Source: Phycisphaerales bacterium (GTDB taxonomy: Bacteria > Planctomycetota > Phycisphaerae > UBA1845 > Fen-1342). From it: DNA of 46,610 nucleotides. This document shows positions 1 through 46,610 of the stretch, piece after piece; within the stretch, counting starts at the first letter, position 1, and each line of letters begins with the position of its first letter. The stretch covers positions 1 to 46,610 of the forward strand of contig PMMM01000037.1 of assembly GCA_003162245.1 (NCBI GenBank), written 5' to 3'. Position numbers and translations under genes: made by a program. A model generated the notes under the pieces. It searched no databases. It saw only the letters and a program-made list of their open reading frames with translations, and was not told the origin of the DNA.

Positions 1-136
1 CCACCGGGCCGCTCGCCGTCTGCTGCGCCCGCGGCGGCGCGGGCTGGACGCAATAATGCGGAACCCCCAGCCGACGCTCGTTGCGCAGCCAGGTGCGGAG
101 CACCGCGACGGCTGCATTTTGCTCCGGCTTGGTCAC
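1..136 (-). CDS. N-terminal fragment of an unidentified protein, cut by window edge
   Basis: A reading frame opens with GTG at 136 and runs leftward to the window edge for about 45 codons. It starts VTKPEQNAAVAVLRTWLRN and continues ERRLGVPHYCV, an amphipathic helix followed by a short linker. That style would fit the N-terminus of a family 4 uracil-DNA glycosylase, but nothing diagnostic is inside the window. The leader just upstream is AT-rich (ATCATTTATC) and has no clear Shine-Dalgarno. It is divergent from the glycosyltransferase at 238. Function is not assigned. Confidence 0.45.
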   Translation of the reverse strand, partial: MTKPEQNAAVAVLRTWLRNERRLGVPHYCVQPAPPRAQQTASGPV

Positions 137-174
137 GATAAATGATGGTACGGATGAACCGGCACGCGCACAAG

Positions 175-207
175 CTGGCCGGCGTTGCAGCGTTGGTCGC
201 CGGCCAG
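175..207. repeat. 9-bp perfect inverted repeat in leader of the glycosyltransferase gene
   Basis: CTGGCCGGC (175-183) and GCCGGCCAG (199-207) are perfect inverted repeats with a 15-nt loop, ending 30 nt before the ATG at 238. In RNA this would be a GC-rich hairpin in the 5' leader. It could be a regulatory hairpin or chance in high-GC DNA. Confidence 0.5.
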
Positions 208-237
208 TAGATTGAGTCGGGACAGGAGGCCGCGTTC

Positions 238-966
238 ATGGAACGTCCGCCGCTCAAGCCGTTTTCGCTGACCATCTTCTATCCGTGCTACAACGAGGAG
301 GCCAACGTCGAGCGGGTGACGCGCGCGGCCGTGGAGGTCGGACGCCAGATCACCGCGGACCTCGAAGTCCTGATCGTGAACGACGGCAGCCGCGACCGGA
401 CGGAGGAGATCGCGGACCGGCTGGCCGCCGAGATCCCCGAGGTGCGGGCCGTGCACAACAAGCCGAACCGGGGCTACGGCGGGGCGCTGATTCGCGGGTT
501 TCGCGAGGCGACGAAGAACTGGATCTTCTACACCGACGGCGACGGGCAGTTTGATTTCAAGGAGCTGCCGGGCCTGCTGCCGCTCCTGGAGACGCACGAC
601 GTGATTTCGTGCTACCGGCTGGACCGGCAGGACTCGTTCATGCGGAAGGCCAACGCGTTTGCGTGGTCGACCCTGGTGAACATGCTGTTCAGCATCGGGT
701 TGAAGGACATCGACTGCGCGTTCAAGGTCTATCCGCGGACGTTCATCGAGGCGATCGAGCTGCATAGCCAGGGGGCGTTGATCGACACGGAGATGCTGGC
801 CAAGGCGTGCAACCTGAAGCTGCGGATCGCGCAGGTGGGCGTGCACCACTATTCGCGCATCGCCGGCAGTCAGACGGGGGCGAATCTCAAGGTCATCCTG
901 CGGGCGTTCAAGGAGCTGTTTAAGCTGCACCGGCAGATCAAGGAGGAGGGGCGCGCGAAGGGGTGA
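238..966 (+). CDS. Family 2 glycosyltransferase (polyprenyl-phosphate mannose synthase-like)
   Basis: The 242-aa protein has a GT-A fold: a nucleotide-binding start (LTIFYPCYNEEANVERV, about residues 11-27), the VNDGSRDRT motif near 47, and a TDGDGQFD acidic motif near 99 for metal and sugar nucleotide. The layout matches dolichol/polyprenyl-phosphate mannose synthase-type GT2 enzymes, which move a sugar from a nucleotide to a lipid carrier at the membrane face. It has no transmembrane tail, so it would be a soluble or peripheral transferase. AGGAGG lies 8 nt before the ATG and fixes the start. Donor and acceptor cannot be read from sequence. Confidence 0.88.
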   Translation: MERPPLKPFSLTIFYPCYNEEANVERVTRAAVEVGRQITADLEVLIVNDGSRDRTEEIADRLAAEIPEVRAVHNKPNRGYGGALIRGFREATKNWIFYTDGDGQFDFKELPGLLPLLETHDVISCYRLDRQDSFMRKANAFAWSTLVNMLFSIGLKDIDCAFKVYPRTFIEAIELHSQGALIDTEMLAKACNLKLRIAQVGVHHYSRIAGSQTGANLKVILRAFKELFKLHRQIKEEGRAKG

Positions 967-1093
967 GCGCGGCCCCGCGTCATGCGAGCAGCCGGGCAAG
1001 GGAGCGGGGAACGCCCAGCCACGGTGCCCCGCGTTGCCATGCTACACGATCCGTCCACCGGCGCGCACGCGGGGTACCTGTTACGGCGGGGGA
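967..1093. other. Intergenic stretch with GC-rich dyads
   Basis: It contains GCGGGG...CCCCGC arms around 1000-1035, which could end transcription of the glycosyltransferase gene, although no T-tract follows. No gene is seen. Confidence 0.3.
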
Positions 1094-1115
1094 GAAAACG
1101 GGACATCACTGATTT
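1094..1115 (+). repeat. Left inverted repeat of RAYT unit
   Basis: This 22-nt arm contains GGGACATCACT and lies 33 nt before the transposase ATG. It matches the inverse of 1829-1850 at 20 of 22 positions. Confidence 0.75.
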
Positions 1116-1147
1116 ACGGCCGGCGCCCGCCTCGTTACGCTAGCCGC

Positions 1148-1834
1148 ATGCCACGAACAGCGCGAGCCATTGAGGCGGAGCTGACCTACCACGTCTTGAA
1201 CCGCGCCAACGCCGGGTTGCAACTGTTTCGCAAGCCCGCGGACTTCGACGCTTTCGAGCGTGTGCTCGCGGAGGGCCTAGCACGCTATCCCGTGGACCTC
1301 TTCACATACTGCCTGATGAGCAACCACTGGCACCTCGTGCTACGTCCGCAGACCGACCAAGCCCTCGGCCGACTGCTTGGCTGGATTGGCGTCACGCATG
1401 TACGCCGCCATCACGAGCATTACCAGACGCGCGGCGGCGGGCATCTTTACCAGGGGCGCTTCAAGAGCTTCCCCGTGCAGGACGAGGTGTACTTCCTCCG
1501 GCTATGCCGCTATGTCGAGGCCAATGCGGTCCGGGCGCGGCTGGCGAGGTGTGCCGAAGAATGGCAGTGGGGCGGCCTGTATGCTCGACAGATGGGCGGC
1601 AAGGACTTCGCGCTCGCCGCGTGGCCGGTGGACCGCCCACGCCGCTGGTCCGCGCTCGTCAACCAATCGGTCGCCGCAGACGAGCTCGAGGAGCTGCGCA
1701 CCAGCGTCAATCGCGGGCGACCGTTGGGTGACGAAGGGTGGGTGCGTGCGACCGCCCGTCGGCTGGGGTTGGAGTTCACGCTGCACGGCGTCGGCCGACC
1801 GCGAAAGGAAGCGAGGAAAGGAAGCGAGAAATGA
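1148..1834 (+). CDS. REP-associated tyrosine transposase (Y1/HUH family)
   Basis: The 228-aa protein belongs to the TnpA_REP branch of IS200/IS605-like Y1 transposases, which nick and join single-stranded DNA at short palindromes. It begins MPRTARAI and continues with TYHVLNRAN, typical of the family. The HUH motif is seen as SNHWHLVLRP. A conserved block GGGHLYQGRFKS is followed by LCRYVEANAVRARL, whose Tyr is the likely nucleophile. The reading frame is open further upstream to 1034, but the family N-terminus and the position of the left repeat favour ATG 1148. It is intact and could be active. Confidence 0.9.
   Translation: MPRTARAIEAELTYHVLNRANAGLQLFRKPADFDAFERVLAEGLARYPVDLFTYCLMSNHWHLVLRPQTDQALGRLLGWIGVTHVRRHHEHYQTRGGGHLYQGRFKSFPVQDEVYFLRLCRYVEANAVRARLARCAEEWQWGGLYARQMGGKDFALAAWPVDRPRRWSALVNQSVAADELEELRTSVNRGRPLGDEGWVRATARRLGLEFTLHGVGRPRKEARKGSEK
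1803..1828 (+). repeat. Two perfect 13-bp tandem repeats at the 3' end of the RAYT gene
   Basis: GAAAGGAAGCGAG occurs at 1803-1815 and again at 1816-1828 with no gap, directly before the right inverted repeat. It codes for the basic C-terminal tail of the transposase. Confidence 0.85.
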
Positions 1835-1850
1835 GTGATGTCCCCTTTTC
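1829..1850 (-). repeat. Right inverted repeat of RAYT unit
   Basis: This arm overlaps the TGA stop (1832-1834) of the transposase and is the partner of 1094-1115. Confidence 0.75.
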
Positions 1851-1861
1851 ATGCCGATCGA

Positions 1862-1951
1862 CTAGGCACTGCCGAACGGCACGCGTCCCGTTGTGAAGAG
1901 GTAGAAGAACCCCAGCAGCACGTAGATCAAGAACTCGAATATGCCGAACAT
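1862..1951 (-). CDS. 29-aa single-pass membrane peptide
   Basis: This small ORF encodes MFGIFEFLIYVLLGFFYLFT followed by TGRVPFGSA. The first 20 residues form one hydrophobic helix and the tail is polar. AGGAGG lies 7 nt before the ATG (AGGAGGCGACACC-ATG), a far better ribosome site than most shadows in this GC-rich DNA. It lies between the RAYT unit and the 3' end of purD on the same strand as purD, about 150 nt downstream of the purD stop. Function unknown. A membrane-inserted regulator or toxin-like peptide is possible but unproven. Confidence 0.6.
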   Translation of the reverse strand: MFGIFEFLIYVLLGFFYLFTTGRVPFGSA

Positions 1952-2059
1952 GGTGTCGCCTCCTGTGGGGGCGCACGACGGGTTGCCGCGAGAGCCACGC
2001 GTGACGCATTCTACGTCGGCCACGGGAAGCCGACGCTACCGGGGCTGGGTGCGATGCCA

Positions 2060-2080
2060 CGGCCGGCGAGGCGCCGGCCG
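2060..2080. terminator. Strong hairpin downstream of purD
   Basis: CGGCCGGCG (2060-2068) and CGCCGGCCG (2072-2080) form a 9-bp stem with a 3-nt loop, 22 nt past the purD stop on its coding strand. There is no T-tract, so termination is inferred. The palindrome CGCTACGTAGCG (2100-2111) also spans the purD stop codon. Confidence 0.45.
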
Positions 2081-2101
2081 CTACCGTTGGCGGCACCGAC
2101 G

Positions 2102-3358
2102 CTACGTAGCGGCGCCGAGGTCGGTTCGGTACTGGGCGCCCTCGAAGTGGATTTGTGAAACCACGTCGTAGGCGCGGCGGCGCGCGTCGGCCAGCGTTTC
2201 GCCCAGCGCCGTGACGCCGAGCACGCGTCCGCCGGCGGTCACGACCTGATCGCCTTCATAACGCGTGCCGGCGTGATCTACAACGACGTCGTCGCTGTCC
2301 TCCGGCACGCCGGCGATGGGGAGTCCGGTTTCATACTTGTCCGGGTAGCCGCCCGAGGCCATTACGACGCAGAGGGCGGGCCGCGGGTCCCACGCGACCT
2401 CGGCGTCCTCCAGCCCGCCGTCAACGGCCGCATTCAGCAGATCGAGGAAGTCGGACCGCAGCCGCATCAGGATGGCCTGCGTCTCGGGGTCGCCGAAGCG
2501 GCAGTTGAACTCCAGCACGCGCGGCCCGGCCGTGGTCATGATCAGGCCGAGGTAGAGCACGCCGCGGTAGGGGATGTTCTCATGCACGAGCGCATCGAGC
2601 GTCGGCACCAGGATCTGCGTCTCGATCTGGCCCAGCGTCTCCGCGTCGATGAGCGGCGATGGGCAGAAGGCGCCCATGCCGCCGGTGTTCGGCCCCTCGT
2701 CGCCGTCGCGCAGACGCTTGTGGTCCTGCGCCGGCTCCAGCAGATAGGACGTGTGGCCGTCCACAACCGCCAGCAGCGAGGCCTCGCGGCCCAGCAGGCG
2801 CTCCTCGACCACAATCGTCGCGCCGGCGCTGCCGAGCTTCCGTTTTACGAGCATGTCCTCGGCCGCGAGGATCGCATCGGACGGGTCGTTACATACGATC
2901 ACGCCCTTCCCCTTGGCCAGGCCGGCCGCCTTCACGACCACCGGCTCGTCGCGCGTCTCGATGTATTGGTGGGCCAGCCGGAAGTCCTTAAAAGTCCGGG
3001 CTTCTGCGGTCGGCACGGCGTATTGCCGCATGAGCTGCTTCGCGAACACTTTGTCCGCTTCCAGCCGGGCGGCCGAGGCGTGCGGGCCGAATACGCGCAA
3101 CCCGGCCTTTTCGAGGGCATCAGCCATCCCCAGTGCGAGCGGCTCTTCCGGCCCGATGACGGTCAGGCCGATCGACTCCCGCCGCGCGACTTCGACGGCC
3201 AGCGCGATGTTGCACGGGTCGCCCGGGACGTTGGTGCCCAGTCGCGCGGTGCCTGCGTTGCCGGGCAGGATGAAGAGCTGGCCGAGTTCGCGCGAGCGGG
3301 CCAGAGCGCGGCAGAGCGCGTGCTCCCGACCGCCGGCGCCGATGACGAGTACGTTCAT
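2102..3358 (-). CDS. purD: Phosphoribosylamine--glycine ligase
   Basis: The 418-aa protein has the length and layout of PurD, which joins phosphoribosylamine and glycine with ATP in step 2 of purine synthesis. It starts MNVLVIGAGGREHAL, the usual N-domain signature, followed by the ATP-grasp domain with VVKAAGLAKGKGV near 142-154, EGPNTGGMGAFCPSPL, and the metal-binding LEFNCRFGDPETQ. AAGGAA precedes the ATG. It lies 46 nt downstream of the giant kinase gene on the same strand. No other pur genes are nearby. Confidence 0.97.
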   Translation of the reverse strand: MNVLVIGAGGREHALCRALARSRELGQLFILPGNAGTARLGTNVPGDPCNIALAVEVARRESIGLTVIGPEEPLALGMADALEKAGLRVFGPHASAARLEADKVFAKQLMRQYAVPTAEARTFKDFRLAHQYIETRDEPVVVKAAGLAKGKGVIVCNDPSDAILAAEDMLVKRKLGSAGATIVVEERLLGREASLLAVVDGHTSYLLEPAQDHKRLRDGDEGPNTGGMGAFCPSPLIDAETLGQIETQILVPTLDALVHENIPYRGVLYLGLIMTTAGPRVLEFNCRFGDPETQAILMRLRSDFLDLLNAAVDGGLEDAEVAWDPRPALCVVMASGGYPDKYETGLPIAGVPEDSDDVVVDHAGTRYEGDQVVTAGGRVLGVTALGETLADARRRAYDVVSQIHFEGAQYRTDLGAAT

Positions 3359-3404
3359 GGGCTTCCTTGCGACGGCTCGCGCGGGTGAAAGGCCCGGGCC
3401 GCCG

Positions 3405-6400
3405 TCAACTCTTGCCGTGCTGGGCGGCGAGCTCCGCCAGCCGATACCGGGCCCAGTTTGCGGGCCATGTGTCCTGCGCCAGATCGATGCAGCGTTCGTA
3501 CTGCTGGGCCGCCTGGGTGTAATCGCCGCGTTTGCGGGCCAGCTCTCCGATGAAGAACGGCCCGTCGTCCTTGTAGAGCAGGCTGCGTTCGTCGAAGCGC
3601 GTCACGAGGTCGTCGAGGCCCGCGAGCGCCGGGGCCTGATCCTCCTGCCCGGTGAGCACGCGCGCGACGATGCGGGCGGCGGTCGCGGCGACCGGGTCGC
3701 CGAAACGCCCCCACGAGTCGGCTTCGCCGATCCGCAGCGCCGCCTGGCGGGCTTCCGGCAGGTGGTCGCCCATCACCAGGGCGGCCACGCGCTCCAGCGC
3801 GACGGTCGGGGCTCCGGCTGGATCGAGGTCGGGCGACGCCAAGGCGCTGGTATAGCCGGTCACGGCGGTATCGTACGTGCCCGCGAGGTAGTCGCACTCC
3901 GCGATACGCCGGGTCGTGAGCGCATCGACCGCGGCCGCACGGTCGCGGCCGGCGCGCAGCCACTGGCGTGCCAGCGGGAACCGCCGTCCGTCGTAAGCAG
4001 CGTGTCCGAGCTGGAGGTACGTGTACGCGGGCGCGCCGGCCAGCATGGACTCCACCGCGCCCGCCGGCACGTTCGCATCCGGCCGGCGCAGCACCGCCGC
4101 CAGAAGATCCGTCTGAACCGCCCGCGCCGCTTCCCGATCGCTGTTCCCGTAGTCGGCCGCGATACTCCAGGCAGCGGCGAACTCGCCGTCGGCAAGGCGG
4201 CGCGCGATCCGGCGCTGCCGGGCATACGATCGCCCGCGCTCAATCAAGGCGTCGGTAACCTCATGGCGGTATTCGTAGACGCCGTTTTCGCCGCTGAGTA
4301 GCAAGGCTTCCGCGTCGCCGATCCATGTGGCCAGCGGTCGCTTTGTGCCGGCGGGGATCTGCCAGTCGGCGACGCTTTCGCCGGTCGCGGGATCGCACAA
4401 ATGCACGCGCCCGTCCGGGGTGCGGATCAGCAGGACTTCATCGCGCGGGCTGAACGCGAGCGCGCTGACGTCGCGGGCGTCCGCAAACCGATACTGGACC
4501 CTGGCCGGGGTCGCCGGCTCGTCGGGCCCGCCGGCCTTGGATTGCATCGGAATCAGCCGCACCACGCCGTCTTCGCAGGCGATCGCCAGGTACGCGCCGG
4601 AACGGCTCAAGGCGATCATCGTGGGCGCGGCGTCCAGTTGGAAGTACAGCCGGGGCGGGCGCGTGTCCGTCGCCGGTGCGCTCGACGTGTCGCCGTCGAG
4701 CAGGAGCAGTTCGCCGTTCGAGCGGGCCAGCAAGAGCTTGTGCGTGCCGGGCACGAAGGCCAGGTCGCGGATGGCGGCCCCGACGAAGTCCTGGGTCACC
4801 CGCTGGAGCTGGGCTGCGGGTGGACCCGATGGAGCAGCCGGGCGTGCCGGAGCGGACGGGACTTTGGTTGGTCCGCCCTCGTCCCCCGGTCCGGCTTCGG
4901 CCGCCCAGGGCAGGAACGTGATCCGTTGGCGATCGCCCAGCGGCGTGCGGCTGAGCAAGGCGACCCATTCGCCGTCGCCGCTCAGGGCCACTTTGTCGGC
5001 CAGCGGCGTCAGGCGGTCATCCCAGGGATGTTCGACGGCGGTGCGCGCGGTCAGGTCGTCGAAGCGGAGCGTGCCACTGTCGCGAATGACGGCCCGGGTT
5101 CCGTCCGCGTTCAGCGCCAACGACAAATCGGGCTTCTCGGTCGTCGCGGAGAAGGTTTCGAACAAGCGCGGCTTCACGATCGTCCGCAGGGCCGGCGTCT
5201 GCGCGGGGGTGTAGGCCAGCACGCGACCGCGCGCCAGCGCAACGAGGACCGTCGAACCGTCCGCCGACGCGGCCCACATGTTCGCCGGCACGTCCAATAC
5301 AAGTTGGCCCGGTGCGCCGCGCTTGGCCGTCGCCCAACTCGCCACTGTGCCCCGTTCGTCGAGCGTCAGCAGCGCGGGCTCGTTCTCGACCGCAGAAACG
5401 GATTCCGGCGCCGCCGAGTTGCCGTCCTGCGGGCGGGCGCCCGGCAGCAGCCGCAAATCGGCGAGCTGGCCAATGACAAGTTGCTCAGCGGGCTCGTTGG
5501 CGTCCGCCCGGCGCACTGCAATGTGTCCGCCGACCTTGAGCAGCGCGAGCGTGTCATCTGCGCGGTCGAAGTCAAAGGACATGACGTCTTTGTCGGCGGC
5601 TGCCCAGCGTAGCCACTCGGCCGGCCTGGACGCAGCCGGCGCCGGCGCGGCCCCGGCCGCAGCCGCCGGCTCGTCGCCCATCTCATGCGGGCTCGCGACG
5701 TAGACGCCGTCGGCCAGTACGCCGAGGACGCCGTCGCGATCAAAGCGAACGGCCCGGGGCGGCGGCTCACCGTCGCTCCAGACGGGCATTGGATGGAGTT
5801 CGTCCTGCGTCACGTCGATCCGTTCGACGCCCGCCGTGGTCGGCACGGCCAGTTGCCGGGCGTGCGGGGCGTAATCGGCCGACCCAGTGGGCGTTCCGCG
5901 CATCAGCATGACCGTGCCCTGTTCGCCGGCCGCGCCGCGCACCACCCGCACCGACCGGCGGTTGACCAACAGCAGCCCCGCGCCCCCATCCAGAACGTAT
6001 AGGGCCTGGGGCATGCCGCCCTCGGTCAGCGACCCCGCGACGCTCGGGCGCAACCCCGTGCTCGGGTCGGTCTGCGTTGCCGCCGGTGCGCCGAGCGACC
6101 ACGCCCGCGCCCACCCGGGGCCCACGGCCGCCAATCCGCCGTCGTCGGACACGTCCAGACGCGTCACGGGCCCCGGCGTGCAGACCCACGCGAGTACCCG
6201 CTCCGTTTCGATGTCGCGCACCCAGACCCCATTCGGCCCCGGGCAGGCCGCGGCCAGTCGGCCGTCCCGCGAAAGGCAGCTCGGGCCGTGCGGCTCCAGG
6301 GCCAGCAAAGTCGTGTCCAGGTTGGTTGTTTGGAAATAGAAGTGCCGCAGCGCCCAGACCGCGGCGGGGCCGGGCGCGATCTCCAAGGCATCCCAAAAAC

Positions 6401-7766
6401 TGTCGCGCGCCGCGCCGAACTCCAGCCGCTGGAGTGCCAGGTCGCCGCGCTGAATGTGCTCCCGCGCCAGTGCCCGCCGCAGACTCTGCTGCGCACGGAT
6501 CGCCGCGGTCCGCCCCTCGCGCGCCTCGGCGAGCGCGGCTTCGCGGCGGTCGCCTGCGGCGCGCGCCTCGCCCATGCTCAGATCGGCTCGGCGCCGGGCG
6601 TCGCGTTCTGCGCTGAACAGCACGGCAAACGTGATCAGAAAGCCGATGAGCATCAGCAGGACGCTACCCGCCATCGCCGCCTGGAGTTGGTAGCGGCGGA
6701 GCGTCTTTTTGAGCATGTACAGCCCGCTGGCGCGCTTCGCCTCGATCGGTTCCCCGTCGAGCCGACGCCGCAGATCGCCAGCCAGTTCGCCGGCCGTCTG
6801 GTAGCGGCGGTGTGGGTCCTTGTCGAGGGTTTTCAGCAGGATCGTGGCCAGCTCGTCATCCACGCGGAAACCGGACGGGCAGCGCCGGCCGAAGACGCGC
6901 GGCGAGGTGGGCTCATCGCTGGCGATGCGATTCAGCACCTGGGCCAGCGAGCCGTCGGTGGGGTAGGGGGGCTGCCCGACCAGCGCCTCGTACAGCATCA
7001 CGCCCAGCGAGTACACGTCGCTGCGCACGTCCACGTCCTGGGCACCGGCCGCTTGCTCCGGCGACATGTAGGCCACCGTGCCGAGCAGTTGCCCGCTCAT
7101 CGACAGCACCTGCACCGTGGATTCGCCGGCCTCCAGGCGGTGGACCGGCTTGGCGAGGCCGAAGTCCAGGACGTGCGGCTCGCACTGCTCGTCCACGAGG
7201 ATGTTCGGCGGCTTCAGGTCGCGGTGGATAACGCCATGCAGGTGCGCGAAGTTGACGGCCAGGCAGATCTTCTCGAACAGGACCAGCGTCTGGTCGAGCG
7301 GCAGCCGCCGCTGTGCCAGGAAGCGGTCGAGGCGGATGCCGTCGATGTACTCCATCGCGAAGTAGTAGCGCTCGAAGCTGAGGCCCGAGTCGAGGATGGT
7401 GACGATGTTCGGGTGGCGCAACGACGCGGCCAGCTCGATCTCGCGCTCGAACCGCCGCCGTGTGGTTTCGCCGGCGAACGGCCCTTCGAGCAGGACCTTG
7501 AGCGCGACCTCGCGTTTCGTGCCCAGTTGAATCGCGCGGTAGACGACGCCCTGGCCGCCACGGTGAATCTCTTCCTTCAGCGCGTAGCCCGCAATCGTGG
7601 GGCCGAGCGGGATGGGGACCTCGGGCGAAGCGGGCGTGCGGCTGCCGGTGACGCGGGTCGGCTCGTCGCTGGTGCTCGAGTCGTGCCCGGTCGACTTGGC
7701 CCCCTCGGCTCGACCGCCGTCATCGAGCGCGTGAGGATCTTGGTGGGGAAGGTCTGGTGTCGCCAT
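3405..7766 (-). CDS. Giant membrane-anchored Ser/Thr protein kinase with WD40-like C-terminal region
   Basis: The 1453-aa protein starts with about 57 polar residues, then a Hanks-type kinase domain: glycine loop around 70-75, VALK Lys90, HRDLKPPN with the catalytic Asp at 183, DFGLAK at 201, and APE-like SPEQ. One membrane helix follows near 363-385 (SVLLMLIGFLITFAVLF), then a coiled segment rich in Ala and Arg. The rest looks like degenerate WD40/beta-propeller repeats and ends in TPR-like helices. This is a common planctomycete architecture for sensing and docking. Its substrate is unknown. It is followed by purD after 46 nt. Confidence 0.93.
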   Translation of the reverse strand: MATPDLPHQDPHALDDGGRAEGAKSTGHDSSTSDEPTRVTGSRTPASPEVPIPLGPTIAGYALKEEIHRGGQGVVYRAIQLGTKREVALKVLLEGPFAGETTRRRFEREIELAASLRHPNIVTILDSGLSFERYYFAMEYIDGIRLDRFLAQRRLPLDQTLVLFEKICLAVNFAHLHGVIHRDLKPPNILVDEQCEPHVLDFGLAKPVHRLEAGESTVQVLSMSGQLLGTVAYMSPEQAAGAQDVDVRSDVYSLGVMLYEALVGQPPYPTDGSLAQVLNRIASDEPTSPRVFGRRCPSGFRVDDELATILLKTLDKDPHRRYQTAGELAGDLRRRLDGEPIEAKRASGLYMLKKTLRRYQLQAAMAGSVLLMLIGFLITFAVLFSAERDARRRADLSMGEARAAGDRREAALAEAREGRTAAIRAQQSLRRALAREHIQRGDLALQRLEFGAARDSFWDALEIAPGPAAVWALRHFYFQTTNLDTTLLALEPHGPSCLSRDGRLAAACPGPNGVWVRDIETERVLAWVCTPGPVTRLDVSDDGGLAAVGPGWARAWSLGAPAATQTDPSTGLRPSVAGSLTEGGMPQALYVLDGGAGLLLVNRRSVRVVRGAAGEQGTVMLMRGTPTGSADYAPHARQLAVPTTAGVERIDVTQDELHPMPVWSDGEPPPRAVRFDRDGVLGVLADGVYVASPHEMGDEPAAAAGAAPAPAASRPAEWLRWAAADKDVMSFDFDRADDTLALLKVGGHIAVRRADANEPAEQLVIGQLADLRLLPGARPQDGNSAAPESVSAVENEPALLTLDERGTVASWATAKRGAPGQLVLDVPANMWAASADGSTVLVALARGRVLAYTPAQTPALRTIVKPRLFETFSATTEKPDLSLALNADGTRAVIRDSGTLRFDDLTARTAVEHPWDDRLTPLADKVALSGDGEWVALLSRTPLGDRQRITFLPWAAEAGPGDEGGPTKVPSAPARPAAPSGPPAAQLQRVTQDFVGAAIRDLAFVPGTHKLLLARSNGELLLLDGDTSSAPATDTRPPRLYFQLDAAPTMIALSRSGAYLAIACEDGVVRLIPMQSKAGGPDEPATPARVQYRFADARDVSALAFSPRDEVLLIRTPDGRVHLCDPATGESVADWQIPAGTKRPLATWIGDAEALLLSGENGVYEYRHEVTDALIERGRSYARQRRIARRLADGEFAAAWSIAADYGNSDREAARAVQTDLLAAVLRRPDANVPAGAVESMLAGAPAYTYLQLGHAAYDGRRFPLARQWLRAGRDRAAAVDALTTRRIAECDYLAGTYDTAVTGYTSALASPDLDPAGAPTVALERVAALVMGDHLPEARQAALRIGEADSWGRFGDPVAATAARIVARVLTGQEDQAPALAGLDDLVTRFDERSLLYKDDGPFFIGELARKRGDYTQAAQQYERCIDLAQDTWPANWARYRLAELAAQHGKS

Positions 7767-7802
7767 TCTGTACTACGCTGTTTCCTTGTCGCCGGAGGGC
7801 TG

Positions 7803-7808
7803 ATTCTA
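7803..7808 (-). promoter_or_regulatory. Possible -10 element of the kinase gene
   Basis: On the minus strand TAGAAT (5 of 6 to TATAAT) lies about 37 nt before the kinase ATG. No convincing -35 was found at 16-18 nt. Confidence 0.3.
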
Positions 7809-7976
7809 TCCGACGCGGCACGGCGCGGGCAGAGGGGGCCGGCGGGCGCCGCGAGCCCGGCGATTCCGTCCGGGGCCGAGGGTCCGAATGAGCGGCGGCG
7901 GGCTTGGCGCGCGGGGGGTCGCGCGGCGAGAATAACGGCGTCCTAGGAAACCGAAGGGTCCTTGAAAGGCGCCGCC

Positions 7977-8300
7977 ATGATAAACCGCAGGCCGCAGATC
8001 AACTTCCAAGTCGATGAGGCCATGAAGACCCTGTACGAGCAGGCCAAGCTGTCCGGCCACTGGGTAACCCGCCTGTGCTCGGCCGGCCTGCTGTTGATGA
8101 TTGAGGACGCGCAGGTTCGCGCGCGGGCCGTCAACCGTCTATGCGAATGGGAAGCCGAGTACGGAGACGCCTCGGTGGGCGAGATCCGCGCATTCGTGCA
8201 AGGCGCGCAAGGCGCGTTGCGACGCGCCGCTCGAGGAAGTCGGCGAGGCCCGAAAGCTCCGCCGGCGCGAAAAGCGGCAAGACGCGGCCGAGGCGGATGA
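7977..8300 (+). CDS. Ribbon-helix-helix-like small protein
   Basis: The 107-aa protein begins MINRRPQINFQVDEAMKTLY. A short strand (QINFQV), helix A (EAMKTLYEQAKLSG) and helix B (WVTRLCSAGLLLMIED) fit a CopG/Arc-type DNA-binding fold, followed by an acidic helical section (CEWEAEYGDASVGEIRAFV). The last 25 residues are Arg/Ala-rich and unlike the rest. In the +1 shifted frame the same DNA reads LEEVGEARKLRRREKRQDAA, so a late frameshift is possible. It is divergent from the kinase gene and overlaps the 3' half of the antisense gene at 8131-8346. Confidence 0.6.
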   Translation: MINRRPQINFQVDEAMKTLYEQAKLSGHWVTRLCSAGLLLMIEDAQVRARAVNRLCEWEAEYGDASVGEIRAFVQGAQGALRRAARGSRRGPKAPPARKAARRGRGG

Positions 8301-8346
8301 GCTGGCGCGCCCGCAGGTCTTCGATACAGGGGCTGTGTTGAGGCAT
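8131..8346 (-). CDS. Small unknown protein, antisense to the RHH gene 3' end
   Basis: The 71-aa frame starts MPQHSPCIEDLRARQLIRLG and contains an amphipathic Leu/Arg helix (LSGLADFLERRVATRLARL) and a basic tail. AGGAGG lies 9 nt before the ATG. A sigma-70-like promoter with an adjacent perfect palindrome lies about 170 nt upstream on the same strand. It converges with and overlaps the RHH gene by 170 nt, so one of the two could be spurious. Ribosome site plus promoter argue that it is real. Function unknown. Confidence 0.45.
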   Translation of the reverse strand: MPQHSPCIEDLRARQLIRLGRVLPLFAPAELSGLADFLERRVATRLARLARMRGSRPPRRLRTRLPIRIDG

Positions 8347-8491
8347 GGTCCTGGCCCTCCTGTGCCAGTGTGTTGTTTGTCCGACGACGTGAGGGGGGCC
8401 CACGTGGTCGGGGTCCGTTCCCCAGGCGGGTGGCCCGCCGTCCGTGGCGTCCGATTCCGTGGCCTGTCCGGCCCGCCGAGCCTCGGGAGGC

Positions 8492-8507
8492 ATTCGCACG
8501 TGCGAAT
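8492..8507. promoter_or_regulatory. 16-bp perfect palindrome, operator candidate
   Basis: ATTCGCACGTGCGAAT is fully self-complementary and starts about 5 nt downstream of the predicted minus-strand transcription start near 8512. A site there would suit a dimeric repressor. The neighbouring RHH protein is an obvious candidate binder, by inference only. Confidence 0.5.
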
Positions 8508-8518
8508 CGACTCCGGTA

Positions 8519-8547
8519 AGTGTACGGTATTTGTTATGTAAAGTAAA
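8519..8547 (-). promoter_or_regulatory. Sigma-70-like promoter reading leftward
   Basis: On the minus strand the -35 is TTTACT (8547-8542, 4 of 6), the spacer is 17 nt, and the -10 is TACACT (8524-8519, 4 of 6), in a locally AT-rich patch. It would drive the 71-aa ORF after a leader of about 165 nt. Confidence 0.4.
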
Positions 8548-8684
8548 GTCCATGCGCTGCACGTTCGCCCTCACGCTCCGCCACCCGCCGCGCCACCCCA
8601 CGGGTCGGGCGGGGGGGTAGTTCCCTGCCAGCCACCGTTCCCCTGATCGGCGGTAAGCACTCAGGCAAACACCTGTGATTCCAG

Positions 8685-8718
8685 GCGGGGTGTTCCCCGC
8701 AGGGATCGGCCTATCCCT
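8685..8718. repeat. Two adjacent hairpins
   Basis: GCGGGG-TGTT-CCCCGC (8685-8700) is a 6-bp stem with a 4-nt loop. It is followed at once by AGGGAT-CGGCCT-ATCCCT (8701-8718). Neither has a T-tract. Confidence 0.4.
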
Positions 8719-8815
8719 GTAGGGGCCGCGCCCGCGCGCCACCGCCCGCCGTTGCTGACGTGCCCCCGTCGGGCCTACCATTCCTCGTGGACCGGGGCCT
8801 GAGGACGGCGCCGAG

Positions 8816-9691
8816 ATGGCAACGCCACGCACAACGAGTTGGGCGGCAGCCTGGGAGCGCGTGCACCGCTGGCCACGCTGGGTACGCTGGCCGCTGAAAA
8901 CCGTCGTTTTTGCGGCGATCGTCGCCCTCGTGCTCTATCCGAAGGTCTGGCTCCTGCCGACCTACATCACGCGACTGCGAAACCTGAACAGCGTGCTCCA
9001 GCCCGACTATCCGGCCCTGGCGACGCTCGAGCGCCTCGTGCGGGCACGCGTGGCGGACGACCGCTCGTGGAAAACCCTGCGGGCCGCGGTCGAGCGCACC
9101 GTCTACGAGCAGATCCCGTACGCATTCGACTGGGATACGTGGGGCGTGATGGATTACCTGCCGACCGTGGCGGAGGTCTTCGCCAAGGGCCGCGAAGACT
9201 GCGACGGACGTGCGGTCGTCGCCGCGTCGCTGCTGCGGCGAATGGGCTACGAGGCTTCGCTGGCGACAGACCTGAAGCACATGTGGGTCGTCACGCCGGA
9301 GGGGGAGCTCATGGCCCCGGGCGAGGGGGACAAGACCCTCGCTGCCGGCGAAACGGGCACGCAAGCGCGCCTGTCCCCGGAAACGGTCGCAAACCTCGGC
9401 CGCGCTCTCGCGTATGGCGTGGGCGTATTCCCACTCGGCCGCGAGTTCATTATCGCGGTCGCATTGTGGGCCGTCGCGCTGCACCCCGGGTTGTCCGGCC
9501 GGCGCCGGATTCTGGGCTGCGTGCTGCTAGGCGGCGCGCTAGCGATGTTGCGCTTGTCCGGGCCGGCGGCGCACGGCCTGGCCGAGCTGCCGGGGTTCGT
9601 TTGGGCTGGTGCGGCGGCGGGCGTGGCCGGTTGGCTGGTGCTGGTGGTCAGAGCGGGCGGTCGCCGTTGTGTTGCAACGCCTCCTGAATAA
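8816..9691 (+). CDS. Transglutaminase-like membrane protein
   Basis: The 291-aa protein has an N-terminal membrane helix (about 29-45), a middle domain with REDCDGRAVVAASLLRRMGY (Cys129) and LKHMWV (His155), and two further hydrophobic segments near 205-285. The Cys and His sit as in the transglutaminase-like/papain-fold core, so a cysteine protease or cross-linking activity facing the periplasm is plausible. An acidic third catalytic residue is not certain. The start is an ATG with only a weak ribosome site. Its 3' end overlaps the convergent YkgJ gene by 44 nt. Confidence 0.65.
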   Translation: MATPRTTSWAAAWERVHRWPRWVRWPLKTVVFAAIVALVLYPKVWLLPTYITRLRNLNSVLQPDYPALATLERLVRARVADDRSWKTLRAAVERTVYEQIPYAFDWDTWGVMDYLPTVAEVFAKGREDCDGRAVVAASLLRRMGYEASLATDLKHMWVVTPEGELMAPGEGDKTLAAGETGTQARLSPETVANLGRALAYGVGVFPLGREFIIAVALWAVALHPGLSGRRRILGCVLLGGALAMLRLSGPAAHGLAELPGFVWAGAAAGVAGWLVLVVRAGGRRCVATPPE

Positions 9692-10094
9692 CGGCCAGGG
9701 CGTGCGTGGCGCCGCGGTCGATGCCGGCGCAATCGCGCGCCGTGACCTTCCAGTCCTCGGAAGATTCGACGTTGGAACGCCAGAATGGCCAGGTGCGACA
9801 CTGCACGGGCCGCACGGGGTGGATCAGGCAGCGGGTCGGGCCGTCCCCGTCGCGCGCGAGAAAATCGCAATCGCCGCCAGGCTTCTCGAGCAGGCTGCGG
9901 CCGAGACCGACGCGCCGAACATGCCGGCGGTTGAACTCCGTCGGGGAGAGGCCGAGATGGGCCGCGATGCGGTCAATGTCTTCGGCGACGACCCAAACGT
10001 GGCCGGGGGCGCCGCTGCAGCACCGGCCGCATTTGGTGCAGGCGAACCGCAGGCCGGCGGCGTACCAAGGCGGCTGCGCGTCGGAAGCGCTCAC
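9648..10094 (-). CDS. YkgJ-family Cys-cluster (zinc/iron-chelating) protein
   Basis: The 148-aa frame reads [20 protein letters not shown], then a KCGRCCSG cluster, [19 protein letters not shown] and a late DCAG. These cysteines match the CxxCxxCC...C...CxxC pattern of the YkgJ family, thought to bind zinc or an Fe-S cluster. GTG at 10094 is chosen because it overlaps the upstream TGA by 4 nt (GTGA), a typical coupled start. It forms an operon with the SEC-C gene. Biochemical role unknown. Confidence 0.8.
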
Positions 10095-10297
10095 GGCGTC
10101 AATCCGCAGCACTTTTTGTACTTCTTGCCCGACCCGCACGGGCACGGGGCGTTGCGGCCGGTAGCGTGTTCGGCCTTGGCTTGCTCGACGGGTGCGTCGG
10201 GCACTGGGGGGGCGTCCGGGTCGACGACATCCGCCTGTCGCTTTTTGCGCTCCTGCTTCCGGTCGAATCGCCGCGCGAAGCGATCGAAAAGTGCCAT
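10091..10297 (-). CDS. SEC-C motif small protein
   Basis: The 68-aa protein has a charged N-terminus ([20 protein letters not shown]), a Pro/Asp-rich linker and a C-terminal SEC-C zinc motif, [19 protein letters not shown], like the tail of SecA. The motif binds zinc with CxCx(8)CC and often mediates contact with SecB or ribosomes. GGAAAGG lies upstream of the ATG. A consensus TATAAT is 33 nt before the start. It is translationally coupled to the YkgJ gene downstream. Confidence 0.88.
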
Positions 10298-10329
10298 GCG
10301 ATTTTCCTTTCCTGGTCGCGAACAATGGC

Positions 10330-10335
10330 ATTATA
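10330..10335 (-). promoter_or_regulatory. -10 box (TATAAT) for the SEC-C/YkgJ operon
   Basis: A perfect TATAAT on the minus strand would start transcription about 26 nt before the SEC-C ATG. No good -35 lies at 16-18 nt. Confidence 0.5.
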
Positions 10336-10411
10336 TGCTATGCGGACGGTGTGAATGCACGATAAAGCGCCGAGGACGAGGGCCCAGGCGGTGGCGGACA
10401 AAAAATCCCGC

Positions 10412-10440
10412 TTGACGAACTCGCGAGGGGGCAGTATGTA
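10412..10440 (+). promoter_or_regulatory. Sigma-70-like promoter of the acidic protein gene
   Basis: TTGACG (10412-10417) is 17 nt from TATGTA (10435-10440). The predicted start near 10447 leaves a leader of about 37 nt. Confidence 0.5.
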
Positions 10441-10483
10441 CCCGCGCGCGTTGGCTGAATGACCGCTTCAGAAGGAGTTGGCA

Positions 10484-10834
10484 ATGTTCGACGATCGAGA
10501 ACGCACCGAGCTGGAGAGGCCGCCGTTCGACACGATCGAATTTGAAGTAGATCACGAGCAATTCGGCGCAGGCGTCGCGACCGCGGTCGACGAACCGGCC
10601 GGGGATGAGCCGGTTTCGCCTGACGAGTTCGACAGCGGGGCCATCGGGCTGCGCGGCGAAGGGCGGCGCCGGTCGGGCGACGACGAAGAAGAAGTCGACG
10701 ACAATTTCGAAGACGAAGAGGAGGATGATGCGCTGGACGAGGCCCTCGACGACGACTTCGATGACGATGAATTCGAGGACGACGACGAGCTCGACGACGA
10801 CCTCGACGAGGAGGAGGAAGAGGAAGAGCTGTAA
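10484..10834 (+). CDS. Highly acidic small protein
   Basis: The 116-aa protein starts MFDDRERTELERPPFDTIEF. It has a moderately charged first half and a C-terminal half made almost only of Asp and Glu with sparse Leu, Phe and Ala. AAGGAG lies 6 nt before the ATG, and a promoter is visible upstream. Such tails can mimic nucleic acid or hold basic partners. I do not recognise a family and assign no function. Confidence 0.6.
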   Translation: MFDDRERTELERPPFDTIEFEVDHEQFGAGVATAVDEPAGDEPVSPDEFDSGAIGLRGEGRRRSGDDEEEVDDNFEDEEEDDALDEALDDDFDDDEFEDDDELDDDLDEEEEEEEL

Positions 10835-10966
10835 GTGCCCTCCCGGGGGCTGTCGGCCGGAGGTTGCGTGGCCCGGCACGCAGCCCTGGGGCCAGGAACA
10901 GGAAGTAGGGCGGCGGCCGGCCAGGCGGGGTCAGGTTGGCAGGGGAACGCGGCCGATAGTCCAAGT

Positions 10967-11368
10967 ATGACGAAGCAGTCACACTCTGCCATGTCCGCTG
11001 CTCCAGATGGCGTGGCCAGCGACGCGCCTGCGCCGCCGACGGTGGAAGCGCGGTCGCAAATCGACCGGCGTGGGGAGGTGGACCGACGGTCCAGCCTCGA
11101 TCGTCGCCGGGGCCCGGGGCGACGGCGCACGGACTACCGCCGCGCCGCCGAAGAAGGCCACATGAATGAGGAGCAACTGGATTTCCTCCGCGCGGTTGAC
11201 GAGTACAAACGCGTGAACGAGCGGCCGTTTCCGACGCTTACCGAAGTCCTGGACGTCGCGCTGTACTTGGGATACCGGAAAGTGGCGCCGATCGGCGAGT
11301 TCAAGCTGTGCAAGGGGCGACAAACGCCGCTGCCGGGCGGCGTGCAGTCCGCAGATAGCGCATCGTGA
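10967..11368 (+). CDS. Small conserved protein with Arg-rich linker (planctomycete type)
   Basis: The 133-aa protein has an N-terminal linker of DRR repeats (QIDRRGEVDRRSSLDRRRGP) and a compact domain MNEEQLDFLRAVDEYKRVNE followed by RPFPTLTEVLDVALYLGYRKVA. The second part looks like a small helical domain that I associate with planctomycete proteins of unknown role. The start is uncertain: ATG 10967 covers the linker, while ATG 11162 has a better ribosome site (AAGG) and would give just the domain. Confidence 0.65.
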   Translation: MTKQSHSAMSAAPDGVASDAPAPPTVEARSQIDRRGEVDRRSSLDRRRGPGRRRTDYRRAAEEGHMNEEQLDFLRAVDEYKRVNERPFPTLTEVLDVALYLGYRKVAPIGEFKLCKGRQTPLPGGVQSADSAS

Positions 11369-11466
11369 GCGCTCTCGCCGGACGCGCCTGCGATTCGCTG
11401 GGGGCCATGAGCCGCTAGTTGCGGAAGGGCGAACGGGCGGCTGCCGGTATTGACAGCCGGCGCATC

Positions 11467-11495
11467 TAAAGTGCGCACGGGGCGGTAGCCGATAA
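11467..11495 (+). promoter_or_regulatory. Sigma-28 (FliA)-like promoter
   Basis: TAAAGTGC (11467-11474) and GCCGATAA (11488-11495) resemble the FliA consensus TAAAGTTT-N11-GCCGATAA. The -10 matches 8 of 8 and the -35 matches 6 of 8, but the spacer is 13 nt rather than 11. It lies 94 nt before the FlgM-like gene. A TTGACA at 11450-11455 lies just upstream. Confidence 0.45.
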
Positions 11496-11588
11496 AAGGT
11501 GGTGAGGGCCCGCAGTACTCCCTCGTGAGTAAACCGGCTGCCTTGGGCGTGGACGGCCGTGTTGGGGAAACTGGCGGGAGAATCTGGC

Positions 11589-11819
11589 GTGACCGGCAAC
11601 CGACGACGAAGACTGGCCCAGGGGCACAGGGGCGGGGGGCCGAAGCGTGCCATGCGTCCAGCGTCGCCTCCCGTCACAGGGCAGATGCGGAGCATCTGGG
11701 CCCTGCGCCGTGCGCTAACGGACGGGACATACGACGTCGACACGCGCCTCGACCTGGCCTTGAATGCGCTGCTGCGGGACGTGCTGTGGCCGCCCCGCTC
11801 GCGCCGGAAGCGCGCCTGA
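11589..11819 (+). CDS. FlgM-like putative anti-sigma-28 factor
   Basis: The 76-aa frame is basic at the N-terminus and ends in MRSIWALRRALTDGTYDVD followed by TRLDLALNALLRDVL. This matches the form of the FlgM C-terminal region, where 'lK.aI..G.Y.vd...iA..ll' forms the helices that hold FliA. Start choice: GTG 11589 has GGGAG 8 nt upstream, while ATG 11652 would give a 55-aa protein. A FliA-like promoter upstream supports the call. No flagellar genes are in the window. The assignment rests on short helices only. Confidence 0.45.
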   Translation: MTGNRRRRLAQGHRGGGPKRAMRPASPPVTGQMRSIWALRRALTDGTYDVDTRLDLALNALLRDVLWPPRSRRKRA

Positions 11820-11923
11820 CCGGGCGACATGGTCGCCGAAAAGGCAGCGCCAAGCCCGCAGACGCCGCCTGCCCGCCGACCGTGTCACGGCCCCGCAAGA
11901 CCGCGCGCCGGGGGGTTTCCAGC

Positions 11924-11952
11924 TTGACATGACGCAGGGGTACGCGTAGCCT
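11924..11952 (+). promoter_or_regulatory. Promoter of the rpmF-plsX-fabHDG operon
   Basis: A consensus TTGACA (11924-11929), a 17-nt spacer, then TAGCCT (11947-11952). The predicted start near 11959 gives a leader of about 93 nt before rpmF. Confidence 0.55.
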
Positions 11953-11975
11953 CGCCCGTTTTAGGCGGGATTGCA

Positions 11976-12002
11976 GCCGCCGTGCCGACACGGCGCGGCG
12001 GC
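11976..12002 (+). promoter_or_regulatory. GC-rich 11-bp hairpin in the rpmF leader
   Basis: GCCGCCGTGCC (11976-11986) pairs with GGCGCGGCGGC (11992-12002) around a 5-nt loop, with one G-T wobble. It starts about 17 nt into the predicted transcript, a position suited to autogenous control or attenuation. Confidence 0.45.
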
Positions 12003-12051
12003 GGAAGGGTGTGCTGTACGCGCAGCGCGGCGGTGCACGACAGGAGACCGG

Positions 12052-12237
12052 ATGCTACCCGTAACCAAGAAAAGTAAGATGCGTAAGCGGACGCGGCGGT
12101 CGCACCAGGCCCTGCGGCCAGTGGCCCTCAGCGCCTGTCCGCAGTGCGGCCAGGCCAGGCTGCCGCACGCCGCCTGCAAGAACTGCGGCTATGTGAATGC
12201 ACGCACGCGCGTCAAGGTGGTTGAGAAGGAATCGTAG
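12052..12237 (+). CDS. rpmF: 50S ribosomal protein L32
   Basis: The 61-aa protein starts MLPVTKKSKMRKRTRRSHQA and carries the L32 zinc ribbon: CPQCG (CxxC) and CKNCGYVNAR (CxxC). L32 binds 23S rRNA in the large subunit. AGGAG lies 5 nt before the ATG. It heads the fatty-acid operon, a common arrangement, with plsX starting 9 nt after its stop. Confidence 0.95.
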   Translation: MLPVTKKSKMRKRTRRSHQALRPVALSACPQCGQARLPHAACKNCGYVNARTRVKVVEKES

Positions 12238-12246
12238 GAGGGCTCC

Positions 12247-13254
12247 ATGCGGATCGGCATGGACGCAATGGGTGGCGATCACGCGCCGCAGGAGATCATC
12301 CAGGGCGTGCGGAGCGGGCTCGCCTACCTGTCGGACGGGGACGGCGTGGTACTCTTCGGGCCCAAGGAGCGCGTCGAGGCGGAATGTCGGGCGGCGGGCC
12401 TGGCGGACCCGCGGGTGAGCATCGAGGACTGCCCCCAGGTCATCGAGATGGGCGAGTCGCCCGTCGACGCCCTCCGGCACAAGCGCAAGTCGAGCATCGT
12501 CCAGATGGCGATCGCCGCCGGGAAGGGCGAGCTGGACGCGGTAATCTCGGCCGGCAACACGGGGGCGTTCGCGGCGGCGTGCCAGCTCAAGGTGGGCGCC
12601 GTGGCGGGCGTGTCGCGGCCGGGCATCGCGGTGCTCCTGCCGACGTTCCACGGACCGGTAGTGGTGTGCGACGTGGGGGCCAACACCACGCCGAAGCCGC
12701 ACCATTTGCACGAGTACAGCCGGATCTGCGGGTGCTATGCCCGGCTGATCCTCGGCGTCGCGGACCCGCGGGTGGGGCTGATCTCGATCGGGGAGGAGGA
12801 GGGCAAGGGCAACCCGCTGGTCAAGGAAGCCGGGGCGCTCATCAAGCACGATCCCGCGGTGCGCTTCGTCGGGAACCTGGAGGGACGGGACATCTTTTGC
12901 GGGGCGTGCGATATCGCGATCTGCGACGGTTTCGTGGGCAACGTGATCCTGAAGCTCACCGAAGGTCTGGCGGAGGGGATCTTCAAGACCATCGTGCATG
13001 AGATCAAGGAGGAGAGCCAGGAGTTGCTGACGCGCTTCGAGCCGATCGTGGCCCGCATCTGGAAACGGCACGATTTCGCCGAATATGGGGGCGCGCCGCT
13101 GCTCGGCCTCAACAGCGTGGCCATCATCTGCCACGGCCGCAGCGACCGCCGCGCCATCGGGAACGCGGTCCGCGTGGCGGCCGAGCAGGTCCGTCGCGAC
13201 CTCAACGCCACCATCGTCCGCGAGTTGGGCCGGCGCCACGAGGACGCCGCATGA
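12247..13254 (+). CDS. plsX: Phosphate acyltransferase PlsX
   Basis: The 335-aa protein begins MRIGMDAMGGDHAPQEIIQG, the PlsX signature. It converts acyl-ACP and phosphate to acyl-phosphate, the first step in the PlsXY route to phosphatidic acid. Other family blocks are visible: VISAGNTGAFAA, ALLPTFHGP-like VLLPTFHGPVVVCDVGAN, and SIGEEEGKGN. Length is normal. The ribosome site is AGGAGG. Its TGA overlaps the fabH ATG by 4 nt. Confidence 0.96.
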   Translation: MRIGMDAMGGDHAPQEIIQGVRSGLAYLSDGDGVVLFGPKERVEAECRAAGLADPRVSIEDCPQVIEMGESPVDALRHKRKSSIVQMAIAAGKGELDAVISAGNTGAFAAACQLKVGAVAGVSRPGIAVLLPTFHGPVVVCDVGANTTPKPHHLHEYSRICGCYARLILGVADPRVGLISIGEEEGKGNPLVKEAGALIKHDPAVRFVGNLEGRDIFCGACDIAICDGFVGNVILKLTEGLAEGIFKTIVHEIKEESQELLTRFEPIVARIWKRHDFAEYGGAPLLGLNSVAIICHGRSDRRAIGNAVRVAAEQVRRDLNATIVRELGRRHEDAA

Positions 13255-14243
13255 GGCTGGCCTGGCCGGTCCAGATCACTGGCAGCGGCGCGTACATGCC
13301 CGAGCGGGTCGTCACGAACGACGAGCTGGCGCGGACGGTCGACACTTCCAACGAGTGGATCGTCCAGCGCACGGGGATTCGCGAGCGGCGCTGGGCCGCG
13401 CCCGGCCAGGGCACGCTCGCGCTGGCGACGAACGCCAGCCAGGGGGCGCTCGCGAACGCCGGGCTGACGCCGAAGGACATCGACCTGATCGTGTGCGCCA
13501 CGATCAGCCCCGAGCACATGCTGCCGTCCACGGCGGCGCTCCTCCAGGCCGCTCTCGGCTGCCGCTGGATCCCGGCTTACGACCTGTCCGCCGCGTGCAG
13601 CGGGTTCGTGTACGGGATGATGGCCGCGTCACAGTACATCGTCACCGGGGTGGCCGAGACCGTGCTGCTGATCGGTGCGGAGACGCTGAGCACGATCACG
13701 GACCCGCTCGACCGGGCGACGTGCATCCTGTTCGGCGACGGCGCGGGGGCCGCGGTACTCCGCCGCTCCACGGATACTGGCCGCGGGATCATCGCGGCCC
13801 GCTGGGGGGCGGACGGCGAGCGCGGCAAGCTGATCTACATCCCGGCCGGCGGCTCGCGCCACCCCGCGACCCGGCAGACAGTGGACGAGCGGTTGCATTT
13901 CATGCGCATGCAGGGCCGCGAGGTGTACAAGTTTGCCGTCACCCAGATGCAGCAGATCATCGAGCAAACCTGCGCCGACGCGGGCGTGAGCGTGGGCGAC
14001 CTGAAGCTCCTGATCCCGCACCAGTCGAACCTGCGGATCATCGAGTCGGCCTGCGCGCGGGCCGGCGTGCCGCTCGAGCGCGTCTGGATCAACATCGACC
14101 GCTACGGAAACACGTCGTCGGCCTCCGTGGCCGTCGCGCTGCACGAGGCCCGCACAGCCGGGCGTTGGCAGGCCGGGGACCTGGTCATGCTGGTGGCCTT
14201 CGGGGCCGGGCTGACCTGGGCGTCAGTCCTGATGAGGATGTGA
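13251..14243 (+). CDS. fabH: 3-oxoacyl-ACP synthase III
   Basis: The 330-aa protein condenses acetyl-CoA (or another primer CoA) with malonyl-ACP to start fatty-acid synthesis. It has the Cys116 nucleophile in DLSAACSGFVYG, His in IPHQSNLRI near 263, and Asn in DRYGNTSSASV near 293, the full Cys-His-Asn triad. The N-terminus SGAYMPERVVTNDELA and TGIRERRWA is typical. The ATG overlaps the plsX stop (ATGA), implying coupled translation. Confidence 0.97.
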   Translation: MRLAWPVQITGSGAYMPERVVTNDELARTVDTSNEWIVQRTGIRERRWAAPGQGTLALATNASQGALANAGLTPKDIDLIVCATISPEHMLPSTAALLQAALGCRWIPAYDLSAACSGFVYGMMAASQYIVTGVAETVLLIGAETLSTITDPLDRATCILFGDGAGAAVLRRSTDTGRGIIAARWGADGERGKLIYIPAGGSRHPATRQTVDERLHFMRMQGREVYKFAVTQMQQIIEQTCADAGVSVGDLKLLIPHQSNLRIIESACARAGVPLERVWINIDRYGNTSSASVAVALHEARTAGRWQAGDLVMLVAFGAGLTWASVLMRM

Positions 14244-14245
14244 TC

Positions 14246-15178
14246 GTGACCGCATCGGCCGCGATATTCCCCGGGCAGGGGGCGCAGTTGGTCGGCATGG
14301 GCCGCGACGTCGCGGCGGCCTATCCCGTCGCCGCCGAGACCTTCGCGCAGGCCGATGCCACCCTCGGCTTCCCGTTGTCCAAGCTGTGCTTTGAGGGACC
14401 CGCCGAGCGTTTGGACGCCACCGACATCCAACAGCCGGCGATCTTTACGACCAGCGTGGCCCTGTTTCGGGCGGCGTGTGCGACCGGCCGCCTCGCCACG
14501 GACGCGCTGGCGGCCCTGGGCGGACTGAGCCTGGGCGAGTACACCGCGCTCCACATCGCGGACGCGCTGTCGTTCGAGGACGCCCTGCGACTGGTGTATC
14601 GGCGCGGGCAGCTCATGCAACAGGCCGCCGAGCAGAATTCCGGCGGCATGGTCTCGCTGCTGGGGCTGGACGAGGGGCAGGTGCTGGCCCTGTGCGAGCG
14701 CGTACGGGACCAGGGCCGCGTGCGGCCGGCGAACTTCAACTGCCCCGGGCAAATCGTGATTTCCGGCGACAAGGCGGCCTGTGCCGCGGCCGTGGCTGTC
14801 GCAGAGGAGCTGGGCGGCCGGGCGATCCCCCTCAAGGTGGCCGGAGCCTTCCACAGCGAGCTCATGCGGCCCGCCGCTGAGGGGTTGCGGCCGGTGCTGG
14901 CCGCGTGTACCTTCCGGTCGCCCAAGATCCGCGTGATCGCGAATGTGGATGCGGCATATCACGACGAGCCGGCGGCCATCCGTGAATCGCTGTATCGGCA
15001 GGTGGTCAACCCGGTGCGCTGGCAGGCGTGCGTCGCACGGCTGATCGCGGACGGCTGTACGGATTTCTGGGAGGTTGGACCCAACCGGCACCTGACCGGT
15101 ATGATGCGCAAGATTGACCGCAGCGTGCGGATGACGAATGTGAGCACGGCGGCCGACGTGAGACCTGCGTCGGCTTGA
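14246..15178 (+). CDS. fabD: Malonyl-CoA--ACP transacylase
   Basis: The 310-aa protein moves malonyl from CoA to [17 protein letters not shown] opens the domain. The nucleophile elbow is [11 protein letters not shown], where the usual GHS is GLS but the Ser and following Gly-Glu remain. His is in [12 protein letters not shown] 14246 is chosen because it follows the fabH TGA by 2 nt and has GAGG 8 nt upstream. A longer alternative frame from 13085 overlaps plsX and fabH and is rejected. Confidence 0.95.
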
Positions 15179-15192
15179 CCGGGAGTGGCGCG

Positions 15193-15942
<750 letters not shown>

Positions 15943-15944
15943 CG

Positions 15945-16022
15945 ATCCGCACTCTGCGGATGACTATGCCCGTCGCGCCGCCGCCTCAAGCGCTCGTATT
16001 GCTTCCGCCCTGTAGTAGGGCG
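15945..16022. terminator. Weak hairpins after fabG
   Basis: ATCCGC-ACTCT-GCGGAT (15945-15961) begins 3 nt after the fabG stop, and GCCCT-GTAGT-AGGGC lies near 16008-16022. Neither has a T-tract, so termination is a guess. The gap to pfkA (15943-16125) holds no acpP-like gene. Confidence 0.35.
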
Positions 16023-16069
16023 TGACCCCGGCCAACCTGCCGACGTCCATCCCCTCGCGGCGACCGGCA

Positions 16070-16078
16070 TGGTAAACT
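16070..16078 (+). promoter_or_regulatory. Extended -10 element upstream of the phosphofructokinase gene
   Basis: TGGTAAACT fits an extended -10 (TGnTATAAT, 4 of 6 in the hexamer). The predicted start is near 16085. No clear -35. Confidence 0.35.
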
Positions 16079-16125
16079 CCACGCCACCAGCGGCCCGATA
16101 ATCTTGGTGGGTCAGAGGAGTTCGC

Positions 16126-17232
16126 ATGGCACCCAAGGTCTCACGCATCGGCATTCTGACGGGCGGCGGGGACTGCCCCGGGCTCAACGCCGTCATTCGG
16201 GTCGTGACGAAAGCGGCCATCACGCGCCTGGGCATCGAGGTCGTCGGCATCGAGGACGGGTTCCTCGGGCTGATCCGCAACCGGATGAGGCCGCTCGGGA
16301 TGGACGACGTGTCCAACATCCTGACGGTGGGGGGGACGATCCTCGGGACCACGAACAAGGCCGATCCGGCCCGCTTCGCCGTCGGCAAGGACGCCGAGGG
16401 GCGGCTCGTTTTCGAGGACGTGACCCCGCGCGTGCTCGAGCACATCGCCGACCGACGGCTCGACGGCATCGTCTGCATCGGCGGCGACGGAACCATGAGC
16501 GGCGCGGCGGGGCTGATCCAGCGCGGCGTGCCCTGCGTCGGCGTCCCGAAGACCATCGACAACGACCTGATGGCGACCGAGCTGACGTTCGGGTTCACCA
16601 CGGCCGTGCAGACGGCGACCGAGTGCATCGACCGCATTCACTCGACCGCCTCGAGCCACCACCGCGTGATGCTCGTCGAGCTGATGGGGCGCAACGCGGG
16701 CTGGCTGACGCTGCACGCCGGCCTGGCGGGCGGGGCGGACGTGATTCTGATTCCGGAACTGCCCTATGACCTGGAGGCGATCTGCCAGGCCTGCGCCGAG
16801 CGCACGCGGCGCAGCAAGCGTTTTACGCTGATTGCCGTCGCCGAGGGGGCGGCGCCAAAGGGCGGCAAGCAGGTCGTGAACAAGGTGGTGCATGACAGTC
16901 CCGACCCGGTGCGGCTCGGGGGCGTCAGTGTCCTGCTTTCCGAGCAGATCGCCGAGAAGACCGACCTTGAAACGCGCGCGACGATCCTGGGGCACGTGGT
17001 GCGGGGCGGCACGCCATCGGCGTTTGATCGCGTCCTGGCGACGCGTTTCGGCTTCCGCGCCATCGAGCTGATCGCGGAGGGACAATGGAACCGGATGGTC
17101 GCGCTGCAAAACGGCCGGATCACCGACGCACCGATCGAGTCCGTGGCCCATCAGCAGCGCACCGTGTCGCCCGATGACGACCTGATCGCCATGGCCCGCG
17201 CCGTCGGCACGTGCATGGGGGACGCGGTGTAG
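16126..17232 (+). CDS. pfkA: 6-phosphofructokinase, group III (mixed-substrate) type
   Basis: The 368-aa protein phosphorylates fructose 6-phosphate in glycolysis. It begins with the phosphate loop IGILTGGGDCPGLNAVIR and has IGGDGTMSGA, PKTIDNDL, and ELMGRNAGWL. In E. coli numbering residue 104 is Gly (GGDGT), expected for ATP use, while residue 124 is Lys (PKTIDND), as in PPi-using and group III enzymes. Gly104/Lys124 suggests an ATP-dependent group III enzyme. GAGGAG lies 5 nt before the ATG. It stands alone between operons. Confidence 0.92.
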   Translation: MAPKVSRIGILTGGGDCPGLNAVIRVVTKAAITRLGIEVVGIEDGFLGLIRNRMRPLGMDDVSNILTVGGTILGTTNKADPARFAVGKDAEGRLVFEDVTPRVLEHIADRRLDGIVCIGGDGTMSGAAGLIQRGVPCVGVPKTIDNDLMATELTFGFTTAVQTATECIDRIHSTASSHHRVMLVELMGRNAGWLTLHAGLAGGADVILIPELPYDLEAICQACAERTRRSKRFTLIAVAEGAAPKGGKQVVNKVVHDSPDPVRLGGVSVLLSEQIAEKTDLETRATILGHVVRGGTPSAFDRVLATRFGFRAIELIAEGQWNRMVALQNGRITDAPIESVAHQQRTVSPDDDLIAMARAVGTCMGDAV

Positions 17233-17284
17233 GTGCCGCCGGCGGACGGCGACTGCACCGCGCTCGCGCGTTACCATAGCACCC

Positions 17285-17740
17285 ATGTCCGGCAACGTGT
17301 GTGAACATTGCACGGGGCTTTGCTGCGCGTACATCGCCCTGCCGCTCGAAACCCCCGAAACCGCGGAGGATTTCGACGACGTGCGCTGGTACCTGCTCCA
17401 CAAGAACGTCTTCGTGTTCGTCGAGGACGACGACTGGTACATCGGCTTCCGCACGCCCTGCGGGCACCTCGCGGGCGACGGTCGCTGCGGAATCTACCGC
17501 ACGCGGCCAAGAATCTGCCGCCAGTACGGGGCCGACCAGTGCGATTACCACTCCGGCGACTACAACTGGCAGCAGCACTTCGCCAGCCCCGAGCATCTCG
17601 ACGAGTACCTGCGCCAGTACCCGCCCGCCGGCGGCCGGCGCCTGCGGCACCGGGGCCGCAAGCCACGCGCACGGGCGCTGAGACCAACGCCCCCGCCACA
17701 GGTCGACCGCCACGGCATGCGGTTGCCGCCGTTGCCGTAG
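17285..17740 (+). CDS. YkgJ-like Cys-cluster protein
   Basis: The 151-aa protein starts MSGNVCEHCTGLCCAYIALP and carries further cysteines in TPCGHLAGDGRCGIYRTRP and ICRQYGADQCDYH. The CxxCxxxCC...C...C pattern matches the YkgJ zinc/iron-chelating family. A basic Pro/Arg tail follows. It is only distantly similar to the YkgJ gene at 9648. Role unknown. The gap to the sigma gene (17741-17895) holds no gene. Confidence 0.75.
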   Translation: MSGNVCEHCTGLCCAYIALPLETPETAEDFDDVRWYLLHKNVFVFVEDDDWYIGFRTPCGHLAGDGRCGIYRTRPRICRQYGADQCDYHSGDYNWQQHFASPEHLDEYLRQYPPAGGRRLRHRGRKPRARALRPTPPPQVDRHGMRLPPLP

Positions 17741-17895
17741 TGGGGGGCGGATTCGGCGACCAGGCCGGCGGCGACGGTTTTGCGGGTTTGCGCGCGGGGT
17801 GAATAATATGCCATCTGAGAGCGTCCACCGGCGAGCGGTTGCGCACAGCGCCCAACCTTTGCCATGCCCCGGTGTCTTTCAGCATAGGAGTGCTC

Positions 17896-18495
17896 GTGAA
17901 ATCGCAGGTCACGACGCGCATCGCCGTCCCAGACGACGCCGCGCTGGTTCGGCAGACGCTCGCCGGCCGGCGGACGGCGTTCGACGAGCTCGTGGAGCGC
18001 TATCAGCGTCGGGCGACGTCGGTGGCCTACCGGTTGCTCGGCAACCTGCACGACGCTCTGGAAGTGTGCCAGGAGGCGTTCATCCGCGCCTACCGCGGCC
18101 TCCAGACGCTGGAAGACCAGCAGAAGTTCGGCCCGTGGCTACTACGCATCGTCACCAACCTGTCGCTCAACTTTCGCCGCTCGCGCGGCCCGCGGCTGTC
18201 GTTCGAGGACTGCCTGCTCGGGCCGGATGCGTCGCGCGAGGAGCAAATCTCCGACGCGCCGCATTCCGAGGACCGGCCGGGGGCCAAGCTGATGGCGGCG
18301 GAGTTACAGGAACGCATTCAGGCTGCGATCGCCACGCTGCCGCCGCAGCAGCGGACCGCCCTCGTGCTTTTCAGCATCGAGCAGATGCCGCAGAAGGACG
18401 TGGCGGAAGTGATGAAGTGCAGCGTCGAGGCCGTGAAGTGGCACGTGTTTCAGGCCCGCAAGAAGATGAAAGAGCAGTTAACGGAGTTTCTGTGA
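17896..18495 (+). CDS. ECF RNA polymerase sigma factor
   Basis: The 199-aa protein has sigma region 2 (DELVERYQRRATSVAYRLLG and DALEVCQEAFIRAYRGL) and region 4 (LPPQQRTALVLFSIEQMPQK then DVAEVMKCSVEAVKWHVFQA), the standard two-domain ECF form. GTG 17896 is chosen because GGAG lies 5 nt upstream. The frame stays open to 17839, but that part is not conserved-looking. It is the first gene of a sigma/anti-sigma/secreted-protein cluster, so it is probably held inactive by the next product. Confidence 0.9.
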   Translation: MKSQVTTRIAVPDDAALVRQTLAGRRTAFDELVERYQRRATSVAYRLLGNLHDALEVCQEAFIRAYRGLQTLEDQQKFGPWLLRIVTNLSLNFRRSRGPRLSFEDCLLGPDASREEQISDAPHSEDRPGAKLMAAELQERIQAAIATLPPQQRTALVLFSIEQMPQKDVAEVMKCSVEAVKWHVFQARKKMKEQLTEFL

Positions 18496-18628
18496 GCGAG
18501 GGTCGCAGGATTGAAGGGGCGAAGGGATCAGGAAAGATGACCGCCCGCGTCGCGCTGGCGACGAACACACGCCGGTCCCTTCGGCCCTTCGATCCCGCGG
18601 CCGCGCGAGTTATTCGGTGGTGACGCCC

Positions 18629-19276
18629 ATGGACCGCGACGCATTCGAGCAACTGGTCAGCGCGTGGCTCGATGAGCCGGAGCGCACCGACTTGCAGCGG
18701 CAGGTCGAGGAGGCCGTGCGCCTTGAGCCGGAGCTGGCGGCGTTGCTGGCCGAGTGGCGGCGGTTCGACGAGGTGTTCCGCAGCCAGGCGCCCGAGCTCC
18801 GTGGCGTGGATTGGGCGAAGCTCGAGGGGCACATTTCGGCAGCGATTGACGCGGCGGACACGAGCACGACGGACGAAGACGCGCTCGACACGGCCTTGCA
18901 CGATCTGCCGTCGATCGAGCCGCGCGTGGACTGGCCGCGCCTGCACGAACGCATCGCCGCCGCCGTCCGCCGGAGCGATCAAGGCGTCCTCCGTCGGCGT
19001 TGGCGCGTGATTCTCGGCACCGCGACAGTGGCTGGCTTGGCGGCCGCCGCGGCGCTCGTGTTGACCATTCTGCCTAACCCCTCGCCCGCGCTGCTGTCAT
19101 CCGGAGTGGTGCGTGTGACCGTGGGAGTGCCGGCGGCAGCGGTGGAGACGAGCACCGGCGTGGCCTACGCCCGCGTCAGCGTCACTGAGGCAGTTCATGA
19201 GCAACCGCAACGCTTCTTTAGCATTGACCCGATCCAGCAGCCGGCTGCGTCCGACGACGCCGGCGGATTCTATTGA
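18629..19276 (+). CDS. Putative membrane-anchored anti-sigma factor
   Basis: The 215-aa protein begins MDRDAFEQLVSAWLDEPERT, a helical N-terminus like anti-sigma domains (usually 'L...LDGEL'). It has acidic helices with two internal similar segments (LRGVDWAKLEGHISAAID and IEPRVDWPRLHERIAAAV), one membrane helix near 130-150, and a 65-residue outer tail. GTG 18617 is an alternative start. It follows the ECF gene after 133 nt. No zinc-binding HxxxCxxC motif is seen, so it is not a classical ZAS protein. Confidence 0.65.
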   Translation: MDRDAFEQLVSAWLDEPERTDLQRQVEEAVRLEPELAALLAEWRRFDEVFRSQAPELRGVDWAKLEGHISAAIDAADTSTTDEDALDTALHDLPSIEPRVDWPRLHERIAAAVRRSDQGVLRRRWRVILGTATVAGLAAAAALVLTILPNPSPALLSSGVVRVTVGVPAAAVETSTGVAYARVSVTEAVHEQPQRFFSIDPIQQPAASDDAGGFY

Positions 19277-19286
19277 GGCTCTTCCC

Positions 19287-20411
19287 ATGAAAACGTCACC
19301 CGCTCGACATTTCGGGTCGTTTCCGCTCGCGTGCCTGGCCGGCCTGCTGGTCGTCCTGGCCGGGTCGCTGCCGGTGACCGCGCAACCGATGCGCGACCTG
19401 GTCGAGGCGGCCCTGGACCAGAAAGTCGCGCAGAAGATCGAAATCAGCGAGCGGCCGATCCGCGAGGCGCTGACCGCGCTGGAGAAAGCGACCGGGCTGC
19501 ATTTCGAGCTCGCTCCGAACGCGCTCGAGGGCATGCCCGCCGGCGACCAGACGCGGCTGTCGCTCGTCATTGCCGACATGTCGGTGCGCGACGCGTTGCG
19601 GCGGATCTTCGACGGACTGGGGCTGGCGCTGCGCGTGGATAACGACAAGGTGATCGTCGAGCCGGCGCCCGTGCTGGATCGCCTCGGCCGGCGGCTGACG
19701 ATCGAGGAAGTCGGGCTATTGCAGAAGCTGGCGGCGGGGCCGTGGTCATCGCTCAAGCCCGAGGATTTTGCCATCGAGTTTCGGCTGTCGCCGAAGGGCG
19801 ATCCGCAGAAGGCGTTCGAGCAGGCGATGCGGGAGGGACCGGCGGCCAGCGCACTGGCGAAGCTCGAGGAAGTTACGCAGGGGATGGGCGCGCTGTGGGT
19901 GCCGAAGGGTCACACGATCGTGATCTACGGCCGCGAGGAGGACGTGCAGCAGCGTCTCGATCGGCCGCTGGACCTGAGCTACCGCAAGACGCCGCTGGAC
20001 GAGTTGCTGCTCGAGCTCGGCAAGCGGATCGGCATCACCGTGCACTTCCAGCCGGGCGTGCTGCGGAATGTGGACGCCCGGGAGCGGAACGTCGAGCTGG
20101 TTCAGCGCGGCATTTCGGCCCGCCAGGCGCTCGAGCTGATCATGGGCAGCACCGGGCTGGTCTACGAGGTGGTCGAGGACGGGATCGTGGTCTCGATGCC
20201 GCCGGCCGGTGGTGCGCAGCCATCGGCGGATAGCGAAGCCGGGGCCAAGGGCAAGGTCGTCGCGATCCTCCGCGTGCCGGTGGGCACCGACGGCACGACG
20301 ATCGACTTCCTGATCCGCGAGGCCGACCTGCCGGCGGAATTCAAGGACCTCTTCAAGCAGAAGATGCCGCAAGTGATCGAAATTCTGCGGCAGAAGGCGG
20401 GGAGCCAGTAG
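19287..20411 (+). CDS. Secreted protein with two STN/secretin-N-like domains
   Basis: The 374-aa protein has a signal peptide (ACLAGLLVVLAGSLPVTAQ). Two similar modules follow: about 45-125 (REALTALEKATGLHFEL and VRDALRRIFDGLGLAL) and about 230-310 (LDELLLELGKRIGITVHFQP and ARQALELIMGSTGLVYEV). These match the STN fold of TonB-dependent transducers and secretins, which bind partner proteins in the periplasm. It starts 10 nt after the anti-sigma stop, so it may be the sensor input of the sigma system, in the manner of FecA-FecR. Confidence 0.7.
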   Translation: MKTSPARHFGSFPLACLAGLLVVLAGSLPVTAQPMRDLVEAALDQKVAQKIEISERPIREALTALEKATGLHFELAPNALEGMPAGDQTRLSLVIADMSVRDALRRIFDGLGLALRVDNDKVIVEPAPVLDRLGRRLTIEEVGLLQKLAAGPWSSLKPEDFAIEFRLSPKGDPQKAFEQAMREGPAASALAKLEEVTQGMGALWVPKGHTIVIYGREEDVQQRLDRPLDLSYRKTPLDELLLELGKRIGITVHFQPGVLRNVDARERNVELVQRGISARQALELIMGSTGLVYEVVEDGIVVSMPPAGGAQPSADSEAGAKGKVVAILRVPVGTDGTTIDFLIREADLPAEFKDLFKQKMPQVIEILRQKAGSQ

Positions 20412-20453
20412 GGGGGTGCGGCCGGCGCAATGCGGGGGCGCGGCCAAGCATCG

Positions 20454-20529
20454 GAGCCCCGAGCGCCAGCGAGCGGGTTTCCGGCAGGCGTCGCGTTCTC
20501 CGGCAACCCGTCGCTCGCGCTCTGGGCTC
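20454..20529. repeat. 76-nt long hairpin, dispersed-repeat candidate
   Basis: The arm from GAGCCC (20454) to CGGGTT (20479) pairs with AACCCG (20505) to GGGCTC (20529): 23 pairs with two mismatches and one bulge. It lies between the STN gene and argF and fits a REP/MITE-like dispersed repeat, or a bidirectional terminator without a T-tract. Confidence 0.65.
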
Positions 20530-20543
20530 TGCTCCCCGTCCCA

Positions 20544-20572
20544 TTCCCGCACTTCCCCGCCCGTGCTACACT
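20544..20572 (+). promoter_or_regulatory. Promoter candidate for argF
   Basis: TTCCCG (20544-20549), a 17-nt spacer and TACACT (20567-20572) preceded by TGC (extended -10). The start near 20579 leaves a leader of about 63 nt. Confidence 0.4.
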
Positions 20573-20641
20573 TCCTGAATTGCGCGCGGCTCAGGCGGAT
20601 AGCCCGCGCAGACTAAACGGGAAACGACGGAGACGTACCAC

Positions 20642-21673
20642 ATGGCAGTCAAGCTCCAAGGCCGCAATCTGCTTTCGATGAAGGACCTCTCGGGCGACGA
20701 GATCCACGCCATCCTGGCGCTGGCACACGATATCAAAGCCCACCGGGCGAAATGGTGGCACGCGGCCCCGCTGGGCGGCCAGACGCTCGGCATGCTCTTT
20801 CAGAAACCCTCGCTCCGCACGCGCGTCTCATTCGAGACCGGCATGGCCCGGCTCGGCGGCCACGCGATTTACCTCTCGCCCGTGGACTTCCAGCTCGGCA
20901 AGCGTGAGACGGTCGAAGACGTGGCGATCGTGCTGTCGCGCTACGTGGACGTGATCATGGCCCGGGTCTTCGAGCACGAGATCGTCGCGGAGCTGGCGAA
21001 ATACGCGACGTGCCCGGTGATCAACGGGCTGAGCGACTTCGAGCACCCGTGCCAGATTCTGGCTGATTTGCAGACGATCCAGGAGTGGAAGGGGGGGCTC
21101 AAGGGCCGCACGCTCAACTACATCGGCGACGGAAACAACGTCGCCCACTCGCTGATGTTCGGCGGGGCGCGGGTCGGGATGAACGTGACAGTCACCACGC
21201 CGCCGGGGTTCGAACCGAGCGGGCTCGTGCTGGCGGAGGCGGCGGAAATCGGCCGTGCGACCGGTGCGACCGTCCGTGTGGTGCACGACGCCGCGGAGGG
21301 GGCCAAGGGTGCGGACGTGCTGTACACGGACGTGTGGGCGTCGATGGGCCAGGAAGCGGAGGCCGAGGCCCGCAAGGCGAAATTCCAGGGCTTCCAGATC
21401 AACGCGGGCCTGCTGAGCCACGCGAAGAAGGACGCGATCATCCTGCACTGCCTGCCGGCGCACTACGGCGAGGAGATCGACTACGCGGCGTCGCGCACGC
21501 CGAACTCCGCGATCTTCGACCAGGCGGAGAACCGGATGCACGCGCAGAATGCGCTGCTGGTGCTAGTCATGGGCGCGGCCGGTAAATCAGCCCCAAAGCC
21601 GAAGCCGGCCGCCACGCCTGCGGCGAAGCCGAAGCCGAAGCCGCGGCCCGCACGCGGGCGGTCGCGGAGATAA
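20642..21673 (+). CDS. argF: Ornithine carbamoyltransferase
   Basis: The 343-aa enzyme makes citrulline from ornithine and carbamoyl phosphate. It has the carbamoyl-phosphate loop KPSLRTRVSFETG (Leu where STRTR has Thr), HPCQILADL, the ornithine-side DVWASMGQE and the HCLPAHYGEEID loop. About 28 extra C-terminal residues are Ala/Pro/Lys/Arg-rich (APKPKPAATPAAKPKPKP), a low-complexity tail outside the family norm. No other arginine genes are close. The gap before it (20412-20641) holds the long hairpin and promoter. Confidence 0.95.
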   Translation: MAVKLQGRNLLSMKDLSGDEIHAILALAHDIKAHRAKWWHAAPLGGQTLGMLFQKPSLRTRVSFETGMARLGGHAIYLSPVDFQLGKRETVEDVAIVLSRYVDVIMARVFEHEIVAELAKYATCPVINGLSDFEHPCQILADLQTIQEWKGGLKGRTLNYIGDGNNVAHSLMFGGARVGMNVTVTTPPGFEPSGLVLAEAAEIGRATGATVRVVHDAAEGAKGADVLYTDVWASMGQEAEAEARKAKFQGFQINAGLLSHAKKDAIILHCLPAHYGEEIDYAASRTPNSAIFDQAENRMHAQNALLVLVMGAAGKSAPKPKPAATPAAKPKPKPRPARGRSRR

Positions 21674-21729
21674 CAGCGCAATCGCGGATGACCCTGCTGC
21701 GGCAGGATGTGAAACCGAGGAGCCAGCTC

Positions 21730-23670
21730 ATGTTCAAACCCGTTTGGGCACGGCGCCCGTACACGCTCGTTCTTGCTCTCGCGTTGCTCTCCGCGCTGCC
21801 GGCGTACACGCTGGCCGCCGAGCCGCAGCCGCGTGCCGACAACGTCCCGCCGGAGGGGTTTGTCGCGCTCTTCGACGGGAAGGGCCTCGCGGGCTGGAAG
21901 GGCCTCGTGGCCGATCCGCCGAAGCGGGCGGCGATGGCGGCTGACGAGCTCGCCAAGGCGCAGGAAAAGGCCGATGCGCGGATGCGCGAGCACTGGAAAG
22001 TCGCCGATGGCGTGCTGATCTCCGACAGCCAGGGCGAGAACCTCTGCACGGCCAAAGACTACGGCGATTTCGAGCTGCTGATCGACTGGAAGACCGAGCC
22101 GACGGGCGACAGCGGCATTTACCTCCGCGGCAGCCCGCAGGTGCAGATTTGGGACAAGCCCGAAGGCTCCGGGGCCCTGTGGAACAACAAGAAGCACGCC
22201 AACAAGCCGCTTTTCGCCGCCGACCATCCCGCCGGCGAGTGGAACACGTTCCGGATCATCATGGTCGGCGAGCGCGCGACGATTTATCTGAACGACGTGC
22301 TCGTCGTCGACGATACGGTGCTCGAAAACTACTGGGAGCCGGACAAAGCGATCTACCCGCGCGGCGCGATCGAGCTGCAAAGCCACAAACCGGCGGTCCA
22401 GCTCCAGTTCAAGAACATCTTCGTCCGCGAGCTGGTGCGCCCGGCGGGCGTGACGCCGGTTGCGCCGCCGCTGCTGAAGCCGGGCGACCGGGTCGTCATC
22501 ACGGGCGATTCGATCACCGAGCAGAAGATATACAGCCGGTTCATCGAGGACTACCTGCTCGCGTGCGTGCCGCAACTCGATGTGACCGTGACGCAGCTCG
22601 GCTGGAGCGGCGAGCGGGCGCCGGGGTTCGCGGACCGGATGGACAACGACCTGCTGCCGCTGAAGCCGAACGTCGTCACGACGTGCTACGGCATGAACGA
22701 CGGGCTCTACAAGGCGTACGAGCCGGTCATCGGCGAGGCGTACGAAAAGTCGATGCGGCAGATCGTGGAGCACGTGAAGCAAGCCGGCGCGATCGTCCTG
22801 GTCGGCTCGCCGGGCGCGGTCGATTTCGACACCTTCAAGCGGCCGGACGTGCCGCCGCCGGTGTACAACGACAACCTCGCCCACCTGCGGGACATCGCCC
22901 GCGAGCTGGCGTTCCAGACCGGCGAGCCGTTCGCCGACGTGCACGACCAGATGATCCTGGCGATGCGCCGGGCGAAGCCGGTGCTCGGCGCAGCGTACCA
23001 CGTCTGCGGCCCGGACGGTTTCCATCCCGCACCCGACGGCCAGCTCGTGATGGCGTACGCGTTCCTGAAGGGGCTGGGGCTCGACGGGCAGATCGGCACG
23101 ATCAACGTCGAGTGGGGGGGTGAAAAGCCGACCGCGACCACCGGCGACGGGCACAAAGTGCTCTCCGCATCGAAGGACGGGCTGGAAATCGAGAGCGCGC
23201 GCTACCCATTCTGCTTCTACGGCGACCCGAAGTTACCGGACGGCACGCGCAGCATCCTGCCGTACCTGCCGTTCAACGCGGACCTCAACCGGTTCATGCT
23301 CGTCGTGAAGGGCCTCCCGACCGCCGCGGCCACCGTAACGTGGGGCGACGCCTCGCAGCGCTTCACGCGCGAGCAACTCGAGGCCGGCGTCAACCTGGCC
23401 GCGGAGTTCCTCGACAATCCGTTCAGCGCGCCGTTCAAGGCCCTCGATGACCTGGTTGCGAAGAAGCAGGCCTTCGAGACGAGTATGATCAAGCAATGCA
23501 TCACCAACTTCCGCACCTACCGCACGCTCCTGGGCAACGATGCGGAGGCCGAGAAGGCGATGGCGACGCTGCGCGAGCGGCTGATGGCGGCCGAGCAGAA
23601 ATGGCAGGCGGACGTGCGGGCGGCAGTGACGCCGGTCCGCCACACGCTCACCATCGAGCCGGAGAAGTGA
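21730..23670 (+). CDS. Secreted DUF1080 plus SGNH/GDSL hydrolase fusion
   Basis: The 646-aa protein has a signal peptide (TLVLALALLSALPAYTLAA). The first domain (about 40-245) is DUF1080/3-keto-disaccharide hydrolase-like: FVALFDGKGLAGWKG, DFELLIDWKTEPTGDSGIYL and RGAIELQSHKPAVQ. The second (about 255-460) is an SGNH hydrolase with GDSI (block I), GMNDG (block III) and DGFHPAPDG (block V, Asp-His pair). A C-terminal helical region follows. It probably removes acyl groups or cleaves polysaccharide outside the cytoplasm. GAGGAG lies 8 nt before ATG 21730. Confidence 0.85.
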   Translation: MFKPVWARRPYTLVLALALLSALPAYTLAAEPQPRADNVPPEGFVALFDGKGLAGWKGLVADPPKRAAMAADELAKAQEKADARMREHWKVADGVLISDSQGENLCTAKDYGDFELLIDWKTEPTGDSGIYLRGSPQVQIWDKPEGSGALWNNKKHANKPLFAADHPAGEWNTFRIIMVGERATIYLNDVLVVDDTVLENYWEPDKAIYPRGAIELQSHKPAVQLQFKNIFVRELVRPAGVTPVAPPLLKPGDRVVITGDSITEQKIYSRFIEDYLLACVPQLDVTVTQLGWSGERAPGFADRMDNDLLPLKPNVVTTCYGMNDGLYKAYEPVIGEAYEKSMRQIVEHVKQAGAIVLVGSPGAVDFDTFKRPDVPPPVYNDNLAHLRDIARELAFQTGEPFADVHDQMILAMRRAKPVLGAAYHVCGPDGFHPAPDGQLVMAYAFLKGLGLDGQIGTINVEWGGEKPTATTGDGHKVLSASKDGLEIESARYPFCFYGDPKLPDGTRSILPYLPFNADLNRFMLVVKGLPTAAATVTWGDASQRFTREQLEAGVNLAAEFLDNPFSAPFKALDDLVAKKQAFETSMIKQCITNFRTYRTLLGNDAEAEKAMATLRERLMAAEQKWQADVRAAVTPVRHTLTIEPEK

Positions 23671-23680
23671 TCGGAGCCGC

Positions 23681-25579
23681 ATGGATCGGGTGATCAAGCT
23701 GCCCGCATTCATCGCCGGGATCGTGCTTCTGCTGATCTGCGCGGCGGCGGCGCTGCTCCTGTCGCTCGAGCACCTCGTGGGGTTGAGCCTGCCCGGCTGC
23801 GGTGCGGGGAGCCCGTGCCAGCAGGCCGCCGCCAGCATCTGGGGCAAAGTGCCGTACATCGGCTGGCCGGTGTCGCACGTCGGCCTCGCGTACTTCCTCG
23901 CGCTGCTGGCGGCGTGGTTCCCCATGCGCCACGGCGTGCCGGGCATCGTCCGCTGGATCGTGCGGCTCGGAGTGCTCGGGTCGATCGGCTTCACGACCAT
24001 CATGCTCCGCGGCGGATACGTGTGCCCGTACTGCCTGGCAACGCACGCCGGCAATGTCGCGTTCTGGATTCTGCTCGAATCCTCCGCATACCGCCTGGGA
24101 GGGCGAGGCTCCCGCCGAGCCGCGACACGCTGGCCGCTGACGACCGGCGCGGTCGCTTTTGCGCTCGTTAGCGCAGCCCTGGCGGTCGTCGAGACACAGA
24201 CCAAACACGCCGCTGCCGCCATCGCGGAGACGCGTTTTGAGAGTTCCAGTGCGGCGATCCTGGCGGCCGGGCAGCGTGCCGCCAGCGAGCCGAGCTTGAC
24301 CGAACCGCCGCCGCCGGCGGCGACGGAGCCGGTCGAGCCGGCGCCATCCGAGATCGCGACGTCCGAGCCCGCATCCGCGCCGAGTGTGGCAGGCTTCACC
24401 GGCCGCTACCGGCTCGGGCCGGAACGCGCCGTCCTGCGTTTCGTGTTATTCATGGACTACCAGTGCAGCGCCTGCCAGGGCACGGACATCGAGCTGAAGA
24501 AGCTGCTCGCGGAGCACGACGACCTCTCGCTCTCGGTCAAGCAATGGCCCGGCGACCCCGCGTGCAACCCCTACACGCCTAACCGGCATACAGGCGCCTG
24601 CCTGGCCGCGCGGGCGGCGGAGGCGGCCGGCATCCTCGGCGGCAACGACGCCTTCTGGAAGCTGCACTTCTGGCTTTTCGACCACAGCGGCCACTTCACG
24701 GACGACGAGCTGCGCAAGGCCGTCGGCGACTTCGGCTTCGACGCGGACGAATTCGAGCGCGTCATGCAGAGCGAGGAAACGGCCCGCCGCGTGTACGCCG
24801 ATGTCGAGGAAGGCTTCGAGCTAGCGCTCAGCACCACGCCGATGATCTTCGTCAACGGCGTCGAATTCACGGGCTGGGCGGCCGGCAACGCGCTAACGCG
24901 GCTGGTCAGCAAGGTGCTCAGCGCGAACGTGCCGGCGGCGACGGCGGAGAACGACCATCCGCCGCCCGCCACGGACGCCTTCATCCGCGACTGGTTTACG
25001 GAGCGGCCGTTCCGCCTGCTGCTAACGAACCGCTCCTGGACGCTCGGCCCCGACACGGCGCGTGTGCGCGTGGTCGTCTGGGGCGACTACCAGCAGCCGA
25101 ACACCGCCCTGGCCGAGCGCATCATCCGCGAGTTCGCCGCCGGGCGCGACGACGTGCAGTACACGTTTCATGCCTATCCGCTGAGCCGTGCGTGCAATCC
25201 GTCGGCCGAGGAAGACGAGAACCCGCTCGCGTGCCGCGCTGCCGTCGCCGCGGAGGTGGCCGGCGAGCTCGGCGGCGCCACGGGTTTTTGGAAGGTGCAC
25301 GACTGGCTCATGCACAACCCGCAGCGGCTGGACGACGACGACCTGTGTGCGGCCGTCGCGCAGATGGGCTTCGATTCCCACGTTTTCATGCTGCTGCTGG
25401 ACGACCCCGGCGTCAGCGCGGCCGTCGCGAACGAAGCCCTGCTCGGCGCCGAGACGGCCCAGCGGGCCGGGCTGCAAAAGACGCCGCGCATCTTCATCAA
25501 CAACAAGCCCGTCCGCCGTTGGCTGCACGGGCAGGAGCCGTTGTTGCGGACGATCCTCGACGCGGCGGCAGGGGGGTAG
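23681..25579 (+). CDS. VKOR-DsbA-DsbA fusion (disulfide-forming membrane protein)
   Basis: The 632-aa protein begins with a VKOR domain of four or five helices, with Cys40 and Cys46 in the loop pair and CPYC at 115-118. After a Pro/Ala/Glu-rich linker (about 185-235) comes a DsbA-like thioredoxin with CSAC at 262-265. A second thioredoxin-like domain (about 450-630) has the same layout (WGDYQQPNTA, ACNPSAEEDE, CRAAVAAEVAG) but lacks the CxxC. It would oxidise secreted proteins and pass electrons to quinone. A dispersed repeat codes for residues near 140-148. It starts 10 nt after the DUF1080 gene. Confidence 0.88.
   Translation: MDRVIKLPAFIAGIVLLLICAAAALLLSLEHLVGLSLPGCGAGSPCQQAAASIWGKVPYIGWPVSHVGLAYFLALLAAWFPMRHGVPGIVRWIVRLGVLGSIGFTTIMLRGGYVCPYCLATHAGNVAFWILLESSAYRLGGRGSRRAATRWPLTTGAVAFALVSAALAVVETQTKHAAAAIAETRFESSSAAILAAGQRAASEPSLTEPPPPAATEPVEPAPSEIATSEPASAPSVAGFTGRYRLGPERAVLRFVLFMDYQCSACQGTDIELKKLLAEHDDLSLSVKQWPGDPACNPYTPNRHTGACLAARAAEAAGILGGNDAFWKLHFWLFDHSGHFTDDELRKAVGDFGFDADEFERVMQSEETARRVYADVEEGFELALSTTPMIFVNGVEFTGWAAGNALTRLVSKVLSANVPAATAENDHPPPATDAFIRDWFTERPFRLLLTNRSWTLGPDTARVRVVVWGDYQQPNTALAERIIREFAAGRDDVQYTFHAYPLSRACNPSAEEDENPLACRAAVAAEVAGELGGATGFWKVHDWLMHNPQRLDDDDLCAAVAQMGFDSHVFMLLLDDPGVSAAVANEALLGAETAQRAGLQKTPRIFINNKPVRRWLHGQEPLLRTILDAAAGG
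24097..24124 (+). repeat. Dispersed GGGAGGGCGAGGCTCC repeat, copy 1 (inside the VKOR-DsbA gene)
   Basis: GGGAGGGCGAGGCTCCCGCC followed by GAGCCGCG codes for the Gly/Arg/Ser stretch GGRGSRRA between VKOR helices. It closely matches the intergenic copies at 25583 and 25618. Confidence 0.7.
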
Positions 25580-25582
25580 GGG

Positions 25583-25608
25583 GGGAGGGCGAGGCTCCGG
25601 CTGAGGCG
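25583..25608 (+). repeat. Dispersed GGGAGGGCGAGGCTCC repeat, copy 2
   Basis: GGGAGGGCGAGGCTCCGGCT then GAGGCG, directly after the VKOR-DsbA stop codon. Confidence 0.7.
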
Positions 25609-25617
25609 GGGGCGCCG

Positions 25618-25645
25618 GGGAGGGCGAAGCTCCTGCTGAGCCGCG
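25618..25645 (+). repeat. Dispersed GGGAGGGCGAGGCTCC repeat, copy 3
   Basis: GGGAGGGCGAAGCTCCTGCT then GAGCCGCG, 35 nt from copy 2 and ending 4 nt short of the stop codon of the convergent gene at 25650. Confidence 0.7.
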
Positions 25646-25649
25646 TCTG

Positions 25650-26969
25650 CTACAAAATGCCCCGCACCGCGGCCTCGAGCTGCCCCGGCAGGCACTCGGC
25701 CAACTCGTACGTCACCCGCAACGCCGGCTTATTGATCTTCAGCATCCGGCCGAGGTCGATCGGCGTGCCGATCAGCACGAGGTCGCACTTGACGGCGTTG
25801 ATGGTCTGCTCCAGCTCGTGGATCTGCTTGCCGTCGTAGCCCATCGCCGGCAGCACTTCGGTCACGTGCGGGAAGTTGGCGAACGTCTTCTTGATCGAGC
25901 CGACGGCATACGGCCGCGGATCGACGATCGACGCCGCCCCGTACTTCCGCGCCGCGATGTGCCCCGCGCCGTAGCTCATCTCGCCGTGCGTCAGCGTCGG
26001 CCCGTCCTCGACGACCAGCACATTCCGGTCGCGGACCGCCTCGGGATCCGGCACGGTCACGGGCGAGTTCGCCATGATGACGACCGCGTCCGGGTTGGCC
26101 TCGGCCACGTTCTTGAGCACCAGCTCGATGTGGTCCGGCTTGGCCGTGTTCACCTTGTTGACGACGATCACGTCGGCCATGCGCAGGTTGGTTTCGCCCG
26201 GGTAATAGCGGCATTCGTGCCCCGCCCGGTGCGGGTCGACGACCGTGATGAACAGGTTCGGTTTGTAGAACGGCATGTCGTTGTTGCCGCCGTCCCACAG
26301 GATCACGTCCGCCTCGGCCTCCGCGGCCCGCAGAATCCGCTCGTAATCCACGCCCGCGAAGACGACGTTTCCGACCGCGATGTGCGGCTCGTACTCCTCG
26401 CGCTCCTCGATCGTGCATTCCTGGCGCTCGAGGTCCTCGAACGTCGCAAAACGCTGGCAGATCTGCTTCGTCAGGTCGCCGTACGGCATCGGATGCCGCA
26501 CCGCGGCCACTCTCTTGCCCGCCGCCTTGAGGATCTTGACCACCGCCCGCGAAGTCTGGCTCTTGCCGGCGCCGGTGCGCACCGCGCAAACCGCGATGAC
26601 CGGCTTGGTGCTTTGCAGCATCGTGTGCCGGTGCCCCAACATGCAGAAATCCGCCCCGCAGGCGTTCACCAGCGCCGCCTTGTGCATGACCACTTCGTGC
26701 GGCTGATCCGAATACGCGATCGTGACCAGATCGACCTTGTGCTTCTCAATCAGCTCGGCCAGCTTCTCCTCGACGTAGATCGGAATGCCTTTTGGGTAGC
26801 GCGGGCCGGAGAGAGCAGGGGGGTACACCCGCCCGGCGATGTTCGGAATCTGCGTCGCCGTGAACGCGACCACCTCGTACGCCGGGTGGTCGCGCCAGTA
26901 GCAATTGAAATCGTGGAAATCGCGTCCCGCGGCCCCCATGATGATGACTTTCTGTATCGGGCTCGTCAT
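25650..26969 (-). CDS. Cyclic 2,3-diphosphoglycerate synthetase-like GTPase
   Basis: The 439-aa protein begins MTSPIQKVIIMGAAGRDFHD, typical of the family annotated as cyclic 2,3-diphosphoglycerate synthetase or 'GTPase'. An N-terminal Rossmann-like half (to about 120) is followed by a P-loop, AVRTGAGKSQTSRA (129-142), then ILWDGGNNDMPFYKP and VIVVNKVNTAK, as in G3E-like GTPases. In methanogens the product is an osmolyte and thermoprotectant; the bacterial role is unproven. ATG 26969 has GGAAG upstream. It is transcribed against the VKOR gene. Confidence 0.82.
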   Translation of the reverse strand: MTSPIQKVIIMGAAGRDFHDFNCYWRDHPAYEVVAFTATQIPNIAGRVYPPALSGPRYPKGIPIYVEEKLAELIEKHKVDLVTIAYSDQPHEVVMHKAALVNACGADFCMLGHRHTMLQSTKPVIAVCAVRTGAGKSQTSRAVVKILKAAGKRVAAVRHPMPYGDLTKQICQRFATFEDLERQECTIEEREEYEPHIAVGNVVFAGVDYERILRAAEAEADVILWDGGNNDMPFYKPNLFITVVDPHRAGHECRYYPGETNLRMADVIVVNKVNTAKPDHIELVLKNVAEANPDAVVIMANSPVTVPDPEAVRDRNVLVVEDGPTLTHGEMSYGAGHIAARKYGAASIVDPRPYAVGSIKKTFANFPHVTEVLPAMGYDGKQIHELEQTINAVKCDLVLIGTPIDLGRMLKINKPALRVTYELAECLPGQLEAAVRGIL

Positions 26970-27148
26970 AAACTGCTTCCGATCTCGTAGTGCGTTGGGG
27001 GTCGGAGAACCGTTCGGCCGGCGCACAGGCTGGCCGCATGGCGTGCCGCACAGGCGCACGCAGCGCGGGGCAGGATAGCCCGCCGACACGCTTTGCTCAA
27101 GCCGGCGCGACTCCGCGCCCCCGGTCCGCACCCCAGACCGCCCGCAGC

Positions 27149-27177
27149 TTGCCGATCGCCACGGCCGTGTGTACGAT
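27149..27177 (+). promoter_or_regulatory. Promoter of the small membrane-protein cluster
   Basis: TTGCCG (27149-27154), a 17-nt spacer and TACGAT (27172-27177), both 4 of 6. The leader to ATG 27214 is about 30 nt. Confidence 0.4.
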
Positions 27178-27213
27178 CCTGCATTGACGGTGACGATCTT
27201 GGGAGAGACGCGG

Positions 27214-27450
27214 ATGCGACGGCCGGTGTGGCGGCGTTTGCGGTGGCTGGGGCCCCTCGTTCTGTTCTGCGCGGTGCTGGTGACTCCGGCCCGCGCGCAA
27301 GAGGAGCAGCCGGAGGTCCAGTTTCAGGAGCCCGGGATCACCTACAAGGCCGTGGAGAAACCGTACATCCAGTGGGTCGCCGGCCTGGCGATCGTGCTGG
27401 CGGTCTTTGTCGTGGCCTTCAAGAATCCGCACCGCACCCACCTGGACTAG
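27214..27450 (+). CDS. Small secreted/membrane protein
   Basis: The 78-aa protein has an N-terminal signal or helix (WLGPLVLFCAVLVTPARA), a short polar loop with a Glu/Gln-rich patch (QEEQPEVQFQEPGI), and a C-terminal membrane helix (WVAGLAIVLAVFVVAF) ending in a short basic tail. GGGAGA lies upstream of the ATG. It leads a three-gene set with the next two small membrane proteins. I recognise no named family. Confidence 0.65.
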   Translation: MRRPVWRRLRWLGPLVLFCAVLVTPARAQEEQPEVQFQEPGITYKAVEKPYIQWVAGLAIVLAVFVVAFKNPHRTHLD

Positions 27451-27497
27451 CCGCGCGCCCATTGATCGCGCCGATACCGCGCTGCCAGGAGCGGCTC

Positions 27498-27785
27498 ATG
27501 CGCAAAACGACCTGCCTCGCCGCGCTCATCTGCCTCAACCTGATTCTGCTGACGGCCCTCGTCTTCGCCGGCACGACGCCGCGCGTCGCGGCGGCCCAGT
27601 CCGGCGACGCCTCGGACAATTACCTGGTCGTCGCCGGCGAGATTCAGGAGCATTTCGACGCGCTCTACGTGCTCGACGTGCGCGAACGCATGTTGCACAC
27701 GTTCTACTTCCGTAAGGGTACGCGCGACTTGGACTACGGCGGTTACCGGCATCTTGAGCAGGATTTCCGGCACAACAAGGAGTAG
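27498..27785 (+). CDS. Small exported protein, related to the next gene
   Basis: The 95-aa protein has an N-terminal helix (LAALICLNLILLTALVFAG) and an outer part SDNYLVVAGEIQEHFDALYV then LDVRERMLHTFYFRKGTRDL. The pattern 'YL.V.......ALYVLD.R...L..F.F....R.L' recurs in the next gene as YKMLTQQ...ELLVVVDAAARKAVIYDF, so the two look paralogous. GGAG lies 6 nt before the ATG. The gap to the next gene is 5 nt. A beta-rich periplasmic domain is likely. Function unknown. Confidence 0.65.
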   Translation: MRKTTCLAALICLNLILLTALVFAGTTPRVAAAQSGDASDNYLVVAGEIQEHFDALYVLDVRERMLHTFYFRKGTRDLDYGGYRHLEQDFRHNKE

Positions 27786-27790
27786 CCGCC

Positions 27791-28204
27791 ATGACCCCGC
27801 CAACGCCTGCTCCGCTGGACCGTTCGGCGCCATCGCCCAGGCCGGGCAATGCCGGGCTGACCCCGCCAACGCCCGTGCCGCTGGACGGCAAGACCTTCGC
27901 CATCGGCGTGCTCGCGGTCACCGCGACCATCCTGTTCGTCGCGTTCATCCTGCTGGCCCAAACGCCCGCCCAGGCGATCGGCATGAACGACCACGCCGGC
28001 GACTACAAGATGCTGACGCAACAGGTCTCCAGCACGAAAGAGCTGCTGGTCGTGGTGGACGCGGCGGCCCGCAAGGCAGTGATCTACGATTTCGACCTGA
28101 TGAACAAAAAGCTCGACATCGCGTCCACCATCCCGCTCGACCAACTCCCGAAACCGAGCGCCCCCGAAGAGCGCACCGACCACCCGCGCCGCCGAACGCC
28201 GTAA
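27791..28204 (+). CDS. Small membrane protein with duplicated Pro-rich N-terminus
   Basis: The 137-aa protein starts with two copies of a TPPTPxPLD motif (MTPPTPAPLD and LTPPTPVPLD) coded by a near-perfect 29-bp direct repeat (27792 and 27858). A membrane helix (AIGVLAVTATILFVAFILL) and a short outer domain similar to the preceding gene follow. The Arg/Pro-rich C-terminus is polar. It is the last gene before the tandem hairpins and the Mu-like element. Function unknown. Confidence 0.65.
   Translation: MTPPTPAPLDRSAPSPRPGNAGLTPPTPVPLDGKTFAIGVLAVTATILFVAFILLAQTPAQAIGMNDHAGDYKMLTQQVSSTKELLVVVDAAARKAVIYDFDLMNKKLDIASTIPLDQLPKPSAPEERTDHPRRRTP
27792..27886 (+). repeat. 29-bp direct repeat in the 5' end of the gene at 27791
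   Basis: TGACCCCGCCAACGCC occurs at 27792-27807 and 27858-27873, each followed by a near-identical stretch ending CCGCTGGAC. About 26 of 29 positions match. The first copy spans the start codon. Confidence 0.7.
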
Positions 28205-28209
28205 GGGCG

Positions 28210-28253
28210 GTCCGGCCCGCCGGACGAGGGTGGCTTGGCCCGCCCGAGCGGGC
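28210..28253 (+). terminator. Tandem GC hairpins ending the small membrane-protein operon
   Basis: GTCCGG-CCCG-CCGGAC (28210-28225) and GCCCGC-CCGA-GCGGGC (28238-28253) are two perfect 6-bp stems with 4-nt loops starting 6 nt after the stop codon. No long T-tract follows. Confidence 0.5.
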
Positions 28254-28379
28254 TGTTCCGCACCAGTTGCAGGCGGGCATTGGTGAACGCAACAGAATAT
28301 ATATTATAGGACCTACGATGTGACGTCCTTATCCCGTGTTACGATCGCCGACAATCTCCCCGCTGTTCCGCTGTTCCGC
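28254..28379. repeat. Three copies of TGTTCCGC at the left flank of the Mu-like element
   Basis: TGTTCCGC occurs at 28254, 28364 and 28372. The 28254 and 28372 copies extend to a 13-nt match with one difference (TGTTCCGCACCAG and TGTTCCGCGCCAG). The stretch between is partly AT-rich (28291-28308). Confidence 0.6.
28280..28307 (+). promoter_or_regulatory. Possible rightward promoter just outside the element
   Basis: TTGGTG (28280-28285), a 16-nt spacer and TATTAT (28302-28307) in an AT-rich patch. It would fire into the left end of the element, antisense to its genes. The -35 is weak. Confidence 0.25.
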
Positions 28380-28393
28380 GCCAGAAAATGACG
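28372..28393 (+). repeat. Left terminal inverted repeat
   Basis: It reads TGTTCCGCGCCAGAAAATGA then CG. It pairs with the inverse of 41789-41810 at 17 of 22 positions. GAAAATGACGTTT (28384-28396) recurs inverted at 41690-41702. Confidence 0.65.
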
Positions 28394-28539
28394 TTTCGTG
28401 CGACAGCAGCGCGCACCCAAAAACCGCGTATATCGTCTCCGAAGCCCCCTTTTCGACGTTGTGAATTGGACCGGTTTACAGCTCTCGACCGCCGGTCAAA
28501 GGCCCTTTGAATGCGCTTCGGTCGGTACACCTCCGATGA
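28394..28539. other. Left-end subterminal region
   Basis: It contains a GTGCGACAGCAGCG motif (about 28399-28412) like the right-end sites, and the palindrome TCAAAGG-C-CCTTTGA (28496-28510), which may end transcription of the late genes. No gene is supported. Confidence 0.4.
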
Positions 28540-30096
28540 TCAGCTCGCAACCCCGCCCATCTCCGCCTCGATGCTCGGCACCATGCGTTTCAGGTCGCCG
28601 GGCACATGCAGGTGGTCCACGCTGATGTTCCAGTTGTGCGTCACGTTCGTCGCCGACCCGCCGCCCTCCTCGCCTTCGCCGCTCGCCGGCGTCGGCCGTT
28701 GCAACTCGATGCCCTCGATCGCCGCCGGCGGCGCTTGGCGCCCGTGCGGCGCCTGTGGGTGCTCGGGCACAACGTCTACGTTGGCCGGAAACTCTTCCAC
28801 CGGGTGCACGGTTATCTCGCCGCCCCGGGCCGCAGTGGAAATCATCCGCTGGGCGAGGTTCGCGAGCTGCTCGGGCGTACCCCGTCCGCCGAGCTTGTGC
28901 GACTTGGCCTTGCCGAATATATCGCCGACTCCCGGGAGGTCCTCATACGCGCTGACACCCCCCTGCGGAATCCGCCGCATCGGACCGCCCCCCTGCGCCG
29001 TTGCCGCGGTCCGGTACGCCCGGGCGATCGCCAGGGCCGCTTCCTGCTCTTCCTTCGTGAAGCCGCTTTCCTCCATGCCTGACTTCATCTGCCCCGCCGC
29101 AACGTCAAGCGGATCGACCACCAGCCCGGCGTCTGAGGGAGCGTGTGTCAGCGCGTAATCTCTCACCGATTTCCGGTAGCTCTGCCAGGCCCGGCGCGCT
29201 GCATCGGACTCCCCGGCCTTCAGGATGTCGGCGATCTGCCCCCCCGCCTTCCGCCGGTCCGTGAATTCCGGCGGCTTCATGCCCCGCGTGGTCAGCCCCG
29301 CGAAATAACGCTCACGGTCAAAGGCCACGCCCTCCGTTTTGGCGACCTGCTCCGCGACCGCGGCGTTCATGGCCAATTCCGCCGGGACTGCGATCTGCCC
29401 GCGCCCCGCTCCGGTCTGCATGGCTATCGAAGCCGATTGCGCCTGCGCCTCGCGGCCGTACAGCCCGAGTCCGGCGAGAGTTTTGGTCAACTCGTAGCGC
29501 TGTTCGAGGCCCTTCTCGCCTTCGCTGGTCATCGCGTCCTTGGCGCGTTTGACCGCCTGCGCCGCCCGATCCGCCGCTTCGGCCACGCTCTTGAATGCCG
29601 CGGCGACTCCGCCAACCACCGCGGCCCCGCCGGCCAGTGCGAGCAGCGTCGGCGTGAGGCTGCCGACGCCCAGCGCCAAGTGGGACAGCAGCCGGAAGGT
29701 TAGGCTGAGCTCCGGGTTGACGAGCATCAGCGCGTCCATCGCGAGCATCTGGCCATGCCGTGTGAGCTGCCCGGTTTCGGCTCCCAGCAGGCCGGCGGCC
29801 CGCGCCGCGTCGCCGTATACGACCGTCGCGAGCCGCTGGGCTTCCGCCTCCTGCGTCACTGCCTGCGCTGCCAACTGACTGGCACCGGCCACGTCGCCGC
29901 GGGCCTTGGCCAGCCGCTCCATGATTCGCAGGTCTTCGGCGTTGCGCTGCGCGGTCGAGAGGTCTTGCCGCACGGCCCCGGCCCCGGTCTGTACGCTCTT
30001 GAGCTGCTCCATCCGCGCGCGCACCCCGGCCAACTCGGCCTTGGCTTGGTCGCCGCCGACCACGCGCACCGGTATGTTCACGCCGTCCTGCGACAT
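28540..30096 (-). CDS. Tape-measure-like phage protein
   Basis: The 518-aa protein starts MSQDGVNIPVRVVGGDQAKA, has long helices (about 20-110), a hydrophobic stretch near 130-175 (LTPTLLALAGGAAVVGGVAA) and an Ala-rich coiled region, then a Pro-rich part and a C-terminal beta-like piece (NVTHNWNISVDHLHVPGDL). Helix plus hydrophobic core is how short tail tape-measure proteins look, but 518 aa is small and no other tail gene is present. It is the last gene of the late operon. GGAGG lies 8 nt before the ATG. Confidence 0.55.
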   Translation of the reverse strand: MSQDGVNIPVRVVGGDQAKAELAGVRARMEQLKSVQTGAGAVRQDLSTAQRNAEDLRIMERLAKARGDVAGASQLAAQAVTQEAEAQRLATVVYGDAARAAGLLGAETGQLTRHGQMLAMDALMLVNPELSLTFRLLSHLALGVGSLTPTLLALAGGAAVVGGVAAAFKSVAEAADRAAQAVKRAKDAMTSEGEKGLEQRYELTKTLAGLGLYGREAQAQSASIAMQTGAGRGQIAVPAELAMNAAVAEQVAKTEGVAFDRERYFAGLTTRGMKPPEFTDRRKAGGQIADILKAGESDAARRAWQSYRKSVRDYALTHAPSDAGLVVDPLDVAAGQMKSGMEESGFTKEEQEAALAIARAYRTAATAQGGGPMRRIPQGGVSAYEDLPGVGDIFGKAKSHKLGGRGTPEQLANLAQRMISTAARGGEITVHPVEEFPANVDVVPEHPQAPHGRQAPPAAIEGIELQRPTPASGEGEEGGGSATNVTHNWNISVDHLHVPGDLKRMVPSIEAEMGGVAS

Positions 30097-30132
30097 CGCT
30101 TACGCCTCCGCGCCTTCGCGCCGCCGCGGCTT

Positions 30133-30510
30133 CTATCCCGCCTGTCCGGTCGCCGTCCGCAAAATCTCGGCGAATTGTTCCACCGCGCGGACCATTGCCG
30201 CGTCCGGGTCTTCGGCGACATCGACCAGCGCGTAGTAGTCGTTACATGCAGACACGCTCACGCGCACGATGCACGGGCCGGCGGCCGTGTACTTGTCGGC
30301 GCCGTTCCGCAACCAGTAGTTGCCGCGCGCCTGCTCAATCCAATCCGCCGCGCTCGGCGTGAATGTCGTCTCGGCCGCGGGGGCGAGCGCGATTCCGACG
30401 GTGACGGCGCTGGCCGCGATCCCCGTCACCGCCGAGTCGTCGGCCGCTAGCAGCATCCGAACCGGCAGCCACTGACTGCTCCGCACTTTGCCCTGAAACA
30501 TGTTGCTCAT
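30133..30510 (-). CDS. Small virion-like beta-sandwich protein
   Basis: The 125-aa protein starts MSNMFQGKVRSSQWLPVRML. A repeated-strand segment (VTVGIALAPAAETTFTPSAA, then YWLRNGADKYTAAGPCIVRV) resembles the short beta-domain often seen in phage tail-fibre or virion proteins ('W.E.g.G.Y.L.l...dt..G...v.v'). A short C-terminal helix follows. GGAG lies 6 nt before the ATG. It lies 36 nt upstream of the tape-measure-like gene. The exact virion position is unknown. Confidence 0.5.
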   Translation of the reverse strand: MSNMFQGKVRSSQWLPVRMLLAADDSAVTGIAASAVTVGIALAPAAETTFTPSAADWIEQARGNYWLRNGADKYTAAGPCIVRVSVSACNDYYALVDVAEDPDAAMVRAVEQFAEILRTATGQAG

Positions 30511-30638
30511 AAGGCACTCCGTCTCTGCCGTCCCAACCGGCTTCGCTACGCTGGGCGGCTTGTCAGCCACCCTCGCCGCCTCCGCGGCCGGCGGTGCCGC
30601 GGACCACGTCGGCCCGCGGCACCGTCGCCCGTATTCCC

Positions 30639-31085
30639 TTACACCAGCACCGCGACCGGCGAGTTGACGACCGGCGTCGCGTGTTTCCGCAGCAGCGCGA
30701 TAACCACGCTGTCGCCGTTGCCCGAGCCGCCGTTGGCGAGCGTGGCGCGCATGTACCGCTTGCGCGCCGCCGCCCGTCCCGCCAGCCGGACATTGATGAG
30801 CGCGACGACGTTGTCAGCCACGTCGCCGCCCAACGCGGCCGTCTTCGCTTCGACGCCGGCGGCGTTTTCGACCAGGGCCGGATCGGCGCCGTTGGCGTCG
30901 TCGGACTCGTAAATCTTCACCTGGCTCGCGAGCACGGTGTTATCCACCGCCCCGAACGCCGCGACGAAGAGCACTTCATCCGCGCCCGCCGTGTCGATCC
31001 ACGCGGACCCGTTCGCGGTGCCCGCCGCGCGCTCGTTGGGCACGATGTGGTTCACCGCGTAGAGGATTTCGCTGAGAAATTGCAT
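30639..31085 (-). CDS. Phage structural protein next to the capsid gene
   Basis: The 148-aa protein starts MQFLSEILYAVNHIVPNERA and has alternating beta-type hydrophobic residues (DEVLFVAAFGAVDNTVLASQ, VKIYESDDANG, NVVALINVRL, RYMRATLANGG). Its place directly after the major capsid gene, its size and its beta-rich pattern fit a decoration or head-completion protein. No catalytic motif is seen. The 128-nt gap to the next gene holds no ORF with a ribosome site. Confidence 0.5.
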   Translation of the reverse strand: MQFLSEILYAVNHIVPNERAAGTANGSAWIDTAGADEVLFVAAFGAVDNTVLASQVKIYESDDANGADPALVENAAGVEAKTAALGGDVADNVVALINVRLAGRAAARKRYMRATLANGGSGNGDSVVIALLRKHATPVVNSPVAVLV

Positions 31086-31153
31086 GTTCTTACCTCACGT
31101 CTGTCGCGACGGAGGCCGGGGCTCCGCGGCCCCGGCCCGGTCGCGTGCCTTGC

Positions 31154-32332
31154 TTACGAGTGCGTCTTGAGCTGGACGTAGGCCGACTTGTCGCACTCCT
31201 GAATGTCCTGCAGCGCGTCGCCGGCGATCGCCTGGAGGCCCTCCGCGAACTTGTAGTCGTTGCTGACCCGAATCCGAATCCCCGGCGGTTGCAGCCGGAA
31301 CAGCCGCCAGCCGCGCTGCAGGGCGCCGAAGATCAGCATGGTCGTGTCCGCTTGCGTTTGGGCGCTCAATGTCGGCGCGACCTGCGTGATTTCGACGGGG
31401 TAGCCCATCAGCACGAACGGCGACGGCCGGTCTGCCGACAGGATGTCCGCGACCGGAGCGCCCGTCGTCAAGCGCTGCCCCAAGTAGCCCGCGAAGATGC
31501 TCAGGTGCATGTAGAACTTCGCGCCGGACACGTGGCCCCACTGCGGCAGCGCGCCGAGCGCCAAGGCCAGGTACGTGACGTGCTTGGCGATGACTTCCGC
31601 GAACGTGTCATCGCCGCTCTCCGCCGTCACCGTGAGCTGGCCGGTGCCGGATTGCTTGAAGGCGCCGGTCACGCGGGCGTGCGTCGCCGAGCCGTCGCCC
31701 ATGAAGCCGTAGAGGTCGCCCGCGTAGGCGAGCGCCAAGGCGATTTCCTGCGCGACGAAGTCACCCAGCGCCGCGGCGAGGGCCATGTCCAGCATCCACT
31801 GGTCCACGTAGGTCAGCGTCGCGTAGCGCGTCAGGTTGAACATAACGCGGCCCAGCGTCGGGCCGCTCTCGTCCGGCGCCTGCGCGATGTCCGGGTGGTA
31901 CACCGTCAAACCGCCCGTGCGTTTGACCATGCTACCGCTCTGCGACGTGACGGGCGTCGCCGGCACGTTGCGCTCGAAGGCGCCGTAGGTCTCCACGTTG
32001 CGGAGGATCTCATTGACGAGGATCTCCGGGACCGCGATGACCGCCCTGCAGAAGTCGGCCGCTTGCGCCATCTCGCGGAAAGGCCCCTTATAGGCCCCGC
32101 CGCGCTGGTAATACTCCGCCAGGGCGGTAAAACGCTCGCGGTACCTGGTCTCCGCGCTGGCGAAATCGTTCCTGAGCTTGGCGATGTCATCCGTCGCCGC
32201 GACCAGGTCCCGTTGCGTACCTTTCTTCAATTCGCTGAAGCTGCCCCCGAGCTTCTGGAGCAACGCCGCAACGTCGTCAAACCACTGCTGGGTCTGCTCC
32301 TGTTGCGGCGTTCTCGCTGCCGTTGCAGTCAT
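31154..32332 (-). CDS. Major capsid protein (HK97-fold type)
   Basis: The 392-aa protein has an N-terminal coiled-coil delta region (about 15-75; FDDVAALLQKLGGSFSELKK) as in HK97-type capsids, then the capsid core: ILVNEILRNVETYGAFERNV, TGGLTVYHPDIAQAPDESGP, DFVAQEIALALAYAGDLYGF and a P-domain end VLMGYPVEITQVAPTL. This is the shell-forming subunit. GAGGAG lies 6 nt before ATG 32332; a longer frame to 32392 lacks a ribosome site. It follows the protease gene and one small gene, the usual maturation order. Confidence 0.85.
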   Translation of the reverse strand: MTATAARTPQQEQTQQWFDDVAALLQKLGGSFSELKKGTQRDLVAATDDIAKLRNDFASAETRYRERFTALAEYYQRGGAYKGPFREMAQAADFCRAVIAVPEILVNEILRNVETYGAFERNVPATPVTSQSGSMVKRTGGLTVYHPDIAQAPDESGPTLGRVMFNLTRYATLTYVDQWMLDMALAAALGDFVAQEIALALAYAGDLYGFMGDGSATHARVTGAFKQSGTGQLTVTAESGDDTFAEVIAKHVTYLALALGALPQWGHVSGAKFYMHLSIFAGYLGQRLTTGAPVADILSADRPSPFVLMGYPVEITQVAPTLSAQTQADTTMLIFGALQRGWRLFRLQPPGIRIRVSNDYKFAEGLQAIAGDALQDIQECDKSAYVQLKTHS

Positions 32333-32545
32333 CCGTGACTCCTCTTGCCGCGTCGCCCGGTTCCGTCCGAGTGCGGCGCTTGTCGCCGGCACTCAGGCCC
32401 GAAGCGGGCCTCTCCGCGGCAGTTTCGATTGCCTGTCGAACATCGTTCTAAACACCTTTGCGGACCGGTCGGCTCCGCGCCCGCCCGGCGCTTTCCGGCG
32501 ACGGGGTCCGCACCGTCGCCAGCCGCCAGGGCGGCGTCCGCAGCC

Positions 32546-32923
32546 TCAGTCTTCCCGGCGGCGCCGCTTGCGCCCGCCACGGCAGCCGCGCCGGCGCTGC
32601 TGCGGTGTTCCCTCCGCGGCGTCAATGCCGCGTACCGCGCCACTGGCGGCGGGTTCGGGTTCCCGCGCTGCGTCGTCGCAGGCTTCGCACTCCGCGCTGT
32701 CTTCGGCCTCCGCCGTGCGGCGCTCCAGTTCGCGGAATTCCAACTCGGCGAGCTGCTCGTCCGCCGGCAGCGCCGCGAACTCGGCCTCGGCGCGGAACGG
32801 CTCCGGGTTCGCGATCATCGCGGCCAGCGTGTGGACGGCCGAGCGCTCGAGCTGCTCCAGACCGTCCGCCAACCGCGCTTTCAGGCGCGCGCCGAACGTC
32901 GCTGCCAGTGCCGAGTTGGTCAT
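32546..32923 (-). CDS. Small charged phage protein between protease and capsid
   Basis: The 125-aa protein starts MTNSALAATFGARLKARLAD. It is mostly helical and acidic (FAALPADEQLAELEFREL, TAEAEDSAECEACDD) and ends in a basic tail (RRRGCRGGRKRRRRED). ATG overlaps the protease TGA by 4 nt. Position between protease and capsid suggests a scaffold-like or accessory head protein, by inference only. A gap of 213 nt to the capsid start holds no further gene. Confidence 0.5.
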   Translation of the reverse strand: MTNSALAATFGARLKARLADGLEQLERSAVHTLAAMIANPEPFRAEAEFAALPADEQLAELEFRELERRTAEAEDSAECEACDDAAREPEPAASGAVRGIDAAEGTPQQRRRGCRGGRKRRRRED

Positions 32924-33951
32924 CCGGGCCTCCGCGCGATGCGCTGCAGCAGCCCGTCCACTTCGTCGCCCAAGCCCGTGGCAACCGGGCTCGGCGGCGC
33001 TTTTGTCGCCCCCGCGGGCGTCCCAAAATCGGCCTTGAACGCCGCGGGCAAGTCCATGTGCTGTGCCTCCGCGGCGTCGATGATTTCTTCGTCCTGTTCG
33101 ATCGCGGCCAGGGCCGCGTCCCGAAACCGTTCCACCCACGCATCGAATTGCGTATCCAGCGCCGCCGTCAGGACCGCGGCGTCCGCACTTCCACCCGCTG
33201 CGGTCAGCCGCCCCACTTGTTCGCGCAGGCTCGCGACTTCCTGCCGGAGTTGCTGAATCGTGTCGCCGGCGGGCGCCCTGGCCGCGACGTGCCGGACCGT
33301 TTCGGCCAGGATCGCGGCGGCCACGGATGTGGCCGGCAGCGTTTCGCTCGCAATGGCGTCCCGGTCCCAAGCCGCCACCGCGCGGCCAGGAGCGGAAATC
33401 CCGTCAATCAGCCCGGCCGCCAGCGCTTCGGATGCGGAGAACCAGGTTTCCTCGCGCACCCAGCTTTCGACCAGGCTGCGCGGGCGCCCGGTCCGCGCCA
33501 CGTACATCCGCACGATCGTGTCGGTCAAGACATCGAGCGTTTGGGCTTCCTCCCGCATCTTGGCCGCGTTGCCCGAGACCGTGTTCCAGACCGCGTGCAC
33601 CATCACCATCGCATTCGGCGCGGCCGTGACGTGGTCGCCGCCCATTGCCACGATCGTCGCGGCGCTGGCACACAGCCCATCAATCTGGACTTCCTTGCGC
33701 GCCGGGTGCCTGCGCATCGCGTTGAAGATCGCCAGGCCGCCGAAGAGCGACCCGCCGCGGGAGTTGATGTACATGCGAATCGTGTTCCCCTGGAACGCTT
33801 GCAGGTCGGCGACGACGCGCGCCGAATCGACGACGCCGTCGTTCCCCATGTCGATGGTGCCGTAGATCAGGAGCGCAAGCTCGGTCGGCCCCGCGTTCTC
33901 TACGCGGTAGCCGCGATACGCCGTTTCTCCGCCGGTTGCTGTCTCTCTCAC
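32920..33951 (-). CDS. ClpP-like prohead maturation protease
   Basis: The 343-aa protein has a ClpP/S49-type fold: YINSRGGSLFGGLAIFNAMR near 61-80, the Ser96 nucleophile in DGLCASAATIVAMGG and His119 in MVMVHAVW. The C-terminal third is a helical scaffold-like extension (QLRQEVASLREQVGRLTAAG). Phage proteases of this type cleave scaffold and capsid during head maturation. GTG 33951 has AGGAG 8 nt upstream. It opens the late block, after a strong hairpin. Confidence 0.88.
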   Translation of the reverse strand: MRETATGGETAYRGYRVENAGPTELALLIYGTIDMGNDGVVDSARVVADLQAFQGNTIRMYINSRGGSLFGGLAIFNAMRRHPARKEVQIDGLCASAATIVAMGGDHVTAAPNAMVMVHAVWNTVSGNAAKMREEAQTLDVLTDTIVRMYVARTGRPRSLVESWVREETWFSASEALAAGLIDGISAPGRAVAAWDRDAIASETLPATSVAAAILAETVRHVAARAPAGDTIQQLRQEVASLREQVGRLTAAGGSADAAVLTAALDTQFDAWVERFRDAALAAIEQDEEIIDAAEAQHMDLPAAFKADFGTPAGATKAPPSPVATGLGDEVDGLLQRIARRPG

Positions 33952-33979
33952 GTCTCACTCTCCTGTCCGATCCGCGCCC

Positions 33980-34013
33980 GGCGCCCGGGGCGGGATGGCG
34001 ATCCCCGGGCGCC
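33980..34013. repeat. Perfect 11-bp hairpin between early and late genes
   Basis: GGCGCCCGGGG (33980-33990) and CCCCGGGCGCC (34003-34013) with a 12-nt loop, in the 74-nt gap between genes at 34026 and 33951. It could be a terminator, antiterminator site or processing signal. No T-tract. Confidence 0.6.
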
Positions 34014-34025
34014 GCGCGGCCCACG

Positions 34026-34385
34026 TCACACTGCCTTACGCTTTGCGGGTCGGCGCGATCGCACCGCGGCCGTTCGCGCCTCTTGTCTCTCGACCATGGC
34101 GCGCGTCTTCGGCAAGAGCAGCGCCTTGACACGGTCGCTGGACTTCCCGTGCTCCCTTTCCACGGCCTGCTCCCCGGTGGCCCCGTCCGACCCCGCCTGC
34201 TTGTGTTCCACCGCGTCGGCATAGCTCCGCACGTACATCGCGGCGATCTCGCGAAGCGTCTGCTTCAGACTTTCAAGGTCTCGGTCGCAAATCAGGATCG
34301 GCAAGACCATTTCAGACTCGCCGTCGGGCCACTGAAGGATGACCGTAACGGACTGCATCGGTCCGTACAGGAAGTCTTCCATCAT
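34026..34385 (-). CDS. Unknown phage protein (119 aa)
   Basis: It starts MMEDFLYGPMQSVTVILQWP and has a small alpha/beta N-terminal half (SEMVLPILICDRDLESLKQT) and a basic helical tail (VKALLLPKTRAMVERQEART). GGAGGA lies 7 nt before the ATG, overlapping the end of the upstream gene, so the two are coupled. No family recognised. Its place before the head genes would suit a small regulator or packaging accessory. Confidence 0.5.
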   Translation of the reverse strand: MMEDFLYGPMQSVTVILQWPDGESEMVLPILICDRDLESLKQTLREIAAMYVRSYADAVEHKQAGSDGATGEQAVEREHGKSSDRVKALLLPKTRAMVERQEARTAAVRSRRPAKRKAV

Positions 34386-34386
34386 T

Positions 34387-34641
34387 TCAGGCTCCTCCGC
34401 CAGGGCGCCGCGTCGGTTCCACGGGAACCGCCTGCAACTCCCGGGCCAGGGCCGCTACGAACGCGACTGGTGCAACGGCCAATATGCTCACTACCAAGCC
34501 GAGTGCTGAGTACCGCCGCGCGTCGTCGCTCGGCGTCGCGAGGTCGATCCCGCACTCCGCTATGGACTGATGCGCCCCGGACACGAGCCGAAGCAACCGC
34601 TTGGCAGGTGCCGTGCCGCTCCTATTTTTCGCCTTCAACAC
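34387..34641 (-). CDS. Small single-pass membrane protein (possible holin)
   Basis: The 84-aa frame starts VLKAKNRSGTAPAKRLLRLV with a ribosome site AGGAGG 6 nt before GTG. One strong hydrophobic segment (ALGLVVSILAVAPVAFVAAL) follows, then a short Pro-rich tail. Size and topology would suit a phage holin, but one helix is not diagnostic and no endolysin is nearby. It is coupled to the next gene at 34385. Confidence 0.5.
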   Translation of the reverse strand: MLKAKNRSGTAPAKRLLRLVSGAHQSIAECGIDLATPSDDARRYSALGLVVSILAVAPVAFVAALARELQAVPVEPTRRPGGGA

Positions 34642-34874
34642 GTCGTGCCTCCTATCTCTCAGGTAGTCACGCCGTCCCTGGCGTTTGCTCCGCGTTGGCG
34701 TCCGTGCCGCACGCACGATTCGCTGTCCTTTCGCCGCTTCGGGCTCACCGCCCGCGCGGCGCCGTTCGCCAGCGTCCCGGGCTTGCCACGCGAAACGCCG
34801 CGCGTCTCGCGTGGCCGCGAGTTGATGAACGCTCCCGGCCTGACTGTGAACTTCAACTCGCGCCCGGAACACGT
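34642..34874. other. Gap with a 9-bp hairpin and no confident gene
   Basis: GCCACGCGA (34785-34793) and TCGCGTGGC (34807-34815) form a perfect stem with a 13-nt loop, between the HTH gene and the membrane-protein gene. A TTG-started, Arg-rich minus-strand frame (34659-34856) crosses it but has no ribosome site and is not accepted. Confidence 0.45.
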
Positions 34875-35357
34875 TCAAGCTCCCATGCGCTTTCGAGTAA
34901 ACGGCCCATGATCGCGCACGAGCCGCGGGAATTCGCCGCACGACGCGGGGTCCGACACTTTGCGCCGGCCGCGACCGTCCGCGAGCAGCCCCGCCGCGCC
35001 TCCGTCCGTGTACCGCTTCAACCAGCCCCACAGAGTCCGCTTGCAGACGCGCACCGGATTCAGCCGCCGCAAGCTGCAATACCGCCGGAGTGTCGCGCGC
35101 TTCGGCGCCCGCCGGCGCAGTTCGCGCCGCTGATAGGACGGGCAGGTCCCGGCGAGTTCGGCGAGCAGCTGCTGCCGCCGACTCTCTATGCCGGCCCGCC
35201 ACAGCAGAAACCGCCGTACCGTCAGCACACGCCGCACGCCCGCCGCCCGCTTCCCGGGCGTCAGCGCCGCCAACTCCCGGCGCAGCGCGGGCACAGACAG
35301 GTCGGACCACCGCGGCGCCGTGTTTCGAGCGGTCAGTTTGCGACGACAGCGCGTCAA
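34875..35357 (-). CDS. Helix-turn-helix protein resembling a Mu-type transposase DNA-binding domain
   Basis: The 160-aa basic protein has a first half of helices (LSVPALRRELAALTPGKRAA, RQQLLAELAGTCPSYQRREL) and then an HTH-like block KRTLWGWLKRYTDGGAAGLL then ADGRGRRKVSD. That block closely resembles the winged-helix part of MuA/IS481-type transposases ('TLYRWL+RY..gG..gL..r.rg'). It stands alone without a catalytic domain. TTG 35357 overlaps the MuB-like stop (TTGA), a coupled start. It could bind element ends or compete with the transposase. Confidence 0.55.
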   Translation of the reverse strand: MTRCRRKLTARNTAPRWSDLSVPALRRELAALTPGKRAAGVRRVLTVRRFLLWRAGIESRRQQLLAELAGTCPSYQRRELRRRAPKRATLRRYCSLRRLNPVRVCKRTLWGWLKRYTDGGAAGLLADGRGRRKVSDPASCGEFPRLVRDHGPFTRKRMGA

Positions 35358-36448
35358 CCGGCCCCCCCCTTCCCGCCCATGCGCAGCGCCGTTTCCACGT
35401 CCTGCCCCCGGATCGTGTCGCCGCCGCCCTGGCCGCGGCCCGCCAGCACCGCGGCGATCTTGGCGGCATTGACCGCCCGTCGCAGGTGACTCGGGTCGAA
35501 GTTCGCCACGTCCAGCAGCTTCGCGCATGCGTCCGCGTCCAACTCGCCGGCGACGTGCCGGGCGACGATCGCCCGCAGTGTCGCGGCGTCCAGCCACGGC
35601 CGGGGCTGGCCACCTATCCCGCCCCGGAGCAACTCGGCGTCCAGGTCACACCGCAGCGCGATCCGGGCCACGAGCGGACCGCAGAGCGGATCGGACCGGA
35701 CGTCGACCGCGCGCTGCAGGGCCGTCGTGCCGATCAGCAGCAGCCCCACGTCGGCCCCGTCGAAAACGGCCCGGGCCGCCTCCAGGGCCGACGCACTGAG
35801 AAGCTGGGCTTCGTCGATAACGAGCAGACCGTTTGATTGCCGCGCCGCTTGAATCCCGGCCTTCACCGTCGCGCAGACCGCCCCGCCCGCGCCGCCGCCG
35901 GCGGCCAGTCCGATTGCGTGCAATAGACCGCGCGCCCCGCGGCTGTCGGGGTCGGACCGGACCGCGACCACGCTCCCGGGCAGCTCCGCCTGGATTGCCG
36001 CGAGCGCGTGCGACTTGCCGAGCCCGGGCGCCCCCACCGTCAGCCCGATTGTGTGTGTTGCCCGGACCATGCGGGCCACGCCGGCCACGAGCCGTGTAAC
36101 CGAGGTCGGCACGTACCGGCCGCGCCGTAGCTCGCGGGCGTGCGCGTCGGCTCGGCACCAGGCTTCGGCATCGCGCAGCAGCGTATGCCGTGGCCCGTCC
36201 GGGATCGTCGCGGGGCTTTCGAGCAGCGTTTGAATGACGCTCGGCCGCACGTCGAGGGCTTTCGCCAGCGCCGCCGCCGCCACGCCCCACTGCTCGCAGT
36301 GCCCGCGGATAAAGCCCACCGCCGCGCCCGCGTCGGCCAGCGGCTCGCCGGCCGGCACCAGGCGTACCGCTTCGCGCGTGCGCCGGGTCTCTTGCAACCC
36401 GTCAAAGGTCGATACGAAATCGCTCGGCAGACTCGTCAGAGCAGCCAT
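35354..36448 (-). CDS. MuB-like AAA+ ATPase (target selection/transposase activator)
   Basis: The 364-aa protein has an N-terminal helical HTH-like region (WGVAAAALAKALDVRPSVIQ), then an AAA+ core with Walker A VGAPGLGKSHALA near 170, Walker B GLLVIDEAQLLSA near 243, and sensor-like LLLIGTTALQ. In Mu this ATPase coats target DNA and delivers it to MuA. The start is unsettled: ATG 36448 fits the family, but the frame is open to ATG 36646, which overlaps the transposase stop and would add a signal-peptide-like 66-residue leader (LLLAAVLCVAVAAGRIPAQ). Confidence 0.8.
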   Translation of the reverse strand: MAALTSLPSDFVSTFDGLQETRRTREAVRLVPAGEPLADAGAAVGFIRGHCEQWGVAAAALAKALDVRPSVIQTLLESPATIPDGPRHTLLRDAEAWCRADAHARELRRGRYVPTSVTRLVAGVARMVRATHTIGLTVGAPGLGKSHALAAIQAELPGSVVAVRSDPDSRGARGLLHAIGLAAGGGAGGAVCATVKAGIQAARQSNGLLVIDEAQLLSASALEAARAVFDGADVGLLLIGTTALQRAVDVRSDPLCGPLVARIALRCDLDAELLRGGIGGQPRPWLDAATLRAIVARHVAGELDADACAKLLDVANFDPSHLRRAVNAAKIAAVLAGRGQGGGDTIRGQDVETALRMGGKGGAG

Positions 36449-36635
36449 AGGCGCAGGCCCCCAGCCCTCAGACCGGCGGCTTGCCGCCGGTGCATGGGGC
36501 CGGTTGGGTGCGGACGCGCCCTCCATAACCACGTCCGCACGCCCGCTGAAGGCCCGCGCTTCCTGCGCAGGAATCCGCCCGGCCGCGACCGCTACGCACA
36601 GCACCGCGGCGAGCAACAATCGACGTGTAATCGAC

Positions 36636-38135
36636 TCACGCAACATCGGCCCCCCCTTCCGGCGGTTCCGGTTGGTCGTCTTCGTCGTCGTAGGCGTCAC
36701 ACAGACCCGCGAAGGCACTCGGGTCCGGTTCGTCGTCTTCGTCCAGCGCGGACGCGGGGCCGTCGCCGCAGAATTCCATCAGCGCGTCGCCGACGCTCTT
36801 TTCTTCGGCGAACCGCGCGAAGCTTGGACCGTCGCCGCAGAGTTCCATCAAGGCGGTCCCGGCGTCTACCGGGTCTTCAGGAACGCGGTTGCGCTCCGCC
36901 CAGCGCTCCCCCACGGTCTGCCCGCCTTGCCGTTCGCGCTCGATACCATCTTCGGCCAACCCCTTGGCGGACAGACGCGCGAAGCCGCTGCGTGCACGCC
37001 CTGCGTTGGCACCGCTTGCATCTTCGGCACTTCCGGCGTCTGCGAATCTGGCGTAGGAAACACCGCGCCCGCCGGTGCGCTGCACCGACGCCATCGACCG
37101 CGCCACGTCCGACGCTCCCGGTAAGAGCTGGACGCCGCGCGCCTCCGTCTGCCCCTCCGCCCCCGCCGCTTTGCGCCGGACGGATTGCTGCTCGGCGTAC
37201 CGCCGCTCGGCGGCGATTTGCTGCGCGATGCTGGCCACGGGCGTCAGCCGATCGTCCCACGTCGTCGCGGCCGACTTGGCGAGTTTGCGGGCCGCCGCTT
37301 TCCGTCGGGCACCCTCGCGGATGTCGTCGTGCGACACGCCGTACAAGCGCGTGTTGCGGGCTTCACAGATCAGGCGCCCGTCCACATCCTGCACGAAGAC
37401 GCGGCTCGCGTCGGTCGGGTCCACCCGGATATCGACTTCCTGCCCTTGCAACTGCCACAGTTCCAGGTTGCTTTGGCCGTAGGTCACACCCCGGAATCGC
37501 ACGCCGTTGCGCGAGACTGTGACGCGCTCCGTCCGCATCAATAGCAGGTCCAGGATTTCCGGCGGCGCCGTCCGCCGCGCGATCGCGTTATCTGTGAAGG
37601 CTTCGGCCGGCGTGCGGCCGTTCATGCCCGCCCCGCTGTGCGTCGTGTTGTGGTACAATTCGGCCCACGCCGCGAAGAGGTCGCGGACTTCCTCCAGACC
37701 CGGCGTGCGGATCGTCCCTTCCCGCAGCCGCTTGTTAAGCTCTTCCGGCCGCGATTGCGGGTCTTTGCCGCAGTACGTCTCGAAGCGCTTGCTGAAGCCG
37801 TCGCAGACCGTGCCGAAAAATCGCTCGACTGGCTTGCCTTGTGGGTGGTACGCCTGCGACCAGTGCACCGTGATTCCCAGCCGGTGCATGATCCCGTTGA
37901 CGCGCTCTTCGTCCACCCGGGCCTTGCCGCCCGTGACCCCCTTCGCGCGGTAGTCTTTGCCGTTATCGACGATGATTTCTTCGGGCGCGCCGTGTGCGAC
38001 GACGGCGTGGCGGAAGGCCGCCAGCAGCGTGTCACTGTTCGGGCTCAGGCTGATCCACCAGCCCACCAGCCGCCGCGACGACATATCCATCCACGCCGTC
38101 AGCCACGGCCGCACGAGCTTCCCTTCGTGCGTCAC
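36636..38135 (-). CDS. MuA-like transposase, C-terminal part after an in-frame UGA
   Basis: This 499-aa frame is in the same register as 38166-39110, with only a UGA between. It holds the DDE core (LTAWMDMSSRRLVGWW; second Asp in IIVDNGKDYRAKG; Glu in GKPVERFFGTVCDGF), a beta-barrel (RVFVQDVDGRLICEARNTR) and a long acidic, repetitive C-terminus (ALMELCGDGPSFARFAEEKS and ALMEFCGDGPASA). The first possible start, GTG 38135, lies after the first catalytic Asp (codon 38159-38157), so a product begun here would be inactive. Without the stop the full protein would be 824 residues. Confidence 0.8.
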   Translation of the reverse strand: MTHEGKLVRPWLTAWMDMSSRRLVGWWISLSPNSDTLLAAFRHAVVAHGAPEEIIVDNGKDYRAKGVTGGKARVDEERVNGIMHRLGITVHWSQAYHPQGKPVERFFGTVCDGFSKRFETYCGKDPQSRPEELNKRLREGTIRTPGLEEVRDLFAAWAELYHNTTHSGAGMNGRTPAEAFTDNAIARRTAPPEILDLLLMRTERVTVSRNGVRFRGVTYGQSNLELWQLQGQEVDIRVDPTDASRVFVQDVDGRLICEARNTRLYGVSHDDIREGARRKAAARKLAKSAATTWDDRLTPVASIAQQIAAERRYAEQQSVRRKAAGAEGQTEARGVQLLPGASDVARSMASVQRTGGRGVSYARFADAGSAEDASGANAGRARSGFARLSAKGLAEDGIERERQGGQTVGERWAERNRVPEDPVDAGTALMELCGDGPSFARFAEEKSVGDALMEFCGDGPASALDEDDEPDPSAFAGLCDAYDDEDDQPEPPEGGADVA

Positions 38136-38165
38136 CCAGAAATCGAATTGATGATGGTCGCCGAC

Positions 38166-38168
38166 TCA
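38166..38168 (-). other. In-frame UGA codon splitting the transposase
   Basis: TGA in the context TGC-TGA-GTC lies three codons before the first DDE Asp. All other frames of the element and the host use TGA as a stop, so reassignment is unlikely. It is either a nonsense mutation or a readthrough site. Confidence 0.75.
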
Positions 38169-39110
38169 GCATTGATTCGGGCGGTACTGCGCCGCCGCGT
38201 CGCGTTCGATGTACGGGGCGTGCCGCGCGGCCCACTTCCGCGGCCCGAGCCGGTGATAGTCCAGAATGCTCGGCGGGAAGTTGGCCTTCGCCCAGCGCTG
38301 CACGCTCCGCAGCGCCGGCAGCGTCCAGCCGTGTTGGTCGGCGAGCGCGACCGCCGACCGATAGATCGTCGCCACGCGCAGTTGCGTGCCCGTGAGTTGC
38401 ACTCGGAAAAACGCCTGCGCGTCCGGGCTGAAGCTCGTTTCGGCGCCGTCATCGTCGCCGCGCGGGCGCCCGCGCGCGTCCGGGTCGATGCCCGCTTTGA
38501 TCTTGCCCAGCGCCTCGCGGACGGAACGCGCCGATCCGGCCAGGCTGTGCGCCTTGGCCCACTCGGCGTTGGCGGCACAGAAAAGCCGATCGGCTTCGCG
38601 CCGGCCCTCGCGTGTGGTCCGCAGCCCAGCGCACTTGGCGTTGTGCTCGTCCAGCCGCTTGCCCAGCTCCAGGCGGTCTAGGAAGCGCTGCCTCTTGCGC
38701 TCCGGCCAGTGCGCGTATTGAAAACCGAGCGTGCTCGGGACCGCGACGCCGAAGACTTCGCGCGGCAGCTCCCCCGTGGCCGTCGCCAGGAACTCCCCCA
38801 CCGTGACAGATTCGCTCGGCAAACCGATCGGCAGCACCGCCGCTCGCGCGACGTACAACCGGCCGCCGGTCTTCGTCACCAGCCCCGCGGTCCGCGGATC
38901 GCCCGCCAGGTCTTCGACCCATCGGCGTAGAGCCCGCCCCCCCGCTTCGGCTGTGCGGCCTTGCAGCGGGTTGTATTTCTCCAACTCCGCCAGCGCCACG
39001 GCGTCGCCCACCGGCTCGACTACCAGCGCCCGATGCGTTACGCCGGTCGGCATGGGGCTTGCGCCCGCTTCGGTGTCCAGTCTGAGCCGCAACTCCGCTT
39101 CCACGTTCAC
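38166..39110 (-). CDS. MuA-like transposase, N-terminal part ending at an in-frame UGA
   Basis: The 314-aa part starts VNVEAELRLRLDTEAGASPM at GTG 39110, 9 nt after the previous stop. It has the DNA-binding and linker domains of Mu-type transposases, ending WTLPALRSVQRWAKANFP, then HAPYIERDAAAQYRPNQC-stop. After UGA the same frame continues VGDHHQFDFWV. Family members commonly have Trp right before 'VGDHHQFDF', so UGA likely replaces a UGG Trp codon. This half alone has no catalytic residues. It could still bind the ends and act as a brake. Confidence 0.78.
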   Translation of the reverse strand: MNVEAELRLRLDTEAGASPMPTGVTHRALVVEPVGDAVALAELEKYNPLQGRTAEAGGRALRRWVEDLAGDPRTAGLVTKTGGRLYVARAAVLPIGLPSESVTVGEFLATATGELPREVFGVAVPSTLGFQYAHWPERKRQRFLDRLELGKRLDEHNAKCAGLRTTREGRREADRLFCAANAEWAKAHSLAGSARSVREALGKIKAGIDPDARGRPRGDDDGAETSFSPDAQAFFRVQLTGTQLRVATIYRSAVALADQHGWTLPALRSVQRWAKANFPPSILDYHRLGPRKWAARHAPYIERDAAAQYRPNQC

Positions 39111-39118
39111 ACCCGCTG

Positions 39119-39544
39119 CTAGCGCGCCAGCCCCAGCGCCTTGAGGGAGTCGCGCGCCTGCCTGAGATACTCGGGCACCGCCTCGGGGTTGTGTGCCTTG
39201 AGCAGAGCAACCGCCGCGGATTTCCCGAGAATGAAGGCGCCGACGGCGCCGAAGAGCAGGTCGGAATGATCTTGTCCGGGGGCCGCCAGGGTTTGCATGA
39301 CCGCTCGGCCGAACCCCGCGAGGTTCGCATTCAGTGCGGTCGCGATGGCCGCGTACCCGTCGTCGGGAAACTCCGCGCCCTCCGCGCGCATGACATCGTC
39401 TGCGCGCGCCCACGCGGCCACGCCGTCCCAGTCCAACATCACCCTCGCCAGCCGGTAGGCTGCCGCCCACATAGCCCGTCGCCCCGGAGCGTCCAGGGCT
39501 TGGCCGACCTCCGCAATCGCGTCAATCAGTGCGCCAAGGTTCAC
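39119..39544 (-). CDS. Unknown early protein of the element (141 aa)
   Basis: It starts VNLGALIDAIAEVGQALDAP at a GTG overlapping the previous stop by 4 nt (GTGA). It is almost fully helical (RAMWAAAYRLARVMLDWDGV, YAAIATALNANLAGFGRAVM, VPEYLRQARDSLKALGLA), with no known motif. Its stop is 8 nt before the transposase start. Position between the Ner-like gene and the transposase suggests a control or accessory role, but nothing in the sequence shows one. Confidence 0.55.
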   Translation of the reverse strand: MNLGALIDAIAEVGQALDAPGRRAMWAAAYRLARVMLDWDGVAAWARADDVMRAEGAEFPDDGYAAIATALNANLAGFGRAVMQTLAAPGQDHSDLLFGAVGAFILGKSAAVALLKAHNPEAVPEYLRQARDSLKALGLAR

Positions 39545-40029
39545 GTCGGCCCCCCTACCGCCGCGGTCTGCGCTGCCTCTGCTCCGACCTGTTTTCCCCG
39601 AAGGTCCCGCAGATGCCGCCGGGCCGCCAACCGCGTCGCTGCCAGGAGCATGGCCCCCAGCGTGAGCAGTTGGCCCGCGTTCTGCATCCTGGGAATGCTC
39701 CCGCCCACCAGCTCGGAGACGTTCGCGGCCCCGGCCCGCAACCGTTTCGCGACGCGCTCCAGCGCCTCCAGGCCGGACGCGACCGATTCGCGCTCGTCCC
39801 AGCGGCCCACGCCGGCGAACGCCGACTCGAAATCCGCATCGGGCACCGTGCCGTGCGTCAGCAGCCCGCGCACCAGTACGTACACCGACCTGACGCACGC
39901 TTGCGCCCCCGCACCGGTCTCGATGACCGTTTCGAGGTAAGACGCGGCCTCCCCCACGCCCCACCCCGGCTCCGTGCGGTCGAAAAGACCGCGCAGCCCG
40001 TCCGCTTCAGGCACTGTTGTCGTTTCCAT
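39541..40029 (-). CDS. Unknown early protein of the element (162 aa)
   Basis: It starts METTTVPEADGLRGLFDRTE, with helical regions (VASGLEALERVAKRLRAGAA) and a hydrophobic segment (AGQLLTLGAMLLAATRLAAR) followed by a basic stretch (RRHLRDLRGK), so peripheral membrane contact is possible. It overlaps the Ner-like gene by 23 nt and the next gene by 4 nt, so the early genes form one tightly packed operon. GGAG lies about 10 nt before the ATG. No family recognised. Confidence 0.55.
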   Translation of the reverse strand: METTTVPEADGLRGLFDRTEPGWGVGEAASYLETVIETGAGAQACVRSVYVLVRGLLTHGTVPDADFESAFAGVGRWDERESVASGLEALERVAKRLRAGAANVSELVGGSIPRMQNAGQLLTLGAMLLAATRLAARRHLRDLRGKQVGAEAAQTAAVGGPT

Positions 40030-40300
40030 CGCGCAAAATCTCCGTCACGAGTTGCCCGCATGAGCCCGCCGCCGCGGTCGATCCGCGGCACTTGTCCACT
40101 AGCAGCGTTCGCACGGACACGTGCAGCGCCGCCGCGATGCGTTTCGCCGTCTTCCCAGAGACGGGCCGCCCCCGAAGCGCCGCCCAGAGCGTCTTCCGAT
40201 TCACCCGGGCCTTGCCAGCCAACCCCGAGCGCGTCAATAATGCGGCGCGACAGGCGGACTCGATCGCCGCTCGGTCGAGTGTAACGGTGTCGGCTCGCAT
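40007..40300 (-). CDS. Ner/Cro-like small HTH regulator
   Basis: The 97-aa protein starts MRADTVTLDRAAIESACRAA and has a clear HTH of the XRE type: LLTRSGLAGKARVNRKTLWA then GRPVSGKTAKRIAAALHVSV. As first gene of the leftward operon facing the repressor it fits Ner in Mu or Cro in lambda, shutting down early transcription. Start choice: the predicted transcript begins at about 40301, so ATG 40300 would be leaderless; ATG 40312 adds four residues but overlaps the -10. No ribosome site is present at either. Confidence 0.7.
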   Translation of the reverse strand: MRADTVTLDRAAIESACRAALLTRSGLAGKARVNRKTLWAALRGRPVSGKTAKRIAAALHVSVRTLLVDKCRGSTAAAGSCGQLVTEILRDGNDNSA

Positions 40301-40307
40301 GTTGGTA

Positions 40308-40336
40308 CACATAAACCACACAATGGTTACTGTCAA
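40308..40336 (-). promoter_or_regulatory. Early leftward promoter of the element
   Basis: On the minus strand TTGACA (40336-40331, 6 of 6), a 17-nt spacer, and TATGTG (40313-40308). Predicted start about 40301-40302. It should drive the Ner-like gene and the transposition operon. Confidence 0.65.
40314..40328. promoter_or_regulatory. Operator-like dyad inside the early promoter
   Basis: AACCA-CACAA-TGGTT, a perfect 5-bp dyad filling the spacer between -10 and -35. A repressor bound there would block polymerase. It lies 33 nt before the repressor ATG. Confidence 0.5.
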
Positions 40337-40360
40337 GCAACGCACGCCAGGAAACTCGCA

Positions 40361-41440
40361 ATGACCCGCGCCCGGAGCGGCCAGCTAGGCGCGTTCCTGC
40401 GCCAACTTCGCGTCGAACATGGACTTACGCTGCGGGCCGTCGCGGACGCATCGCGCAGAATTCCGCGCGAGCAAGGCGCACCGATCTCCCATCCCTACCT
40501 GTCGATACTTGAATCCGGGCGCCCCGTCGATGTGTCGATCGGCAAGCTGCTCAGCCTTGCCGCGGTCTATCAAGTGTCGGTCCGGGAGTTGGTGCTCCGC
40601 ACCCCCGAACCGCTTCACGCGAAACTCCGCGACGACCTCCACGCTTGGTACGCTGACCGAGACGTGATCCTCGATCCGCCACGGGCTCCCCCGTCTGCGC
40701 TTGAGCCCGCCCGCGAGCGCGTCACCTGTGCCCTCGAATCGCGCGCCCGCAGCGTGCGTCTCCCGCTCGGTGAGGAACGCAGTTGGCGCAAGCTCATTCC
40801 GCTCTTGATGCTCAGATCGGCGATGCCCGTTTTGCTGGAGGAATTCGGCGCGCGCCTGCCGCAGAGACTGGGTCCGGTCGCAGTTCGCAGGATAACCGCC
40901 GCGGTTCGCTCTGAGCCCGACGCCGACAGACTTTGGACGGGCCTCATCATTCCGGCCCTCGACCAAGCCCTCTTCCGGCGTGACGATATCCCCGCGCTCC
41001 TAGTCGCTGCAATCGACTGGTGGAGTCTCGATTGCACCGACGCCACGGCGACGTGTCACTTCGCGGCGCCGGACCACGATGCGCGATTCGGATACGAGCG
41101 CGCACCGTTGGGCCTGGCGATGAACCTGCGCAGCTTGCAAGCCGCTCACGTTCTCCGCGCTGCTCTGCCGCGCCTGTTCGCGCGCTGTGCGCCGCCCCCC
41201 GGCTTGGACACCGTCTTCGCTCCTTACCTCGCGGGTCTCTTCGTGAAACGACCCCCGAACCAAACGCCCCCGGGCTCAGTCAACGTCATCCCCTTCATCG
41301 TCGGACTGGCGCGCGACCTCGCGGAGGAATCCTCGGCGCTCGCCGCGGCCGGCGCCGCCGAGAAACCGGCCGTCCGCGCCGGCGTCGTGGCCATTCTCAA
41401 GCAGTCCGGAATCCTCACGGCCCCTTCGCACGTCCGATAA
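40361..41440 (+). CDS. XRE-family repressor of the element
   Basis: The 359-aa protein has an N-terminal HTH of the XRE type (FLRQLRVEHGLTLRAVADAS, HPYLSILESGRPVDVSIGKL, LSLAAVYQVSVRELV, to about residue 85). A long C-terminal region is Leu/Arg/Ala-rich and of unknown fold. It is divergent from the early operon across a 60-nt control region, as in temperate phages. AGGA lies 9 nt before the ATG. No Ser-Lys LexA-type self-cleavage pair is evident. It is the only rightward gene of the element. Confidence 0.75.
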   Translation: MTRARSGQLGAFLRQLRVEHGLTLRAVADASRRIPREQGAPISHPYLSILESGRPVDVSIGKLLSLAAVYQVSVRELVLRTPEPLHAKLRDDLHAWYADRDVILDPPRAPPSALEPARERVTCALESRARSVRLPLGEERSWRKLIPLLMLRSAMPVLLEEFGARLPQRLGPVAVRRITAAVRSEPDADRLWTGLIIPALDQALFRRDDIPALLVAAIDWWSLDCTDATATCHFAAPDHDARFGYERAPLGLAMNLRSLQAAHVLRAALPRLFARCAPPPGLDTVFAPYLAGLFVKRPPNQTPPGSVNVIPFIVGLARDLAEESSALAAAGAAEKPAVRAGVVAILKQSGILTAPSHVR

Positions 41441-41457
41441 TGTGCAACGCCGAATTA

Positions 41458-41473
41458 CGGACGTATACGTCCG
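41458..41473. repeat. 16-bp perfect palindrome after the repressor gene
   Basis: CGGACGTATACGTCCG, 18 nt after the repressor stop. It may be an operator or a terminator stem. No T-tract. Confidence 0.6.
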
Positions 41474-41537
41474 CCATTCAGCTAAATCGGACATAAAGAT
41501 CCTGTCCGCGTGCGCGCACGTTTTGTCCGCGTGTCCG

Positions 41538-41557
41538 CACGCTGTTTTTTGTCGCAA
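41538..41557 (+). repeat. Right-end site A
   Basis: CACGCTGTTTTTTGTCGCAA matches site B (41650-41669) at 19 of 20 positions. Confidence 0.65.
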
Positions 41558-41649
41558 ACCGCTCCCGACGCCGCGTCGAATCGCCGTAAATCACGCGTCG
41601 AACGGCGCTTGAAGCGCGCGCGTCCAACCACCGCCCGGCGGACACCCGA

Positions 41650-41669
41650 CACGCTGTTTTATGTCGCAA
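41650..41669 (+). repeat. Right-end site B
   Basis: CACGCTGTTTTATGTCGCAA, in the same orientation as site A and 112 nt away. A weaker third copy overlaps the right terminus (about 41787-41805). Confidence 0.65.
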
Positions 41670-41689
41670 TTCGAGCCGTGCGCGCGCCC

Positions 41690-41702
41690 AAACGTCATTT
41701 TC
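41690..41702 (-). repeat. Inverted copy of the left-end 13-mer
   Basis: AAACGTCATTTTC is the exact inverse of 28384-28396 (GAAAATGACGTTT), 13.3 kb away. Confidence 0.6.
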
Positions 41703-41788
41703 GCTCACATTTGCGCGCCCCCCTCCGCGGCCTGCAACCCCCGCCCGACGCGCGACTTGCGCCGCTCCACGCCGCTCTGACTTCCGCG

Positions 41789-41810
41789 CATCTTTTTCTG
41801 TCGCTCAACA
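41789..41810 (-). repeat. Right terminal inverted repeat
   Basis: Read inward from 41810 it is TGTTGAGCGACAGAAAAAGA then TG. It matches the left end at 17 of 22 positions. Confidence 0.65.
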
Positions 41811-41813
41811 GCC

Positions 41814-41843
41814 GTGACACCGGCCCGCCTGTTTGGGTATCAT
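41814..41843 (+). promoter_or_regulatory. Host promoter adjoining the right end
   Basis: GTGACA (41814-41819, 5 of 6), an 18-nt spacer and TATCAT (41838-41843, 5 of 6). It begins 3 nt outside the element and would drive the gene at 41968. Confidence 0.5.
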
Positions 41844-41967
41844 CGGGCCGCCGGACCTGTGAAGACGCGCCCGGTTCGCGGACACCGGGCCGGTCGATGG
41901 CGCCCGCGGTCGTCGGGCCGGACGCGCTTACGAGGTGTGACTCAGGAAGGTCGAACGGAACCCCACG

Positions 41968-42633
41968 ATGCCAATCCAGTTTTGCTGCACGAGTTGCGGA
42001 CAGCCGATCGAGGTCGACGCGGAGCACGCCGGGAAAACCGCCGCGTGTCCGTATTGCCAGCACGTGATCAGCGTCCCGACCGAGTCGACGTACCATCCCG
42101 ATGCCGCCGTGACGGCCCGCCCGGCTGCGACTCCGCTGCCCGCCTCGGGCTACGGCCGCGAGCTTTCGGGACCGCCCAGCCCGGTGGCCGGCCCCCCGCC
42201 GCAGCCCCCCACCGCCTGGCCGGGCTCGGAGGCGTCGCTCGAGCCTTCACCCCGGCAGCGTGCCGCTCGGACATTCGGCAATTACGCGCTGGTCTGCACG
42301 GGAATCGCCGTGGCCCTCTTCGCCGCGACTTTCGCAGGCAGCCTTGCGCTGCTCTTGAAACACGGTGCGCCGGGACGTAACTCCCCGTCCCTTCAGGACA
42401 TAATGAAGCAGATGGAGGGCACGCCGTCCATGGCGTGGGTGAGCACCGCCAGCTACGCGATGCTGCTTTTCGCCCTCGTCGGTGTGGGGTTGTCCATCAG
42501 CAGTCTGGTGCAGGATCGGCGCGGAAATTGGCGTGCCATCGTCAGCCTGATCGGCAGCGGCGCCCTCCTGCTCTGCAACTGCGGCGGCGCTGTCGTCGCT
42601 TCCCTTATGGGCGTGGGCGCGCCGCCGGCCTGA
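41968..42633 (+). CDS. Zinc-ribbon plus two-helix membrane protein
   Basis: The 221-aa protein starts MPIQFCCTSCGQPIEVDAEH and has a zinc ribbon (CTSCG...CPYCQ, residues 7-31), a long Pro/Ala linker (about 40-98), then hydrophobic helices near 104-125 (LVCTGIAVALFAATFAGSLA), 155-175 and 190-215. Zinc-ribbon-plus-membrane proteins of this kind are common in Planctomycetes, with no known biochemical role. The leader from 41850 to 41967 contains no other gene. Confidence 0.7.
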   Translation: MPIQFCCTSCGQPIEVDAEHAGKTAACPYCQHVISVPTESTYHPDAAVTARPAATPLPASGYGRELSGPPSPVAGPPPQPPTAWPGSEASLEPSPRQRAARTFGNYALVCTGIAVALFAATFAGSLALLLKHGAPGRNSPSLQDIMKQMEGTPSMAWVSTASYAMLLFALVGVGLSISSLVQDRRGNWRAIVSLIGSGALLLCNCGGAVVASLMGVGAPPA

Positions 42634-42650
42634 ATCCCGGCTGCGCGGCG

Positions 42651-42674
42651 CGGACGAAGCTCCCGCCGAGACGG
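42651..42674 (+). repeat. Dispersed repeat, copy 4 (diverged)
   Basis: CGGACGAAGCTCCCGCCGAG then ACGG resembles the copies at 24097, 25583 and 25618, just after a stop codon. Confidence 0.5.
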
Positions 42675-42772
42675 ATTTTCGCCGAATCCATGCGTCGCCC
42701 GCGTCGCCCGGTTGAACTGCGCCAGTGGCGCGCCTACCGTCAACTGCCGAGCCGAGAGCGTAAGGTGTGCCG

Positions 42773-43228
42773 ATGCCCCCTGACGAGGCCATCGCCGCCG
42801 TCGAGAACATAGCATCTCCGAGTTCGCTTTTCACTGCTCGGCGGGCCAATCGTGCCCTGGTGCTCGTGCGCAAGATCACCGCGGACATCGTCGCCCGCTA
42901 CCTGCAACTCGTGGACCTCCGCGCGCAGGCCCGCGCGGCCGCGGACGACGCCGATTCAGATCCGCCGCTGACCCGCGACGACGCCGAGCCCGCGCTGCAA
43001 GCCGAGATCGACCGCGCCGTCGACATCCTCCGCGGCCTCAACCGCGAGTTGCTGGGCATCGGCTGCGTCCTCAAGGACTGGCGCACTGGCCTCGTCGATT
43101 TCCCGGCCGTCTACAAGGGCCGCCGCGTTTGGCTCTGCTGGCGTCTCGGCGAGCCCAGCGTCGCGCATTGGCACGAAATCAGCGAGGGCTTCGCGGCCCG
43201 CCGTGCCATCGCGGCCGACTTCCCGTGA
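42773..43228 (+). CDS. DUF2203 family protein
   Basis: The 151-aa protein starts MPPDEAIAAVENIASPSSLF, with FTARRANRALVLVRKITADI (typical 'FT...AN.lLP.v') and the C-terminal signature LGIGCVLKDWRTGLVDFPAV then YKGRRVWLCWRLGEPSVAHW followed by HEISEGFAAR. That block defines DUF2203. The family is small, soluble and uncharacterised. ATG 42773 is preceded by AAGG at 7 nt; a GTG at 42767 would add two residues. Confidence 0.88.
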   Translation: MPPDEAIAAVENIASPSSLFTARRANRALVLVRKITADIVARYLQLVDLRAQARAAADDADSDPPLTRDDAEPALQAEIDRAVDILRGLNRELLGIGCVLKDWRTGLVDFPAVYKGRRVWLCWRLGEPSVAHWHEISEGFAARRAIAADFP

Positions 43229-43237
43229 CCGCCCTGC

Positions 43238-43903
43238 TCACGCACCGAAATAGTGCGCCCCGACGCGCATCGACACGTGCAGCGCCTTGTCGCACACTGC
43301 CCCGATGACCCCATGGCTGATCCCAATCACCGGCAGCGACGGATGGCGCCGCCACACCAGGCCGTAACCCAGCGCGAGCGCGAATCCGCCGCCGGTTAGC
43401 AGCGGATTCGGCAGGTGGGCCAGCGCGAACAGCCCGGCCGTGAGGTATGGCGCCGCGCGCTCGCCGCACACGAGCCGGAAACGCGGATAGGCGACGCCGA
43501 ACATGATCCCCTGTTGCACGAACCCCCAGACCGGGTACGCCGCCAAGGCGCGCAGAATGTCCCAATTCTGCCGCAAGCCGCCGTGCTTGTGACCGGTTGT
43601 CAGCCACCCCGCCAGGAGCAGCCCCCCCACCGCTCCGACCGTAAGCACGGCGATAGGGAAAGCCGCCCGCTTGTGGTCCGGGCCGCGCGCCAGACCGAAG
43701 ACGCGCCAACCCCGCAACTTGCGCCGCAGCGTGTACCCGACGGTGATCGCGAGGATCAGGCCCGCCGCCAGCACGTCGAGCCAGCGCGGCCGCACGTGCG
43801 GGACGCTCCACATGTACGCCTGGACCGCGGCGACCGGAAAAAGGGCTTCGCAGATCAGTGCGCAGCGGCTGTGCGGCGGGTTTGGTACAGGGACAGCCTG
43901 CAT
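43238..43903 (-). CDS. CPBP-family membrane protein with altered active site
   Basis: The 221-aa protein has six or more hydrophobic segments and the CPBP/Abi layout: motif 1 position reads WGFVQQGIMFG, where active CAAX-type proteases have EExxxR; motif 2 is FALAHLPNPL and motif 3 ISHGVIG. The two histidine motifs are kept but the paired Glu is Gln-Gln, so protease activity is doubtful. ATG 43903 is chosen because upstream codons to 44179 are Arg-rich and unlike a membrane protein. It converges on the DUF2203 gene and is divergent from the sigma gene. Confidence 0.7.
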   Translation of the reverse strand: MQAVPVPNPPHSRCALICEALFPVAAVQAYMWSVPHVRPRWLDVLAAGLILAITVGYTLRRKLRGWRVFGLARGPDHKRAAFPIAVLTVGAVGGLLLAGWLTTGHKHGGLRQNWDILRALAAYPVWGFVQQGIMFGVAYPRFRLVCGERAAPYLTAGLFALAHLPNPLLTGGGFALALGYGLVWRRHPSLPVIGISHGVIGAVCDKALHVSMRVGAHYFGA

Positions 43904-43952
43904 GGTCGGCACAGTGTACCCGCGTCGGCCAGCCGGGCGAGGGCACTTTGCG

Positions 43953-43980
43953 TTGACAGCCCCTTGGGCCCCCGTAGAAT
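43953..43980 (+). promoter_or_regulatory. Strong sigma-70-like promoter of the sigma/kinase pair
   Basis: Consensus TTGACA (43953-43958), a 16-nt spacer and TAGAAT (43975-43980, 5 of 6). The start near 43987 leaves a leader of about 78 nt. Confidence 0.65.
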
Positions 43981-44064
43981 GGAATTGGCCGGTTCCTGGC
44001 ACCGCGCGGCGCGGCCACGCCCGCCGAACAGAGCCCCGGAGTGTCGCGTCCAGGGGAAGCAGCC

Positions 44065-44661
44065 GTGACTGTCGCGGACAACTCAGCCGACCCGCTGGAC
44101 TCCTCCGGGAAGACGCTGCGCGAGTGGATCCCGGATATCTACGGCAAGGCCTACGAACGCGGGCACGCCATGCTGGCACGCTGGTGGGGTGTCGAGCGGC
44201 CGGACACCGCGTCGTTGATCGACCGCGCGGTCTGCAAGCTGCTGCAATGCGCCGGCACGCGCTGTGCCTCGCGCCAGCACGCCCTCAACATCCTCGCTCA
44301 GACCATGCGCTGGGTGCTGATGGACATCCTCAAGTCCGTCGGGGCCAGACCGTTGTCAGAACACCGCGCCTCCCGCCGCGGGCCACGCGCGCTCTCGCTC
44401 GAGATCGTCCCCGAGCCGAGCCAGGCCCAGGACGACTCGTTTCGCTCGCTGCACGAGGCGCTCGAACGGCTCGACGCCATCTCGCCCCGTCTCCGGCAGG
44501 TCATCGAGTTGCGTTTTCTCGTCGGCCTGACGATCGACGAAACCGCCCGCGAGCTGCGCGTGTCCACCACCAGCGTCACGAATGACACTAAGCTGGCCAA
44601 GGCTTGGCTCTTCAGCGAGCTGAACGGGCCTGGCCCTTCGGAGAATCCCTCCCGCGCGTGA
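44065..44661 (+). CDS. ECF-type sigma factor (planctomycete kinase-linked group)
   Basis: The 198-aa protein has a divergent sigma region 2 (YERGHAMLARWWGVERPDTA, ASLIDRAVCKLLQC) and a clear region 4 (LERLDAISPRLRQVIELRFL then VGLTIDETARELRVSTTSVT), as in the TIGR02999-like ECF group, often paired with Ser/Thr kinases in Planctomycetes. GTG 44065 has GGGGAAG upstream; GTG 44041 is an alternative adding eight residues. The kinase ATG follows its stop by 2 nt, so both are made together. Confidence 0.82.
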   Translation: MTVADNSADPLDSSGKTLREWIPDIYGKAYERGHAMLARWWGVERPDTASLIDRAVCKLLQCAGTRCASRQHALNILAQTMRWVLMDILKSVGARPLSEHRASRRGPRALSLEIVPEPSQAQDDSFRSLHEALERLDAISPRLRQVIELRFLVGLTIDETARELRVSTTSVTNDTKLAKAWLFSELNGPGPSENPSRA

Positions 44662-44663
44662 CC

Positions 44664-46535
44664 ATGAACGCCGAACGCTTTCGACAGATCGAGCGCCTCT
44701 TCCACGCGGCCGTCGGCCTGGACGCTGCCGCGCAGGCCGCCCTGTTGGAGCGCGAGGCGAACGCCGATCCGGAGCTGCGCAGCGCGGTGGCCCGGCTGCT
44801 GGAAGCCGAAGTCGAAGAGCGCACGTCCGGCGCGCTCGAGCGCCTCTTCACGCCGGAAATGCCCGACGAGCTGCCGTTGTCCGGCCCGCTCCCCGGGCAG
44901 AGCATCGGCCCCTACCGGCTCGTGCGTGAGCTGGGCCGCGGGGGCGCCGGCGTCGTCTTCGAGGCGGAGCAGTCCACGCCGCGCCGGCGCGTGGCGCTCA
45001 AGCTGTTGCACACGGCGCCGCCCGCGTCCCCGACCCAGCCGGACGAGTTGCTGCACGAGGCCGAGATCCTCGCCCGTCTCAACCATCCCTCGATCGCGAG
45101 CATCTACGCGGCCGGCTACACCGACACCGGGCAGCCCTACCTCGTCATGGAGCTGGTCGAAGGCCAGCGGATCGACAAGTACGCCCGGCGCAGGCCGCGC
45201 GGCGAGCGGCTCCAGCTCTTCCTCAAGATCTGTGACGGCATCGCGTACGCGCACGACAACGGCGTGATTCACCGCGACCTCAAGCCTTCCAACGTACTCG
45301 TAAAGAGCATCCACGGCCCCGCCGCGCCCGCCGAAAACGGCGACGCCACCCTCGTCAAAATCCTCGATTTCGGGCTGGCCAAGTTCGTCGACCCCGAGGC
45401 CACCGGGACCCTCTTCTCCGGCCCGTCGATCGGCTGGGGCACGTTGCCCTACATGAGCCCCGAGCAGCGCCGCGGCGCACGCGTAGACAAACGCACCGAC
45501 GTCTACGCCCTCGGCGTTATGCTCTTCAAGCTCATGACGGACGAGTTGCCGCATCCCGTCGAGGGGTTGGCCCTGCCCGAAGCCTGGTATCGCCTTGAGC
45601 ATGACCGCCCCCGCCGCCCCAGCCAGCTCGATCCGGCCCTCCGCGGCGACCTGGAGACGATCATCCTGGCCGCGATTGCCGACGAGCCCGCGCACCGCTA
45701 CCAGAGCGTCGCCGAGCTGGCGGACGACATTCGCCGCTACCTCTCGGACCGGCCCCTCACCCGGCGTCCGCTCAGCCGGCTCTATGAGCTGCGGAAGTTC
45801 GCGCGCCGCAACCGGATGCTCGCCGCCGTGCTGCTGGCGGTCTTTCTGGGACTGGCGGCGGCGGCTGGCGGCCTGGCCCTGGGCTACAACGCGGCCAAGG
45901 CCGCGCACGAGGCCACCGTGGCCCAGGCGGTGGAGTCCTCCTACGTCCGTCTGCTCAAGAGAATCCGCGTGGAAGAGCGGCTCGTGAAGGCCGCCCGCAC
46001 GCGCGGCCAGCCGCGGCTCTGCGACGCGCCGGCCCTCAAGGACCTCGACGATTTCACGCGCGACGCCGAGACCATCAAGATGATCGCCGGCGCCCGCGAC
46101 GCGACCCGGCTCTTTGCGCAACTGGTGGAGCTGTCCGCCGTGCAGCTCGGCGTCGAGCACTGGTACACGGCGACGCTGCGCGGCTTCTACGGCGAGTGCT
46201 TGACCGACGTGCGACGCCTGCCCGAGGCCCGCGCGCAGCTCGCCCGCAGCTACGATGACTTGCGGGCCGCCCTCGGTCCCAACAACAAGCTCCTGTCGAA
46301 GGCCGTCGTGCGGCTTTACTCCGTCTGCGACGCCGCGGGCGATCACAGTGCAGCTCTCAAGTGGTTTGCAAGCATGCCGTCCGCCGCGGTCCCAGAGGCC
46401 GAGCCGATCCTCCCGACATCGGAAACCAGACCGGGGGCATCTCCAACGGAGACGCAGCCTTCGTCGCCGCCCGCCGCCTCTCAGCCGGAAACGCGGTCGC
46501 CATCGCCGCTCGGCAGCGCACCAGCGCCCCCGTAG
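44664..46535 (+). CDS. Ser/Thr protein kinase with TPR-like C-terminal region
   Basis: The 623-aa protein starts MNAERFRQIERLFHAAVGLD, the helical N-terminus seen in ECF-linked planctomycete kinases. The kinase domain runs about 90-370: glycine loop ELGRGGAGVVFEA, VALK Lys, HRDLKPSNVL, DFGLAKFVD and SPEQRRGARVDKRTDVYALG. One membrane helix (MLAAVLLAVFLGLAAAAGGL) lies near 390-410. The outer part is helical and TPR-like, ending in a Pro/Ser-rich tail. It probably phosphorylates or responds with the adjacent sigma factor. GTG 44658 is an alternative start. Confidence 0.9.
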   Translation: MNAERFRQIERLFHAAVGLDAAAQAALLEREANADPELRSAVARLLEAEVEERTSGALERLFTPEMPDELPLSGPLPGQSIGPYRLVRELGRGGAGVVFEAEQSTPRRRVALKLLHTAPPASPTQPDELLHEAEILARLNHPSIASIYAAGYTDTGQPYLVMELVEGQRIDKYARRRPRGERLQLFLKICDGIAYAHDNGVIHRDLKPSNVLVKSIHGPAAPAENGDATLVKILDFGLAKFVDPEATGTLFSGPSIGWGTLPYMSPEQRRGARVDKRTDVYALGVMLFKLMTDELPHPVEGLALPEAWYRLEHDRPRRPSQLDPALRGDLETIILAAIADEPAHRYQSVAELADDIRRYLSDRPLTRRPLSRLYELRKFARRNRMLAAVLLAVFLGLAAAAGGLALGYNAAKAAHEATVAQAVESSYVRLLKRIRVEERLVKAARTRGQPRLCDAPALKDLDDFTRDAETIKMIAGARDATRLFAQLVELSAVQLGVEHWYTATLRGFYGECLTDVRRLPEARAQLARSYDDLRAALGPNNKLLSKAVVRLYSVCDAAGDHSAALKWFASMPSAAVPEAEPILPTSETRPGASPTETQPSSPPAASQPETRSPSPLGSAPAPP

Positions 46536-46610
46536 CTCTTTCCCCGCCCGCCGTTTGAAATCTGGAATCTCAAATCTGAATCCGAGATCTAATACGCATT
46601 CCGCTTAGTT
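46536..46610. other. Window end, AT-richer tail with short repeats
   Basis: After the kinase stop comes a stretch with repeated AATCT words (GAAATCTGGAATCTCAAATC), perhaps a degenerate short repeat. No gene is seen. Confidence 0.3.

Follow-up and report, generated by a model that had tools for sequence, protein, structure and literature searches.

A Mu-like element with its own capsid and no detected packaging genes in a Phycisphaerae genome: a candidate transposable satellite

Introduction

What kind of element transposes like phage Mu, encodes its own capsid and shows no genes for filling it? The question is raised by a 46,610-nucleotide stretch of DNA from a Phycisphaerales bacterium (the window; contig PMMM01000037.1, here C204), which belongs to a 4.76-Mb genome with its nearest relatives in the Phycisphaerae (Planctomycetota). 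A first reading of the letters, made without database searches (the sequence-only reading), had described a capsid-bearing, Mu-like element without packaging or tail genes. It proposed a transposing satellite that builds its own shells and borrows packaging and tails, with a prophage carrying clean deletions as the alternative. Here, we compare the element with related genomes, viral contigs and known satellites.

Results

Limits and ends of the element

The sister species G118 is ~90% identical to the window up to position 28332 and again from 41811. Between these matching flanks, G118 lacks the window element and carries an unrelated 4.4-kb methyltransferase/restriction-like island. Together with the inverted ends of the element, the flanks confirmed almost to the base the limits first read from the letters, 28372 and 41810. 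The early end lies near 41810, and the late genes are on the minus strand. The element and its ends comprise the following features.

28372..41810, minus strand: whole Mu-like element, 13,439 bp (sister-genome flanks and inverted TGTT...AACA ends)
28372..28388, plus strand: terminal inverted repeat of the late end, TGTTCCGCGCCAGAAAA (end comparison, motif scan)
41794..41810, minus strand: terminal inverted repeat of the early end, TGTTGAGCGACAGAAAA, read as the reverse complement from 41810 (end comparison, motif scan)
41538..41669, minus strand: two more copies of the end motif, at 41538-41557 and 41650-41669 (20-bp direct repeat; motif scan)

The two terminal repeats, TGTTCCGCGCCAGAAAA and TGTTGAGCGACAGAAAA, are identical at 14 of 17 positions, a score reached by 1% of random 60 × 60-bp pairs; TG-anchored pairs at ≥13/17 arise by chance in 0.4%. 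A second copy of TGTTCCGC lies at 28364, beside the late-end repeat. At the early end, the motif GCGACA-nAAA occurs three times on the same strand (41554, 41666 and 41803), with five hits in the whole window, and the copies at 41538-41557 and 41650-41669 are possible transposase binding sites. The element meets the criterion of TG...CA ends with multiple transposase-type end repeats. No 5-bp target-site duplication was found at the window element, the flanks of which may have been altered since insertion.

A different Mu-like element lies directly downstream of the same host gene (27214-28332 in the window) in genome G233 (L086/L130, G233:C71, 12642-15556). It has the same orientation, a MuB 57% identical to that of the window, a similar GCGGAACA-type end and a tape measure; a capsid was undetectable in it. 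The site following this host gene, which holds insertions in the window, G233 and G118, may be a variable hotspot or a preferred target.

Early region and interrupted transposase

The early region encodes functions for control and transposition.

40361..41440, plus strand: XRE-type repressor, 359 aa, divergent (HTH_31 2e-10; 42% identity to the G233 element's repressor across 98 aa)
40007..40312, minus strand: Ner-like small HTH protein (weak HTH matches; 41% to the G233 counterpart)
39541..40029, minus strand: early orphan, 162 aa (no family matched)
39119..39544, minus strand: early orphan, 141 aa (no family matched)
36636..39110, minus strand: MuA transposase (DDE_2, Mu-transpos_C), interrupted by an in-frame TGA at 38166-38168
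35354..36448, minus strand: MuB-like AAA ATPase, 364 aa (AAA_22 5e-14; 57% to the G233 MuB)
34875..35357, minus strand: homeodomain-like HTH protein downstream of MuB (weak HTH matches)

All genes after the repressor are co-directional on the minus strand and tightly packed, and all but MuA are open. The combination of a MuA-family DDE transposase and a MuB ATPase meets the criterion for a Mu-like element, though MuA carries the in-frame TGA. This stop takes the position of a tryptophan conserved in relatives (YRPNQ[C/N]W-VGD): the alignment reads YRPNQNWVGDHHQFDF in G112, YRANQCWVGDF in G317 and YRPNQC*VGDHHQFDF in the window. Because it immediately precedes the first acidic residue conserved in the catalytic domain, neither fragment is expected to be active. 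We infer from the sequence alone that the window copy is probably immobile unless transposase is supplied in trans. An intact MuA homologue, implied by the sequence-only reading, is thus corrected, and mobility of this copy is unsupported. Read-through of the TGA or a consensus error remains conceivable.

Virion-type genes of the late region

The late region holds a capsid cassette interspersed with small orphans.

34026..34385, minus strand: orphan, 119 aa (no family matched)
32920..33951, minus strand: ClpP-type prohead protease with a long C-terminal extension, 343 aa (CLP_protease 7e-29; phrog_94 1e-53)
32546..32923, minus strand: orphan, 125 aa, between protease and capsid (sub-threshold TetR_C_44 only)
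31154..32332, minus strand: HK97-fold major capsid protein, 392 aa (Pfam Phage_capsid 1e-17; TIGR01554 3e-24; ~40% to the G112 capsid)
30639..31085, minus strand: p148, beta-rich virion-type protein (phrog_5707 3e-6; alignment)
30133..30510, minus strand: orphan p125, 125 aa (no family matched; low-confidence model)
28540..30096, minus strand: tape-measure-like protein, 518 aa (homology to the G112 and G077 tape measures; common N- and C-terminal motifs)

The homologues of the 518-aa protein in G112 and G077 occupy the canonical tape-measure position, and a sister protein matches PF10145 and phrog_1272. p148 is conserved beside the capsid in phages and satellites; its profile found no PDB relative. 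The AlphaFold models of p148 and of the 125-aa p125b had pLDDT values of 54 and 44, too low for fold matches to be trusted.

No terminase or portal was detected

All six-frame ORFs of ≥60 aa in the window element were searched at full sensitivity with HMMs of terminase, siphophage portal and Mu portal, and nothing scored below E = 1. This all-frame search, a check proposed with the sequence-only reading, speaks against a divergent terminase or portal inside the element. A capsid-bearing, Mu-like element without packaging genes was therefore correctly recognised. The unassigned coding-strand products measure 101-162 aa, besides the 359-aa repressor, so that none is large enough for a terminase or portal. 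Small connector or tube proteins may nevertheless hide among the 119-162-aa orphans, which qualifies the claim that tail genes are absent. By the criterion of terminase, portal and tail genes, the element fails as a complete Mu-like phage.

A resident helper was also rejected: neither Terminase_6N nor a Phycisphaerae TerL profile found a large terminase in the window genome, so that a helper can only be of external origin.

Complete phages of the same stock

Terminase and portal are both present in complete phages of this stock, found in G112, G148, G035 and G362. The one in G112, a genome of the same family, is a full Mu-like phage: besides terminase and portal it has protease, connectors, tape measure and a homologue of p148. 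Its early and late genes are divergent. A terminase of the same-stock type is co-resident in G222, G362 and G317, and not in the window genome.

Terminase-less relatives with MuA and MuB

The search of related genomes suggested at the outset found terminase-less relatives in several gene orders. Six further Phycisphaerae elements with MuA and MuB (G317, L211, L229A, L229B, L232 from G028, and G186, also L233) carry protease and capsid without terminase or portal, and full-sensitivity searches found neither gene in 12 relatives. G317, from the same order and another family, holds a Mu-like element of ~14 kb that encodes an S78 protease along with capsid and tape measure; p148 was undetected, and its exact ends and duplication were unresolved on search. 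L211, an IMG/VR contig, reads protease-capsid-MuA-MuB with a truncated tape measure upstream. On L229/L258 (IMGVR_UViG_3300036761_001443), two complete protease-capsid-MuA-MuB elements lie in tandem; L229A has p148 and lacks a tape measure, and the second has a tape measure and lacks p148. The G028 element reads MuA-MuB-S78-capsid before its contig stops just past the capsid. The G186 contig, 9,184 bp long with a TGTA start and a TACA end, resembles a whole element: it contains repressor, MuA, MuB, a 100-aa protein, S78, capsid, p148 and tape measure, and no other sizeable gene. The cassette is not invariant: L229A has no tape measure, L211 only a truncated one, and in G317 p148 went undetected.

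The productive queries of viral contigs were MuA and the L211 capsid. Scans of these contigs with the window capsid, the window tape measure, a capsid alignment and the G317 capsid returned no matches or only distant phages.

Several features of these loci are recorded for their own sake. In G317 (L072), a 373-aa protein between Ner and MuA (12142-13263) has a weak sigma-factor-like match and a C-terminal repressor-type HTH; a 47-bp tandem repeat marks one element end (2155-2290), and a 43-bp sequence inside the tandem-repeat end recurs just outside the other end (16231-16273). In L211, MuB is followed by several paralogous ORFs arranged in tandem, each of ~140-200 aa (9087-12521). L079 (G269:C90), from the family of the window genome, is a partial Mu-like element with MuA, MuB and tape measure, cut by the contig end; unusually, its Mu-type portal (PF06074) is placed downstream of the tape measure.

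The recurrence of protease, capsid and p148 without portal or packaging genes is also compatible with a self-contained shell: a protein compartment, tailless or free of DNA, that would serve the host or the element in a way unconnected with any helper phage. We consider this very unlikely, as a tape measure is hard to explain if there is no tail, and no cargo gene is common to all elements.

Islands without MuA

Six genomes carry islands of ~7-8.6 kb with the same capsid cassette and no catalytic MuA. They contain repressor, S78, capsid and tape measure; most also have p148, as well as Ner-like and MuA-N-terminal-like HTH proteins, and a Gam-like protein and a small membrane-type protein are often present. 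Two of them, L245 and L240, are bounded by TG...CA ends and by perfect 5-bp duplications (ATATT in L245 and ACTAT in L240), and show repeated TGGC-containing sites. Judged by sequence only, the MuA-less islands probably represent non-autonomous Mu-type elements. End repeats common to the full phage and the MuA-less island of G222 were not found in the available part of the sequence.

The persistence of MuA-less islands in several genera could also be explained by assembly interference, in which capsid, protease and tape measure would act as dominant-negative decoys that poison siphophage assembly and protect the host, the island spreading by transposition alone. In favour of this, the retained proteins are shape-determining assembly components, and inhibition of tail assembly is a known satellite and prophage defence (PMC11364771). 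However, poisoning needs neither a prohead protease nor a maturation-competent capsid, the Mu-like repressor/Ner control points to an inducible life cycle, and the window element has no defence-family matches. This explanation therefore appears unlikely.

Capsid phylogeny and selection

In the capsid tree, 13 terminase-less capsids form one clade (support 100/99). The window capsid is sister to that of G112 (100/100), and the G317 capsid falls elsewhere. An AU test rejected forcing all 15 capsids (the 13, the window and G317) into a single clade (p-AU 7e-87), which means that the terminase-less architecture arose more than once and that one terminase-less capsid lineage is old. The differing gene orders and the AU test likewise reject a single ancestral deletion for the whole class. 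One candidate member, G183/L244, was discarded: in the tree its capsid groups with that of a phage, and the contig begins within the capsid gene.

Between the autonomous L229A and the island L246 of another genome, dN/dS was 0.08 for the capsid, 0.12 for p148 and 0.23 for the protease. These values were measured on relatives only, the window copy having no close relative for comparison.

The main rival is a decayed prophage, in which deletions removed the packaging and tail genes of a G112-type Mu-like siphophage whose remains are now degrading. The MuA nonsense codon, the lack of a target duplication at the window copy, the grouping of its capsid with that of a complete phage and the absence of the element from G118 all speak for it. 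Against it, the remaining genes are all open and tightly packed, and the architecture recurs with differing gene orders, its own capsid clade and a dN/dS of 0.08. Moreover, the early and late genes of G112 are divergent, whereas all genes of the window element after the repressor are co-directional, so no simple deletion interconverts the two. Decay is thus unlikely. The recurrence, the clade and the dN/dS of the relatives show that the class is maintained by purifying selection and is not a one-off remnant; simple decay is rejected for the class as a whole. The same evidence argues against the prophage with clean deletions that had been the original alternative.

Discussion

We favour, by a modest margin (probability ~0.55), the reading that the class consists of Mu-like transposable satellites, which provide their own shell, protease and often a tape measure and take portal, terminase and tail from a helper. 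Its gene content, Mu-type ends in relatives, lack of terminase and portal, recurrence, separate capsid clade and purifying selection on the capsid are shown; helper dependence, chimeric particles and size redirection are inferred. The satellite originally proposed is in this sense supported for the class, with supply by a helper remaining an inference.

According to this satellite model, the element would lodge by MuA/MuB transposition under repressor control and replicate likewise. On de-repression, it would make an HK97 shell, prohead protease, p148 and tape-measure protein, and a co-infecting siphophage would provide the portal, both terminase subunits (large and small), connectors, tail tube and baseplate; a Mu-like phage of the same stock, such as that of G112, is a candidate. 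Having its own capsid and tape measure could give the element control over head size, tail length or the specificity of entry, with generic machinery coming from the helper. Several points weigh against the satellite reading: no particle, induction or transduction data stand behind helper use, and no pac or cos site common with a helper has been demonstrated. The lack of a resident large terminase in the window genome, the interrupted MuA and missing target duplication of the window copy, and the variable cassette of the relatives count against it as well.

A bolder version, which we hold to be somewhat less likely than not, sees two tiers of planctomycete Mu-type satellites: autonomous 8-14-kb MuA/MuB elements, and 7-8.6-kb islands that would ride MuA in trans. 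In both tiers, capsid, protease and often a tape measure would go into helper particles, and packaging would be borrowed.

The window element resembles Mu and Mu-like phages in its repressor/Ner control, MuA (DDE_2, Mu-transpos_C), MuB and TG...CA ends with repeated sites, and in the 5-bp duplications of its relatives. It differs in its size (13.4 kb versus ~37 kb), in its HK97/siphophage-type capsid and in having no detected terminase, portal, gpF, sheath, baseplate, fibres or lysis genes. Among satellites, the closest precedents for the proposed mode, by analogy, are SaPIbov5 and the cfPICIs. cfPICIs make their own complete heads and borrow tails (PMC10690885). Like them, the window element is small, lacks most tail genes and meets the criterion of an own capsid and head-maturation protease. 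However, cfPICIs encode portal, connectors, both terminases and HNH (PMC10690885), and the window element, without portal or terminases, fails their definition; it also differs in its tape measure and Mu-type mobility. SaPIbov5-type SaPIs share a satellite homologue of the helper coat protein, which in SaPIbov5 co-assembles with helper coat in mixed small capsids (PMC10945586). In the window element, by contrast, the capsid comes together with a protease, p148 and a tape measure, and no helper has been identified. Mu-type transposition is not known from SaPIs. The Streptomyces satellites Mulch and Flayer also encode capsids, but they encode terminases, portal and scaffold as well (PMC10690885) and parasitise virulent phages. 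No description of Mu-type or tape-measure-bearing satellites was found in the open-access PMC literature searched.

The capsid-bearing satellites known so far either combine head genes with packaging genes or alter the shape of their helpers' capsids. If our reading is true, the virion would here be split the other way: the shell, in many cases together with the tail ruler, would belong to the parasite, and portal and packaging motor to the helper, while Mu-type transposition would take the place of site-specific integration. This raises the question of how a shell of the HK97 type could take up a portal and a terminase that are not its own. It would also add a satellite family to the Planctomycetota, a phylum for which we found none described in the open-access PMC literature.
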